Shown here one piece after another: positions 1 through 64,000 of a DNA stretch of 64,000 nucleotides (position 1 is the first letter of the stretch; every line of letters begins with the position of its first letter). The position numbers and the translations under genes were made by a program. The notes beneath the pieces were generated by a model, which made no database searches, was not told the DNA's origin, and saw only the letters and a program-made list of their open reading frames with translations. Source of the DNA: Salvelinus alpinus (taxonomy: Eukaryota; Chordata; Actinopteri; Salmoniformes; Salmonidae); assembly GCF_045679555.1 (NCBI RefSeq), contig NC_092087.1:79787305-79851304 (forward strand), written 5' to 3'.

Positions 1-404
1 GCAGTCGACATATAGACTCACGTCGGAAATGTTTTATCCCCAGAACGCAACACACTTTGAAAGGCGGTGAACAACAAATGTCACCGACCTGACAATAGTG
101 ATCAGCTTGAAGGTGCCCACTATCTCCATAAAATGTCTCCCTCATGTGGATGAAAAAAAACACAAGACAGCTACCCATCTCATCATCCTCTGACCGTCTA
201 CCCTCCTTTGTGGAAGCATTTTTTCCTAATGTTGTCTCAACTTTGATTGCAGTACACATCCACAAACACAAACTCGAATGCAAATGTTTAGATACCTATA
301 TCTCCAGCTCCATTAGTGTTTTTGTTTGACCCACGCGAACAAAAACATGACAGAAACAGGAACCAACTTGCTAAAATTAATGTGTAGCCTACAGTGCATA
401 AATG
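1..404. repeat. Duplicated flanking segment, no gene seen
   Basis: Bases about 91-300 match about 32,380-32,600 in direct orientation. Bases about 300-390 match about 32,215-32,290 in inverted orientation, so this is a rearranged low-copy duplication. I see no convincing coding exon; short open frames here look like chance. It may be ancestral flank of the gene family, because the inverted partner adjoins the upstream flank of pseudogene C. Confidence 0.55.
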
Positions 405-1074
405 AATGATGTGATTGAGGCTCTCTCTGGGTCTCGACCCCGCCCTGTGCAACTGGGTACTGGACTTCCTGACGGGCCGCCCCCAGGTGGTGAGGGTAGG
501 TAACAACATCTCCACCCTGCTGATCCTCAACACTGGGGCCCCACAAGGGTGCGTTCTGAGCCCTCTCTTGTACTCCCTGTTCACCCACGACTGCGTGGCC
601 AATCATCAAGCTTGCGGACGACACTACAGTGGTAGGCTTGATTACCAACAACGACGAGACGGCCTACAGGGAGGAGGTGAGGGCCCTCGGAATGTGGTGT
701 CAGGAAAATAACCTCACACTCAACGTCAACAAAACAAAGGAGATGATTGTGGACTTCAGGAAACAGCAGAGGGAGCACCCCCCTATCCACATCGACGGGA
801 CAGTAGTGTAGAGGGTAGTAAGTTTTAAGGTCCTCGGCGTACACATCACAGACACAGACAGTGTTGTGAAGAAGGCGCAGCAGCGCCTTTTCAACCTCAG
901 GAGGCTGAAGAAATTCGGTTTGTCACCAAAAGCACTCACAAACTTCTACAGATGCACAATCGAGAGCATCCTTTCGGGCTGTATCACTGCCTGGTACGGC
1001 AGCTGCTCCGCCCACAACCGTAAGGCTCTCCAGAGGGTAGTGAGATCTGCACAACGCATCACCGGGGGCAAACT
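405..1074 (+). mobile_element. Rex1-type LINE, reverse transcriptase fragment (5' part of an interrupted copy)
   Basis: Translations give a reverse transcriptase core: [20 protein letters not shown], then [21 protein letters not shown], then [20 protein letters not shown] and FNLRRLKKFGLSPKALTNFY. The copy is 5' truncated. It has a deletion near 600 that removes the catalytic ADD region and shifts frame, and a stop near 811, so it is dead. It breaks off at the sequence gggggcaaactac, where an L2 LINE has inserted, and it resumes near 5,233. The Rex1/Babar assignment is from memory of fish LINE proteins. Confidence 0.8.
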
Positions 1075-1233
1075 ACATTTACATTTACATTTAAGTCATT
1101 TAGCAGACGCTCTTATCCAGAGCGACTTACAAATTGATGCATTCACCTTATGAAATCCAGTGGAACAACCACTTTACAATAGTGCATCTAACTCTTTTAA
1201 GGGGGAGGGTGGGGTTAGGAGGATTACTTTATC

Positions 1234-4173
1234 CTATCCTAGGTATTCCTTAAAGAGGTAGGGTTTCAGGTGTCTCCGGAAGGTGGTGATTGACTCCGCT
1301 GACCTGGCGTCGTGAGGGAGTTTGTTCCACCATTGGGGTGCCAGAGCAGCGAACAGTTTTGACTGGGCTGAGCGGGAACTGTACTTCCTCAGAGGTAGGG
1401 AGGCGAGCAGGCCAGAGGTGGATGAACGCAGTGCCCTTGTTTGGGTGTAGGGCCTGATCAGAGCCTGAAGGTACGGAGGTGCCGTTCCCCTCACAGCTCC
1501 GTAGGCAAGCACCATGGTCTTGTAGCGGATGCGAGCTTCAACTGGAAGCCAGTGGAGAGAGCGGAGGAGCGGGGTGACGTGAGAGAACTTGGGAAGGTTG
1601 AACACCAGACGGGCTGCGGCGTTCTGGATGAGTTGTAGGGGTTTAATGGCACAGGCAGAGAGCCCAGCCAACAGCGAGTTGCAGTAATCCAGACGGGAGA
1701 TGACAAGTGCCTGGATTAGGACCTGCGCCGCTTCCTGTGTGAGGCAGGGTCGTACTCTGCGAATGTTGTAGAGCATGAACCTACAGGAACGGGTCACCGC
1801 CTTGATGTGAGTTGAGAACGACAGGGTGTTGTCCAGGATCACGCCAAGGTTCTTAGCGCTCTGGGAGGAGGACACAATGGAGTTGTCAACCGTGATGGCG
1901 AGATCATGGAACGGGCAGTCCTTCCCCGGGAGGAAGAGCAGCTCCGTCTTGCCGAGGTTCAGCTTGAGGTGGTGATCCGTCATCCACACTGATATGTCTG
2001 CCAGACATGCAGAGATGCGATTCGCCACCTGGTTATCAGAGGGGGGAAAGGAGAAGATTAATTGTGTGTCGTCTGCATAGCAATGATAGGAGAGGCCATG
2101 TGAGGATATGACAGAGCCAAGTGACTTGGTGTATAGCGAGAATAGGAGAGGGCCTAGAACAGAGCCCTGGGGGACACCAGTGGTGAGAGCACGTGGTGCG
2201 GAGACAGATTCTCGCCACGCCACCTGGTAGGAGCGACCTGTCAGGTAGGACGCAATCCAAAGGTGGGCCGCGCCGGAGATGCCCAGCTTGGAGAGGGTGG
2301 AGAGGAGGATCTGATGGTTCACAGTATCAAAGGCAGCCGATAGGTCTAGAAGGATGAGAGCAGAGGAGAGAGAGTTAGCTTTAGCAGTGCGGAGCGCCTC
2401 CGTGACACAGAGAAGAGCAGTCTCAGTTGAATGACTAGTCTTGAAACCTGACTGATTTGGATCAAGAAGGTCATTCTGAGAGAGATAGCAGGAGAGCTGG
2501 CCAAGGACGGCACGTTCAAGAGTTTTTGAGAGAAAAGAAAGTAGGGATACTGGTCTGTAGTTGTTGACATCGGAGGGATCGAGTGTAGGTTTTTTCAGAA
2601 GGGGTGCAACTCTCGCTCTCTTGAAGACGGAAGGGACGTAGCCAGCGGTCAAGGATGAGTTGATGAGCGAGGTGAGGTAAGGGAGAAGGTCTCCGGAAAT
2701 GGTCTGGAGAAGAGAGGAGGGGATAGGGTCAAGCGGGCAGGTTGTTGGGCGGCCGGCCGTCACAAGACGCGAGATTTCATCTGGAGAGAGAGGGGAGAAA
2801 GAGGTCAAAGCACAGGGTAGGGCAGTGTGAGCAGAACCAGCGGTGTCGTTTGACTTAGCAAACGAGGATCGGATGTCGTCGACCTTCTTTTCAAAATGGT
2901 TGACGAAGTCATCCGCAGAGAGGGAGGAGGGGGGAGGAGGGGGAGGAGGATTCAGGAGGGAGGAGAAGGTGGCAAAGAGCTTCCTAGGGTTAGAGGCAGA
3001 TGCTTGGAATTTAGAGTGGTAGAAAGTGGCTTTAGCAGCAGAGACAGAAGAGGAGAAAGTAGAGAGGAGGGAGTGAAAGGATGCCAGGTCCGCAGGGAGG
3101 CGAGTTTTCCTCCATTTCCGCTCGGCTGCCCGGAGCCCTGTTCTGTGAGCTCGCAGTGAGTCGTCGAGCCACGGAGCAGGAGGGGAGGACCGAGCCGGCC
3201 TGGAGGATAGGGGACATAGAGAGTCAAAGGATGCAGAAAGGGAGGAGAGGAGGGTTGAGGAGGCAGAATCAGGAGATAGGTTGGAGAAGGTTTGAGCAGA
3301 GGGAAGAGATGATAGGATGGAAGAGGAGAGAGTAGCGGGGTAGAGAGAGCGAAGGTTGGGACGGCGCGATACCATCCGAGTAGGGGCAGTGTGGGAAGTG
3401 TTAGATGAGAGCGAGAGGGAAAAGGATACAAGGTAGTGGTCGGAGACTTGGAGGGGAGTTGCAGTGAGATTAGTGGAAGAACAGCATCTAGTAAAGATGA
3501 GGTCAAGCGTATTGCCTGCCTTGTGAGTAGGGGGGGAAGGTGAGAGGGTGAGGTCAAAAGAGGAGAGGAGTGGAAAGAAGGAGGCAGAGAGGAATGAGTC
3601 AAAGGTAGACGTGGGGAGGTTAAAGTCACCCAGAACTGTGAGAGGTGAGCCATCCTCAGGAAAGGAACTTATCAGGGCGTCAAGCTCATTGATGAACTCT
3701 CCAAGGGAACCTGGAGGGCGATAAATGATAAGGATGTTAAGCTTGAAAGGGCTGGTAACTGTGACAGCATGGAATTCAAAGGAGGCGATAGACAGATGGG
3801 TCAGGGGAGAAAGAGAGAATGTCCACTTGGGAGAGATGAGGATCCCAGTGCCACCGCCCCGCTGACCAGAAGCTCTCGGGGTGTGCGAGAACACGTGGGC
3901 AGACGAGGCGAGAGCAGTAGGAGTAGCAGTGTTGTCAGTGGTAATCCATGTTTCCGTCAGTGCCAAGAAGTCGAGGGACTGGAGGGACGCATAGGCTGAG
4001 ATGAACTCTGCCTTGTTGGCCGCAGATCGGCAGTTCCAGAGGCTGCCGGAGACCTGGAACTCCACGTGGGTCGTGCGCGCTGGAACCACCAGGTTAGAAT
4101 GGCGGCGGCCACGCGGTGTGAAGCGTTTGTATGGTCTGTGCAGAGAGGAGAGAAGAGGGATAGACAGACACAT
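1234..4173 (-). CDS. L2 LINE ORF2: apurinic-like endonuclease plus reverse transcriptase
   Basis: This is a 979-residue uninterrupted frame. The N-terminal part is an endonuclease/exonuclease/phosphatase fold, with LALTETWI (catalytic Glu), ILIIYRPPGSLGEF, VLGDFNLP and SDHYLVSFS. The reverse transcriptase follows, with VNNYRPVSLLSFLSKTLE, LILLDLSAAFDTVNH, GVPQGSVLGPLLFSLY and YADD starting near residue 699. The C-terminus carries the L2/Maui-type region LRSLHWLPVEARIRYKTMV and ends PYLFKEYLG. No stop or frameshift is visible, so this copy could still encode an active enzyme. The true start may be upstream of the first Met used here. The long plus-strand frames in this region are shadows. Confidence 0.85.
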   Translation of the reverse strand: MCLSIPLLSSLHRPYKRFTPRGRRHSNLVVPARTTHVEFQVSGSLWNCRSAANKAEFISAYASLQSLDFLALTETWITTDNTATPTALASSAHVFSHTPRASGQRGGGTGILISPKWTFSLSPLTHLSIASFEFHAVTVTSPFKLNILIIYRPPGSLGEFINELDALISSFPEDGSPLTVLGDFNLPTSTFDSFLSASFFPLLSSFDLTLSPSPPTHKAGNTLDLIFTRCCSSTNLTATPLQVSDHYLVSFSLSLSSNTSHTAPTRMVSRRPNLRSLYPATLSSSILSSLPSAQTFSNLSPDSASSTLLSSLSASFDSLCPLSSRPARSSPPAPWLDDSLRAHRTGLRAAERKWRKTRLPADLASFHSLLSTFSSSVSAAKATFYHSKFQASASNPRKLFATFSSLLNPPPPPPPSSLSADDFVNHFEKKVDDIRSSFAKSNDTAGSAHTALPCALTSFSPLSPDEISRLVTAGRPTTCPLDPIPSSLLQTISGDLLPYLTSLINSSLTAGYVPSVFKRARVAPLLKKPTLDPSDVNNYRPVSLLSFLSKTLERAVLGQLSCYLSQNDLLDPNQSGFKTSHSTETALLCVTEALRTAKANSLSSALILLDLSAAFDTVNHQILLSTLSKLGISGAAHLWIASYLTGRSYQVAWRESVSAPRALTTGVPQGSVLGPLLFSLYTKSLGSVISSHGLSYHCYADDTQLIFSFPPSDNQVANRISACLADISVWMTDHHLKLNLGKTELLFLPGKDCPFHDLAITVDNSIVSSSQSAKNLGVILDNTLSFSTHIKAVTRSCRFMLYNIRRVRPCLTQEAAQVLIQALVISRLDYCNSLLAGLSACAIKPLQLIQNAAARLVFNLPKFSHVTPLLRSLHWLPVEARIRYKTMVLAYGAVRGTAPPYLQALIRPYTQTRALRSSTSGLLASLPLRKYSSRSAQSKLFAALAPQWWNKLPHDARSAESITTFRRHLKPYLFKEYLG

Positions 4174-4379
4174 AGTTGACAGGCTACAGAAGAGGCTACG
4201 CTAATGCAAAGGAGATTAGAATGACAAGTGGACTACACGTCTCGAATGTTCAGGAAGTTAAGCTTACGTTGCAAAAATAAAATAAAATCTTATTGACTAA
4301 AATCTTATTGACTAAAATGATATAGTACTGCTGGCGGTGAAGTAGGCTGGCTAGCAGTGGCTGCGTTGTTGACTTTGTT

Positions 4380-5165
4380 TGAACGTGTAGCTGGCTAGGT
4401 AACCTCGACAATTTCTCAAAAACTACACAATTATCTTGGATACAAGGACAGCAAAGACAACTATGTAGCTAGCTAACACTACGCTAATCAAGTCGTTCCG
4501 TTGTAATGTAAGTTGTAGTGTGAGTTTCTACAGTGCTGCTATTCGGTAGAAGTTGGCTAACTAGCAGTGTTAGCTAGCAGTGTTGACTAGGTAGGAGACG
4601 GCAGCGCAGCGCGGTGGACGAAAATAGCTGGCTAGTTAACCGAATAATTACTCTAACCAACTCTAAGCTACACAATTACCTTAGATACAAAGATAGCAAA
4701 GAGAACTGTGTAGCCAGCTAACACTACACTAATCAAGTCGTTCCGTTGTAATGTAATCGTTTCTCCAGTGCTGCTATGCTGCTATTCGGTGGCTAGCTGG
4801 CTAGCTAGCAGTGTTGACTACGTTACGTTACGAAAATAGCTGGCTAGTTAACCGAATAGTTACTCTAACCAACTCTAAGCTACACAATTATCTTAGATAC
4901 AAAGATAGCAAAGAGAACTGTGTAGCCAGCTAACACTACACTAATCAAGTCGTTCCGTTGTAATGTAATCGTTTCTCCAGTGCTGCTATTCGCTGGCTAG
5001 CTAGCAGTGTTGACTACGTTGTTACGTTCGGACGAAAATAGCTGGCTAGCGAACCTCAATAACCTCAATAACTACACAATTATCTTTGATACAAAGACGG
5101 CTATGTAGCTAGCTAAGATCAAACAAATCAAACCGTTGTACTGTAATGAAAATGAATGAAAATGG
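4380..5165 (-). repeat. Tandem monomers in the L2 LINE 5' untranslated region
   Basis: About four diverged copies of a roughly 170-210 bp unit begin near 4,380, 4,625, 4,838 and 5,037. Each contains ctacacaattatcttagat, agctaacactacactaatc and cgttccgttgtaatgtaat. Units two and three are nearly identical. Tandem 5' monomers commonly carry LINE promoters, which would fit a full-length element. Confidence 0.7.
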
Positions 5166-5232
5166 TAAAACTACCTGTGGAGCGAGGCGGAATTGCGACT
5201 GCACGCTCCAAACCGGAAACCGGTGTAGGTGA

Positions 5233-5955
5233 CCCTCCAGGACACCTACACCACCCGATGTCACAGGAAGGCCATAAAGATCATCAAGGACAACAACCAC
5301 CCGAGCCACTGCCTGTTCACCCCGCTATCATCCAGAAGGCGAGGTCAGTACAGCTGCATCAAAGCAGGGACCGAGAGACTGAAAAACAGCTTCTATCTCA
5401 AGGCCATCAGACTGTTAAACAGCCACCACTACCATTTAGTGGCTGCTGCCAACATACTGACTCAACTCCAGCCACTTTAATAATGGGAATTTATGGAAAT
5501 CTATGTAAAAATGTATCACTAGCCACTTTAAACAATGCCACTTAATATGTTTTCATTCCCTACATTACTCATCTCATCTCATATGTATATGTATATACTG
5601 TACTCTATATCATCAACTACATCTTGCCATCTTTATGTAATACATGTATCACTAGCCACTTTAAACTATGCCACTTTATGTTTATATACCCTACATTACT
5701 CATCTCATATGTATATACTGTACTCTACCATCTACTGCATCTTGCCTATGCCGTTTTGTACCATCACTCATTCATATATCTTTATGTACATATTCTTTAT
5801 CCCTTTACACTTGTGTGTGTATAAGGTAGTAGTTGTGGAATTGTTAGGTTACTCGTTGGTTATTACTGCATTGTCGGAACTAGAAGCACAAGCATTTCGC
5901 TACACTCGCATTAACATCTGCTAACCATGTGTATGTGACAAATAAAATTTGATTT
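5233..5955 (+). mobile_element. Rex1-type LINE, 3' part of the interrupted copy
   Basis: The sequence resumes with cctccaggacacctacacca, the segment normally just downstream of the point where the left part stops. It encodes a degenerate C-terminus (RKAIKIIKDNNHPSHCL) and then a long AT-rich 3' tail with internal duplication (catctcatatgtatatactg twice). It ends in aataaaatttgatttg, the usual 3' end of this family. Together with 405-1074 it is one old LINE copy split by the L2 insertion. Confidence 0.75.
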
Positions 5956-6052
5956 GACTTTGGTCTACAGTCAGTTGCTTTAGCCTTTCCACTCAAACGA
6001 GCCCTACTATATGTTTGCCTCTGAAAAATTAAACTCAGATCATCAAAAGCAT
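5956..6052. repeat. Left end of an inverted duplication (flank of gene A)
   Basis: The stretch tttggtctacagtcagttgc through tcatcaaaagcata is found inverted at about 32,050-32,155, upstream of pseudogene C. It is therefore part of the ancestral upstream flank shared by A and C. A LINE has inserted in this arm directly after it; the C arm is the empty site. Confidence 0.7.
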
Positions 6053-9000
6053 AAGCATTTGTTTTTCATCCCCAATTACAAGATTTTCAGACAAGATAGA
6101 ACGGCCAAAGGGGGCGGTGTTGCAATCTACTGCAAAGACTGCCTGCAGAGTTCTGTTATACTATCCAGGTCTGTTCCCAAACAATTTGAACTTCTACTTT
6201 TAAAAATCCACCTCTCTAAAAACAAGTCTCTCACCGTTGCCGCCTGCTATAGACCACCCTCTGCCCCCAGCTGTGCTCTGGACACTATATGTGAACTGAT
6301 TGCCCCCCATCTATCTTCAGAGCTCGTGCTGCTAGGCGACCTAAATTTGAACATGCTCAACACCCCAGCCACCCTACAATCTAAGCTTGATGCCCTCAAT
6401 CTCACACAAATTATCAATGAACCTACCAGGTACCACCCCAATTCCGTAAACACGGGTACCCTCATAGATATCATCCTAACAAACTTGCCCTCCAAATACA
6501 CCTCTGCTGTTTTCAACCAAGATCTCAGCGATCACTGCCTCATTGCCTGCATCCGTAATGGGTCAGCGATCAAACGACCTCCACTCATCACTGTCAAACG
6601 CTCCCTGAAACACTTCAGCGAGCAGGCCTTTCTAATCGACCTGGCCGGGGTATCCTGGAAGGATATTGATCTCATCCCGTCAGTAGAGGATGCCTGGTCA
6701 TTTTTTTAAAATGCCTTCCTCACCATCTTGAATAAGCATGCCCCATTCAAGAAATTTAGAACCAGGAACAGATATAGCCCTTGGTTCTCTCCTGACCTGA
6801 CTGCCCTTAACCAACAGAAAAACATCCTATGGCGTTCTGCATTAGCATCGAACAGCACCCGTGATATGCAACTTTTCAGGGAAGCCAGAAACCAATATAC
6901 ACAGGCAGTTAGAACAGCCAAGGCTAGCTTTTTCAAGCAGAAATTTGCTTCCTGCAACACAAATTCAAAAAAGTTCTGGGACACCGTAAAGTCCATGGAG
7001 AATAAGAACACCTCCTCCCAGCTTCCAACCGCTCTGAAGATAGGAAACACTGTCACCACCGACAAATCCACTATAATTGAGAATTTCAATAAGCATTTTT
7101 CTACGGCTGGCCATGCTTTCCACCTGGCTACCCCTACCCCGGACAACAGCACTGCCCTCCCCTCTGCTACTCGCCCAAGCCTTCCCCATTTCTCTTTCTC
7201 CCAAATACAGTCAGCTGATGTTCTAAATGAGCTGCAAAATCTGGACCCTTACAAATCAGCCGGGCTAGATAATCTGGACCCTTTCTTTCTAAAACTATCT
7301 GCTGAAATTGTTGCCACCCCTATTACTAGCCTCTTCAACCTCTCTTTCGTGTCGTCTGAGATCCCCAAAGATTGGAAAGCAGCTGCGGTTATCCCCCTCT
7401 TCAAAGGGGGGGACACCCTTGACCCTAACTGCTACAGACCTATATCTATCCTACCCTGCCTTTCTAAGGTCTTCGAAAGCCAAGTCAACAAACAGATTAC
7501 CGACCATTTCGAATCCCACCACACCTTCTCCGCAATGCAATCTGGTTTCAGAGCTGGTCATGGGTGCACCTCAGCCACGCTCAAGGTCATAAACGATATC
7601 GTAACCGCCATCGATAGGAAACAATACTGTGCAGCCGTATTCATTGACCTGGCCAAGGCCTTTGACTCTGTCAATCACCACATCCTCATTGGCAGACTCG
7701 ACAGCCTTGGTTTCTCTAATGATTGCCTCGCCTGGTTCACCAACTACTTCTCTGATCGAGTTCAGTGTGTCAAATCGGAGGACCTGTTGTCCGGGCCTCT
7801 GGCAGTCTCTATGGGGGTGCCACAGGGTTCAATTCTTGGACCGACTCTCTTCTCTGTTTACATCAATGATGTCGCTCTTGCTGCTGGTGATTCTCTGATC
7901 CACCTCTACGCAGACGACACTATTCTGTATACTTCTGGCCCTTCTTTTGACACTGTGTTAACAACCCTCCAGGCGAGCTTCAATGCCATACAACTCTCCT
8001 TCCGTGGCCTCCAACTGCTCTTAAATACAAGTAAAACCAAATGCATGCTCTTCAACCGATCGCTGCCTGCTCCTGCCCGCCTGTCCAACATCACTACTTT
8101 GGACGGCTCTGACTTAGAATATGTGGACACCTACAAATACCTAGGTGTCTGGTTAGACTGTAAACTCTCCTTCCAGACTCACATCAAACATCTCCAATCC
8201 AAAGTCAAATCTAGAATTGGCTTCCTATTCCGCAACAAAGCATCCTTTACTCATGCTGCCAAACATACCCTTGTAAAACTGACCATCCTACCAATCCTCG
8301 ACTTCGGTGATGTCATTTACAAAATAGCCTCCAAAACCCTACTCAATAAATTGGATGCAGTCTATCACAGTGCCATCCGTTTTGTCACCAAAGCCCCATA
8401 TACTACCCACCACTGCGACCTGTACACTCTCGTTGGCTGGCCCTCGCTTCATACTCGTCGCCAAACCCACTGGTTCCAGGTCATCTACAAGACCCTGCTA
8501 GGTAAAGTCCCCCCTTATCTCAGCTCGCTGGTCACCATAGCAGCACCTACCTGTAGCACGCGCTCCAGCAGGTATATCTCTCTAGTCACCCCCAAAACCA
8601 ATTCTTCCTTTGGACGCCTCTCCTTCCAGTTCTCTGCTGCCAATGACTGGAACGAACTACAAAAATCTCTGAAACTGGAAACACCTATCTCCCTCACTAG
8701 CTTTAAGCACCAGCTGTCAGAGCAGCTCATAGATTACTGCACCTGTACATAACCCATCTACAATTTAGCCCAAACAACTACCTCTTTACCTACTGTATTT
8801 ATTTATTAATTTATTTTGCTCCTTTGCACCCCATTATTTCTGTCTCTACTTTGCACTTTCTTCCACTGCAAACCAACCATTCCATTGTTTTTTTAGTTTT
8901 TATTTTACTTGCTGTGTTGTACTCACTTCGCCTCCATGGCCTTTTATATTTTTATTTATTTATACATATATTTGTTTGCCTTCACCTCCCTTATCTCACC

Positions 9001-9211
9001 TCACTTGCTCACATTGTATATAGACTTATTTTTTTTTTCACTGTATTATTGACTATATGTTTGTTTTACTCCATGTGTAACTATGTGTTGTTGTATGTGT
9101 CGAACTGCTTTGCTTTATCTTGGCCAGGTCGCAATTGTAAATGAGAACGTGTTCTCAATTTGCCTACCTGGTTAAATAAAGGTTAAATAAAATAAAATAA
9201 AAAATAAAAAA
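6053..9211 (+). mobile_element. Jockey/L2-superfamily LINE, 5'-truncated, nearly whole coding part
   Basis: This element is present only in the A arm; the C arm (near 32,045) reads straight through, giving an empty site. It begins within the endonuclease domain (GGGVAIYCKDCL, ACYRPPS, LLGDLNLNML, LSDHCLIAC) and continues through reverse transcriptase to an AT-rich tail. The tail includes tttatcttggccaggtcgca, then a ggttaaataaaggttaaata repeat. The endonuclease frame (to 6709) and the reverse transcriptase frame (from 6728) are the same frame, separated by one in-frame TAA near 6707. Shorter copies of this LINE lie near 20.5, 27.3, 38.4, 45.3, 51.6 and 58.5 kb. Confidence 0.8.
6728..8752 (+). 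CDS. LINE reverse transcriptase, long open frame
   Basis: This is a 674-residue open frame with the usual reverse transcriptase blocks: CYRPISILPCLSKVFESQV, AAVFIDLAKAFDSVNHHIL, MGVPQGSILGPTLFSVYIND, LYADDTILY and LNTSKTKCMLFN. The C-terminal region DAVYHSAIRFVTKAPYTTHH to DWNELQKSLKLETPISLTSF is the part repeated in the small LINE fragments elsewhere in the window. It is cut from its own endonuclease by one stop codon, so the copy is probably dead although otherwise well kept. Confidence 0.8.
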   Translation: MNKHAPFKKFRTRNRYSPWFSPDLTALNQQKNILWRSALASNSTRDMQLFREARNQYTQAVRTAKASFFKQKFASCNTNSKKFWDTVKSMENKNTSSQLPTALKIGNTVTTDKSTIIENFNKHFSTAGHAFHLATPTPDNSTALPSATRPSLPHFSFSQIQSADVLNELQNLDPYKSAGLDNLDPFFLKLSAEIVATPITSLFNLSFVSSEIPKDWKAAAVIPLFKGGDTLDPNCYRPISILPCLSKVFESQVNKQITDHFESHHTFSAMQSGFRAGHGCTSATLKVINDIVTAIDRKQYCAAVFIDLAKAFDSVNHHILIGRLDSLGFSNDCLAWFTNYFSDRVQCVKSEDLLSGPLAVSMGVPQGSILGPTLFSVYINDVALAAGDSLIHLYADDTILYTSGPSFDTVLTTLQASFNAIQLSFRGLQLLLNTSKTKCMLFNRSLPAPARLSNITTLDGSDLEYVDTYKYLGVWLDCKLSFQTHIKHLQSKVKSRIGFLFRNKASFTHAAKHTLVKLTILPILDFGDVIYKIASKTLLNKLDAVYHSAIRFVTKAPYTTHHCDLYTLVGWPSLHTRRQTHWFQVIYKTLLGKVPPYLSSLVTIAAPTCSTRSSRYISLVTPKTNSSFGRLSFQFSAANDWNELQKSLKLETPISLTSFKHQLSEQLIDYCTCT

Positions 9212-9466
9212 ATAAGCGTGTGGTGTGTTTGCATGATTTGAGTGTTTAACTGGCGTCTGTCTGATTTCAGAATTTGTCCAAGATGTTGCACTATGTGCAA
9301 CTGAAACATGTTAACCATCTACTGTTGCTATGCTGAATGAAACACACTGTTTAAAAGAAGGCCGTGTAAAATAATGGTGCCTAACTGTTCATTTAGCCTC
9401 TAATCTTCAAATGAACCAAGTGAATTTTGTACAAGCAATAATTTCAACCGATCAATGAAGTGTTGT
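9212..9466. other. Upstream flank of gene A, duplicated and inverted near 31.8-32.05 kb
   Basis: This is non-coding sequence that aligns in inverted orientation with about 31,800-32,045, upstream of pseudogene C (for example ttgtccaagatgttgcacta and ggccgtgtaaaataatggtg). No gene is seen. Confidence 0.6.
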
Positions 9467-9834
9467 AACAGCAGCCTTCCCTCTCTTCACGAGAAGAGAG
9501 GGTGTAACAGGGATCGGACCAACACGCAGCGTAGCCAGTGCTCAACATGTTTAATAAAACGATAAACAGTAAACACAATCCGATACAGCCCTATCTGGTG
9601 CAGAGAAAACACAAAGACAGGAAACAACCACCCACAAACCCCAACACAAAACAAGCCACCTATATATGATTCCCAATCAGAGACAACACAAAACACCTGC
9701 CTCTGATTGAGAACCATATTAGGCCAAACATAGAAACAGACAAACTAGACAAACAACATAGAATGCCCACCCAGCTCACGTCCTGGCCAATACTAAAACA
9801 AGCAAAACACACAAGAACTATGGTCAGAACGTGA
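9467..9834 (-). mobile_element. Solo LTR, probably Gypsy-like (fossil)
   Basis: About 370 bp bounded by TGTAACAG and GTGACA, with a short agtg-type duplication at the borders. It is read as a solo LTR in minus orientation (TGTCACGTTCTGACC at its 5' end). No internal region is attached. It is missing from the homologous site beside pseudogene C (near 31,805), so it entered after the A/C duplication or was lost there. The family is assigned by memory of salmonid repeats. Confidence 0.6.
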
Positions 9835-10379
9835 CAAGTGCCAAGACAAAATGTGTTTCCTACTTTAGAGCCGGGGGTGTCAAACCATGGAGGGCCTAGT
9901 GTCTGTAGGTTTTTGTTTTTTCCTTTCAATTAAGACCTAGACAACTACTGTAGGTGAGGGGAGTAATTAGTGCCTTAATTCAGCAATCAAGTACAAGGAA
10001 GGAACGAAAACCCACAGACACTTGGCCCTCCGTGTAATGAGTTTTAAGTGTGCTTTAGAGTAAGGGCTGTCAAACCTGTCAGGAACTCAATTAGAGAATC
10101 AACCACACCTGAGTAAATTTCTGAATTTCAAATCAACCCCTAGCCCCTACACCTACCACTTAGTCACTTATGGGCGTTTGAAACGATCAGATAGGTTATA
10201 GCAATATGGTAATTGCTTCACCTTGCCTTCTGATAGGCTGGATGCAATTGTGGCCATATTGCTTAAACCTATTCAATCATTTCTGATTCACAGAAGTGTT
10301 TAGGCCAGGGTGTAGGATTTAGGGGTCAATTTGGAATTAGGAATCAAATGTAGTTCAGGGGCTTACAGCTGTCCTTAAT
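9835..10379. other. Upstream region of gene A, shared with pseudogene C
   Basis: Non-coding sequence that aligns inverted with about 31,290-31,800 at high similarity. It contains the phrase ggagggcctagtgtctgtag and its near-inverse, and aaacgatcagataggttata. No open frame of note. It could hold distal regulatory DNA for the type I genes. Confidence 0.5.
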
Positions 10380-10518
10380 TAGCCAATGACATTAGAAGGG
10401 TCTGGGATTTGTTTAAATGGAGCAACCAAAAAGCCTGCCAGATACAGCAAAAGGGATATTTTGCTAGGGCTTATACCGGCCATTAGTTCTGATTACTGGG
10501 GAGGTTTTGAGGTGCAAA
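10380..10518 (+). promoter_or_regulatory. Probable core promoter and 5' leader of gene A
   Basis: The block from ggcttacagctgtccttaat through attagaagggtctgggattt is shared with the same position upstream of B (near 24,090-24,140), C (near 31,255-31,310) and D/E (near 42,725-42,780 and 55,935-55,990). A TATA-like gtttaaatgg sits at 10,411-10,420, about 100 bases before the ATG. A second shared block, ccattagttctgattactgg, lies in the leader. The conservation between otherwise unlike upstream regions points to promoter function. The start site itself is not known. Confidence 0.5.
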
Positions 10519-13500
10519 ATGGTAGTGATGATTGGAATCGCTTTCAGGTAGGTTTTTAAAGTATTGATCTAGTTTGTTTCCCTTGTCCTTCAGGTAGCTA
10601 TGTTTCTAACATACTTTTCCCCCCTAAGAGTTTCTTGGCTTTGTTACCTGCTAATTGGAGGGAATACCTGTTCTACATCAAGTGAGTTTCTACACATTCA
10701 TTTTAAATAACAGTTGTGGTTCCAATAACTTCAAAGAATGGCATTTTACTTTACTTTATTCTAACCTAGGTGATGGGAGTCCTGCACCAGGTTCTGATGC
10801 AGCATGGCTCTATGCAGGCTCACTTAGGTCTAAAGGATATGGTAATTACAACTCTCCAACAGCTCCATTGCAAGCGCAACTGACCGAAGAGCAACAGAAA
10901 CATCTGGCCGCCATCCTACAAAATCAACTGGCCCCCATGCCCCAGGCACCTCAGAAAATGTTGTATCCAGCTCAAATGCCCCAGCAGGAAAAGCAACCGG
11001 CCACCATGACCCAAGAGCAGACTCTACCGGCCAGTTATCCTAAGCAGCCTCAAGCAGTGTTGTATCCAGCTCAAATGCCCCAGAAGCAACCAGCTACTGT
11101 ACTTCAGCATCAGAAGGAACAGGACTCCATACCCCAGAAGCAACCGGCTCCAATGCCTAAACCACAGAAACAACCAATCGCTATGCCCCAGCAAGTATGG
11201 TATCCAGCTCAAATGCAGCAGAAGCAACCAGCCCCAATGCCTCCACCCCAGAAGCAACCGGCCATGTACCAGCAAGTGTGGCATCCAGCTCAATTGCCCC
11301 AGCAGCAAAAGCAACCAGCTACTGAACCTCAGCAGCAGAAGGACCCGGCCGCCATAACCCAGCAACCTCAGCAAGTGTTGCATCCAGCTCAAATGCTGAG
11401 TAAGCAACTGACTGCCATGCCCCAGCAAGTGTGGTATCCAGCTCAAAAGCCCCTGCAGCGGAAGCAACCGGCCGCTGAAGCTCTGCAGCAGATTAAACTG
11501 ACCGCCATGCCCCAGCCTCAGCAAGTGTGGCATCCAGCTCAATTTCCCCAGGAGCAACCAGTCCCTATGCGTCAACTGCAGAAGGAACTGACCGCCATTC
11601 CACCACAACTGTTGCAATCCACTCAAATGCCCCAGCAGCATAAGCAACCGGCTGCCATGCTTCAGCAAGTGTGGCAACCGGCCCCCATTCCCAAGCAGCC
11701 TCATGACGTGTGGTATCCAGCTAAAATGGTACAGAAGCAACAAGCCGCTGCAACTCGGCGGCAGAAGGAACTGACCGCCATGCCCCAGCAAGAGTGGCAT
11801 CCTGCTCAAATGCCCCAGAAGCAACCAACCGCTGAACAGCAGCAGAAGCAACCGACCGCCAAGCCCCAGCAAGTGTGGTCTCCAGCTCAAATGCCCCAGA
11901 AGCAACCTACTGCCTTGGCCCAGCAAGTGTGGACTCCAGCTCAATGTCCCCAGCAGCAGAAGCAACCGGCTGCTGAACCTCAGCAGCAGAAGGAACTGGC
12001 CACCATAACGCAGCAAGCTTTGCATCCAGTGAAAATGCCCCAGCAGCAACAGAAACCGGCCACCATACCCCAGCAGCAACCGACCGCCATGCCCCAGCAA
12101 GCGTGGTATCCAGCTCAAAAGCCCCAGCTGCGAAAGCAACCGGCCGCTGAACTTAAGCAGCAAATTGAACCGACCGCCATCCCCCAGCTACCTCAGGAGG
12201 TGTGTCATCCAGCTCAATTTCCCCAAGAGCAGAAGCAACCAGCCCCAATGCCTTTACCGCAGAAGGAACTGACCGCCATACCCCAGCAAGTGAGGTATCC
12301 AGCTCAAATTCCCCAGCAGCAACTGGCCCCAATGCCTGTAATGCCGAAACAACCAACAGCTTTACCCCAGCAAGCATGGTATCCAGCTCAAATGCCCAAA
12401 CAGCAGAAACAACTGGCCCCAATGCCTCAACCGCAGAAGCAACAGGCCACCATGTCCCCGCAAGTGTGGCATCCAGCTCAAATGCCTCAGCAGCAAAAGC
12501 AACCAGCTACTGAACCTCAGCAGCATATTGAACCGACCGCCATGCCCCAGCCACCTCAGCAAGTTTGGCGTCCAGATCAATTTCCCCAGGAGCAGAAGCA
12601 ACCAGCCCCTATGCATCTACCGCAGAAGGAACTGACTGCCATAACCAAACAACTGTGGCAAACAGCTCAAATGCCCCAGCAGCATAAGCTACCGGCTGCC
12701 ATGCTTCAGCCAGTGTGGTATCTGGCGCAGAAGCAACCGCCCCCTATGCCCCAGCAGCCTCACGACGTGTGGTATCCATCTAAAATGGTCCAGAAGCAAC
12801 AAGTCGCTGCACTGACCGCTAATGCGCAGACGCATCGTCAAGTGTGGCATCCAGCTCAATTTCCCCAGCAGCAGAAGCAACCGGCCTCCACGCCTCCACC
12901 GCAGGAGCAACCGACCGCCGTACCCCAGCAAGTGTGGTATCCAGCTCAAATGTCCCAGCAGCAACTGGCCTCCATGACTCTACCACAGAAGCAACTGACC
13001 GGCATGCCTCAGCAAGAGTGGCAACCAGCTCTAATACCGCAGAAGCAACCGGTTGCTGAATCGCAGCAGAACGAACCGGCCACCATACTCCAGCAAGTGA
13101 GGTATCCAGCTCAAATGTCCCAGCAGCGGAAGCAACACACTGCCATGCTACAGCAGCAACTGACCCCCATGCCTCAGCAATTATGGCATGTAGCTCAAAT
13201 GCCCCAGAAGCAACTGGCCCCAATGTCTCAGCAGAAGCACTACAAAAGCACTGAAGTTGGTACCTCTGGTAGCTCTCAGGCCAGCATCGTTGAACAGTCG
13301 GGTGTCATCCCAATCTATTCCTACAGTTCCAAATCACGCTACGAGAATGGCGGAACTGTCTTCTCCCAAACCCGCTACACTCCTAGGGAGGCTATGCCTG
13401 TTGACAGTGGAAATGCTCCCAATGACAGTGATGTTGGCATATTTGAACCAAGCACATACCCACCACTAGTAAAGGATCCTACAAGGTAACATACAACTTT

Positions 13501-13575
13501 AATCTGATCTTAACTTTGCTTTCTGAATTCGAAGTACTTTTTACTAACCATGTATCTGCCAACAGGAACATCTAA
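10519..13575 (+). CDS. Gene A: secreted Pro/Gln/Trp-rich tandem-repeat protein (type I family member)
   Basis: I propose four coding exons, 10519-10547, 10629-10681, 10770-13485 and 13566-13575, with GT/AG junctions in phases 2, 1 and 2. They give 935 residues. Exons 1-2 encode a signal peptide (MVVMIGIAFR, then VSWLCYLLIGGNTC). After a short unique part (SDGSPAPGSDAAWLYAG) the protein is about two dozen imperfect 20-residue repeats like KQPAAMPQQVWYPAQMPQ, to about residue 850. A tail of about 85 residues follows, with SIVEQSGVIPIYSYSS and RYENGGTVFSQTRYTP. The exon layout is supported by homologous exons in D and E. If the last intron is retained, the frame simply stops at 13489. I do not recognise a named family; composition resembles fish egg-envelope repeats or Pro/Gln-rich mineral-matrix proteins. 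It looks complete. Confidence 0.75.
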
Positions 13576-13760
13576 TGGTGGATTCATCCTTTAGAAGCTG
13601 ATGGTGAGACGTTTAATGTCAAAAATGAAATAAGATTCTGTTGCTGACACTGTTGAAATTTCTTTCAGGTTTTAGTCATGCTTTTGTTTTGACCAGGAAG
13701 TTGCTGGTGCTCTTGCTACTCTTGCATGATTGAATCAATAAAAATGTGTCATTGAAATAC
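13576..13760 (+). other. 3' untranslated region and poly(A) signal of gene A
   Basis: An AATAAA lies at 13,737-13,742. A possible untranslated intron runs from gtgagacg near 13,604 to ttctttcag near 13,668. The same layout is recognisable in pseudogene C and gene B. Confidence 0.5.
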
Positions 13761-13964
13761 TGAGGGTTCTCCTGTGCCCACTGTGCTTGCTGACTTCAAA
13801 CAGATGATGTGGGTTGCCAGTGCAGTTTGTAGTAAAAGGGATTATGGCTCAGTTTTCAAATATCTGGTGTGTACATTTGCTACTGGTTGTTCAAATTCAA
13901 AGATTGGCTCTACATTAATGTTAAGTGGATAATGTCAGACCTTCCTCATGGTCATATTTTGTAG

Positions 13965-14853
13965 ATGTTGACAACCCTTCAAATGACTGGATTCAGCTAT
14001 TTTGGCCTCGCCAGCGTATAAAATCGAGCACACAGCCATGCATGCAGCCTTACTGAAGAGCTCAGTGACTTTCAACGTGGCACATTCATAGGATGACACT
14101 TTTCCAAGTCAGTTTGTCAAATAAGTCCTGTTAATGTGATAGGCCACACAAACTCTCAGAACAGTGCTGTAGCGCGTAATCGTCTGTCCTCGGTTACAAC
14201 ACTTGGTGTAAAGCTCGCTGCCATTGGACTCTAGCGCAATGGAAGTGAGTTCTCTGGAGAGACTGATCACTCCATCGTGCAGGACGATTCTGGGTTTTGC
14301 GGATGCCAGGAGAACGCTACCTGCCCGACTGCATAGTGCCAAATAATGTTTGGTGGCGGAGTAATGGTCTGGGGCTGTTTTTGATGGATTGGGAAAAACT
14401 GCTTAGTTCCAGTGACGGGAAATCTTAACGCTACAGCGTACAAAAACATTCTAGACAATTCTGTGGTTCCAACTGTGGCAACAGTTTGGGGGAAGGCCCT
14501 TTGCTGTTTCACCATGACAATGCCCCTGTGCACAACGCAAGGTGCATAAAGAAATGGTATGAGATAGGCCTGCAAAGAGCTTTGACCGTAACAAACACCT
14601 GTGGGATGAATTGGAATGCCGACTGCGAGCCAGGCTTAATCAACATCAGTTTCTGACATCATTAATGCTGTTGCGGCTGAATGGAAGGAAGTCCCCGCAG
14701 CAATGTTCAAATATCTAGTGGAACGCCTTCCCAGAAGAGTGGAGGCTTTTATAACTGCAATGGGGGAGAACCAACTCTATATTAATGCCCATGATTTTGA
14801 AATGAGATGTTCAACAATCTGGTGTCCACATAATTTTGGTCATGTAGTGCACT
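13965..14853 (+). mobile_element. Degenerate Tc1-like transposon downstream of gene A
   Basis: The stretch reads as a Tc1 transposase gene in decay: cagtgactttcaacgtggca, ggtggcggagtaatggtctg, tgtttcaccatgacaatgcc (the Asp block) and tgggatgaattggaatgccg. It ends with the Tc1 terminus ggtgtccacataattttggt then catgtagtg. No long frame survives. The homologous site beside pseudogene C (near 29,900) lacks it. The left end is poorly defined. Confidence 0.7.
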
Positions 14854-15064
14854 TTAGATGTAGGCATGCATTGTACACAGTGTTGACAATCCAGACGTAT
14901 TCTTCAACCTGAGTCTGAGCCTTAGGGAGAGTACTAAGCTAACATAAAGAATTGTTTTAAACGTTCAAACCATGATCAATTAGCTGTATGAATTTTTGGG
15001 ACACTTTAGGTATCAATATTTAATCATAATGTTTTGATAAAATATAGAATTTTGCCTTTGCTAC
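14854..15064. other. Downstream flank of gene A, repeated elsewhere
   Basis: The sequence from ctttagatgtaggcatgcat through ttttgcctttgctac also occurs inverted near 46,650-46,860, near 59,870-60,080, and more diverged near 29,750-29,910. Those copies continue directly into the sequence that here resumes at 19,903. They are therefore the empty site for the large nested insertion that follows. Confidence 0.65.
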
Positions 15065-16594
15065 TGTCGTGTCTTTGCTATCATTAAAGTGAAGACTTAT
15101 AGTTTTTATCAAAGATTCCTGTAATTAGGGATTACGTGATCAACTGAGTAATAACGTAACTAATTAACTATGAATTCGAGGGCACCAGGGAAAGTAGTCA
15201 GATTACAAAGTTATAATTTCCCAATATAACCTTTCAGATATTTTCATATCTGATCAATAGTCTTCTGATTAATGATTTATTTATTTTACCTCACGTTAGT
15301 CTCATTCCAAACGTAAATTGTTGGTTATCTGCACGAACCCAGTCTTCACTATGAGTCATCCATACATCAATTGTCTTAAATCATTTATTTATTACTAACT
15401 AATTAATTCACAGAAATGCATAAACAAACAAACTTAAAAATGGTTACATGAAATGATGGGAGAAATATGCCCTAGTGGGCTGAACCGGCATGGCGGCTTG
15501 TTAGACAAAGGGAAAGTTGGGGGTCGACTCAGTAGTCACTACAGAGTTCATAACTATAACAATTGACATGCTAATCCTTTACACATGAACGCTCACTCAT
15601 TCGAGAACAACTGCAATCAATATATATATATTTACGCTCGGTGTGTCGTCTTGATCGTTGGAGAGAAGTTAGTTTTTGTTGGAGAGTTTGGTCCGTCTTG
15701 GTTATTGTGGATAGTTCAGAGTGGCATTCGTTATAGATTGGATGTTTCGGCGGTTGTCTTTCTTCGCGTTCAATAATACCGAATTCCTAGCTGCAGACTA
15801 GTAGTCAATATCAAGGACTTGTTCTTATTCGTCTAAGAGTTTAACCTGTTTGGGCTGCAGGGGCAGTATTGAGTAGCCTGGATAAAAGGTGCCCATTTCA
15901 AACGGCCTCGTACTCAATTCTTGCTCGTACAATATGCATATTATTATTACTATTGGATAGAAAACACTCTTTAGTTTCTAAAACCGTTTGAATTATATCT
16001 GTGAGTAAAACAGAACTCATTTTGCAGCAAACTTCCTGACAGGAAGTGGAAAATCTGAAATCGATGCTCTGTTCTAGGGCCTGCCTATAAATGTGCTTGA
16101 TGTGTATTAGTATACATGCACTTCATACGCCTTCCACTAGATGTCAACAGGCAGTGAGAGAAGAAATGGAGTGTATAACATGATCTGAGGTCGAATAAAA
16201 GCTCTTGGCATGACGAGACACCAATTTCCTGTTTTCTGGAACGCGCGAGAAGGGACCTGGTATTGCCTTCTGAAAAGCTGTCGTTATAGACGACTAATAT
16301 CTCCGGCTTTGATTTTATTTGATAAATGTGACAATATCATCGTAAAGTATGTTTTTTCAATATAGTTTTATTAGATTATTGAATTTTTTTCGGGACGTTA
16401 GGCGTGTTGCTTTGTCTGTGTTTGTTCACGAAGGAGAGCTTCGCGCCACTTTGCTAGCTTTCCGTGCTAATTGACTGGAGAAGAGGACATTCTAAAACCA
16501 AACAACGATTGTTCCCGAACAAAGGACCCCTTGTACAACATTCTGATGGAAGATCATCAAAAGTAGGACCCATTTTATGATGCTATTTCATATA

Positions 16595-18201
16595 CAGTGG
16601 GGAGAACAAGTATTTGATACACTGCCGATTTTGCAGGTTTTCCTACTTACAAAGCATGTAGAGGTCTGTAATTTTTATCATAGGTACACTTCAACTGTGA
16701 GAGACGGAATCTAAAACAAAAATCCAGAAAATTACATTGTATGATTTTTAAGTAATTCATTTGCATTTTATTGCATGACGTAAGTATTTGATCACCTACC
16801 AACCAGTAAGAATTCCGGCTCTCACAGACCTGTTAGTTTTTCTTTAAGAAGCCCTCCTGTTCTCCACTCATTACCTGTATTAACTGCACCTGTTTGAACT
16901 CGTTACCAGTATAAAAGACACCTGTCCACACACTCAATCAAACAGACTCCAACCTCTCCACAATGGCCATGACCAGAGAGCTGTGTAAGGACATCAGGGA
17001 TAGAATTGTAGACCTGCACAAGGCTGGGATGGGCTACAGGACAATAGGCAAGCAGCTTGGTGAGAAGGCAACAACTGTTGGCACAATTATTAGAAAATGG
17101 AAGAAGTTCAAGATGACGGTCAATCACCCTCGGTCTGGGGCTCCATGCAAGATCTCACCTCGTGGGGCATCAATGATCATGAGGAAGGTGAGGGATCAGC
17201 CCAGAACTACACGGCAGGACCTGGTCAATGACCTGAAGAGAGCTGGGACCACAGTCTCAAAGAAAACCATTAGTAACACACTACGCCGTCATGGATTAAA
17301 ATCCTGCAGCGCACGCAAGGTCCCCCTGCTCAAGCCAGCGCATGTCCAGGCCCGTCTGAAGTTTGCCAATGACCATCTGGATGATCCAGAGGAGGAATGG
17401 GAGAAGGTCATGTGGTCTGATGAGACAAAAATAGAGCTTTTTGGTCTAAACCCCACTCACCGTGTTTGGAGGAAGAAGAAGGATGAGTACAACCCCAAGA
17501 ACACCATCCCAACCGTGAAGCATGGAGGTGGAAACATCATTCTTTGGGGATGCTTTTCTGCAAAGGGGACAGGACGACTGCACTGTATTGAGGAGAGGAT
17601 GGATGGGGTCATGTATCGCGAGATCTTGGCCAACAACCTCCTTCCCTCAGTAAGAGCATTGAAGATGGGTCATGGCTGGGTCTTCCAGCATGACAACGAC
17701 CCAAAACACACAGCCAGGGCAACTAAGGAGTGGCTCCGTAAGAAGCATCTCAAGGTCCTGGAGTGGCCTAGCCAGTCTCCAGACCTGAACCCAATAGAAA
17801 ATCTTTGGAGGGAGCTGAAAGTCCGTATTGCCCAGCGACAGCCCCGAAACCTGAAGGATCTGGAGATGATCTGTAGGGAGGAGTGGGCCAAAATCCCTGC
17901 TGCAGTGTGTGCAAACCTAGTCAAGAACTACAGGAAACGTATGATCTCTGTAATTGCAAACAAAGGTTTCTCTACCAAATATTAAGTTCTGCTTTTCTGA
18001 TGTATCAAATACTTATGTCATGCAATAAAATGCAAATTAATTACTTAAAAATCATACAATGTGATTTTCTGGATTTTTGTTTTAGATTCCGTCTCTCATA
18101 GTTGAAGTGTACCTATGATAAAAATTACAGACCTCTACATGCTTTGTAAGTAGGAGAACCTGCAAAATCGGCAGTGTATCAAATACTTGTTCTCCCCACT
18201 G
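16595..18201 (+). mobile_element. Complete Tc1/mariner transposon, about 1.6 kb
   Basis: Inverted termini of about 200 bp run from CAGTGGGGAGAACAAGTATT at the left to AATACTTGTTCTCCCCACTG at the right. TA lies on each side (16,593-16,594 and 18,202-18,203). Each terminus carries an outer and an inner caagtatttgat-like direct repeat, the IR/DR arrangement of fish Tc1 elements. The transposase between them is unbroken. It sits within the TTAA element and is the youngest-looking insertion in this nest. Confidence 0.9.
16963..17985 (+). CDS. Tc1-like transposase, 340 residues, intact
   Basis: The protein has two N-terminal helix-turn-helix segments (roughly residues 5-50 and 66-115), separated by GAP-type linker residues ([13 protein letters not shown]). 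The catalytic DDE domain has Asp153 in [12 protein letters not shown], Asp244 in [12 protein letters not shown] and Glu279 in [11 protein letters not shown]. There are 34 residues between the last two, so it is a DD34E enzyme. At 340 residues it is the usual family length, with no stop or frameshift. It would cut and paste its own element at TA sites. A few residues (NPTH, HCIEER) look unlike the family consensus I recall, so activity is unproven. Confidence 0.9.
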
Positions 18202-19902
18202 TATCTGTCGAACATGTGTACTATTAGTTTGCGCCCAGATTTTGGGCACGCTCTCGCTATAACTAAGCTGGATGTCGTAATGAAGTTATTTTTTGAATTC
18301 TAACACGGCGATTGCATTAAGAACTAGTGTATCTATCATTTCCTATACAACATGTATTTTTTAGTAACGTTTATGAATAGTTATTTGGTCAGAATAGTTG
18401 AGTGTCATAAAAATATCCGGACATTCTGGGAAAAAGATGCTACGTTAGCACAATGTATAACCACTGATTTCAGCTCTAAATATGCACATTTTCGAACAAA
18501 ACATAAGTGTATGTATAACCTGATGTTATAGGACTGTCATCTGATGAAGCTTATCAAGGTTATTCAAAAATTATATATCTTTTGCTGGTTTGTTACGATC
18601 GCTAACTTTTGCTGCTGGTAAATGGCTTGTGTTTCTGGCTATTGTGGTAAGCTAATATAATGCTATATTGTGTTTTCGCTGTAAAACACTTAAGAAATCG
18701 GAAATATTGGCTGGATTCACAAGATGCTTTTCTTTCATTTGCTGTACACCATGTATTTTTCAGAAATGTTTTATGATGAGTATTTAGGTATTTCACGTTG
18801 GTGTCTGTAATTACTCTGGCTGCTTCGGTGCTATTTGTGACGGTAGCTGTGATGGTAGCTGCAATGTAAAACTGATTTATACCTCAAATATGCACATTTT
18901 TCGAACAAAACATAGATTTATTGTATAACATGTTATAAGACTGTCATCTGATGAAGTTGTTTCTTGGTTAGTTTGGTTGGTTCTTGGTTAGTTAGGTTGG
19001 TTTTGTGCATGCTACCTGTGCCGTGAAAAATGTCTGTCCTTTTTTGTATTTGGTGGTGAGCTAACATAAATATACGTGGTGTTTTCGCTGTAAAACATTT
19101 TAAATATCGGACATGTTGGCTGGATTCACAAGATGTTTATCTTTCATTTGCTGTATTGGACTTGTTAATGTGTGAAAGTTAAATATTTCTAAAAAATATC
19201 TTTTGAATTTCGCGCCCTGCACTTGAAGTGGCTGTTGTCATATTGTGCCCGGCTTCGGGCTTGCAGCCCAAAGAAGTTAACCGAGCGGTATGGTTAAAGA
19301 TTCAGCAATGGTACTTAACCTTCGTTCTCCCCATATGGAGAAAAACATGGTCCAATGATAATTTCTCAGAGTTGGCTTTTATTCGGATAGCAGGAAGGGG
19401 CTGTCCTTGGATGTCTGACCCGTACTGGGCTCAGGGGCGGTCCTTGGATTTAGTTCAAATACAAAAGGGATTTGTATTTTTCTTCATTAAACAGTCCAAA
19501 ATCATATTACACAATTATACAAACAGTATCATACTCACTCATTCATTTTATACAACAAACAGATGTAAACCTCATATCTGAGGTTATTATATAAACAGCG
19601 GTATGGTAATGTAGCCCCACAGTCTCACATGAGTTTCCCACGTGGTGACAAACGGGAATGTTAATAGCTGGGATCTTCACCGATTTTTAATACTTTTTCC
19701 GGAACATGAAATCTGTTCTGTGAGGTGGAAGAAACCTCTTTGTCCTGAAAGTTTACCCTCTCTCTAATACTGTTTAGCCATGAGGAGATTCTCAGGAATT
19801 TACGACGTCTCTCTGTGATCACAGCATGGGTTGAAGGAGGAAAGGGAGAGGCAGGGAGAGGGGGATGGGGTTTGCAATACCCAAGCAGGCAACGTCATGA
19901 AA

Positions 19903-20534
19903 CTACTATAGCCCACAGAAACACATTGAATAACACCTTTATATAAATGGCAAGGTTTTGAAGTCTGGCCAATATCTAGGTGATGGCACATATTTAACCC
20001 TTTATGTATGTTGGCACAACTACCTCCATACTTCCATTAGTTTCTATGGGTTACCTTCAGATGAGTCTGTGAAACTTGTTGTGGTCGTAGAGCAAAACGG
20101 AACCATGTTTGTGAGTCTCCCCTTTCCATAGTGGTCATAATACTTTGTAGACCAAACCGTTCAGACGCCACAAATGCTTTTGTGAGAAGATGGATTTCTG
20201 TTATGTCACATGGTCTGACAAAATCCGCTGTAGCTCGGCCCCCGTACACCAGATGCGGAAGGGCGACATGGGCAGGCGGATAAAGTGGATTAAGATGCAG
20301 CCCATGCAAAAACCTGATATTTCTAACTTAAATGTATCGATTTTTTTTGTTGTTTCCTATATTGATTCACATGAGCGTCAATAGATTTTTAACCTATAGC
20401 TCATTCCTCCTGCAAGTCCATTTATCGTACCACAGGGTCTTAAAAAATGGATTCAGTGTACTTGATCTTTACAATGCCTGGAACGGTTTAACTTATCAAT
20501 AAACAAAATATTCCCAAACAGACAACGGAACGTC
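19903..20534. other. Duplicated spacer upstream of gene B
   Basis: It aligns inverted with about 46,180-46,660 and 59,400-59,875, and partly with 29,480-29,660 (ggtttggcctacaaactat, and gttaccttcagatgagtctg inverted). No gene is seen; short frames are chance. Confidence 0.6.
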
Positions 20535-21392
20535 AACCCTCGTAAACCTGACTATCCTACCGATCCTTGACTTCGGTGATGTCATTTACAAAATAACCTC
20601 CAACACTACTCAGCAAATTGGATGCAGTCTATCACAGTGCCATCCGTTTTGTCACCAAAGCCCCATATACTACCCACCACTGCGACCTGTATGCTCTCAT
20701 TGGCTGGTCCTCGCTACATATTCGTCGCCAAACCCACTGGCTCCTGGTCATCTATAAGTCTTTGCTAGGTATAGCTCTGCCTTATCTCAACTCACTGGTC
20801 ACCGTAGCAACACCCACCCCTAGCACGCGCTCCAGCAGGTATATTTCACTGGTCATCCCCAAAGCCAACACCTCCTTTGGCCACCTTTCCTTCCAGTTCT
20901 CTGCTGCCAATGACTGGAACGAATTGCAAAAATCACTGAAGTTGGAGACTTATGTCTCCCTCACTAACTTTAAGCGTCAGCTGTCAGAGCAGCTTATCGA
21001 TCGCTGCAGCTGTACACAGCCCATCTGTAAATAGCCCATCCAACCAACTACATACCTCATCCCCATATTTGTTTTTGTTTTTCTGCTCTTTTGCACATCA
21101 GTATTTCAACTTGCACATCCTCATCTGCACATATATCACTCCAGTGTAAATTGCTAAATTGTAATTACTTTGCCACTATTGGCCTGTTTATTGCTGTACC
21201 TCCTTACTTCATTTGCACACACTGTATACAGATTTTTCTATTGTGTTATTGACTGTACGTTTGTTTATCCCATGTGTATCTGTGTGGTTGTTTTTGTCGC
21301 ACTGCTTTGCTTTATCTTGGCCAGGTCGCAGTTGTAAATGAGAACTTATTCTCAACTGACCTAACTGGTTAAAGGTCAAATTAAAAAAATAA
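20535..21392 (+). mobile_element. 3' fragment of the 6-9 kb LINE family
   Basis: It encodes the LINE C-terminus (DAVYHSAIRFVTKAPYTTHH, DWNELQKSLKLETYVSLTNF) and the 3' tail ending tttatcttggccaggtcgca. It is strongly 5' truncated. The same insertion, at the same place, is present inverted at 45,245-46,135 and 58,463-59,355, so it predates those duplications. Confidence 0.75.
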
Positions 21393-21701
21393 GAACAAGT
21401 ACATTTTTCTAAACCAAGTTTTGTTGGTGAAATCATCTAACTACATAGTATGAGAACTCAGACCTTAAATGGATCCATTTAAGTTCCAATGATGAAGCAG
21501 GGAAGCTTAGCTAGCATAATGTGTCACATGGAACTTATTCACAAACATTGACGCAAATGAATACATTTGCATGCTGTAGTCGACTGCCTGTTTCGACAAA
21601 GACTCAATGACACGGGATGAAATTGTATATGCATTCAATGGTCTGCTTTTATGTAAAAAATGTAAATTCTGTGTTGTCGGACAATCTCTTGTCTACCATG
21701 C

Positions 21702-23850
21702 AGTAGCACTCACATTTGGACACACCTACTCATTCAAGGGTTTTCTTTATTTTTACTATTTTCTACATTGTAGAATAATAGTGAAGACATCAAAACTATG
21801 AAATAACACATATGTGACCCGATTCTGGAAACTAGGCGTATGTCGCAAGTCACGACTTCACAGGAGAGCCGTTTGAACGTAAAAATCAAAATGCGTTTTT
21901 TGGCAGAAATTCCTTCTTGAACATGTGAACTTTCATGTGCCTTAATAACAAACATGTATGCCATCTGTAAATACAAATACAATTGTTAAATTACGAGCCT
22001 TCCTGGTTAAGCCACAGTAAAAGTAAGCAAACTTCTCACTAGCCATGATTGTCTGAGATAATGAGTGGGCTGGACATGCGTAGAGAGGAGTTTGGTTTGG
22101 TCTGCCATATTGAAGTCGTCTGTCTATTTGAGCTCGTCAGTCTGTTTTGGTAATCCTGTCGAACGCCGCTTTAAAAAAAAAAGTTTTGTATAGTGGAGCT
22201 GCATAAGTGTTGCTCTCCGTTTTCTGGAGAAAATCAGTGGAATTAGAGTATGATAGCTAAAGAGATGGAGAAAACACCTGTCTCCGGATTACATCTTCAA
22301 ACCGTGCAACCGTGGTATGGCATTCCTGACAGGGAGACGCGTCCATGATGCCTGTTTATAGTCTAGCATTAGCTAGCTACATTTTCAGATATGACACATT
22401 TCTAATTTTGACAAAGTGGTTTCATTTCAAGCTAAAGTGTACTGTTAGCTGGCTGGTTCCCTAGCTGACGTTATTATTTGTTTCCCAGAGCCGTTTGCTT
22501 GTCTAGTTAGAGCCTAATGTTAGCTAGCTAACATTGGACCTGGTTGGTTAGCTCCCAGCACTGTGGCATTGTTGCCACTTTGTTCATTGTTGTTTAACTA
22601 GCTAACGTTAGCTGGCTGGCTCGTTAGCTAACTCTACGTGACGTGTGTACAACACCCGTTGAATATGGCCGGTGTCAGTAAACGTCTGCAAGAAAGCGTC
22701 ATGAAATTGTTTTCAGCAGAACTGGTCAGGCTGTTTTCATGTTATCCAGAGGTAAACAAATCATCGGCCAGAGCGTCAAGTGTGTGCTCTGAAAGCGAAA
22801 CAAGATGGGTGGGGCTAAAGCTTATTAAGAGGGTGTGAACGATGCTGAATGGGTGTAGACAAAGAAGAGCTCTAAACTAGACACCAAAACATTCAAAGGG
22901 GATTTTCTCAAAAGTGAGATTAAAAGTTGATCAACTTTCAAAGCAGAAGTACTTTCCCATTGTTCCTCAAATGCAGTGTCTGATATACCATTTTGTAGCT
23001 CTGAGTCTCTACTTTTAGAAAATGTAAAAAAACACCATTTCACATTTTACTACATAAGACCGAGTTACCAGACTCAAAAATTGCAGCCCAAATAAATGCT
23101 TCACAGAGGTCAAGTAACAGACACATCTCAACATCAACTGTTCAGAGGAGACTGCGTGAATCAGGCCTTCATGGTCGAATTGCTGCAAAGAAACCACTAC
23201 CAAAAGACACCAATAAGAAGAGACTTGCTTGGGCCAAGAAACACGAGCAATGGACATTAGACCGGTGGAAATCTGTCCTTTGGTCTGAGTCCAAATTTGA
23301 GATTTGTGGTTCCAACCGCCGTGTCTTTGTGAGACGCAGAGTAGGTGAACGGATGATCTCCACATGTCTGGTTTCCACCATGAAGCATGGAGGACGAGGT
23401 GTGATGGTGTGGGGGTGCTTTGCTGGTGACACGGTCTGTGATATATTTAAAATTCAAGGTACACTGGCTACCACAACATTCTGTAGCTATACGCCATCCC
23501 ATCTGGTTTGCGCTTAGTGGGACTATCGTTTGTTTTTCAATAGGACAATGACCCAACACACCTCCAGACTGTGTAAGGTCTATTTGACCAAGAAGGAGAG
23601 TGATGGAGTGCTGCATCAGATGATCTGGCCTCCATAATCACCCGACCTCAACCCAATTGAGATGGTTTGGCATCACTTGGACCATAGAGTGATGTAAAAG
23701 CAGCCAACAAGTGCTCAGCAAATGTGGGAACTCCTTCAAGACTGTTGGAAAAGCATTCCAGGTGAAGCTGGTTGAGAGAATGTCAAGAGTGTGCAAAGCT
23801 GTCATCAAGGCAAGTGAGGCTACTTTGAAAAATCAAAAATATATTTTTGC
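21702..23850 (+). mobile_element. Degenerate Tc1-like transposon, split by another insertion
   Basis: The left end (cacatttggacacacctact, cattcaagggttttctttat) is at 21,712-21,810. The decayed transposase lies at 23,050-23,850, including caggccttcatggtcgaatt, tgaagcatggaggacgaggt and ggacaatgacccaacacacc. Several frames are broken. Between them is a roughly 1.24-kb non-coding insert. Inverted copies with the same insertion lie at 43,018-44,912 and 56,227-58,130. Confidence 0.7.
21812..23050. mobile_element. Unclassified 1.24-kb insertion inside the Tc1 copy
   Basis: It is best delimited in the D copy (about 43,566-44,814). Either it has TA duplications with short TGTGAC(T/C)C inverted ends, or an 8-bp catatgtg duplication without clear inverted ends. 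It contains gctagctaacgttagctggc-type palindromic sequence and a 66-codon frame, MAGVSKRLQESVMKLFSAE onward, at 22,638-22,838 that is kept in all three copies. I do not recognise that peptide and do not call it a gene. Confidence 0.45.
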
Positions 23851-24240
23851 ACAACACACTTCTACCGGACCACTGAGGTTGCACCTGCAAAAGCCCCTGG
23901 CAGGATCTTAATTAGCATGAAGGTGCACTTGATTAAGCTCACCCAGTGCAATGGGTAGGTAGAGTTCACTCTTTAAACCATTGGATTTGTCCATGATGCG
24001 CAAACCCTCCAGCACACCAGCTGAATGAAATCAAGCGCACCTAATCTCAATTGGGAAATTGGACCAATGGAAATTATGTTCAGTGGCTTGCAGATGTACC
24101 TAATTACCCAGCCAGATTAGAAGGGTCTAGGATTCCTTTGTAAGGCGCAGCTAAAAAGACAATCAGATACGTTATCAGGGATCTCCTGGTAAGGCTTCTG
24201 GCTACCATTAGTTCTGAATACTGAGGTTGAAATAAGAAAA
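23851..24240 (+). promoter_or_regulatory. Upstream and promoter-like region of gene B
   Basis: It is shared with D, E and in part with the stretch at 28,735-28,860. It includes ctgcaaaagcccctggcagg, and the family block attagaagggtctaggattc at 24,118-24,137. The leader block ccattagttctgaatactga follows. In this copy part of the exon 1 region is deleted compared with D and E. Confidence 0.45.
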
Positions 24241-24252
24241 ATGTTGTCTTTT

Positions 24253-25002
24253 AGGTAAGTTGTATGGCTCTAGTTTCCATTGTCTTCCATGTTTTACAGG
24301 TAACTGTATTTAACTGACTATGATGTTTTTATTTTTATTTAGAATTTCTTGGATTGTTGCCTGCTAATTGGAGGGATAACCTGTTATCCTCCACCTAAAG
24401 GTGTGTTTTGTTCTGCACATTTAATTCAGTAAAAGTAACACTGTATAAATGGCAGAACTTCAAATGCTGGCATTTTATGATTTGAAACTTTCTTTTCTTT
24501 TGTAGGTAATTATAGATATATTCCCCAAAATCAATTAAAAAGAACTGGCCACAATGCAGCGGAAGCTACCGGCTCCCATATCTCGGCAAGTGAAGCAGCC
24601 ACCCATAATGCCTCAGCAAGCGTCATGACTGGCCCAAATACCTCAGCTGAAGCAGCTGGCCACAGTGACGCGCAAGCGGCCACCCATAATGCTTCGGCAA
24701 GTGTGGCAACTGGCCCAAATACCTTAGGTGACGCAACTGGCCACGGTGCAGCGGAAGCAACTGGACACAGTGCCACGCAAGCGGCCACCCATAATGCCTC
24801 GGAAGCGACCACCCACAATGCCTCAGCAAGCGTCACGACTGGCCCAAATACCTTAGGTGAAGCAACTGTCCACAGGCCCCCTTGCAGGAGGCGCCCTTGC
24901 CGACGCGCCCTTGCCTCGGCAGGGGCCACAGGCGCCCTTGCCTCGGCAGGGGCCACAGGCCTTGAACAGGAGGGCCAACTCCTCAAGCAACATGGATTTT
25001 AG
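24253..25002 (+). pseudogene. Gene B: short type II family member with a broken signal-peptide exon
   Basis: By comparison with E, exon 1 is reduced (atgttgtcttttag before gtaagt). Exon 2 is 24343-24400 and exon 3 starts at 24506. Exon 2 has 58 bases instead of 59 (ggattgttgcc against ggatttgttgcc), which shifts frame. Exon 3 stays fully open for 165 codons in the type II frame ([20 protein letters not shown], several NASASV repeats), with about two 27-bp units, ending [13 protein letters not shown]. Either a recent pseudogene or a sequence error in a short T run. The later tail homology (SSVQGSIVEQSVLVPI) lies in a different frame. Confidence 0.6.
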
Positions 25003-25540
25003 CAGCAGTGATGTTCCTCAGGATTTTGGGTCTGACGGTGACAATGAAAGCACCCAATGTGTCAGCTCCAGCAGCGTTCAAGGCAGCATCGTTGAACAGT
25101 CAGTTCTCGTCCCAATATAGTTACAAATCGGTGTATGAGAATGGTTAAACTGTCTACTCCCAAACCTGCCACACCACTGGGGAGGTTATACCTTTTTGAT
25201 AGCGGCGATGCTCTCAAGGACTGCAGTGACGTTGGCATCTCTGAACCAAGCATATCCCCACCTGCTAAAAACTCCTCCACAAGGGAACGGCTACTGGGAT
25301 GCAATGTAATGTTCAACTTTTACACTCATCTGAACGTTGCGTTCTGATTTTGAAATCCTTTGTACTAATCATCTATCAACAGAATTGCAATGGTAGATTC
25401 ATCCTTTGGATGACAATTCCGAGTTGTTGCTGACACTTTCTTTTAGCTGTATGCTTTTGCGTCGGCCAGGGAGTTGCTGCTGCTCATGCTACCCTGCATT
25501 ACTTGTAAAACAATAAAATATTGTACCTTTAAAAGTGCCT
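25003..25540 (+). other. 3' tail and untranslated region of gene B
   Basis: This holds the family tail DNA (FSSDV...GSIVEQSVLVPI, then YSYKSVYENG in another frame), an intron-like stretch ending ctatcaacag near 25,382, and AATAAA at 25,512-25,517. In type II genes the tail is out of frame with the repeat and lies after the stop. Confidence 0.5.
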
Positions 25541-26449
25541 CCTTGTGTTTTGAAATACTGTGTTTAATGTCTACCTTTGGCTTGCTGGTTGAGAACAGTG
25601 TTAGTTGCCAGTGCAATTTGTAGTAAAAGGGAATGTGGTTCACAGTTCTTAATCTTTTGGATTTCAAATATATAATTTATTATTATCTTTGCTGCTGGTT
25701 GACAAATCCCAAGATTGGCTCTACGTTAAAGCCACTGACCACGTTTACATAAATATTCCGGTACTCGGGATACTGAAGTATTTACTTTGTGTTGACATGT
25801 AAACATCAAATCCTGTGTTACAAAAACCTGAGAAAGCTTGTACCCCGGAGATGGGCTGCTGTGGCATGTAAACCTCTGAATTCTGTTTTTGTGGTATGCA
25901 CAGGCTCCGTTTCGCATCTCATGGTTGTCTGACTCTGTCAAACAAATCAATTTAAAGTGGGCTACCTGCTCAGTTTGATCCACCATAACTGAGCTTAACG
26001 GCTACCCTAATTTAGACAGGTTTCTGCTTACTTACATTAGGTAGGCCATTTGTCAACTATAGTTTAATACATGCAGCTTCTCTTCTGTCATAACTTGTTG
26101 CCTCAGAAGACTAAAGTAGTGCTCACAAATGTCTTACGTTGATAGAATGAATGCATTAGTAATCTTAACAGGTAAAATTAAGTACCAGGTAGCATGCTAG
26201 AACACAGTGGAAACATTGGTCCTGTGCCAAATGTAATTCTGACAGATTTTAAGGAAATGGAAAGCTGAGAATTGTAACTTCAGTTAGTCTTGGGTGTGTA
26301 TTTTATGTGGTTGAAATGCTGTCTGCTTGCACATTACACGTGCATTTGCATTTTCCCCGAGACGCTGATAAATATTTTTCCACTCCTGTTCCCAAAACAA
26401 TTTAAAGATACATTTTTATAATTTCACTGCAACTGAAGTTAATATAAAC
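25541..26449. other. Spacer downstream of gene B, duplicated downstream of D and E
   Basis: It aligns inverted with about 39,080-39,985 and 52,285-53,190. No gene is seen. The short frames on the opposite strand are shadows of non-coding DNA. Confidence 0.6.
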
Positions 26450-27235
26450 TCCTCAAAAAAAGAAACTTCCTTTCACTGTCAACTGTTTATTTTCAGCAAA
26501 CTTAACGTGTAAATATTTGTATGAACATAAGATTCTACAACTGAGACAAACTGAACAAGTTCCACAGACATGACTAACAGAAATGGAATTATGTGTCCCT
26601 GAACAAAGGGGGAGACAAAATCAAAAGTAGAAGTCAGAATCTGGTGTGGCCACCTGCTGCATTAAGTACTGCAGTGCATCTCCTCATGGACTGTACCAGA
26701 TTTGCCAGTAATTGCTGTGAGATGTTACCCCACTCTTCCACCAAGGCACCTGCAAGTTCCCGGACATTTCTAGGGGGAATGACCCTAGCCCTCACCCTCC
26801 GATCCAACAGGTCCCAGACGTGCTCAATGGGATTGAGATCTGGGCTCTTCGCCTGCCATGACAGAACACTGACATTCCTGTCTTGCAGGAAATCACGCAC
26901 AGAACGAGCAGTATGGCTGGTGGCATTGTCATGCTGGAGGGTCATGTCAGGATGAGCCTGCAGGAAGGTTACCACATAAGGGAGGAGGATGTCTTCCCTG
27001 TAACACACAGCGTTGAGATTGCCTGCAGTGACAAGCTCAGTCCGATGATGCTGTGTGACACCGCCCCAGACCATGACGGACCTCCACCTCCAAATCGATC
27101 CCGCTCCAGAGTACAGGCCTCGGTGTAACACTCATTCCTTCAACGATAAACGCGAATCCGACCATCACCCCTGGTGAGACAAAACTGCGACTCTTCAGGG
27201 AAGAGCACTTTTTGCCAGTCCTGTCTGGTCATAGT
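26450..27235 (-). mobile_element. Tc1-like transposon fragment (C-terminal half of transposase)
   Basis: On the minus strand a 165-residue frame (27131 down to 26634) reads VMVWGGV, LQHDNATSHTARSVRDFL and [17 protein letters not shown]. These are the second Asp and the Glu blocks of a Tc1 DDE domain. The N-terminal half is missing: the copy is joined near 27,235 to a LINE fragment. A shorter inverted remnant is at 38,800-39,080 and 52,002-52,285, so the D/E copies lost part of it. Confidence 0.8.
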
Positions 27236-28690
27236 AGTGAAGTACTTACAGTTTAGCAGTGATAGAAGAGTGATAAATGAGCAGATGATGTGCAAGTAGA
27301 AATACTGGTGTGCAAAAGAGCAGAAAAGTAAATAAAAACAATATGGGGATGCGGTAGGTAGATTGGATGGGCTATTTACAGATGGGCTGTGTACAGCTGC
27401 AGCGATCGGTAAGCTGCTCAGATAGCTGATGTTTAAAGTTAGTGAGGGAAATATAGGTCTCCAGCTTCAGCGATTTTTGCAATTCATTCCAGTCATTGGC
27501 AGCAGAGAACTGGAAGGAAAGGCGGCCAAAAGGGGTGTTGGCTTTGGGGACGACCAGTGAGATATACCTGCTGGAGCGTGTGCTACGGGTGGGTGTTGTT
27601 ATCGTGACCATTGAGCTGAGATAAGGCGGAGCTTAACCTAGCATAGACTTATAGATGACCTGGAGCCAGTGGGTCTGGCGAATAATATTTAGCGAGGGCC
27701 AGCCGACTAGAGCATACAGGTCGCAGTGGTGGGTGGTATAATGGGCTTTGGTGACAAAACAGATGGCACTGTGATATACTGCAACCAGTTTGCTGAGTAT
27801 TAGAGTATTGGAAGCTATTTTGTAAATGACATCGCCGAAGTCGAGGATCGGTAGGATAGTAAATTTTACGAGGGTATGTTTGGCAGCGTGAGTGAAGGAG
27901 GCTTTGTTGCGAAATGGGAAGCCGATTCTAGATTTAATTTTGGGTCTGGAAGGAGAGTTTACAGCCTAGCCAGACACCTAGGTATTTGTAGTTGTCCACA
28001 TATTCTAAGTCAGAACCGTCCAGAGTAGTGATGGTGGGCGGGTGCTCGCAGCGAAAGGTTGAAAAGCATGCATTTGGTTTTACTAGCGTTTAAGAGCAGT
28101 TGGAGGCCACGGAAGGAGTGTTGTACGGCATTGAAGCTCTGTTGGAGGTTAGTTAGCACAGTGTCCAAAGAAGGGTGAGATGTATACAGAATGGTGTTGT
28201 CTGCGTAGAGGTGGATCAGGGAATCACATGCAGCAAGAGCGACATCGTTGATGTATACAGAGAAGAGTCGGCCCGAGAATTGAACCCTGTGGTACGCCCA
28301 TAGACTGCAAGAGGTCCGGACAACAGGCCCTCCGATTTGACACACTGAAATCTATATCAGAGAAGTAGTTGGTGAACCAGGCAAGGCAATCATTAGAGAA
28401 ACCAAGGCTGTCAAGTCTGCCAATAAGAAGGTGGTAATTGACAGAGTCGAAAACCTTGGCCAGGTTGATGAATACGGCTGCACAGTAATGTCTCTTATCG
28501 ATGGTGGTTACGATATCATTTAGGACCTTGAGCGTGGTTGAGGTGCACCCATGACCAGCTCTGAAACCAGATTGCATAGCGGAGAAGGTACGGTGGGATT
28601 CGAAATGGTCAGTAATCTGTTTGTTGACTTGTCTTTCGAAGACCTTAGAAAGGCAGGGTAGGATAGATATGTATATAGCAATTTGGGTCT
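27236..28690 (-). mobile_element. LINE fragment (same family as 6-9 kb), frames broken
   Basis: Minus-strand frames give MQSGFRAGHGCTSTTLKVLN, SMGVPQGSILGPTLLCIHQR, LYADNTILY and DWNELQKSLKLETYISLTNF. The catalytic motif reads YADN instead of YADD and there are several frameshifts, so it is dead. It ends at 28,690, where the sequence jumps to DNA homologous to the upstream flank of gene B. This is probably a rearrangement breakpoint between the two arms. Confidence 0.75.
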
Positions 28691-30180
28691 AGAGGATCAT
28701 GGACCAATCCAATAGTTTTATAGAGGGAAATCTAACTATCCATTGCACTGGGTGAGCTGAATCAAGTTCACATTTGAATGCAGGCTAATGAAGTTCCTGC
28801 CAGGGGCTTTTGCAGGGGCAACCTCAGTAGTCCGGTAGAAAAGTGTTGTGCAAAAAGGCTGCAGACACATTGAGATTGTGTCCAAAAATTCCATATTGTG
28901 ACAAATGAAATGAAGTTGTCTGTTGAAGTACACTAGACAAGAGATTGTCAAACAGCAAATTCAATGCATATACAATTTCATTCATGTTCATGAGTCTGTG
29001 GCCAAACAGTCAACTACAACAGGCAAATATGTGAAGTTATCCAAAGGTTCTGGGTGACATCTTATGCTAGCTAAACTGTTATGCTAGTGCCTACCAGCTT
29101 CCTCTTTGGAACTTAATGGATCCATTTAAGGGCTAAATTCTCATACTACGCAGTTAGATTAATAATTGGTTAAGAAAAATGTACATGATCGAAGACAGTC
29201 AGTACAAAATATATTTATTAATTCATAGTTTAAACCGTTCCAGGCATCGTAAAAATCAAATACCGAATCCATTCTATAGGAGCCTGAGGTACAATAAATG
29301 GACTAGGGGGAATGGCCACGGGTGAAGAGTATTGAGGCACGTCAAAGGCCCATCAAAATCCAGTTGAAGATAGAACGTTTTGAATGGGCTGCGTCTCAAT
29401 CCACTGCATCCGCCTGTCGCCCTTACGCATCTGCGGTGGACAGGGGCCGAGCTACAGTGGTGTTTGAAAAAAAGCAGTCTAAAAACATCTATAGCGTCAG
29501 AACGGTTTGGCCTACAAACTATGACCATTATGGAAAATTGACTCCCGAACATAGTTAAGTTTCCCTCTATGACCCCACAATTGTAAGACGCATCTGAAGG
29601 TAACCCATACAAACAGAAGTATGGAGGTAGATGTGCCACAGGGGTTGAAGTGTCCAAAATAACATTTGAGCCATCACCCAGATATGGAACAGACACTGCT
29701 AAACTGATTTGACTCTTTGCCATTTGTGGTATGGGCTATAGTATAAGGCCAAATGCAAGTTTGAAACCAAAAGGTCACTCAATTCTAATAGCTAAATGAG
29801 CCATGGTCTGACAACTAAAAACAATTCCCTATATGTTAGCTTACTCACCAACAACTTAGACTGAGGTTGAAGACAGTCTCACTGTTTACAAAGCATGCCT
29901 ACATCTAAAGTACGAACATATGAGCAATGTCTGACAACTCACCCCTTGACAAATGTTCTCATGTAGACCCAAGCTTTTATTTTGAACAACCAGTAGCAAA
30001 GGTAAAAGATCAGAAAACCAAAGAATTAACTGAACAGTCATTTTACTACAGACTGCACACCACCTGTTCTCAATTAGCAAGCAATGGACACGAGAACCAT
30101 TATTTCAAAGAGACAAGGCATTTTTGAAAGAAATTGTTTATGTATTCCATCATGCTAGAGCAGCAAGAGCACCAGCAACT
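28691..30180. other. Mosaic of duplicated flanks between genes B and C, no gene seen
   Basis: Bases 28,735-28,860 match the upstream flank of D (42,905-43,020). Bases 28,930-29,170 match 44,935-45,240, with the Tc1 and its insert absent. Bases 29,170-29,460 match 46,960-47,225 and 29,480-29,660 match 46,390-46,530. Bases 29,750-30,180 match the downstream flank of gene A inverted. It is a rearranged, partly deleted copy of the same intergenic DNA. Confidence 0.55.
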
Positions 30181-30289
30181 TCCTGGTCAAAACAAAAGCA
30201 GAAAGAACTGCAGTGTCAGCAACACAGAATGTTAAGTAACCAATGTCAAAAACAATTCTCACCATTAGAGCTTCTAGAGGATGAATCCA

Positions 30290-31146
30290 TTACATTTTCC
30301 TATTGATAGGTCTATGGTTAGTACAAAGGACTTCAAATTCAGAGCAACGTTCAGAGCAGGTTAAAGTTGCCCATTACCTTGCAGAATCCTTCACTAGTGG
30401 TGGATATATGCTTGGTGCACCAATGCCAACATAACTGTCCTTGGGAGCATCTCCACTGTCAACAGGCATAGCCTCCCAAGGAGTGTAGTGGGTTTGGGAG
30501 AAGACAGTTCTGCCATTCTCGTAGCGCGATTTGGAACTGTAGGAATAGATTGGGATGACACCCGACTGTTCAACGATGCTGGCCTGAGAGCTACCAGAGG
30601 CACCATCTTCAGTGCTTTCGTAGTGCTTCTGCGGAGACATAGGGGCCAGTTGTTTCTGGGGCATTTGAGCTACATGCCATAATTGCTGAGGCATGGGGAT
30701 CAGTTGCTGCTGTGGCATGGCAGTGTGTTGCTTCCGCTGCTGGGACATTTGAGCTGGATACCTCACTTGCTGAGGTATGGTGGCCGGTTCGTTCTGCTGC
30801 GATTCAGAAACCGGTTGCTTCTGCGGTATTTGACCTGGATGCCACATTGCTGATGCGTTTGACAATTTGCTGCTGAGGTTCAGCGGCCGGTTGCTTCCAC
30901 AGCTGGGGCTTTTGAGCTGGATACCATGCTTGCTGGGGCATGGCGGTCGGTTGCTTCCACAGCTGTGGCTTTTGAGCTGGATACCACACTTGCTGGGGAA
31001 TGGCGGTCGGTTGCTTCTGCGGTTCAGCGGTTGGTTGAAAGTCTGTTATAAACATAGCTACCTGGAACACCTGAAGGACAAGGGACACAAACTAGATCAA
31101 TCCTTTTAAAAATCTACCTGAAAGCGATTCCAATCATCACAGCCAT
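30290..31146 (-). pseudogene. Pseudogene C: shortened inverted copy of gene A (type I)
   Basis: The promoter block and exon 1 (atggctgtgatgattggaat, giving MAVMIGIAFR, from 31146) are kept, but exon 2 and the start of exon 3 are deleted, so the signal peptide is lost. Only a few repeats remain (QQVWYPAQKPQLWKQPTAMP). A deletion near 30,865 breaks the repeat frame. The last part is open (30865 down to 30374) through SIVEQSGVIPIYSYSS and YENGRTVFSQTHYTPWE, with the final intron and stop kept. It is in the same frame as gene A and clearly its paralogue. Confidence 0.75.
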
Positions 31147-32170
31147 TTTGCGCCTCTAAACCTCCCCAGTAATCAGAACTAATGACCGGTATAAGCCCTA
31201 GCATAATATCCCTTTTGTTGTATCTGGCAGGCTTTTTGGTTGCTCCATTTAAACAAATCCCAGACCCTTCTAATGTCATTGGCTAATTAAGGACAGCTGT
31301 AAGCCCCTGAACTACATTTGATTCCTAATTCCAAATTGACCCCTAAATCCTACACCCTGGCCTAAACACTTCTGTGAATCAGAAATGATTGAATAGGTAT
31401 AAGCAATATGGCCATAATTGCATCCAGCCTATCAGAAGGCAGAAGGTGAAGCAATTACCATATTGCTATAACCTATCTGATCGTTTCAAATGCCCATAAG
31501 TGACTAAGTGGTAGGTGTAGGGGCTAGGGGTTGATTTGGAATTCAGAATTTACTCAGGTGTGGTTGATTCTCTAATTGAGTTCCTGACAGGTTTGACAGC
31601 CCTTACTCTAAAGCACACTTCAAACTCATTACACGGAGGGCCGAGTGTCTGTGGGTTTTCGCTCCTTCCTTGTACTTGATTGCTGAATTAAGGCCACTAA
31701 TTACTCCCCTCACCTACAGTAGTTGTCTAGGTCTTACACTAGACCCTCCATGGAATGAGTTTGACACCCCTGCTCTAAAGTTGGAAACACATTTGGTCTT
31801 GGCACTTCATTGATCGGTTTAAATTATTGCTTGTACAAAATTCACTTGGTTCATTTGAAGATTAGAGACTAAATGAGCAGTTAGGCACCATTATTTTACA
31901 CGGCCTTCTTTTAAACAGTGTGTTTCATTCAGCATAGCAACAGTAGATGGTTAACATGTTTCAGTTGCCCATAGTGCAACATCTTGGACAAATTCTGAAT
32001 TGACAGACGCCAATTAAACACTCACATTATGCAAACACACCACACACATATGCTTTTGATGATCTGAGTCTTTAATTTTTCAGAGGCAAACATATAGTAG
32101 GGCTCGTTTGAGTGGCAGGGCTAAAGCAACTGACTGTAGACCAAAGTCAAGAAGTAAAGTCAGGAGAGGT
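31147..32170 (-). promoter_or_regulatory. Promoter-like and upstream region of pseudogene C
   Basis: Minus-strand reading gives the same blocks as upstream of A: attagaagggtctgggattt, gtttaaatggagcaacc and ggcttataccggtcattagt. The inverted match with the A arm runs on to about 32,170 and shows the empty sites of the solo LTR and LINE found in that arm. Confidence 0.5.
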
Positions 32171-32610
32171 GCATCTGCGACAACCAAAAGTCGGATACTA
32201 ATGTCGTTTTCATTAACTGCAGCATATTGGTTCCTGTTTCAGTCATATTTTTGTTCGCGTGGGTCAAACAAAAACACTAATGATTGGTTGACAATGGAGC
32301 CCCCACATGACAGGTGATGGCTGCAGGATGAAGTTGGTGAAGAGCAATTGCAGAAACTTGGAGTTTCTGCAGAGTTTTGACAATAGTGATCAGCTCGAAG
32401 GTGCCCACTATCTCCATGTCTCCCTCATGTGGATGAAATAAAACACAAGACAACTACCCATCTCATCATCCTCTGACCGTCTACCCTCCTTTATGGAAGC
32501 ATTTTTTTCCAATGTTGTCTCAACTTTGATTGCAGTACACATCCACAAACACATAAACTCGAATGCAACTTTTTAGATAGCTATGCTTATATCTCCAGCC
32601 CCCTTAACCA
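32171..32610. repeat. Partner of the segment at the start of the window
   Basis: Bases 32,380-32,600 repeat 91-300 in direct orientation with a few small differences; 32,215-32,290 is inverted relative to 300-390. No gene is recognised. Confidence 0.5.
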
Positions 32611-33339
32611 TATCGTGTTTTCCCTATTCCGACTGATATTTCCGCTTTGCATTCCATCTCTGACATTATACTTGATTTCAAGTCTGTGCCTTGAAAATTC
32701 CAATCTCCTTTTCTTCTCCTGTCTCTTTCAGCACAGCAGGCAGACATTCTGTTCTTTTATATTCACCCCAAGTGCTCCAATCCTTCTTTACTTTATTGTA
32801 CGGCCCTTAATGTCTAGAAATCTGCACTAACTCCCCTCTTCCACTGCTGTAGGCTGGCCTACTATAACTGGAACGCAAATATATGTCACTTAAATCAGAC
32901 CTGGGTTCAAATACTATTTAAAATATTTAAATTCATTTCACATACATTCAAAATAAGTATTCTGATCTTTTATTTGAAAACATAAGTAGTTAAATGTTTT
33001 GACATATTTGGAAATACACTTGGAAAGTGTTTGAAAAACTCAAATTCACACACTCAAATACACTCCAACGCAATTAAATAAGTATTTGAAAATACTGTCA
33101 AATAATACAATTTGTATTTTAACCCAGATATTTTAACCCAGATACTGAAATACACATGTTTTTGAACACAAGTCTGCACTTAAATGTAGCATTTGCATGA
33201 AAATACACAAAGATGTATTGTATTGTAGTATACTGCATCATATTCTATTGTATTTGTTGTTTCTTTGTGATTGCATTTGAAATCCTCAACTGCTATTTTT
33301 TCTGAAGACAGATTCCACTTCTTCTTTCTCTGTTAGACC
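32611..33339. other. AT-rich spacer with common salmonid-like repeat, no gene seen
   Basis: From about 32,900 the sequence contains cagacctgggttcaaatact and many aaatac/atttgaaaat variants. I recall this as a dispersed salmonid repeat type. No supported gene. Confidence 0.4.
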
Positions 33340-33500
33340 CTCCAGGCCCTATTATCTCTCCCTCGGGCATGAGCCATTTCATGTCTGACACGCCGTCGTA
33401 AATGCCCACCCGGGGAAGGTCACGTGACATCAGGCCGAAGTAGCACAGAGATTTTTCATTGGACTTCACCCTGTTTACCAGCACAAACAGGAACTGTGAA
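33340..33500 (-). pseudogene. Decayed exon of a protein disulfide isomerase family gene (ERp27-like b' domain), second of two
   Basis: Minus-strand translation after an acceptor-like ttttcacag reads FLFVLVNRVKSNEKSLCYFG, then LMSRDLPRVGIYDGVSDMKW. This matches the pattern of the second thioredoxin-like domain of ERp27 and other PDI proteins (FILVD...FFxLKxxxLPxxxIY). There is no good donor site after MPEGE, so it may be a remnant. The copy at 60,300-60,446 is the same sequence. The partner exon is at 33,880-34,000. Confidence 0.5.
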
Positions 33501-33873
33501 AAATAAATCATAGTTATGTTCAGTAGGGCACAACGTAGCAAAACATTCTGCAACCAAAACTAAAATCTGTGGTTTTATTGGACGAGACCAATGTCAAAAG
33601 TAGTTCAATATATATATGAATTTTGTTGATGGGCAGTTCCTTATCTCCTGCATTTGGTAAGGGTTTTCTCAGTTCACAGAGCAGTTCAAAACATCTGACT
33701 CCAATTAATCAATTTACAAATTCAATTCAAGCTGCAATTAAAGAGTTGATTCAAAATAACTTGTTCCAAATAGTGGATTAGGGACATTATCTTAAGATCT
33801 GAATCAAATAGCCAATATAATAGAGGTTTTGGTGAGTCGCTCTTTTCAGGTCCAGTAGCTGCTTGCCTGCTCT
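33501..33873. other. Intron-like spacer between the two PDI-like exons, no gene seen
   Basis: AT-rich, non-coding. It lies between the two PDI-like exons in the right order and orientation to be an intron. Its copy is at about 60,447-60,819. Confidence 0.4.
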
Positions 33874-34000
33874 CACCTTTTCAACGAATTATGGGGCCAG
33901 AGCTCCTGACCTAGCCGGTCCTTGAGCACTTCATAGTCACCACTCCCCCTGTTGATGAAGAGCAGGATGTGCCCCTTCACCTCTGACTGGTACAGACCGT
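33874..34000 (-). pseudogene. Decayed exon of a PDI-family (ERp27-like) gene, first of two
   Basis: The minus strand reads GLYQSEVKGHILLFINRGSG, then DYEVLKDRLGQELWP, and ends at a donor-like aaaag/gtgag. ERp27-type proteins have the same pattern (hydrophobic LLLF strand, then DYE and a helix). To join the next exon in frame, one base must have been lost or gained near the end, which suggests decay. Diverged or identical copies lie at 47,235-47,345 and 60,820-60,946. Confidence 0.5.
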
Positions 34001-34019
34001 CAGTCCGTCCGTCTGTCTG

Positions 34020-34026
34020 TGTGTGT

Positions 34027-34074
<48 letters not shown>

Positions 34075-34115
34075 AAGAGAAAGACAAAGACAAAGACAAA
34101 GAGAAAGACAGAGGT
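34020..34115. repeat. (GA)n microsatellite
   Basis: A pure GA run with interspersed aaagac units. Frames reading RERERE or SLSLSL across it are artefacts of the repeat. The copy at 60,966-61,061 has exactly the same length. Confidence 0.9.
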
Positions 34116-34249
34116 ATGGGAAATAGATATCAACAGAGGCATGTGACAGTACAATAACTGTCTGTAGATATAGTCTGGTTATATGACTGAACATGAAAGG
34201 CTAATAATACAAAGACGTGATGGCAAGGTGTAGTTTTAACAAGGCTGGA

Positions 34250-34725
34250 TTAAATCTTGTGTAAATTTGCTGTCGAAGTATTTGTAATGCGAGTCAAGCA
34301 GGTGATTTCTGATGGAAATTTTGGCCGGATGCTTATGCCGAGTCATTGTGCCTGGTTGCTTCTGCTGCTGAGGTACGAGAGCCGGTTGCTTCACCTAAGG
34401 TATTTGCGCCAGTCGTCACACTTGCTGAGGCATTGTGGCTGGTTGCTTCTGCCGAGTCATTGTGGATGGTTGCTTCTGCTGAAGAGGCATGCGAGCCCGT
34501 TTCTTTTGTTGCTGGGACATAGGAGTAGGTTCCTTTTAATGAAGTGTGGAGAATATATCTATAATTTACCTAGGAAACAAAGTCAAAAAGTTCAAATTAG
34601 TAAAATGCCAGAATTTGAAGTCATTGGAACTATACAAATGCTGTTTTATTTTACTTAATGAATTTGTGTATAACAAACAGCTTTAGGTGTAGGATAACTG
34701 GTTGTCCCTTGAATAAATAGATCAA
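34250..34725 (-). pseudogene. Fragment F1 of the repeat-gene family (type II-like)
   Basis: On the minus strand the 3' half of exon 2 (gttatcctacacctaaag) lies at about 34,685-34,706. The start of exon 3 (gtaaattatagatatattct) is at about 34,557-34,576, followed by a few repeats. The reading frame is closed early, the exon 2 donor is lost, and the gene is cut off after about five repeats. One stretch still reads in the type I frame (QQQKKRARMPLQQKQPSTMT). Confidence 0.6.
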
Positions 34726-34847
34726 TTGAAGGTCAGCATTCTCATAATATGCAGTTAGTGAATGATTTCAGCAACAGTACTTGGTTTAGAAAAATGTACA
34801 TGTTCAAAGACGATCTGTTGTGTGTAGAGAATATTTGAGTTAATTGA

Positions 34848-37800
34848 CATATTCCCAACCAATTGTGTTTTTTGTTCGTTTCTTGAATTGTTTGGAACTT
34901 ATTTTTTTACTTATTTTGTACATAATGTTGCCGCTACCATCTCTCATGACCAAAAATAACTTCTGGACATCAGAACTGCGATTACTCACCACGGACTGGC
35001 AGAATCCTTTTTTTTCCTTTAACGAATCCGACAAGCCCGACGTGAATGACATACTGCTTTTCCGGGAACAGGCCCAGATCCCCGTGATTTGTGTGAAGAG
35101 AAGGTGGAGAAAAAGTGGCCAGAGGCTGGACTGCCTTCTGAGAATTAGTAGGCGATCGAATAAACCCCCACTTCCTTCCATTCTGCTAGCAAACGTGCAG
35201 TCTTTGTAAAGTAAAATAGATGACCTACGCGAAAGATTAAACAACCAACGGGACATTCAAAACTGTAATATCTTATGCTTTATGGAGTCGTGGCTGAACG
35301 ACGACATTATCAACATACAGCTGGCTATCCGGCAGGATAGAACAGCGGCGTCAGGTAAGACAAGGGGCGGTGGACTATGTATTTTTGTAAATAACAACTA
35401 GTGCACGATATCTAAGGAAGTCTCGAGCTATTGCCCTCCTGAGGTAGAATATCTCACGATAAGCTGTAGACCACACTATCTACCTAGAGAGTTTTCATCT
35501 GTATTTTTTGTAGCTGTCTACATACCAACACGGACTGAGGCTGGCACTAAGACCGCATTGAATGAACTGTATTCTGCCATAAGCAAACAGGAAAACGCTC
35601 ACCTGGACATGGCGCTCCTAGTAGCCGGGGACTTGAATGCAGGGAAACTTAAATCCATCTTACCAAATTTCTATCAGCATGTTAAATGTGCAACCAGAGG
35701 GAAAGAAACTCTGGACCACCTTTACTCCACACACAGAGACGCATACAAAACTCTCCCTCACCCGCCATTTGGCAAATCTGACCATAATTCTATCCTCCTG
35801 ATTCCTGCTTACAAGCAAAAATTTAAGCAGGACACACCAGTGACTTGATCAATAAAAAAGTGGTCAGATGAAGCAGCTGCTAAGCTACCGGACTGTTTTA
35901 CTAGCACAGTCTGGAATATGTTCCGGAATTCCTCCAATGACATTGAGGAGTACACCACGTCTGTCATTGGCTACATCAATAAGTGCATCAATGACGTCAT
36001 CCCCACAGTGACCGTACGCACATACCCCAACCAGAAACCATGGACTACAGGCAACATCTGCACTGAGCTAAAGGCTAGAGGTGCCGCTTTCAAGGAGCAG
36101 GACGCTAACCCGGAAGCTTATAATAAATCCCGCTATGCCCTCCGACAAACCATCAAACAGGCAAAGCATCAATACAGGACTAAGATCAAATCGTACTACA
36201 CCGGCTCTGACGCTCGTCGGATGTGGCAGGGCTTGCAAACCTTTACAGACTATAAAGGGAAGCACAGCCGAGAGCTGCCCAGTGACACGAGTCTACCAGA
36301 TGAGCTAAACTACTTCTATGCTCGCTTCGAGGCAAATAACACTGAAACACGCATGAGAGCAAAAGCTGTTCAGGAAGACTGTGTGATCACGCTCTCTGCA
36401 GCCGATGAGTAAGACCTTTAAACAGGTCAACATTCACAAGATCGCAGGGCTTGACGGATTACCAGGACATGTACTGCAAGCAGGTGCTGACCAACTGGCA
36501 AGTGTCTTCACTGACATTTTCAACCTCTCCCTGTCCGTAATACCAACATGTTTAAAACAGACCACCATAGTCCCTGTGCTCAAGAACACTAAGGTAACCT
36601 GCCTAAATGACTACCGACCCGTAGCACTTACGTCTGTAGCTATGAAGTGCTTTGAAAGGCAGGTCATGGCTCACATCAACACCATTATCCCAGAAACCCT
36701 AGACCCACTCCAATTTGCATACCGCCCTAACAGATCCACAGATGACGCAATTTTATTGCACTCCACACTGCCCTTTCCCACCTGGACAAAAGAACACCCA
36801 TGTGAGAATGCTATTCTTTGACTACAGCTCAGCGTTCAACACCATAGTGCCCTCTAAACTCATCAATAAGCTAAGGACCCTGGGACTAAACACTTCCCTC
36901 TGCAACTGGATCCTGGACTTCCTGACTGGCTGCCCGCAGGTGGTAAGGGTAGGTAACAACACATCCACCACACTGATCCTCAACACAGGGGGCCATCAGG
37001 GGTGCGTGCCCAGTCCCCTCCTGTACTCCCTGTTCACTCATGACTGCATGGCCATGCACGACTCCAACACCATCATTAAGTTTGTTGACGACACAACAGT
37101 GGTAGGCCTGACCACCGACAACGGCGAGACAGCCTATAGGGAGGAGGTCAGAGACCATGCCATGTGGTGCAAGGACAACAACCATTCCCTCAACGTGATC
37201 AAGACAAAGGAGATGATTGTGGACTACAGGAAAGAGAGGACCGAGCATTCCCCTATTCTCATCGACGGGGCTGTACTGGAGCAGGTTGAGAGCTTCAAGT
37301 TCCTTGGTGTCCAAATCACCAACAAACTAACATGGTCCAAGCACACCAAGACAGTCGTGAAGCGGGCACGACAAAACCTATTCCCCCTCAGGAGACTGAA
37401 AAGATTTGGCATGGGTCCTCATATTCTCAAAATGTTCTACAGCTGCACCATCGAGAGTATCCTGACTGGTTGCATCACTGCCCGGTATGGCAACTGCTCA
37501 GCCTCCAACTGCAAGGCACTACAGAGGGTAGCGTGAACGGCCTAGTACATCACTGGGGCCAAGCTTCCTGCCATCCAGGGCCTCTATACCAGGCGGTGTC
37601 AGTTGTGTCAGGCCTTAAAAATTGTCAAAGACTCCAGCCACCCTAGTCATAGACTGTTTTCTCTGCTACCGCATGGCAAGCGGTACCGGAGCGCCAACTC
37701 TAGGTCCAAGAGGCTTTTAAACAGCGTCTACCCCCAAGGCATAAGACTCCAGAACATCTAATCAAACGGCTACCCAGACTATTTGCATCCCCCCCTTTAC

Positions 37801-38100
37801 ACCGCTGCTACTTTCTATGGTTATCATCTATGCATAGTCACTTTAATAACTCCACCTACATGTACATATTACCTCAACTAACCGGTGCACCTGCACATTG
37901 ACTCTGTACCCCCCTGTATATAGTCTCGCTATTGTTATTTTACTGCTGCTCTTTAATTACTTGTTACTTTTATTTCTTATTCTTATTCATATTTGTTTTT
38001 AACTGCATTGTTGTTAAGGGGCTCGTAAGTAAGTGTTTCACTGTAAGGTCTACACCTGTTGCATTCGGTGCAATTGACTAATAAAATTTGATTTGATTCC
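34848..38100 (+). mobile_element. Rex1-type LINE, long but inactive copy in unit 1
   Basis: It starts near ttgtacataatgttgccgct and ends aataaaatttgatttgatt. Endonuclease pieces (AGDLNAGKL, GKSDHNSILLIPAY) and reverse transcriptase pieces ([65 protein letters not shown]) lie in several frames split by stops and shifts. GAPQGC-type residues are changed to GGHQGC and FADD to FVDD. Confidence 0.85.
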
Positions 38101-38395
38101 TACCTATAACTACATCTAAAGTATGAACATACTGTATGAGTAAGGTCTGACATTTCCCCACTGGACATTGACCATGTTAACATGAGCACAGCAGTCTGGA
38201 TTGTAGCTCATATCCCACATACGGTCTTATTCGGGATGAGCTCTTTACATGCATTTTGATATCCCGCTCATGAGTATCCCTGTATCCATGAATAAACAGA
38301 ATATTCCTCATTTAAGTGTATGGGTTAAATGGAATAGTAACTGAAATATGGACACTGACGGCAGGACTATGCACGCGAGAGGGTAGCTCCAGGTC
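38101..38395. other. Spacer between LINE copies, no gene seen
   Basis: Non-coding host-like sequence present identically in unit 2 (about 51,303-51,597). Confidence 0.5.
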
Positions 38396-39080
38396 ATCTA
38401 TAAATCTATGCTAGGTTAAGCTCCGCCTTATCTCAGCTCAATGGTCACGATAACAACACCCACCCGTAGCACACGCTCCAGCAGGTATATCTCACTGGTC
38501 GTCCCCAAAGCCAACACCTCCTTTGGCCGCCTTTCCTTCCAGTTCTCTGCTGCCAATGACTGGAATGAATTGCAAAAATCGCTGAAGTTGGAGACCTATA
38601 TTTCCCTCACTAACTTTAAACATCAGCTATCTGAGCAGCTTACCGATCGCTGCAGCTGTTCACAGCCCATCTGTAAATAGCCCATCCAATCTACCTACCG
38701 CATCCCCATATTGTTTATATTTACTTTTCTGCACACCAGTATTTCTACTTGCACATCCTCATCTGCTCATCTATCACTCCAGTGTTAATTTGCTAGAGTG
38801 GGGTAACATCTCACAGCAAGAACTGGCAAATCTGGTACAGTCCATGAGGAGATGCACTGCAGTACTTAATGCAGCAGGTGGCCACACCAGATTCTGACTG
38901 TTACTTTTGATTTTGTCTCCCCCTTTGTTCAGGGACACATAATTCCATTTCTGTTAGTCATGTCTATGGAACTTGTTCAGTTTGTCTCAGTTGTAGAATC
39001 TTATGTTCATACAAATATTTACACGTTAAGTTTGCTGAAAATAAACAGGTGACAGTGAGAGGAAGTTTCTTTTTTGCAGA
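38396..39080 (+). mobile_element. LINE 3' fragment joined to a Tc1 3' remnant
   Basis: Bases 38,396-38,800 encode the LINE C-terminus (DWNELQKSLKLETYISLTNF). Bases 38,800-39,080 are the terminal part of the Tc1 copy seen more fully at 26,450-27,235, here inverted. The order matches the region downstream of gene B, with an internal deletion. Confidence 0.75.
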
Positions 39081-40010
39081 GTTTATTAACTTCAGTTGCA
39101 GTGAAATGATAAAAATGTATCTTTACATTGTCTTGGGAACAGGAGTGGATATATATTTCTATCAGCGTCTCAGGGAAAATGCGAATGGACGTGTAATGTG
39201 CAAGCAGACAGCATTTCAACCACATAAAATACACACCCAAGACTAACTGAAGTAACAATTCTCAGCTTTCCATTTCCTTAAAATCTGTCAGAATTACATT
39301 TGGCACAGGACCAATGTTTCCACTGTGTTCTAGCATGCTACCTGGTCCTTAATTTTACCTGTTAAGATTACTAATGCATTCATTCTATCAACGTAAGACA
39401 TTTGTGAGCACTACTTTAGTCTTCTGAGGCAACAAGTTATGACAGAAGAGAAGCTGCATGTATGAAACTATAGTTGACAAATGGCCTACCTAATGTAAGC
39501 AGAAACCTGTCTAAATTAGGGGTGAAAGTAGCCATTAAGCTCAGTTATGGTGGATCAAACTGAGCAGGTAGCCCACTAAATTGATTTGTTTGAGAGTCAG
39601 ACAACCATGAGATACGAAACGGAGCCTGTGCATACCACAAAAACAGAATTCAGAGGTTTACATGCCACAGTAGCCCATCTCCGGGGTACAAGCTTTCTCA
39701 GGTTTTTGTAAAACAGGATTTGATGTTTACATGTCAACACAAAATAAATACTTCAGTATCCCGAGTAACGGAATATTGATGTAAACGTGGTCAGTGGCTT
39801 TAACGTAGATCCAATCTTGGGATTTGTCAACCAGCAGCAAAGATACAAATAAATTATATATTTGAAATCCAAAAGATTAGGAACTGTGAACCACATTCCC
39901 TTTTACTACAAATTGCAATGGCAACTAACACTGTTCTCAACCAGCAAGCCAAAGGTAGACATTAAACACAGTATTTCAAAACACAAGGAGGCACTTTTAA
40001 AGGTACAATA
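39081..40010. other. Spacer downstream of gene D, no gene seen
   Basis: It is the inverted equivalent of 25,541-26,449. The open frames on the plus strand are antisense to this spacer and to the 3' untranslated region of D. Confidence 0.5.
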
Positions 40011-40011
40011 T

Positions 40012-40547
40012 TTTATTGTTTTACAAGTAATGCAGGGTAGCATGAGCAGCAGCAACTCTCTGTCCGACGCAAAAGCATACAGTGGAAGCTTAAAGTGTCA
40101 GCAACAACTCAGAATTGTTATCCAAAGGATGAATCTACCATTGCAATTCTGTTGATAGATGATTAGTACAAAGGATTTCAAAATCAGAACGCAGTTCAGA
40201 TGACTGTAAAAATTTTTACATGACATTGCATCCCAGTAGCTGTTCCCTTGTGGTGGGGTTCCTTTAGCAGGTTGTCAGTTTTTAGCAGGTGGGGATATGC
40301 TTGGTTCAGAGATGCCAACGTCACTACGGTCCTTGAGAGCATCTCCGCTATCAAAAAGGTATAACCTCCCCAGTGGTGTGGCAGGTTTGGGAGTAGACAG
40401 TTTTGCCATTCTCATACACCGATTTGTAACTATATTGGGATGAGAATTGGCTGTTCAAAGATGCTGCCTTGAACGCTGCTGGAGCTGACACATTGGGTGC
40501 TTTCATTGTCACCGTCAGACCCAAAATCCTGAGAAACATCACTGCTG
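40012..40547 (-). other. 3' tail and untranslated region of gene D with poly(A) signal
   Basis: Reading the minus strand, it carries the family tail (SSVQGSIFEQPILIPI, ended by a TAG shared with B and E), then YSYKSVYENGKTVYSQTCHT in another frame. The 3' untranslated region has AATAAA at 40,017-40,012. As in B and E, the tail lies after the stop of the repeat frame. Confidence 0.55.
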
Positions 40548-42619
40548 CTAAAATCCATGTTGCTTGAGGAGTTGAACAGGAGGGCCAAGGCCTGTGGCTC
40601 CTGCCGAGGCAAGGTGGCCTGTGGCTCCTGCCGAGGCAAGGTGGCCTGTGGCTCCTGCCGAGGCAAGGGCGCCTGTGGCTCCTGCCGAGGCAAGGGCGCC
40701 TGTGGCTCCTGCCGAGGCAAGGTGGCCTGTGGCTCCTGCCGAGGCAAGGGCGCCTGTGGCTCCTGCCGAGGCAAGGGCGCCTGTGGCTCCTGCCGAGGCA
40801 AGGGCGCCTGTGGCTCCTGCCGAGGCAAGGGCGCCTGTGGCTCCTGCCGAGGCAAGGGCGCCTGTGGCTCCTGCCGAGGCAAGGGCGCCTGTGGCTCCTG
40901 CCGAGGCAAGGGCGCCTGTGGCTCCTGCCGAGGCAAGGGCGCCTGTGGCTCCTGCCGAGGCAAGGGCCCCTGTGGCTCCTGCCGAGGCAAGGGCACCTGT
41001 GGCTCCTGCCGAGGCTTTTGAACCAGATTCCGCACTTGATGAGGCAAAGTGGCCGGTTGCTTCACCTAAGGTATTTGGGCTAGTCGTGGCGCTTGATGAA
41101 GCACTGTGGCCAATTGCTTCAGCTACGGTATTTGGGCCAGTCGTGACACTTGCTGAGGCATTATGGGTTGCTGCTGAGGAACGGGAGTCGGATACTTCAC
41201 CCAAGGCATTTGTGCCAATCGTGAATTTTGATGAAGCATTGTGGCCAGTTGCTTCCCCTAAAGGTATTTGGGCCAGTCGTGACACTTGCTGAGGCATTGT
41301 GGGTGGCTGCTTCCGAGGCATTACGGGTGGCCGCTTGCGTGGCACTGTGTCCAGTTGCTTCCGCTGCCGAGGCATGGTGGCCAGTTGCTTCCGAGGCACT
41401 GTGGCCATTTGCTTCACCTAAGGTATTTGGGCCAGTCCTGACGCTTGTTGAAGCATTGTGGCCAGTTGCTTCACCTAAGGTATTTGGGCCAGTCGTGACG
41501 CTTGCTGAGGCATTATGAGTGGCCGCTTCCGAGGCATTACGGGTGGCCGCTTGCGTGGCACTGTGTCTAGTTGCTTCCGCTGCCGAGGCACCGTGGCCAG
41601 CTGCTTCACCTAAGGTATTTGGGCCAGTCGTAGCGCTTGATGAAGCATTGTGGCCAGTTGCTTCAGCTAAGGTATTTGGGCCAGTCGTGACACTTGAAGC
41701 ATTGTGGCCAGTTGCTTCACCTAAGGTATTTGGGCCAGTCGTGACACTAGCTGAGGCATTGTGGGTGGCTGCTTCCGAGGCATTACGGGTGGCCGCTTGC
41801 GTGGCACTGTGTCCAGTTGCTTCCGCTGCCGAGGCATGGTGGCCAATTGCTTCCGAGGCACTGTGGCCATTTGCTTCACCTAAGGTATTTGAGCCAGTCG
41901 TGAGGCTTGTTGTAGCATTGTAGCCAGTTGCTTCACCTAAGGTATTTGGGCCAGTCGTGACGCTTGCTGAGGCATTATGGGTTGCCGCTTGCGCGGCACT
42001 GTGTCCAGTTGCTTCCGCTGCCGAGGCACTGTGGCCAGCTGCTTCACCTAAGGTATTTGGGCCAGTCGTGGCGCTTGATGAAGCATTGTGGCACGTTGCT
42101 TCAGCTAAGGTATTTGGGCCAGTTGTGATGCTTGCTGAGGCATTGTGGGTGACTGCTTCTGCTGCTGAGGCACGGGATCCGGTTGCTCCACCTAAGGTAT
42201 TTGCGCCAGTCGTGACGCTTGCTGAGGCATTACGGGTGGCTGCTTCACCTGCCGAGGCACGGGAGCCGGTAGCTTCCGCTGCATTGTGGCCAGTTCTTTT
42301 TAATTGATTTTGGGGAATATATCTATAATTACCTACAAAAGAAAAGAAAAAGTTTCAAATCGTAAAATGCCAGCATTTGAAGTTCTGCCATTTATACAGT
42401 GTTACTTTTACTGAATTAAATGTGCAGAACAAAACATACCTTTAGGTGGAGGATAACAGGTTATCCCTCCAATTAGCAGGCAACAAATCCAAGAAATTCT
42501 AAATAAAAATAAAAACATCCTAGTCAGTTAAATACACCTACCTGTAAAACATGGAAGACAAGGGAAACAAACTAGAGCCATACAACTTACCTCAAAGACA
42601 TTTCAAAACTCACTGCCAT
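40548..42619 (-). pseudogene. Gene D: type II repeat gene, one-base frameshift compared with E
   Basis: Exons by homology with E are 42591-42619 ([10 protein letters not shown]), 42440-42498 ([19 protein letters not shown]) and from 42332 down. The type II frame ([20 protein letters not shown] repeats) is open until 41,260-41,262, where D has cctaaagg and E has cctaagg. The extra A shifts the frame into an early stop. Further on there are 16 copies of a 27-bp unit and a 17-base inversion (40,572-40,588). The A run is short and the two copies are nearly identical, so sequencing error is possible. The long plus-strand frames ([18 protein letters not shown]) are shadows. Confidence 0.65.
40589..41020. 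repeat. 27-bp coding minisatellite in gene D, 16 copies
   Basis: The unit is ggctcctgccgaggcaaggg plus cgcctgt. Counting GSCRG in one shadow frame gives 16 units. The unit length is divisible by three and has no stop in any of its six frames, so all frames stay open across the tract. E has 18 units and B about two. Confidence 0.9.
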
Positions 42620-43017
42620 TATTCTCATCAAAACCTCAGTATTCAGAACTAATAGTAGCCAGAAGCCTTACCAGGAGATCCCTGATATTGTATCTGATTG
42701 TCTTTTTTGCTGCGCCTTACAAAGGAATCCTAGACCCTTCTAATCTGGCTGGTTAATTAGGTACACCTGCAAGCCACTGAACATAATTTCCATTGGTCCA
42801 ATTTCCCAATTGAGATTAGGTTCGCTTGATTTCATTCAGCTGGTGTGCTGGAGGGTTTGCGCATCATGGACAAATCCAATGGTTTTAAAGAGTGAACTCT
42901 ACCTACCCATTGCACTGGGTGAGCTTAATCAAGTGCACCTTTATTTCATGCTAATTAAGATCCTGCCAGGGGCTTTTGCAGGTGCAACCTCAGTGGTCCG
43001 GTAGAAGTGTGTTGTGC
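42620..43017 (-). promoter_or_regulatory. Promoter-like and upstream region of gene D
   Basis: Minus-strand reading gives the family block attagaagggtctaggattc, then cagatacaatatcagggatc and ctattagttctgaatactga just before the ATG at 42,619. It is identical in E and similar in A, B and C close to the gene; farther upstream it differs from A. Confidence 0.45.
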
Positions 43018-44912
43018 AAAGATATATTTTAGATTTTTCAAAGTAGCCTCACTTTGCCTTGATTACAGATTTGCACACTCTTGGCATTCTCTCAACCAGC
43101 TTCATCTGGAATGATTTTCCAACAGTCTTGAAGGAGTTCCCACATTTGCTGAGCACTTGTTGGCTGCTTTTCCTTCACTCTATGGTCCAACTCATGCCAA
43201 ACCATCTCAATTGGGTTGAGGTCGGGTGATTATGGAGGCCAGGTCATCTGATGCAGCACTCCATCACTCTCCTTCTTGGTCAAATAGACCTTACACAGTC
43301 TGGAGGTGTGTTGGGTCATTGTCCTATTGAAAAACAAACGATAGTCCCACTAAGCGCAAACCAGATGGGATGGCGTATAGCTACAGAATGTTGTGGTAGC
43401 CAGTGTACCTTGAATTCTAAATATATCACAGACCGTGTCACCAGCAAAGCACCCCCACACCATTACACCTCATCCTCCATGCTTCATGGTGGAAACCAGA
43501 CATGCGGAGATCATCCGTTCACCTACGGGGGTTGGTCTTGTTTTGGTTACTACATGATTCCATATGTGACTCACCACCTGGATTCGGTCTTATGTAGTAA
43601 AATGTGAAATGGTGTTTTTTTACATCTGCTAAAAGTAGAGACTCAGAGCTACAAAATGGTATATCATACACAGCATTTGAGGAACAATGGGAAAGTACTT
43701 CTGCTTTGAAAGTTGATCAACATTTAATCTCACTTTTGAGAAAATCCCCTTTGAATGTTTTGGTATCTAGTTTAGAGCTCTTCTTTGTCTACACCCATTC
43801 AGCATCGTTCACACCCTCTTAATAAGCTTTAGCCCCACCCATCTTGTTTCGCTTTCAGAGCACACACTTGACGCTCTGGCCGATGATTTGTTTACCTCTG
43901 GGTAACATGAAAACAGCCTAACCAGTTCTGCTGAAAACAATTTCATGACGCTTTCTTGCAGACGTTTACTGACACCGGCCATATTCAACGGGTGTTGTAC
44001 ACACGTCACGTAGCGTTAGCTAACGAGCCAGCCAGCTAACGTTAGCTAGTTAAACAACAATGAACAAAGTGGCAACAATGCCACAGTGCTGGGAGCTAAC
44101 CAACCAGGTCCAATGTTAGCTAGCTAACATTAGGCTCTAACTAGACAAGCAAACGGCTCTGGGAAACAAATAATAACGTCAGCTAGGGAACCAGCCAGCT
44201 AACAGTACACTTTAGCTTGAAATGAAACCACTTTGTCAAAATTAGAAATGTGTCATATCTGAAAATGTAGTTAGCTAATGCTAGACTATAAACATGCATC
44301 ATGGACTGTCAGGAATGCCATACCACGGTTGCACGGTTTGAAGATGTAATCCGGAGACAGGTGTTTTCTCCATCTCTTTAGCTATCATACTCCAATTCCA
44401 CTGAAAACGGAGAGCAACACTTATGCAGCTCCACTATACAAAACTTTTTTTTTTAAAGCGGCGTTCGACAGGATTACCAAAACAGACTGACGAGCACAAA
44501 TAGACAGACAACTTCAATATGGCAGACCAATCCGAACTCCTCTCTCTGCATGTCCAGCCCACTCATTATCTCAGACAATCATGGCTAGTGAGAAGTTTGC
44601 TTACTTTTACTGTGGCTTAACCAGCAAGGCTCATAATTTAACAATTGTATTTGTATTTACAGATGGCATACATGTTTGTTATTAAGGCACATGAATGTTC
44701 GCAAGTTCGAGAAGGAATTTCTGCCAAGAAACGCATTTTGATTTTTACGTTCAAACGGCTCTCCTGTGAAGTCGTGACTTGCGACATACGCCTAGTTTCC
44801 TGAATCGGGTCACATATGTGTTATTTCATAGTTTTGATGTCTTCACTATTATTCTACAATGTAGAAAATAGTAAAAATAAAGAAAACCCTTGAATGAGTA
44901 GGTGTGTCCAAA
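43018..44912 (-). mobile_element. Degenerate Tc1 split by the 1.24-kb insertion (unit 1)
   Basis: This is the inverted equivalent of 21,702-23,850. The Tc1 parts are 43,018-43,560 and 44,821-44,912. The insertion between them is delimited by catatgtg on both sides (43,561-43,568 and 44,813-44,820). Frames are broken. Confidence 0.7.
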
Positions 44913-45244
44913 TTTGAGTGCTACTGCATGGTAGACAAGAGATTGTCTGACAACACAGAATTTACATATTTTACATAAAAGCAGACCATTGAATGCATAT
45001 ACAATTTCGTCACGTGTCATGAGTCTTTAGCCAAACAGGCAGTCGACTACAGCAGGCAAATGTGTTCATTTGTGTCAATGTTTGTGAATGAGTTCCATGT
45101 GACACATTATGCTAGCTAAGCTTCCCTGCTAGTTCCTTGCCGGCTTCATCATTGGAACTGGATGGATCCATTTAAGGTCTGAGTTCTCATACTATGTAGT
45201 TAGATGATTTCACCAAACAAATCTTGGTTTAGAAAAATGTACTT
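44913..45244. other. Spacer, no gene seen
   Basis: It matches 21,393-21,700 inverted and, more diverged, 28,930-29,170. Confidence 0.5.
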
Positions 45245-46135
45245 GTTCTTATTTTTTTTATTTTACCTTTATTTAACCAGTTAGGTCAGTTGAGAACAAG
45301 TTCTCATTTACAACTGCGACCTGGCCAAGATAAAGCAAAGCAGTGCGACAAAAACAACCACACAGATACACATGGGATAAACAAACGTACATTCAACACA
45401 ATAGAAAATCTGTATACAGTGTGTGCAAATTAAGTAAGGAGGTACGGCAATAAATAGGCCAATAGTGGCAAAGTAGTTAAAATTTAGCAATTTACACTGG
45501 AGTGATATATGTCCAGATGAGGATGTGCAAGTTGAAATACTGGTGTGCAAAAGAGCAGAAAAACAAAAACAAATATGGGGATGAGGTAGGTAGTTGGTTG
45601 GATGGGCTATTTACAGATGGGCTGTGTACAGCTGCAGCGATCGGTAAGCTGCTCTGACAGCTGACGCTTAAAGTTAGTGAGAGAGACATAAGTCTCCAAC
45701 TTCAGTGATTTTTGCAATTCGTTCCAGTCATTGGTAGCAGAGAACTGGAAGGAAAGGTGGCCAAAGCAGGTGTTGGCTTTGGGGATGACCAGTGAAATAT
45801 ACCTGCTGGAGCGCGTGCTAGTGGTAGGTGTTGCTATGGTGACCAGTGAGTTGAGATAAGGCGGAGCTATACCTAGCAAAGACTTATAGATGACCTGGAG
45901 CCAGTGGGTTTGGCGACGAATATGTAGCGAGGACCAGCCAACGAGAGCATACAGGTCTCAGTGGTGGGTAGTATATGGGGCTTTGGTGACAAAACGGATG
46001 GCACTGTGATAGACTGCATCCAATTTGCTGAGTAGAGTGTTGGAGGCTATTTTGTAAATGACATCACCGAAGTCAAGGATCGGTAGGATAGTCAGTTTTA
46101 CGAGGGTATGCTTGGCAGCATGAGTGAAGGAGGCT
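45245..46135 (-). mobile_element. LINE 3' fragment (unit 1), inverted equivalent of 20,535-21,392
   Basis: It encodes DAVYHSAIRFVTKAPYTTHH and DWNELQKSLKLETYVSLTNF on the minus strand and carries the 3' tail with tgcgacctggccaagataaa. The same breakpoints as the copy near gene B show shared ancestry. Confidence 0.75.
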
Positions 46136-47234
46136 TTGTTGACATTCTGTTGTCTGTTTGGGAATATCTTTGTGTATTGATAGGTTAAACCGTTCCAGGC
46201 ATTGTAAAAATCAAGTACACTGAATCCATTTTTTAAGACCCTGTGGTACGATAAATGGACTTGCAGGAGGAATGAGCTATAGGTTAAAAATCTATTGACG
46301 CTCATGTGAATCAATAAAGGAAACAACAAAAAAATTATAAATTTAAGCTATAAATTCTATCCATCTTCTTACAAAAGCATTTGTGACGTCTGAACGGTTT
46401 GGCCTACAAACTATTATGACCAATATGGAAAGGGGAGACTCACGAACATGGTTCCGTTTTGCTCTACGACCCCAACAAGTTTCACAGACTCATCTGAAGG
46501 TAACCCATACAAACTAATGGAAGTATGGAGGTAGTTGTACCAACATACATAAAGGGTTAAATATGTGCCATCACCTAGATATTGGACATACGTCAAAACT
46601 TTGCCATTTATAAAAAGGTGTTATTCAATGTGTTTCTGTGGGCTATAGTAGCAAAGGCAAAATTCTATATTGCGATTAAATGTTGATACCTAAAGTGTCC
46701 CAAAAATTCATACAGCTAATTGATCATGGTTTGAACGTTTAAAAGATGTTAGCTTAGTACTCTCCCTAAGGCTCAGACTGACATTGAAGAATAAGTCTGG
46801 ATTGTCAACACAGTGTACATATGTCAAGTAGTCCAAAAGTTTTGGGTGACATCTTATGCTAGCTAAACTTCCATGATAGTGCCTACCAGCTTCCTCTTTG
46901 GAACTTAATGGACCCATTTAAGGGCTGAATTCTCATACTACGCAGTTAGATTAATAATTGGTTAAGAAAAATGTACAAGGCTGAAGACAGTCTATACAGA
47001 ATATATTTGTTAATTGATAGGTTAAACCGTTCCAGGCCTCGTAAAAATCAAATACACTGGATCCATTCTATAGGAGCCTGAGGTACAATAAATGGATGAG
47101 GAGGAATGGGCTACAGGTGAAGAGTATTGAGGCACGTCAATGTAAAAGGCCCCATCAAAATCCTGTTGCAGCCCATTCAAAACGTTCTAGCTTCGTCTCA
47201 ATCCACTGCATCCACCTGTCGCCTGCATCCACCT
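46136..47234. other. Duplicated spacer between units, no gene seen
   Basis: Bases 46,180-46,860 are the inverted equivalent of 14,854-15,064 plus 19,903-20,534, without the nested insertions. Bases 46,960-47,225 match 29,170-29,460. The unit 2 copy is at 59,355-60,199. Confidence 0.55.
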
Positions 47235-47365
47235 GTACACCTGGGCCAGAGCTCCTGACCTAGCTGGTCCTTGAGCATTTCATAGTCACCACTCCCCCTG
47301 TTGATGAAGAGCAGGATGTGCCCCTTCACCTCTGACTGGTACAGACCCACTGCTGTCTGTGTGAG
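47235..47365 (-). pseudogene. Decayed PDI-like (ERp27-like) exon, second copy
   Basis: It reads GLYQSEVKGHILLFINRGSG, then DYEMLKDQLGQELWP on the minus strand. It differs slightly from the copy at 33,874-34,000. The second exon of that locus is absent here; the sequence joins a spacer at about 47,230 instead. Confidence 0.5.
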
Positions 47366-47589
47366 AGAGAAAGAGAAAAATAAAAAGAGAGAGAGCGAGT
47401 GACGAAGAGAAAGACAGAGGTGTGGGAAATTGATATCAAAATAGGCATGTGACAGTACATTAACTGTCTGTAGGTATAGTCTGGTTATATGACTGAACAT
47501 GAAAGGCTAATAATACAAAGATGTGATGCCAAGGTGTAGTTTTAACAAGTAACAAGTTGCAGTTTTAACAAGTGTAAATTTGCTGTCCA

Positions 47590-47930
47590 GGTATTTGTAA
47601 TGCGAGTCAAGCAGGTGATTTCTGATGGAAATTTTGGACGGTTGCTTCTGCCGAGTCATTGTGGACGGTTGCTTCTGCTGAAGAGGCATGCGAGCCCGCT
47701 CCTTTTGTTGCTGGGACATAGGAGCAGGTTCCTTTTAATGAAGTGTGGAGAATATATCTATAATTTAACAAAGACAAAAAACAAAGACAAAAAGTTCAAA
47801 ATAGTAAAATTCCAGAATTTGAAGTCATTGGAACTATACAAAAGCTGTTTTTTTTCAACTTAATTAGTTTGTGTATAACAAACAGCTTTAGGTGTAGGAT
47901 AACAGGTTGTCCCTCCAATGAATAGATCAA
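47590..47930 (-). pseudogene. Fragment F2 of the repeat-gene family
   Basis: A shorter, diverged copy of F1: exon 2 remnant (gttatcctacacctaaag) near 47,890-47,910, then a shortened exon 3 with a few repeat units (QQQKERARMPLQQKQPSTMT). It lacks the longer repeat segment seen in F1. Confidence 0.55.
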
Positions 47931-48049
47931 TTGAAGGTCAGCATTCTCATAATATGCAGTTAGTGAATGATTTCAGCAACAGTACTTGGTTTAGAAAAAT
48001 GTAGATGTTCAAAGACGATCTGTTGCGTGTAGAGAATATTTCAGTTAAT

Positions 48050-51000
48050 TGACATATTCCCAACCAATTGTGTTTTTTGTTCGTTTCTTGAGTTGTTTGG
48101 AACTTATTTTTTTTACTTATTTTGTACATAATGTTGCCGCTACCATCTCTCATGACCAAAAATAACTTCTGGACATCAGAACTGCGATTACTCACCACGG
48201 ACTGGCAGAATCCTTTTTTTTTCTTTAACAAATCCGACAAGCCCGACGTGAATGACATACTGCTTTTCCGGGAACAGGCCCAGATCCCCGTGATTTGTGT
48301 GAAGAGAAGGTGGAGAAAAAGTGGCCAGAGGCTGGTCTGCCTTCTGAGAATTAGTAGGCGATCGAATAAACCCCCACTTCCTTCCATTCTGCTAGCAAAC
48401 GTGCAGTCTTTGTAAAGTAAAATAGATGACCTACGCGGAAGATTAAACAACCAACGGGACATTCAAAACTGTAATATCTTATGCTTTACGGAGTCGTGGC
48501 TGAACGACGACATTATCAACATACAGCTGGCTATCCGGCAGGATAGAACAGCGGCGTCAGGTAAGACAAGGGGCGGTGGACTATATATTTTTGTAAATAA
48601 CAACTGGTGCACGATATCTAAGGAAGTCTCGAGCTATTGCCCTCCTGAGGTAGAATATCTCACGATAAGCTGTAGACCACACTATCTACCTAGAGAGTTT
48701 TCATCTGTATTTTTTGTAGCTGTCTACATACCAACACGGACTGAGGCTGGCACTAAGACCGCATTGAATGAACTGTATTCTGCCATAAGCAAACAGGAAA
48801 ACGCTCACCTGGAGATGGCGCACCTAGTAGCCGGGGACTTGAATGCAGGGAAACTTAAATCCATCTTACCAAATTTCTATCAGCATGTTAAATGTGCAAC
48901 CAGAGGGAAAGAAACTCTGGACCACCTTTACTCCACACACAGAGACGCATACAAAACTCTCCCTCACCCGCCATTTGGCAAATCTGACCATAATTCTATC
49001 CTCCTGATTCCTGCTTACAAGCAAAAATTTAAGCAGGACACACCAGTGACATGATCAATAAAAAAGTGGTCAGATGAAGCAGCTGCTAAGCTACCGGACT
49101 GTTTTACTAGCACAGACTGGAATATGTTCCGGAATTCCTCCAATGACATTGAGGAGTACACCACGTCTGTCATTGGCTACATCAATAAGTGCATCAATGA
49201 CGTCATCCCCACAGTGATCGTACGCACATACCCCAACCAGAAGCCATGGACTACAGGCAACATCTGCACTGAGCTAAAGGCTAGAGGTGCCGCTTTCAAG
49301 GAGCGGGACGCTAACCCGGAAGCTTATAATAAATCCCGCTATGCCCTCCGACAAACCATCAAACAGGCAAAGCATCAATACAGGACTAAGATCAAATCGT
49401 AGTACACCGGCTCTGACGCTCGTCGGATGTGGCAGGGCTTGCAAACCTTTACAGACTATAAAGGGAAACACAGCCGAGAGCTGCCCAGTGACACGAGTCT
49501 ACCAGATGAGCTAAACTACTTCTATGCTCGCTTCGAGGCAAATAACACTGAAACACGCATGAGAGCAAAAGCTGTTCAGGAAGACTGTGTGATCACGCTC
49601 TCTGCAGCCGATGAGTAAGACCTTTAAACAGGTCAACATTCACAAGATCGCAGGGCTTGACGGATTACCAGGACATGTACTGCAAGCAGGTGCTGACCAG
49701 CTGGCAAGTGTCTTCACTGACATTTTCAACCTCTCCCTGTCCGTAATACCAACATGTTTAAAGCAGACCACCATAGTCCCTGTGCTCAAGAACACTAAGG
49801 TAACCTGCCTAAATGACTACCGACCCGTAGCACTTACGTCTGTAGCTATGAAGTGCTTTGAAAGGCAGGTCATGGCTCACATCAACACCATTATCCCAGA
49901 AACCCTAGACCCACTCCAATTTGCATACCGCCCTAACAGATCCACAGATGATGCAATTTTATTGCACTCCACACTGCCCTTTCCCACCTGGACAAAAGAA
50001 CACCCATGTGAGAATGCTATTCTTTGACTACAGCTCAGCGTTCAACACCATAGTGCCCTCTAAACTCATCAATAAGCTAAGGACCCTGGGACTAAACACT
50101 TCCCTCTGCAACTGGATCCTGGACTTCCTGACTGGCTGCCCGCAGGTGGTAAGGGTAGGTAACAACACATCCACCACACTGATCCTCAACACAGGGGGCC
50201 ATCAGGGGTGCGTGCCCAGTCCCCTCCTGTACTCCCTGTTCACTCATGACTGCATGGCCAGGCACGACTCCAACACCATCATTAAGTTTGTCGACGACAC
50301 AACAGTGGTAGGCCTGACCACCGACAACGGCGAGACAGCCTATAGGGAGGAGGTCAGAGACCATGCCATGTGGTGCAAGGACAACAACCATTCCCTCAAC
50401 GTGATCAAGACAAAGGAGATGATTGTGGACTACAGGAAAGAGAGGACCGAGCATTCCCCTATTCTCATCGACGGGGCTGTACTGGAGCAGGTTGAGAGCT
50501 TCAAGTTCCTTGGTGTCCAAATCACCAACAAACTAACATGGTCCAAGCACACCAAGACAGTCGTGAAGCGGGCACGACAAAACCTATTCCCCCTCAGGAG
50601 ACTGAAAAGATTTGGCATGGGTCCTCATATTCTCAAAATGTTCTACAGCTGCACCATCGAGAGTATCCTGACTGGTTGCATCACTGCCCGGTATGGCAAC
50701 TGCTCAGCCTCCAACTGCAAGGCACTACAGAGGGTAGCGTGAACGGCCTAGTACATCACTGGGGCCAAGCTTCCTGCCATCCAGGGCCTCTATACCAGGC
50801 GGTGTCAGTTGTGTCAGGCCTTAAAAATTGTCAAAGACTCCAGCCACCCTAGTCATAGACTGTTTTCTCTGCTACCGCATGGCAAGCGGTACCGGAGCGC
50901 CAACTCTAGGTCCAAGAGGCTTTTAAACAGCGTCTACCCCCAAGGCATAAGATCCAGAACATCTAATCAAACGGCTACCCAGACTATTTGCATCCCCCCC

Positions 51001-51302
51001 TTTACACCGCTGCTACTTTCTATGGTTATCATCTATGCATAGTCACTTTAATAACTCCACCTACATGTACATATTACCTCAACTAACCGGTGCACCTGCA
51101 CATTGACTCTGTACCCCCCTGTATATAGTCTCGCTATTGTTATTTTACTGCTGCTCTTTAATTACTTGTTACTTTTATTTCTTATTCTTATTCATATTTG
51201 TTTTTAACTGCATTGTTGTTTAGGGGCTCGTAAGTAAGTGTTTCACTGTAAGGTCTACACCTGTATTCGGTGCAATTGACTAATAAAATTTGATTTGATT
51301 CC
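48050..51302 (+). mobile_element. Rex1-type LINE in unit 2, inactive
   Basis: Equivalent of 34,848-38,100, with a few substitutions (for example LEMAHLVAG for LDMALLVAG, and an extra stop near 49,402). It was inserted before the unit duplicated. Confidence 0.85.
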
Positions 51303-51596
51303 TACCTATAACTACATCTAAAGTATGAACATACTGTATGAGTAAGGTCTGACATTTCCCCACTGGACATTGACCATGTTAACATGAGCACAGCAGTCTG
51401 GATTGTAGCTCATATCCCACATACGGTCTTATTCGGGATGAGCTCTTTACATGCATTTTGATATCCCGCTCATGAGTATCCCTGTATCCATGAATAAACA
51501 GAATATTCCTCATTTAAGTGTATGGGTTAAATGGAATAGTAACTGAAATATGGACACTGACGGCAGGACTATGCACGCGAGAGGGTAGCTCCAGGT

Positions 51597-52285
51597 CATC
51601 TATAAATCTATGCTAGGTTAAGCTCCGCCTTATCTCAGCTCAATGGTCACGATAACAACACCCACCCGTAGCACACGCTCCAGCAGGTATATCTCACTGG
51701 TCGTCCCCAAAGCCAACACCTACTTTGGCCGCCTTTCCTTCCAGTTCTCTGCTGCCAATGACTGGAATGAATTGCAAAAATCGCTGAAGTTGGAGACCTA
51801 TATTTCCCTCACTAACTTTAAACATCAGCTATCTGAGCAGCTTACCGATCGCTGCAGCTGTTCACAGCCCATCTGTAAATAGCCCATCCAATCTACCTAC
51901 CGCATCCCCATATTGTTTATATTTACTTTTCTGCACACCAGTATTTCTACTTGCACATCCTCATCTGCTCATCTATCACTCCAGTGTTAATTTGCTAGAG
52001 TGGGGTAACATCTCACAGCAAGAACTGGCAAATCTGGTACAGTCCATGAGGAGATGCACTGCAGTACTTAATGCAGCAGGTGGCCACACCAGATTCTGAC
52101 TGTTACTTTTGATTTTGTCTCCCCCTTTGTTCAGGGACACATAATTCCATTTCTGTTAGTCATGTCTATGGAACTTGTTCAGTTTGTCTCAGTTGTAGAA
52201 TCTTATGTTCATACAAATATTTACACGTTAAGTTTGCTGAAAATAAACAGGTGACAGTGAGAGGAAGTTTCTTTTTTGCAGAGTT
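51597..52285 (+). mobile_element. LINE 3' fragment joined to a Tc1 3' remnant (unit 2)
   Basis: Equivalent of 38,396-39,080. The small frames here encode the LINE C-terminus only. Confidence 0.75.
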
Positions 52286-53215
52286 TATTAACTTCAGTTG
52301 CAGTGAAATGATAAAAATGTATCTTTACATTGTCTTGGGAACAGGAGTGGATATATATTTCTATCAGCGTCTCAGGGAAAATGCGAATGGACGTGTAATG
52401 TGCAAGCAGACAGCATTTCAACCACATAAAATACACACCCAAGACTAACTGAAGTAACAATTCTCAGCTTTCCATTTCCTTAAAATCTGTCAGAATTACA
52501 TTTGGCACAGGACCAATGTTTCCACTGTGTTCTAGCATGCTACCTGGTCCTTAATTTTACCTGTTAAGATTACTAATGCATTCATTCTATCAACGTAAGA
52601 CATTTGTGAGCACTACTTTAGTCTTCTGAGGCAACAAGTTATGACAGAAGAGAAGCTGCATGTATGAAACTATAGTTGACAAATGGCCTACCTAATGTAA
52701 GCAGAAACCTGTCTAAATTAGGGGTGAAAGTAGCCATTAAGCTCAGTTATGGTGGATCAAACTGAGCAGGTAGCCCACTTTAAATTGATTTGTTTGAGAG
52801 TCAGACAACCATGAGATACGAAACGGAGCCTGTGCATACCACAAAAACAGAATTCAGAGGTTTACATGCCACAGTAGCCCATCTCCGGGGTACAAGCTTT
52901 CTCAGGTTTTTGTAAAACAGGATTTGATGTTTACATGTCAACACAAAATAAATACTTCAGTATCCCGAGTAACGGAATATTGATGTAAACGTGGTCAGTG
53001 GCTTTAACGTAGATCCAATCTTGGGATTTGTCAACCAGCAGCAAAGATACAAATAAATTATATATTTGAAATCCAAAAGATTAGGAACTGTGAACCACAT
53101 TCCCTTTTACTACAAATTGCAATGGCAACTAACACTGTTCTCAACCAGCAAGCCAAAGGTAGACATTAAACACAGTATTTCAAAACACAAGGAGGCACTT
53201 TTAAAGGTACAATAT
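52286..53215. other. Spacer downstream of gene E, no gene seen
   Basis: Equivalent of 39,081-40,010. Plus-strand frames here are antisense shadows. Confidence 0.5.
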
Positions 53216-53751
53216 TTTATTGTTTTACAAGTAATGCAGGGTAGCATGAGCAGCAGCAACTCTCTGTCCGACGCAAAAGCATACAGTGGAAGCTTAAAGT
53301 GTCAGCAACAACTCAGAATTGTTATCCAAAGGATGAATCTACCATTGCAATTCTGTTGATAGATGATTAGTACAAAGGATTTCAAAATCAGAACGCAGTT
53401 CAGATGACTGTAAAAAAATTTACATGACATTGCATCCCAGTAGCTGTTCCCTTGTGGTGGGGTTCCTTTAGCAGGTTGTCAGTTTTTAGCAGGTGGGGAT
53501 ATGCTTGGTTCAGAGATGCCAACGTCACTACGGTCCTTGAGAGCATCTCCGCTATCAAAAAGGTATAACCTCCCCAGTGGTGTGGCAGGTTTGGGAGTAG
53601 ACAGTTTTGCCATTCTCATACACCGATTTGTAACTATATTGGGATGAGAATTGGCTGTTCAAAGATGCTGCCTTGAACGCTGCTGGAGCTGACACATTGG
53701 GTGCTTTCATTGTCACCGTCAGACCCAAAATCCTGAGAAACATCACTGCTG
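53216..53751 (-). other. 3' tail and untranslated region of gene E with poly(A) signal
   Basis: AATAAA lies at 53,221-53,216 on the minus strand. The family tail (SSVQGSIFEQPILIPI, then YSYKSVYENGKTVYSQTCHT in another frame) lies downstream of the stop of the repeat frame and would be untranslated unless the frame changes or splicing joins it. Confidence 0.55.
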
Positions 53752-55828
53752 CTAAAATCCATGTTGCTTGAGGAGTTGGCCCTCCTGTTCAAGGCCTGTG
53801 GCTCCTGCCGAGGCAAGGTGGCCTGTGGCTCCTGCCGAGGCAAGGTGGCCTGTGGCTCCTGCCGAGGCAAGGGCGCCTGTGGCTCCTGCCGAGGCAAGGG
53901 CGCCTGTGGCTCCTGCCGAGGCAAGGGCGCCTGTGGCTCCTGCCGAGGCAAGGGCGCCTGTGGCTCCTGCCGAGGCAAGGGCGCCTGTGGCTCCTGCCGA
54001 GGCAAGGGCGCCTGTGGCTCCTGCCGAGGCAAGGGCGCCTGTGGCTCCTGCCGAGGCAAGGGCGCCTGTGGCTCCTGCCGAGGCAAGGGCGCCTGTGGCT
54101 CCTGCCGAGGCAAGGGCGCCTGTGGCTCCTGCCGAGGCAAGGGCGCCTGTGGCTCCTGCCGAGGCAAGGGCGCCTGTGGCTCCTGCCGAGGCAAGGGCGC
54201 CTGTGGCTCCTGCCGAGGCAAGGGCCCCTGTGGCTCCTGCCGAGGCAAGGGCACCTGTGGCTCCTGCCGAGGCTTTTGAACCAGATTCCGCACTTGATGA
54301 GGCAAAGTGGCCGGTTGCTTCACCTAAGGTATTTGGGCTAGTCGTGGCGCTTGATGAAGCACTGTGGCCAATTGCTTCAGCTACGGTATTTGGGCCAGTC
54401 GTGACACTTGCTGAGGCATTATGGGTTGCTGCTTCTGCTGAGGAACGGGAGTCGGATACTTCACCCAAGGCATTTGTGCCAATCGTGAATTTTGATGAAG
54501 CATTGTGGCCAGTTGCTTCCCCTAAGGTATTTGGGCCAGTCGTGACACTTGCTGAGGCATTGTGGGTGGCTGCTTCCGAGGCATTACGGGTGGCCGCTTG
54601 CGTGGCACTGTGTCCAGTTGCTTCCGCTGCCGAGGCATGGTGGCCAGTTGCTTCCGAGGCACTGTGGCCATTTGCTTCACCTAAGGTATTTGGGCCAGTC
54701 CTGACGCTTGTTGAAGCATTGTGGCCAGTTGCTTCACCTAAGGTATTTGGGCCAGTCGTGACGCTTGCTGAGGCATTATGAGTGGCCGCTTCCGAGGCAT
54801 TACGGGTGGCCGCTTGCGTGGCACTGTGTCTAGTTGCTTCCGCTGCCGAGGCACCGTGGCCAGCTGCTTCACCTAAGGTATTTGGGCCAGTCGTAGCGCT
54901 TGATGAAGCATTGTGGCCAGTTGCTTCAGCTAAGGTATTTGGGCCAGTCGTGACACTAGCTGAGGCATTGTGGGTGGCTGCTTCCGAGGCATTACGGGTG
55001 GCCGCTTGCGTGGCACTGTGTCCAGTTGCTTCCGCTGCCGAGGCATGGTGGCCAATTGCTTCCGAGGCACTGTGGCCATTTGCTTCACCTAAGGTATTTG
55101 AGCCAGTCGTGAGGCTTGTTGTAGCATTGTAGCCAGTTGCTTCACCTAAGGTATTTGGGCCAGTCGTGACGCTTGCTGAGGCATTATGGGTTGCCGCTTG
55201 CGCGGCACTGTGTCCAGTTGCTTCCGCTGCCGAGGCACTGTGGCCAGCTGCTTCACCTAAGGTATTTGGGCCAGTCGTGGCGCTTGATGAAGCATTGTGG
55301 CACGTTGCTTCAGCTAAGGTATTTGGGCCAGTTGTGATGCTTGCTGAGGCATTGTGGGTGACTGCTTCTGCTGCTGAGGCACGGGATCCGGTTGCTCCAC
55401 CTAAGGTATTTGCGCCAGTCGTGACGCTTGCTGAGGCATTACGGGTGGCTGCTTCACCTGCCGAGGCACGGGAGCCGGTAGCTTCCGCTGCATTGTGGCC
55501 AGTTCTTTTTAATTGATTTTGGGGAATATATCTATAATTACCTACAAAAGAAAAGAAAAAGTTTCAAATCGTAAAATGCCAGCATTTGAAGTTCTGCCAT
55601 TTATACAGTGTTACTTTTACTGAATTAAATGTGCAGAACAAAACATACCTTTAGGTGGAGGATAACAGGTTATCCCTCCAATTAGCAGGCAACAAATCCA
55701 AGAAATTCTAAATAAAAATAAAAACATCCTAGTCAGTTAAATACACCTACCTGTAAAACATGGAAGACAAGGGAAACAAACTAGAGCCATACAACTTACC
55801 TCAAAGACATTTCAAAACTCACTGCCAT
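53752..55828 (-). CDS. Gene E: secreted Ala/Thr/Ser/Asn-rich tandem-repeat protein (type II family member), complete frame
   Basis: Three coding exons on the minus strand, 55828-55800, 55707-55649 and 55541-53752, with GT/AG junctions in phases 2 and 1, give 625 residues. Exons 1-2 form a signal peptide ([24 protein letters not shown]). Exon 3 begins [20 protein letters not shown]. About 19-residue repeats of the type [19 protein letters not shown] follow, with at least 15 NAS/NAT glycosylation sequons. Then come 18 copies of a 9-residue unit (ASAGATGAL) and the end [14 protein letters not shown]. The upstream Met at 55837 is also possible; the chosen one aligns with A and C. Function unknown: the composition suggests a heavily glycosylated secreted protein. 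The alternative Pro/Gln frame is closed by about one TAG per long repeat. Open plus-strand frames are shadows. Confidence 0.7.
53793..54274. repeat. 27-bp coding minisatellite in gene E, 18 copies
   Basis: Same unit as in D but 18 copies, two more than D. Read on the coding strand it gives the 9-residue unit ASAGATGAL. Most central units are identical, which fits recent expansion by unequal exchange or slippage. Confidence 0.9.
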
Positions 55829-56226
55829 TATTCTCATCAAAACCTCAGTATTCAGAACTAATAGTAGCCAGAAGCCTTACCAGGAGATCCCTGATATTGT
55901 ATCTGATTGTCTTTTTTGCTGCGCCTTACAAAGGAATCCTAGACCCTTCTAATCTGGCTGGTTAATTAGGTACACCTGCAAGCCACTGAACATAATTTCC
56001 ATTGGTCCAATTTCCCAATTGAGATTAGGTTCGCTTGATTTCATTCAGCTGGTGTGCTGGAGGGTTTGCGCATCATGGACAAATCCAATGGTTTTAAAGA
56101 GTGAACTCTACCTACCCATTGCACTGTGTGAGCTTAATCAAGTGCACCTTTATTTCATGCTAATTAAGATCCTGCCAGGGGCTTTTGCAGGTGCAACCTC
56201 AGTGGTCCGGTAGAAGTGTGTTGTGC
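55829..56226 (-). promoter_or_regulatory. Promoter-like and upstream region of gene E
   Basis: Equivalent of 42,620-43,017, with the family block attagaagggtctaggattc near 55,937-55,957 and the leader block before the ATG. Confidence 0.45.
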
Positions 56227-58130
56227 AAAGATATATTTTAGATTTTTCAAAGTAGCCTCACTTTGCCTTGATTACAGATTTGCACACTCTTGGCATTCTC
56301 TCAACCAGCTTCATCTGGAATGATTTTCCAACAGTCTTGAAGGAGTTCCCACATTTGCTGAGCACTTGTTGGCTGCTTTTCCTTCACTCTATGGTCCAAC
56401 TCATGCCAAACCATCTCAATTGGGTTGAGGTCGGGTGATTATGGAGGCCAGGTCATCTGATGCAGCACTCCATCACTCTCCTTCTTGGTCAAATAGACCT
56501 TACACAGTCTGGAGGTGTGTTGGGTCATTGTCCTATTGAAAAACAAACGATAGTCCCACTAAGCGCAAACCAGATGGGATGGCGTATAGCTACAGAATGT
56601 TGTGGTAGCCAGTGTACCTTGAATTCTAAATATATCACAGACCGTGTCACCAGCAAAGCACCCCCACACCATTACACCTCATCCTCCATGCTTCATGGTG
56701 GAAACCAGACATGCGGAGATCATCCGTTCACCTACGGGGGTTGGTCTTGTTTTGGTTACTACATGATTCCATATGTGACTCACCACCTGGATTCGGTCTT
56801 ATGTAGTAAAATGTGAAATGGTGTTTTTTTACATCTGCTAAAAGTAGAGACTCAGAGCTACAAAATGGTATATCATACACAGCATTTGAGGAACAATGGG
56901 AAAGTACTTCTGCTTTGAAAGTTGATCAACATTTAATCTCACTTTTGAGAAAATCCCCTTTGAATGTTTTGGTATCTAGTTTAGAGCTCTTCTTTGTCTA
57001 CACCCATTCAGCATCGTTCACACCCTCTTAATAAGCTTTAGCCCCACCCATCTTGTTTCGCTTTCAGAGCACACACTTGACGCTCTGGCCGATGATTTGT
57101 TTACCTCTGGGTAACATGAAAACAGCCTAACCAGTTCTGCTGAAAACAATTTCATGACGCTTTCTTGCAGACGTTTACTGACACCGGCCATATTCAACGG
57201 GTGTTGTACACACGTCACGTAGCGTTAGCTAACGAGCCAGCCAGCTAACGTTAGCTAGTTAAACAACAATGAACAAAGTGGCAACAATGCCACAGTGCTG
57301 GGAGCTAACCAACCAGGTCCAATGTTAGCTAGCTAACATTAGGCTCTAACTAGACAAGCAAACGGCTCTGGGAAACAAATAATAACGTCAGCTAGGGAAC
57401 CAGCCAGCTAACAGTACACTTTAGCTTGAAATGAAACCACTTTGTCAAAATTAGAAATGTGTCATATCTGAAAATGTAGTTAGCTAATGCTAGACTATAA
57501 ACATGCATCATGGACGCGTCTCCCTGTCAGGAATGCCATACCACGGTTGCACGGTTTGAAGATGTAATCCGGAGACAGGTGTTTTCTCCATCTCTTTAGC
57601 TATCATACTCCAATTCCACTGAAAACGGAGAGCAACACTTATGCAGCTCCACTATACAAAACATTTTTTTTTAAAGCGGCGTTCGACGGTATTACCAAAA
57701 AAGACTGACGAGCACAAATAGACAGACAACTTCAATATGGCAGACCAATCCGAACTCCTCTCTCTGCATGTCCAGCCCACTCATTATCTCAGACAATCAT
57801 GGCTAGTGAGAAGTTTGCTTACTTTTACTGTGGCTTAACCAGCAAGGCTCATAATTTAACAATTGTATTTGTATTTACAGATGGCATACATGTTTGTTAT
57901 TAAGGCACATGAATGTTCGCAAGTTCGAGAAGGATATTCTGCCAAGAAACGCATTTTGATTTTTACGTTCAAACGGCTCTCCTGTGAAGTTGTGACTTGC
58001 GACATACGCCTAGTTTCCTGAATCGGGTCACATATGTGTTATTTCATAGTTTTGATGTCTTCACTATTATTCTACAATGTAGAAAATAGTAAAAATAAAG
58101 AAAACCCTTGAATGAGTAGGTGTGTCCAAA
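56227..58130 (-). mobile_element. Degenerate Tc1 split by the 1.24-kb insertion (unit 2)
   Basis: Equivalent of 43,018-44,912. It keeps an extra acgcgtctcc near 57,515 that unit 1 lacks but the copy near gene B has (gggagacgcgtccatgatgc). Unit 1 has therefore lost those bases. Confidence 0.7.
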
Positions 58131-58462
58131 TTTGAGTGCTACTGCATGGTAGACAAGAGATTGTCTGACAACACAGAATTTACATATTTTACATAAAAGC
58201 AGACCATTGAATGCATATACAATTTCGTCACGTGTCATGAGTCTTTAGCCAAACAGGCAGTCGACTACAGCAGGCAAATGTGTTCATTTGTGTCAATGTT
58301 TGTGAATGAGTTCCATGTGACACATTATGCTAGCTAAGCTTCCCTGCTAGTTCCTTGCCGGCTTCATCATTGGAACTGGATGGATCCATTTAAGGTCTGA
58401 GTTCTCATACTATGTAGTTAGATGATTTCACCAAACAAATCTTGGTTTAGAAAAATGTACTT

Positions 58463-59355
58463 GTTCTTATTTTTTTTATTTTACCTTTATTTAACCAGTT
58501 AGGTCAGTTGAGAACAAGTTCTCATTTACAACTGCGACCTGGCCAAGATAAAGCAAAGCAGTGCGACAAAAACAACCACACAGATACACATGGGATAAAC
58601 AAACGTACATTCAACACAATAGAAAATCTGTATACAGTGTGTGCAAATTAAGTAAGGAGGTACGGCAATAAATAGGCCAATAGTGGCAAAGTAGTTAAAA
58701 TTTAGCAATTTACACTGGAGTGATATATGTCCAGATGAGGATGTGCAAGTTGAAATACTGGTGTGCAAAAGAGCAGAAAAACAAAAACAAATATGGGGAT
58801 GAGGTAGGTAGTTGGTTGGATGGGCTATTTACAGATGGGCTGTGTACAGCTGCAGCGATCGGTAAGCTGCTCTGACAGCTGACGCTTAAAGTTAGTGAGA
58901 GAGACATAAGTCTCCAACTTCAGTGATTTTTGCAATTCGTTCCAGTCATTGGTAGCAGAGAACTGGAAGGAAAGGTGGCCAAAGCAGGTGTTGGCTTTGG
59001 GGATGACCAGTGAAATATACCTGCTGGAGCGCGTGCTAGTGGTAGGTGTTGCTATGGTGACCAGTGAGTTGAGATAAGGCGGAGCTATACCTAGCAAAGA
59101 CTTATAGATGACCTGGAGCCAGTGGGTTTGGCGACGAATATGTAGCGAGGACCAGCCAACGAGAGCATACAGGTCTCAGTGGTGGGTAGTATATGGGGCT
59201 TTGGTGACAAAACGGATGGCACTGTGATAGACTGCATCCAATTTGCTGAGTAGAGTGTTGGAGGCTATTTTGTAAATGACATCACCGAAGTCAAGGATCG
59301 GTAGGATAGTCAGTTTTACGAGGGTATGCTTGGCAGCATGAGTGAAGGAGGCTTT
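58463..59355 (-). mobile_element. LINE 3' fragment (unit 2)
   Basis: Equivalent of 45,245-46,135 with the same breakpoints. Confidence 0.75.
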
Positions 59356-60199
59356 GTTGACATTCTGTTGTCTGTTTGGGAATATCTTTGTGTATTGATA
59401 GGTTAAACCGTTCCAGGCATTGTAAAAATCAAGTACACTGAATCCATTTTTTAAGACCCTGTGGTACGATAAATGGACTTGCAGGAGGAATGAGCTATAG
59501 GTTAAAAATCTATTGACGCTCATGTGAATCAATAAAGGAAACAACAAAAAAATTATAAATTTAAGCTATAAATTCTATCCATCTTCTTACAAAAGCATTT
59601 GTGACGTCTGAACGGTTTGGCCTACAAACTATTATGACCAATATGGAAAGGGGAGACTCACGAACATGGTTCCGTTTTGCTCTACGACCCCAACAAGTTT
59701 CACAGACTCATCTGAAGGTAACCCATACAAACTAATGGAAGTATGGAGGTAGTTGTACCAACATACATAAAGGGTTAAATATGTGCCATCACCTAGATAT
59801 TGGACATACGTCAAAACTTTGCCATTTATAAAAAGGTGTTATTCAATGTGTTTCTGTGGGCTATAGTAGCAAAGGCAAAATTCTATATTGCGATTAAATG
59901 TTGATACCTAAAGTGTCCCAAAAATTCATACAGCTAATTGATCATGGTTTGAACGTTTAAAAGATGTTAGCTTAGTACTCTGCCTAAGGCTCAGACTGAC
60001 ATTGAAGAATAAGTCTGGATTGTCAACACAGTGTACATATGTCAAGTAGTCCAAAAGTTTTGGGTGACATCTTATGCTAGCTAAACTTCCATGATAGTGC
60101 CTACCAGCTTCCTCTTTGGAACTTAATGGACCCATTTAAGGGCTGAATTCTCATACTACGCAGTTAGATTAATAATTGGTTAAGAAAAATGTACAAGGC
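59356..60199. other. Duplicated spacer up to the gap, no gene seen
   Basis: Equivalent of 46,136-46,980. Ends abruptly at the run of Ns. Confidence 0.55.
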
Positions 60200-60299
60200 N
60201 NNNNNNNNNNNNNNNNNNNNNNNNNNNNNNNNNNNNNNNNNNNNNNNNNNNNNNNNNNNNNNNNNNNNNNNNNNNNNNNNNNNNNNNNNNNNNNNNNNN
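60200..60299. other. Assembly gap of exactly 100 N
   Basis: A run of 100 undetermined bases, a conventional placeholder for a gap of unknown size. Sequence on the two sides belongs to different parts of the repeated unit. Confidence 0.95.
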
Positions 60300-60972
60300 A
60301 TCTCTCCCTCGGGCATGAGCCATTTCATGTCTGACACGCCGTCGTAAATGCCCACCCGGGGAAGGTCACGTGACATCAGGCCGAAGTAGCACAGAGATTT
60401 TTCATTGGACTTCACCCTGTTTACCAGCACAAACAGGAACTGTGAAAAATAAATCATAGTTATGTTCAGTAGGGCACAACGTAGCAAAACATTCTGCAAC
60501 CAAAACTAAAATCTGTGGTTTTATTGGACGAGACCAATGTCAAAAGTAGTTCAATATATATATGAATTTTGTTGATGGGCAGTTCCTTATCTCCTGCATT
60601 TGGTAAGGGTTTTCTCAGTTCACAGAGCAGTTCAAAACATCTGACTCCAATTAATCAATTTACAAATTCAATTCAAGCTGCAATTAAAGAGTTGATTCAA
60701 AATAACTTGTTCCAAATAGTGGATTAGGGACATTATCTTAAGATCTGAATCAAATAGCCAATATAATAGAGGTTTTGGTGAGTCGCTCTTTTCAGGTCCA
60801 GTAGCTGCTTGCCTGCTCTCACCTTTTCAACGAATTATGGGGCCAGAGCTCCTGACCTAGCCGGTCCTTGAGCACTTCATAGTCACCACTCCCCCTGTTG
60901 ATGAAGAGCAGGATGTGCCCCTTCACCTCTGACTGGTACAGACCGTCAGTCCGTCCGTCTGTCTGTGTGTGT

Positions 60973-61020
<48 letters not shown>

Positions 61021-61670
61021 AAGAGAAAGACAAAGACAAAGACAAAGAGAAAGACAGAGGTATGGGAAATAGATATCAACAGAGGCATGTGACAGTACAA
61101 TAACTGTCTGTAGATATAGTCTGGTTATATGACTGAACATGAAAGGCTAATAATACAAAGACGTGATGGCAAGGTGTAGTTTTAACAAGGCTGGATTAAA
61201 TCTTGTGTAAATTTGCTGTCGAAGTATTTGTAATGCGAGTCAAGCAGGTGATTTCTGATGGAAATTTTGGCCGGATGCTTATGCCGAGTCATTGTGCCTG
61301 GTTGCTTCTGCTGCTGAGGTACGAGAGCCGGTTGCTTCACCTAAGGTATTTGCGCCAGTCGTCACACTTGCTGAGGCATTGTGGCTGGTTGCTTCTGCCG
61401 AGTCATTGTGGATGGTTGCTTCTGCTGAAGAGGCATGCGAGCCCGTTTCTTTTGTTGCTGGGACATAGGAGTAGGTTCCTTTTAATGAAGTGTGGAGAAT
61501 ATATCTATAATTTACCTAGGAAACAAAGTCAAAAAGTTCAAATTAGTAAAATGCCAGAATTTGAAGTCATTGGAACTATACAAATGCTGTTTTATTTTAC
61601 TTAATGAATTTGTGTATAACAAACAGCTTTAGGTGTAGGATAACTGGTTGTCCCTTGAATAAATAGATCA
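60300..61670. repeat. Copy of 33,354-34,720 (PDI-like exons, GA run, fragment F3)
   Basis: Every feature sits at a constant offset of 26,946 with identical translations and an identical GA microsatellite. It includes the two PDI-like exons (about 60,300-60,446 and 60,820-60,946) and family fragment F3 (about 61,196-61,670). The match ends abruptly at aatagatcaa. It is either a very recent duplication or the same locus assembled twice. Confidence 0.85.
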
Positions 61671-62934
61671 AAAGACACAGAGCCTGCAATGGCATTACCA
61701 TAATCTCTAGGCTGTGCCGAGTTCAACGAGATGCCCAGCCTGATCGTAGCTAGCTCGGTCTGAGCTCAGCAACCATGAAAAAAGTAGGCCCATAATGAAG
61801 CCTGGCCCTAAATTGCAGGTGCTTTTGGGTGACAGCGGGAGAACAGTTAGGGTTAGAAGCACAATTCGACCTCAGAAACATTCCTGCGGTCCTCCCGATC
61901 TGTGCAAGCCTAACCTTGACCATGTGGCATTAACTCTTAACAGTGAAAACAGTATTTTTTCTCTCCCCATAGGAATACATTGCCTTCTCCTCTAAATTTA
62001 ACCTGAAGCCTATGTGGGTTATGAATGCCTTATGAACCTGTCTTCGATAACAATCCATCAGGCCCCTATGAGGTCTACCTGTGTCGACTCTAAAGCAACC
62101 GGAAGTGGTTAAAATCACTCTAAAAGTGTTTTGCCATACCCAACCTGCAGTTTGAGAGAAATAGTGCATTCAACCCTGTGTAAATCAGTCAGTTCTTAAC
62201 GTAAAGACTTAAAACTCAGGATTCTGTAAAAGCATACCCCATTCAGGATGTGTTTACTTTTAGCTTCCTGTGCCAACCGGAAGTGCCATAATTGGGGTCA
62301 AAGGGGCTGTTTCGAAGGGTTAAAACAGTCAGATCTTTCCAAAACTTCATGTGAGATTAGGCAGCCCTCATGAACTGTAAATCAGTCATTCATCCCATCA
62401 GATTTCCAAGAAAAACTCACACACAAACAGCAAGGATGGAGTGACACATTGTGGGGCTTAGAGACACGGAGCCTGCAATAGTTACCTTTGTTCAAACTAT
62501 CAAAGAACCGTTAGACCTAGAGCTCTGAAACTTTAGAAGCCCGTTATATAGCTCAGGTCGATAGTGCACGGTGCGTTATGTGGCTCTAGAACGTTCTCAG
62601 ACCGAGAAACAACCTCGTACATTTGCAATAACTTCAATTCATTTTGACCATTACAGAAAAGTCCCAGAGTCGCAAGACTAGATGCATTGAAATCTCCTCG
62701 GCCCATAGAGACGGACCCCAACGTTTCTGTCCAGTAGCTCTTTCAAGGATCCCGTAGCAACGCCCGGAAAAAGTGGATTTTCAGCACCAATTAAGGTCGT
62801 TGCTCGGGCTCCAAAGGACCTATCGAGCCGAAACTTGGGATTCGAGGTCGCCTCAGCTAGGCCTACACATAATGTCAGAACTGGACCCGCAGCTAGATAG
62901 TAACTACGTGTTATATGTTTTTATTATGGTTTAA
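61671..62934. other. Unclassified repeat-like sequence, no gene seen
   Basis: It starts aagacacagagcctgcaatg and contains a related phrase again near 62,463 (agacacggagcctgcaatag), so it has internal repetition. I recall similar text as dispersed salmonid DNA but cannot name the family. No long frame. Confidence 0.4.
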
Positions 62935-64000
62935 CTTCTTATGGCTGAAGGGGCAGTATTGAGTAGCTTGGATGAAAGGTGCCCATTGTAAACGGCCAGC
63001 TCCTGAGTCTCAGTTGCTAATATATGCATATTATTATTAGTATTGGATAGAAAACTCTAAAGTTTCTAAAACTGTTTGAATTAAGTCTGTGAGATTAACA
63101 GAACTCATATGGCAGGCAAAAACCTGAGAAGTTCCACTTCCTGTTTGGATTTTTTCTGGGGGTGCCATATTTTCAACCAAGCTCTCATTGAATATAAAGA
63201 GAGATATGGATGGGTTTTCACTTCCTACGGCTTCCACTAGATGTCAACAGTCAATATAACTTATTCTGATGACTCTAATTTGAAGGGAATTCGAAGGAGA
63301 CAGGAATGAGTAATCACTGCCATGAGGTGCCCACGCATTAATCACGTGAGAGTGAGCTCCGTTCCTTCTCTCAATTGAAGTCGATTTAATTCTCTGGTTG
63401 GAACATTATTCAAGATGTATGTTAACAACATTCTAAAGATTGATTCAGTACATCGTTTGACATGTTTCTACTGACTAACGGAACGTTTGGACATTTCATC
63501 ACGTTATAGTGGTCGCGCTTTGAGACTTTGGTTCGGGTATTTGGTAAACAATTCGAAAGTAGCTAATTTGACATAAATAACGGACATGAACGAACAAATC
63601 AAGCATTTATTGTGGACCTGGGATTCCTAGGACTGCATTCTGATGAATTCATCAAAGGTAAGGAAACATTTATCATGTATTTCCTGGTTTCTGTTGAGTC
63701 CAACATGGTGGCTAATTTGGCTAATCATCTGAGCTCCGTCTCAGATTATTGCATGGTTTATATTTCCGTAAAGTTTTTTTGAAATCTGACACAGCGGTTG
63801 CATTAAGGAGAGGTATATCTATAATTCTATGTGTATTACTTGTATTATCATTTATATTTATGTTGTTGCTATGTTTATGTTACGGTGGAGCGCGCTCGCC
63901 ATCTATTGGATTTTTGCAGTGTTACACTTGGCATTTGCCATATGGCATTTGCAATCAGGTTAGAATGAAACAACGTCCAATTGAGTGGTATTGTACATCG
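62935..64000. mobile_element. TTAA-flanked non-autonomous transposon, 5' part (runs off the window)
   Basis: TTAA at 62,931-62,934 is followed by CTTCTTATGGCTGAAGGGGC. The text after that parallels the element at 15,845 (gggcagtattgagtagc, atgcatattattattagtat, ggcttccactagatgtcaac). It is diverged from the first copy and incomplete here. Confidence 0.6.

Follow-up and report, generated by a model that had tools for sequence, protein, structure and literature searches.

Heavily glycosylated peptides in tandem define the hyosophorins of fish eggs and the salmonid polysialoglycoproteins (PSGP), according to two papers (PMC3528131, PMC9630641), and the former describes the PSGP repeat as a 13-residue glycopeptide. 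An apopolysialoglycoprotein transcript is listed among gonad-specific genes of Atlantic salmon in one table of PMC11202266, an entry that is not tied to the C2 or C8 loci treated here. Frameshifting in the history of a repeat protein is described for the antifreeze glycoprotein gene of cod, the origin of which, in the account of PMC8622921, included tandem duplication and a frameshift mutation. No work on two-frame reading in the repeat family described below was found when the literature was searched by title, and no mention of the Pfam family DUF1373 was found in the literature searched.

The window, a 64,000-nucleotide stretch of the 2.37-Gb genome of Salvelinus alpinus (C2:79787305-79851304), holds paralogous genes for which an earlier note had observed that one tandem repeat is read in two different frames. 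This observation is confirmed by our analysis, and the finding proves to be larger than was stated, in that it concerns a large gene family within the same genome. The members appear to be probably secreted, repeat-filled proteins encoded by the same repeated DNA in two reading frames. Judging from sequence, we regard it as probable that they form a single family of secreted repeat proteins, the array of which has been moved between two frames by an insertion or deletion ahead of it.

Genes A and E and the offset between their frames

Gene A lies on the forward strand, with exon 1 at 10519..10547 (start of the signal peptide, ending in phase 2), exon 2 at 10629..10681 (signal peptide, ending in phase 1) and exon 3 at 10770..13489, which contains repeats in the Pro/Gln frame followed by a DUF1373-like tail and the stop codon at 13487-13489. 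Gene E lies on the reverse strand, with exon 1 at 55800..55828 (start of the signal peptide, MAVSFEMSL, ending in phase 2 before a GT donor), exon 2 at 55649..55707 (signal peptide, ending in phase 1) and exon 3 at 53752..55541, in which 57-, 24- and 27-base repeats run in the E frame to the TAG at 53752-53754. The signal-peptide exons of the two genes are homologous and identical in phase, as had been claimed, and exon 3 of E extends from 55541 to its stop codon exactly as described before, with an E frame of 596 codons from 55542 down, or 603 from stop to stop (53752-55563). Splicing of the three exons would give a predicted E product of 625 aa that is rich in Ser, Thr, Ala and Asn.

The two readings part within 10841..10935 (forward strand) of A. 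By eye, Gly-Asn-Tyr is read in both genes (A 10841-10849; E 55534-55541 together with the last base of exon 2), and past it A and E differ by unequal lengths up to the repeats. The 27-base array within exon 3 of E (53794..54273, reverse strand) reads GATGALASA in the E frame and is uninformative on frame, because open reading frames cross it in all six frames. A Pfam match of this array to collagen (PF01391; 29.8 bits, cut-off 27.2) was set aside as an effect of composition, glycine not being found at every third residue. Beyond the E-frame ORF, the stretch 53492..53751 (reverse strand) is homologous to A's coding tail; relative to the repeats it keeps to the A frame, and it is broken by stops. 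The 3′ ends of A, E and four C8 genes (those printed in full) are alike by eye, with AATAAA in each, and the 3′ part of A gives one 89-base match at 74% with that of a C8 gene.

The frame offset was determined with the first 1266 bases of E exon 3 as query, i.e., the part ahead of the 27-base array, and with HSPs accepted at E-values up to 1e-3. The E repeats match exon 3 of A in 42 HSPs (2631 aligned bases, summed over overlapping HSPs), and in all 42 the two genes are read one base apart, the offset being taken at the start of each HSP. The best alignment scores 50.0 bits, and none of 20 dinucleotide shuffles exceeds 31.0. E stands at a one-base offset also to the A-type gene L009 (7670 of 7703 bases), as does A to L032, the one C8 gene put to this test (1290 of 1355 bases), and L032 and E share the same frame in 28/28 HSPs and 6416/6416 summed bases. 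The repeats had been said to align base for base; they are homologous, and they are not identical, since the best E-A alignment reaches only 70%. Likewise, the 20-mer quoted earlier for E has three exact matches in E, and the one quoted for A has none in A exon 3.

In E, the A-type frame is closed by 12 TAG and one TAA codon, in line with the previous description, and the hexamer exchange given there is borne out by the counts: CCTTAG is found 11 times in E and never in A, CCCCAG 31 times in A and never in E. These stops bear directly on the suggestion that a different exon 2-exon 3 junction puts E in the Pro/Gln frame. The TAA is located about ten codons into exon 3, so that a junction near the start of the exon gives no long Pro/Gln product, TAG then follows in most of the long repeats to make 13 stops in total, and no supporting point was found for such a junction, which we consider extremely improbable.

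Further copies in the window and across the genome

Additional copies and remnants are present in the window. Gene D (40548..42619, reverse strand) is a near-copy of E in which the E frame yields only 407 aa owing to a one-base insertion at 41262, and it differs from E by too few substitutions for a codon test. Gene B (24241..25002, forward strand) is an E-type copy, the exon 3 of which (24506-25002) is open in the E frame for 164 codons, as the earlier note held; its signal exons are broken, with a 15-base deletion in exon 1 and a one-base deletion in exon 2 at 24354. Gene C (30374..31146, reverse strand) is an A-type remnant with exon 1, a short Pro/Gln array and the tail, for which no match to exon 2 was found. 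Fragment F (34300..34709, reverse strand) is an old E-type remnant of the start of exon 3, and is found again at 47600-47919 and 61270-61655.

Several other features of the window were recorded. A cluster of differences between E 53779-53789 and D 40575-40585 is consistent with a short inversion close to where the array ends, and the copy L026 carries the D form. Positions 34432-46981 and 47631-60199 constitute a tandem duplication with 98.3% identity over 12.6 kb; 100 N occupy 60200-60299, and 33354-34725 equals 60300-61671 exactly, and an assembly error is possible at this duplication. Long ORFs resembling reverse transcriptases and a Tc1-like transposase were seen by eye at 1234-4200 (reverse strand), 5984-8752 and 16915-17985 (both forward strand).

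Four DNA queries were run against the genome, namely two 5′ parts, which found at least 35 and 40 places, the A tail, which found at least 28, and the 5′ part of a C8 gene, which found at least 40. The family places listed are on C2 (79.44-79.86 Mb) and C8 (8.17-8.28 Mb), plus one on C10, an isolated 80-base match at 95% to a C8 gene region (G000:C10:51887012-51887091).

Three gene groups are observed. When the acceptor is picked by longest ORF, which for L011 means an unusual acceptor, 12 of the 14 modelled A-type copies on C2 reach a common C-terminal end in the Pro/Gln frame; L020 ends shortly past the tail core and L021 breaks ahead of it. With the usual acceptor, the Pro/Gln frame is obtained in 10 of 11 A-type copies and the E frame in L011. 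The E-type copies on C2 number ten, of which six are intact in the E frame and terminate at the same stop codon, namely E (625 aa), L022 (660), L023 (724), L015 (542), L016 (518) and L026 (408). Broken are D and L024 (common one-base insertion, 407 aa), L025 (58 aa) and B (exon 2), and nine of the ten have the full-length 29-base exon 1, which is shortened in B. This count leaves aside the F fragments, an exon-3 piece in L017-L019, and L038, in which the E frame shifts and then runs into unrelated sequence. On C8, each of the eight genes has similar signal exons followed by an exon 3 that is open in the E frame over 158-308 codons; in L030, L031 and L032, exon 3 is also stop-free in the Pro/Gln frame, for 157, 306 and 300 codons.

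Probable use of the E frame

The E frame had been presented as coding partly on the ground that it is open for 596 codons. This argument is weak, given that the unused E-type frame is open for 669-767 codons in four Pro/Gln genes (L009, 689; L010, 669; L013, 750; L014, 767), and openness was rejected as proof of coding; elsewhere among the A-type copies, the longest run of the unused E-type frame is 102-151 codons in A, L015b, L016b, L017 and L020, and 462 in L012. An array is open in two frames because its repeat unit is open in two frames, and its open codons are non-independent, which makes the family a warning against taking a long open frame in an array as more than weak proof of coding. 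A lack of stop gains in the E frame (0/75, with 1.8 expected) was likewise dropped as support, the units having been drawn solely from intact E-frame ORFs.

Gap lengths are observed directly, with the proviso that gaps of one unit are multiples of three regardless of selection and that gaps and mismatches within arrays are non-independent. In exon 3, the ten E-type copies, intact and broken alike, have 41 distinct gaps, of which 34 have a length divisible by three; in the flanks and exons 1-2 of these copies, this holds for 2 of 17. Pairwise comparison of the six intact E-type copies gives 119/119 in exon 3 vs 0/41 in the flanks, a result that is favoured by the selection of intact copies. The corresponding values are 118/154 (36 gaps not being multiples of three) vs 35/174 for the C8 genes, and 673/710 vs 49/329 for eight A-type copies.

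Substitutions between groups point in a similar direction. When six of the eight C8 genes were compared with E, the third positions of the E frame were most divergent in five, the columns being non-independent; in these five, third positions diverge by 0.33-0.43 and first positions by 0.12-0.32, the margin in L030 being merely 0.008 (0.325 vs 0.317), and in L031 third and first positions tie at 0.302. Amino-acid identity is highest in the E frame of the three frames in five of the six, the exception being L036. Between A on the one hand and E (four comparisons) or C8 genes (three) on the other, the position that is wobble in neither frame is the least divergent in 7/7, narrowly in two.

Within the E-type group, the substitution tests give no clear selection on the E frame. 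Six pairs have E-frame pN/pS values of 0.75-1.05, and reading the same DNA in the A frame yields 0.69-1.31, the E frame being lowest of the three in three of the six; ratios at the level of repeat units are 0.72 and 0.83, and 13 self-comparisons of E range over 0.46-1.60 in the E frame. Seven of seven substitutions between the first part of B exon 3 and E change the E-frame amino acid, as counted by hand in a copy that is broken. Pairs of C8 genes give 0.60-1.69. The A-type genes have pN/pS values of 0.34-0.72 in their own frame in six of seven usable pairs and 1.14 in A-L017, with the own frame lowest of the three in five of the seven; these ranges omit the pairs L011-L012 and L011-L013, which aligned out of frame, and L018, L019 and L021, which entered the A-type modelling, stand outside the comparison. 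On these sequence comparisons, the A-type genes show some constraint in their own frame.

These observations have to be weighed against the view that the E-type copies on C2 descend from Pro/Gln genes as pseudogenes in decay, and that their E frame is open only because the units of the array happen to lack stops in it. Such decay would agree with the four broken copies out of ten, with pN/pS near 1, with the up to 767 open codons in the unused E frame of A-type genes and with the decayed tail DNA of E. Against it stand six copies that have kept signal exons, phases and a common stop codon intact, the excess of exon-3 gaps in multiples of three (34/41 vs 2/17 in the flanks), and the C8 genes, all eight of which are in the E frame and five of the six compared being most divergent from E at E-frame third positions. 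We judge the pseudogene view unlikely and coding use of both frames likely, with translation of the E frame as a prediction.

The explanation that we hold to be probable, i.e., movement of the array between frames in one secreted family, would operate as follows. Members have similar 5′ flanks and two signal-peptide exons, followed by a long exon 3 made up of tandem repeats, the units of which are multiples of three in length; homogenized arrays of such units are stop-free in more than one frame and hence offer a long ORF in a second frame from the outset. The signal exons are separated from the array by a short unique stretch, and an insertion or deletion there would shift the whole array to the other frame. 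The A-type genes would encode a Pro/Gln/Lys-rich protein with a tail, and the E-type genes on C2 and the C8 genes a Ser/Thr-rich protein, with many potential N-glycosylation sites in the E type. In the E-type genes, TAG codons in the Pro/Gln frame would have spread with the repeats, thereby blocking return. Repeat units without stops in a second frame may provide a concrete, one-step route to a long and immediately open new protein.

Direction of the proposed switch and likeness to known systems

A tree of the 5′ regions (33 rows) separates the A, E and C8 groups and joins A with E at a support of 96/92; with 24 rows and L038 included, the support is 91/90. The root is provisional, being placed at the midpoint. 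In the outlying copy L027, exon 3 starts in the E frame, for 30 codons by eye, and a root on the long L027 branch implies that the Pro/Gln frame arose later, from an older E frame. We lean towards the E frame as the older one; from the 5′ tree this is at least as likely as the opposite, and the direction of the switch may be the reverse of that proposed in the earlier note. The frame-switch interpretation given there is partly supported: homologous arrays in different frames are found behind homologous signal exons, and in whole gene groups, and the designation of E as the new protein is not shown.

The opposite order, in which the Pro/Gln frame and the tail are ancestral and a single frameshift gave rise to the E-type, C8 and outlying copies, appears doubtful to us, with less than even probability. 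It draws on the tail of A, which matches the C-terminal part of DUF1373 (33.6 bits, positions 84-144) in the frame of the A signal peptide, a match found only in the A type, and on the remains of that tail in E, which are broken and keep the register of the A frame. Against Pfam, the tail of E gave no family, neither E nor C8 gave a DUF1373 tail match, and the tail of L009 scored 28.3 bits, just below the cut-off of 28.9. A tree with E and C8 constrained to one clade, as a single frameshift would have it, is not rejected (p-AU 0.088). The best trees, however, join A with E and have a midpoint root outside both, and C8 and L027 start in the E frame. Moreover, the whole exon 3 of A matches no Pfam family, and a cut-down A and the 90-residue A-type N-terminus reach 24.4 and 22.8 bits with DUF1373, both below the cut-off.

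DUF1373 (PF07117) as a whole was rejected as a judge of the frame first used. Pieces of E and C8 match its N-terminal part with 32.7 and 35.4 bits (cut-off 28.9), and with shuffled middles the scores are like the real ones (33.1 vs 32.5 and 37.8 vs 38.4 bits). As the middle of the profile does not distinguish real from shuffled sequence, only the signal part is informative; taken alone, with 42 residues of E, it gives 25.4 bits, short of the same cut-off.

A candidate for a second switch is L011 (C2:79466400-79473400), which has a two-base deletion just past GNYKSP (TCTCCAAAATCTC vs TCTCCAATCTC). With the usual acceptor, its A-type array is in the E frame for 485 codons (EATDRRAPASVASSSNAPAA...), with one N-x-S/T site, and its nearest kin in the 5′ tree is L012 (93/93). 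The two bases are situated in a run of A. L011 could have truly switched, could be a pseudogene or could owe its frame to an error of assembly. With homogenized units lacking stops in two frames, a single small indel before the array would switch the type of protein, and we tentatively propose, at somewhat below even odds, that the unique stretch before the array is a site of recurrent switching between Pro/Gln-rich and glycoprotein-like products, used at least twice (the A/E split and L011), with one repeat DNA serving two selected proteins in one cluster. The family is of value in this regard for its many near-copies on both sides of the switch, together with one apparently fresh switch in L011.

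By analogy, the closest known system is the hyosophorin/polysialoglycoprotein system of fish egg cortical alveoli, with which the family shares signal exons, and thus predicted secretion, and in-frame tandem repeats, here of 57, 24 and 27 bases; the family proteins are perhaps fish egg proteins. The units here are 8, 9, 11 and 19 residues long, unlike the 13-residue repeat given for PSGP in PMC3528131. Ser and Thr account for 27% of the E product, which has 15 N-x-S/T sites in its own frame and one in the A frame. The six intact E-type copies have 24-27% Ser+Thr and 5-15 such sites, the C8 genes 19-25% and 1-4 sites, and ten A-type copies read as Pro/Gln have 0-1 sites and 23-28% Gln. These sites can be due to chance, because the same ten A-type copies have 2-11 of them in the unused E-type frame, and glycosylation is accordingly to be read as a prediction. 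As for the A proteins, their richness in Gln and Lys might allow transglutaminase to cross-link them within the egg coat.

Three short words of the PSGP repeat are absent from the family loci examined, and alignments to that repeat are weak, with 34-39 bits among the best matches listed, one of them on the wrong strand of an A-type gene. The C8 units (NATSEATGPSASAEATGP) are similar to the PSGP repeat, a lead only, in view of their low complexity.

The antifreeze glycoprotein of cod, a secreted repeat glycoprotein with a frameshift in the origin of its gene, resembles the present family as it is interpreted here. According to PMC8622921, the cod gene arose from non-coding DNA, whereas in the family described above sister genes seem to make use of both frames.
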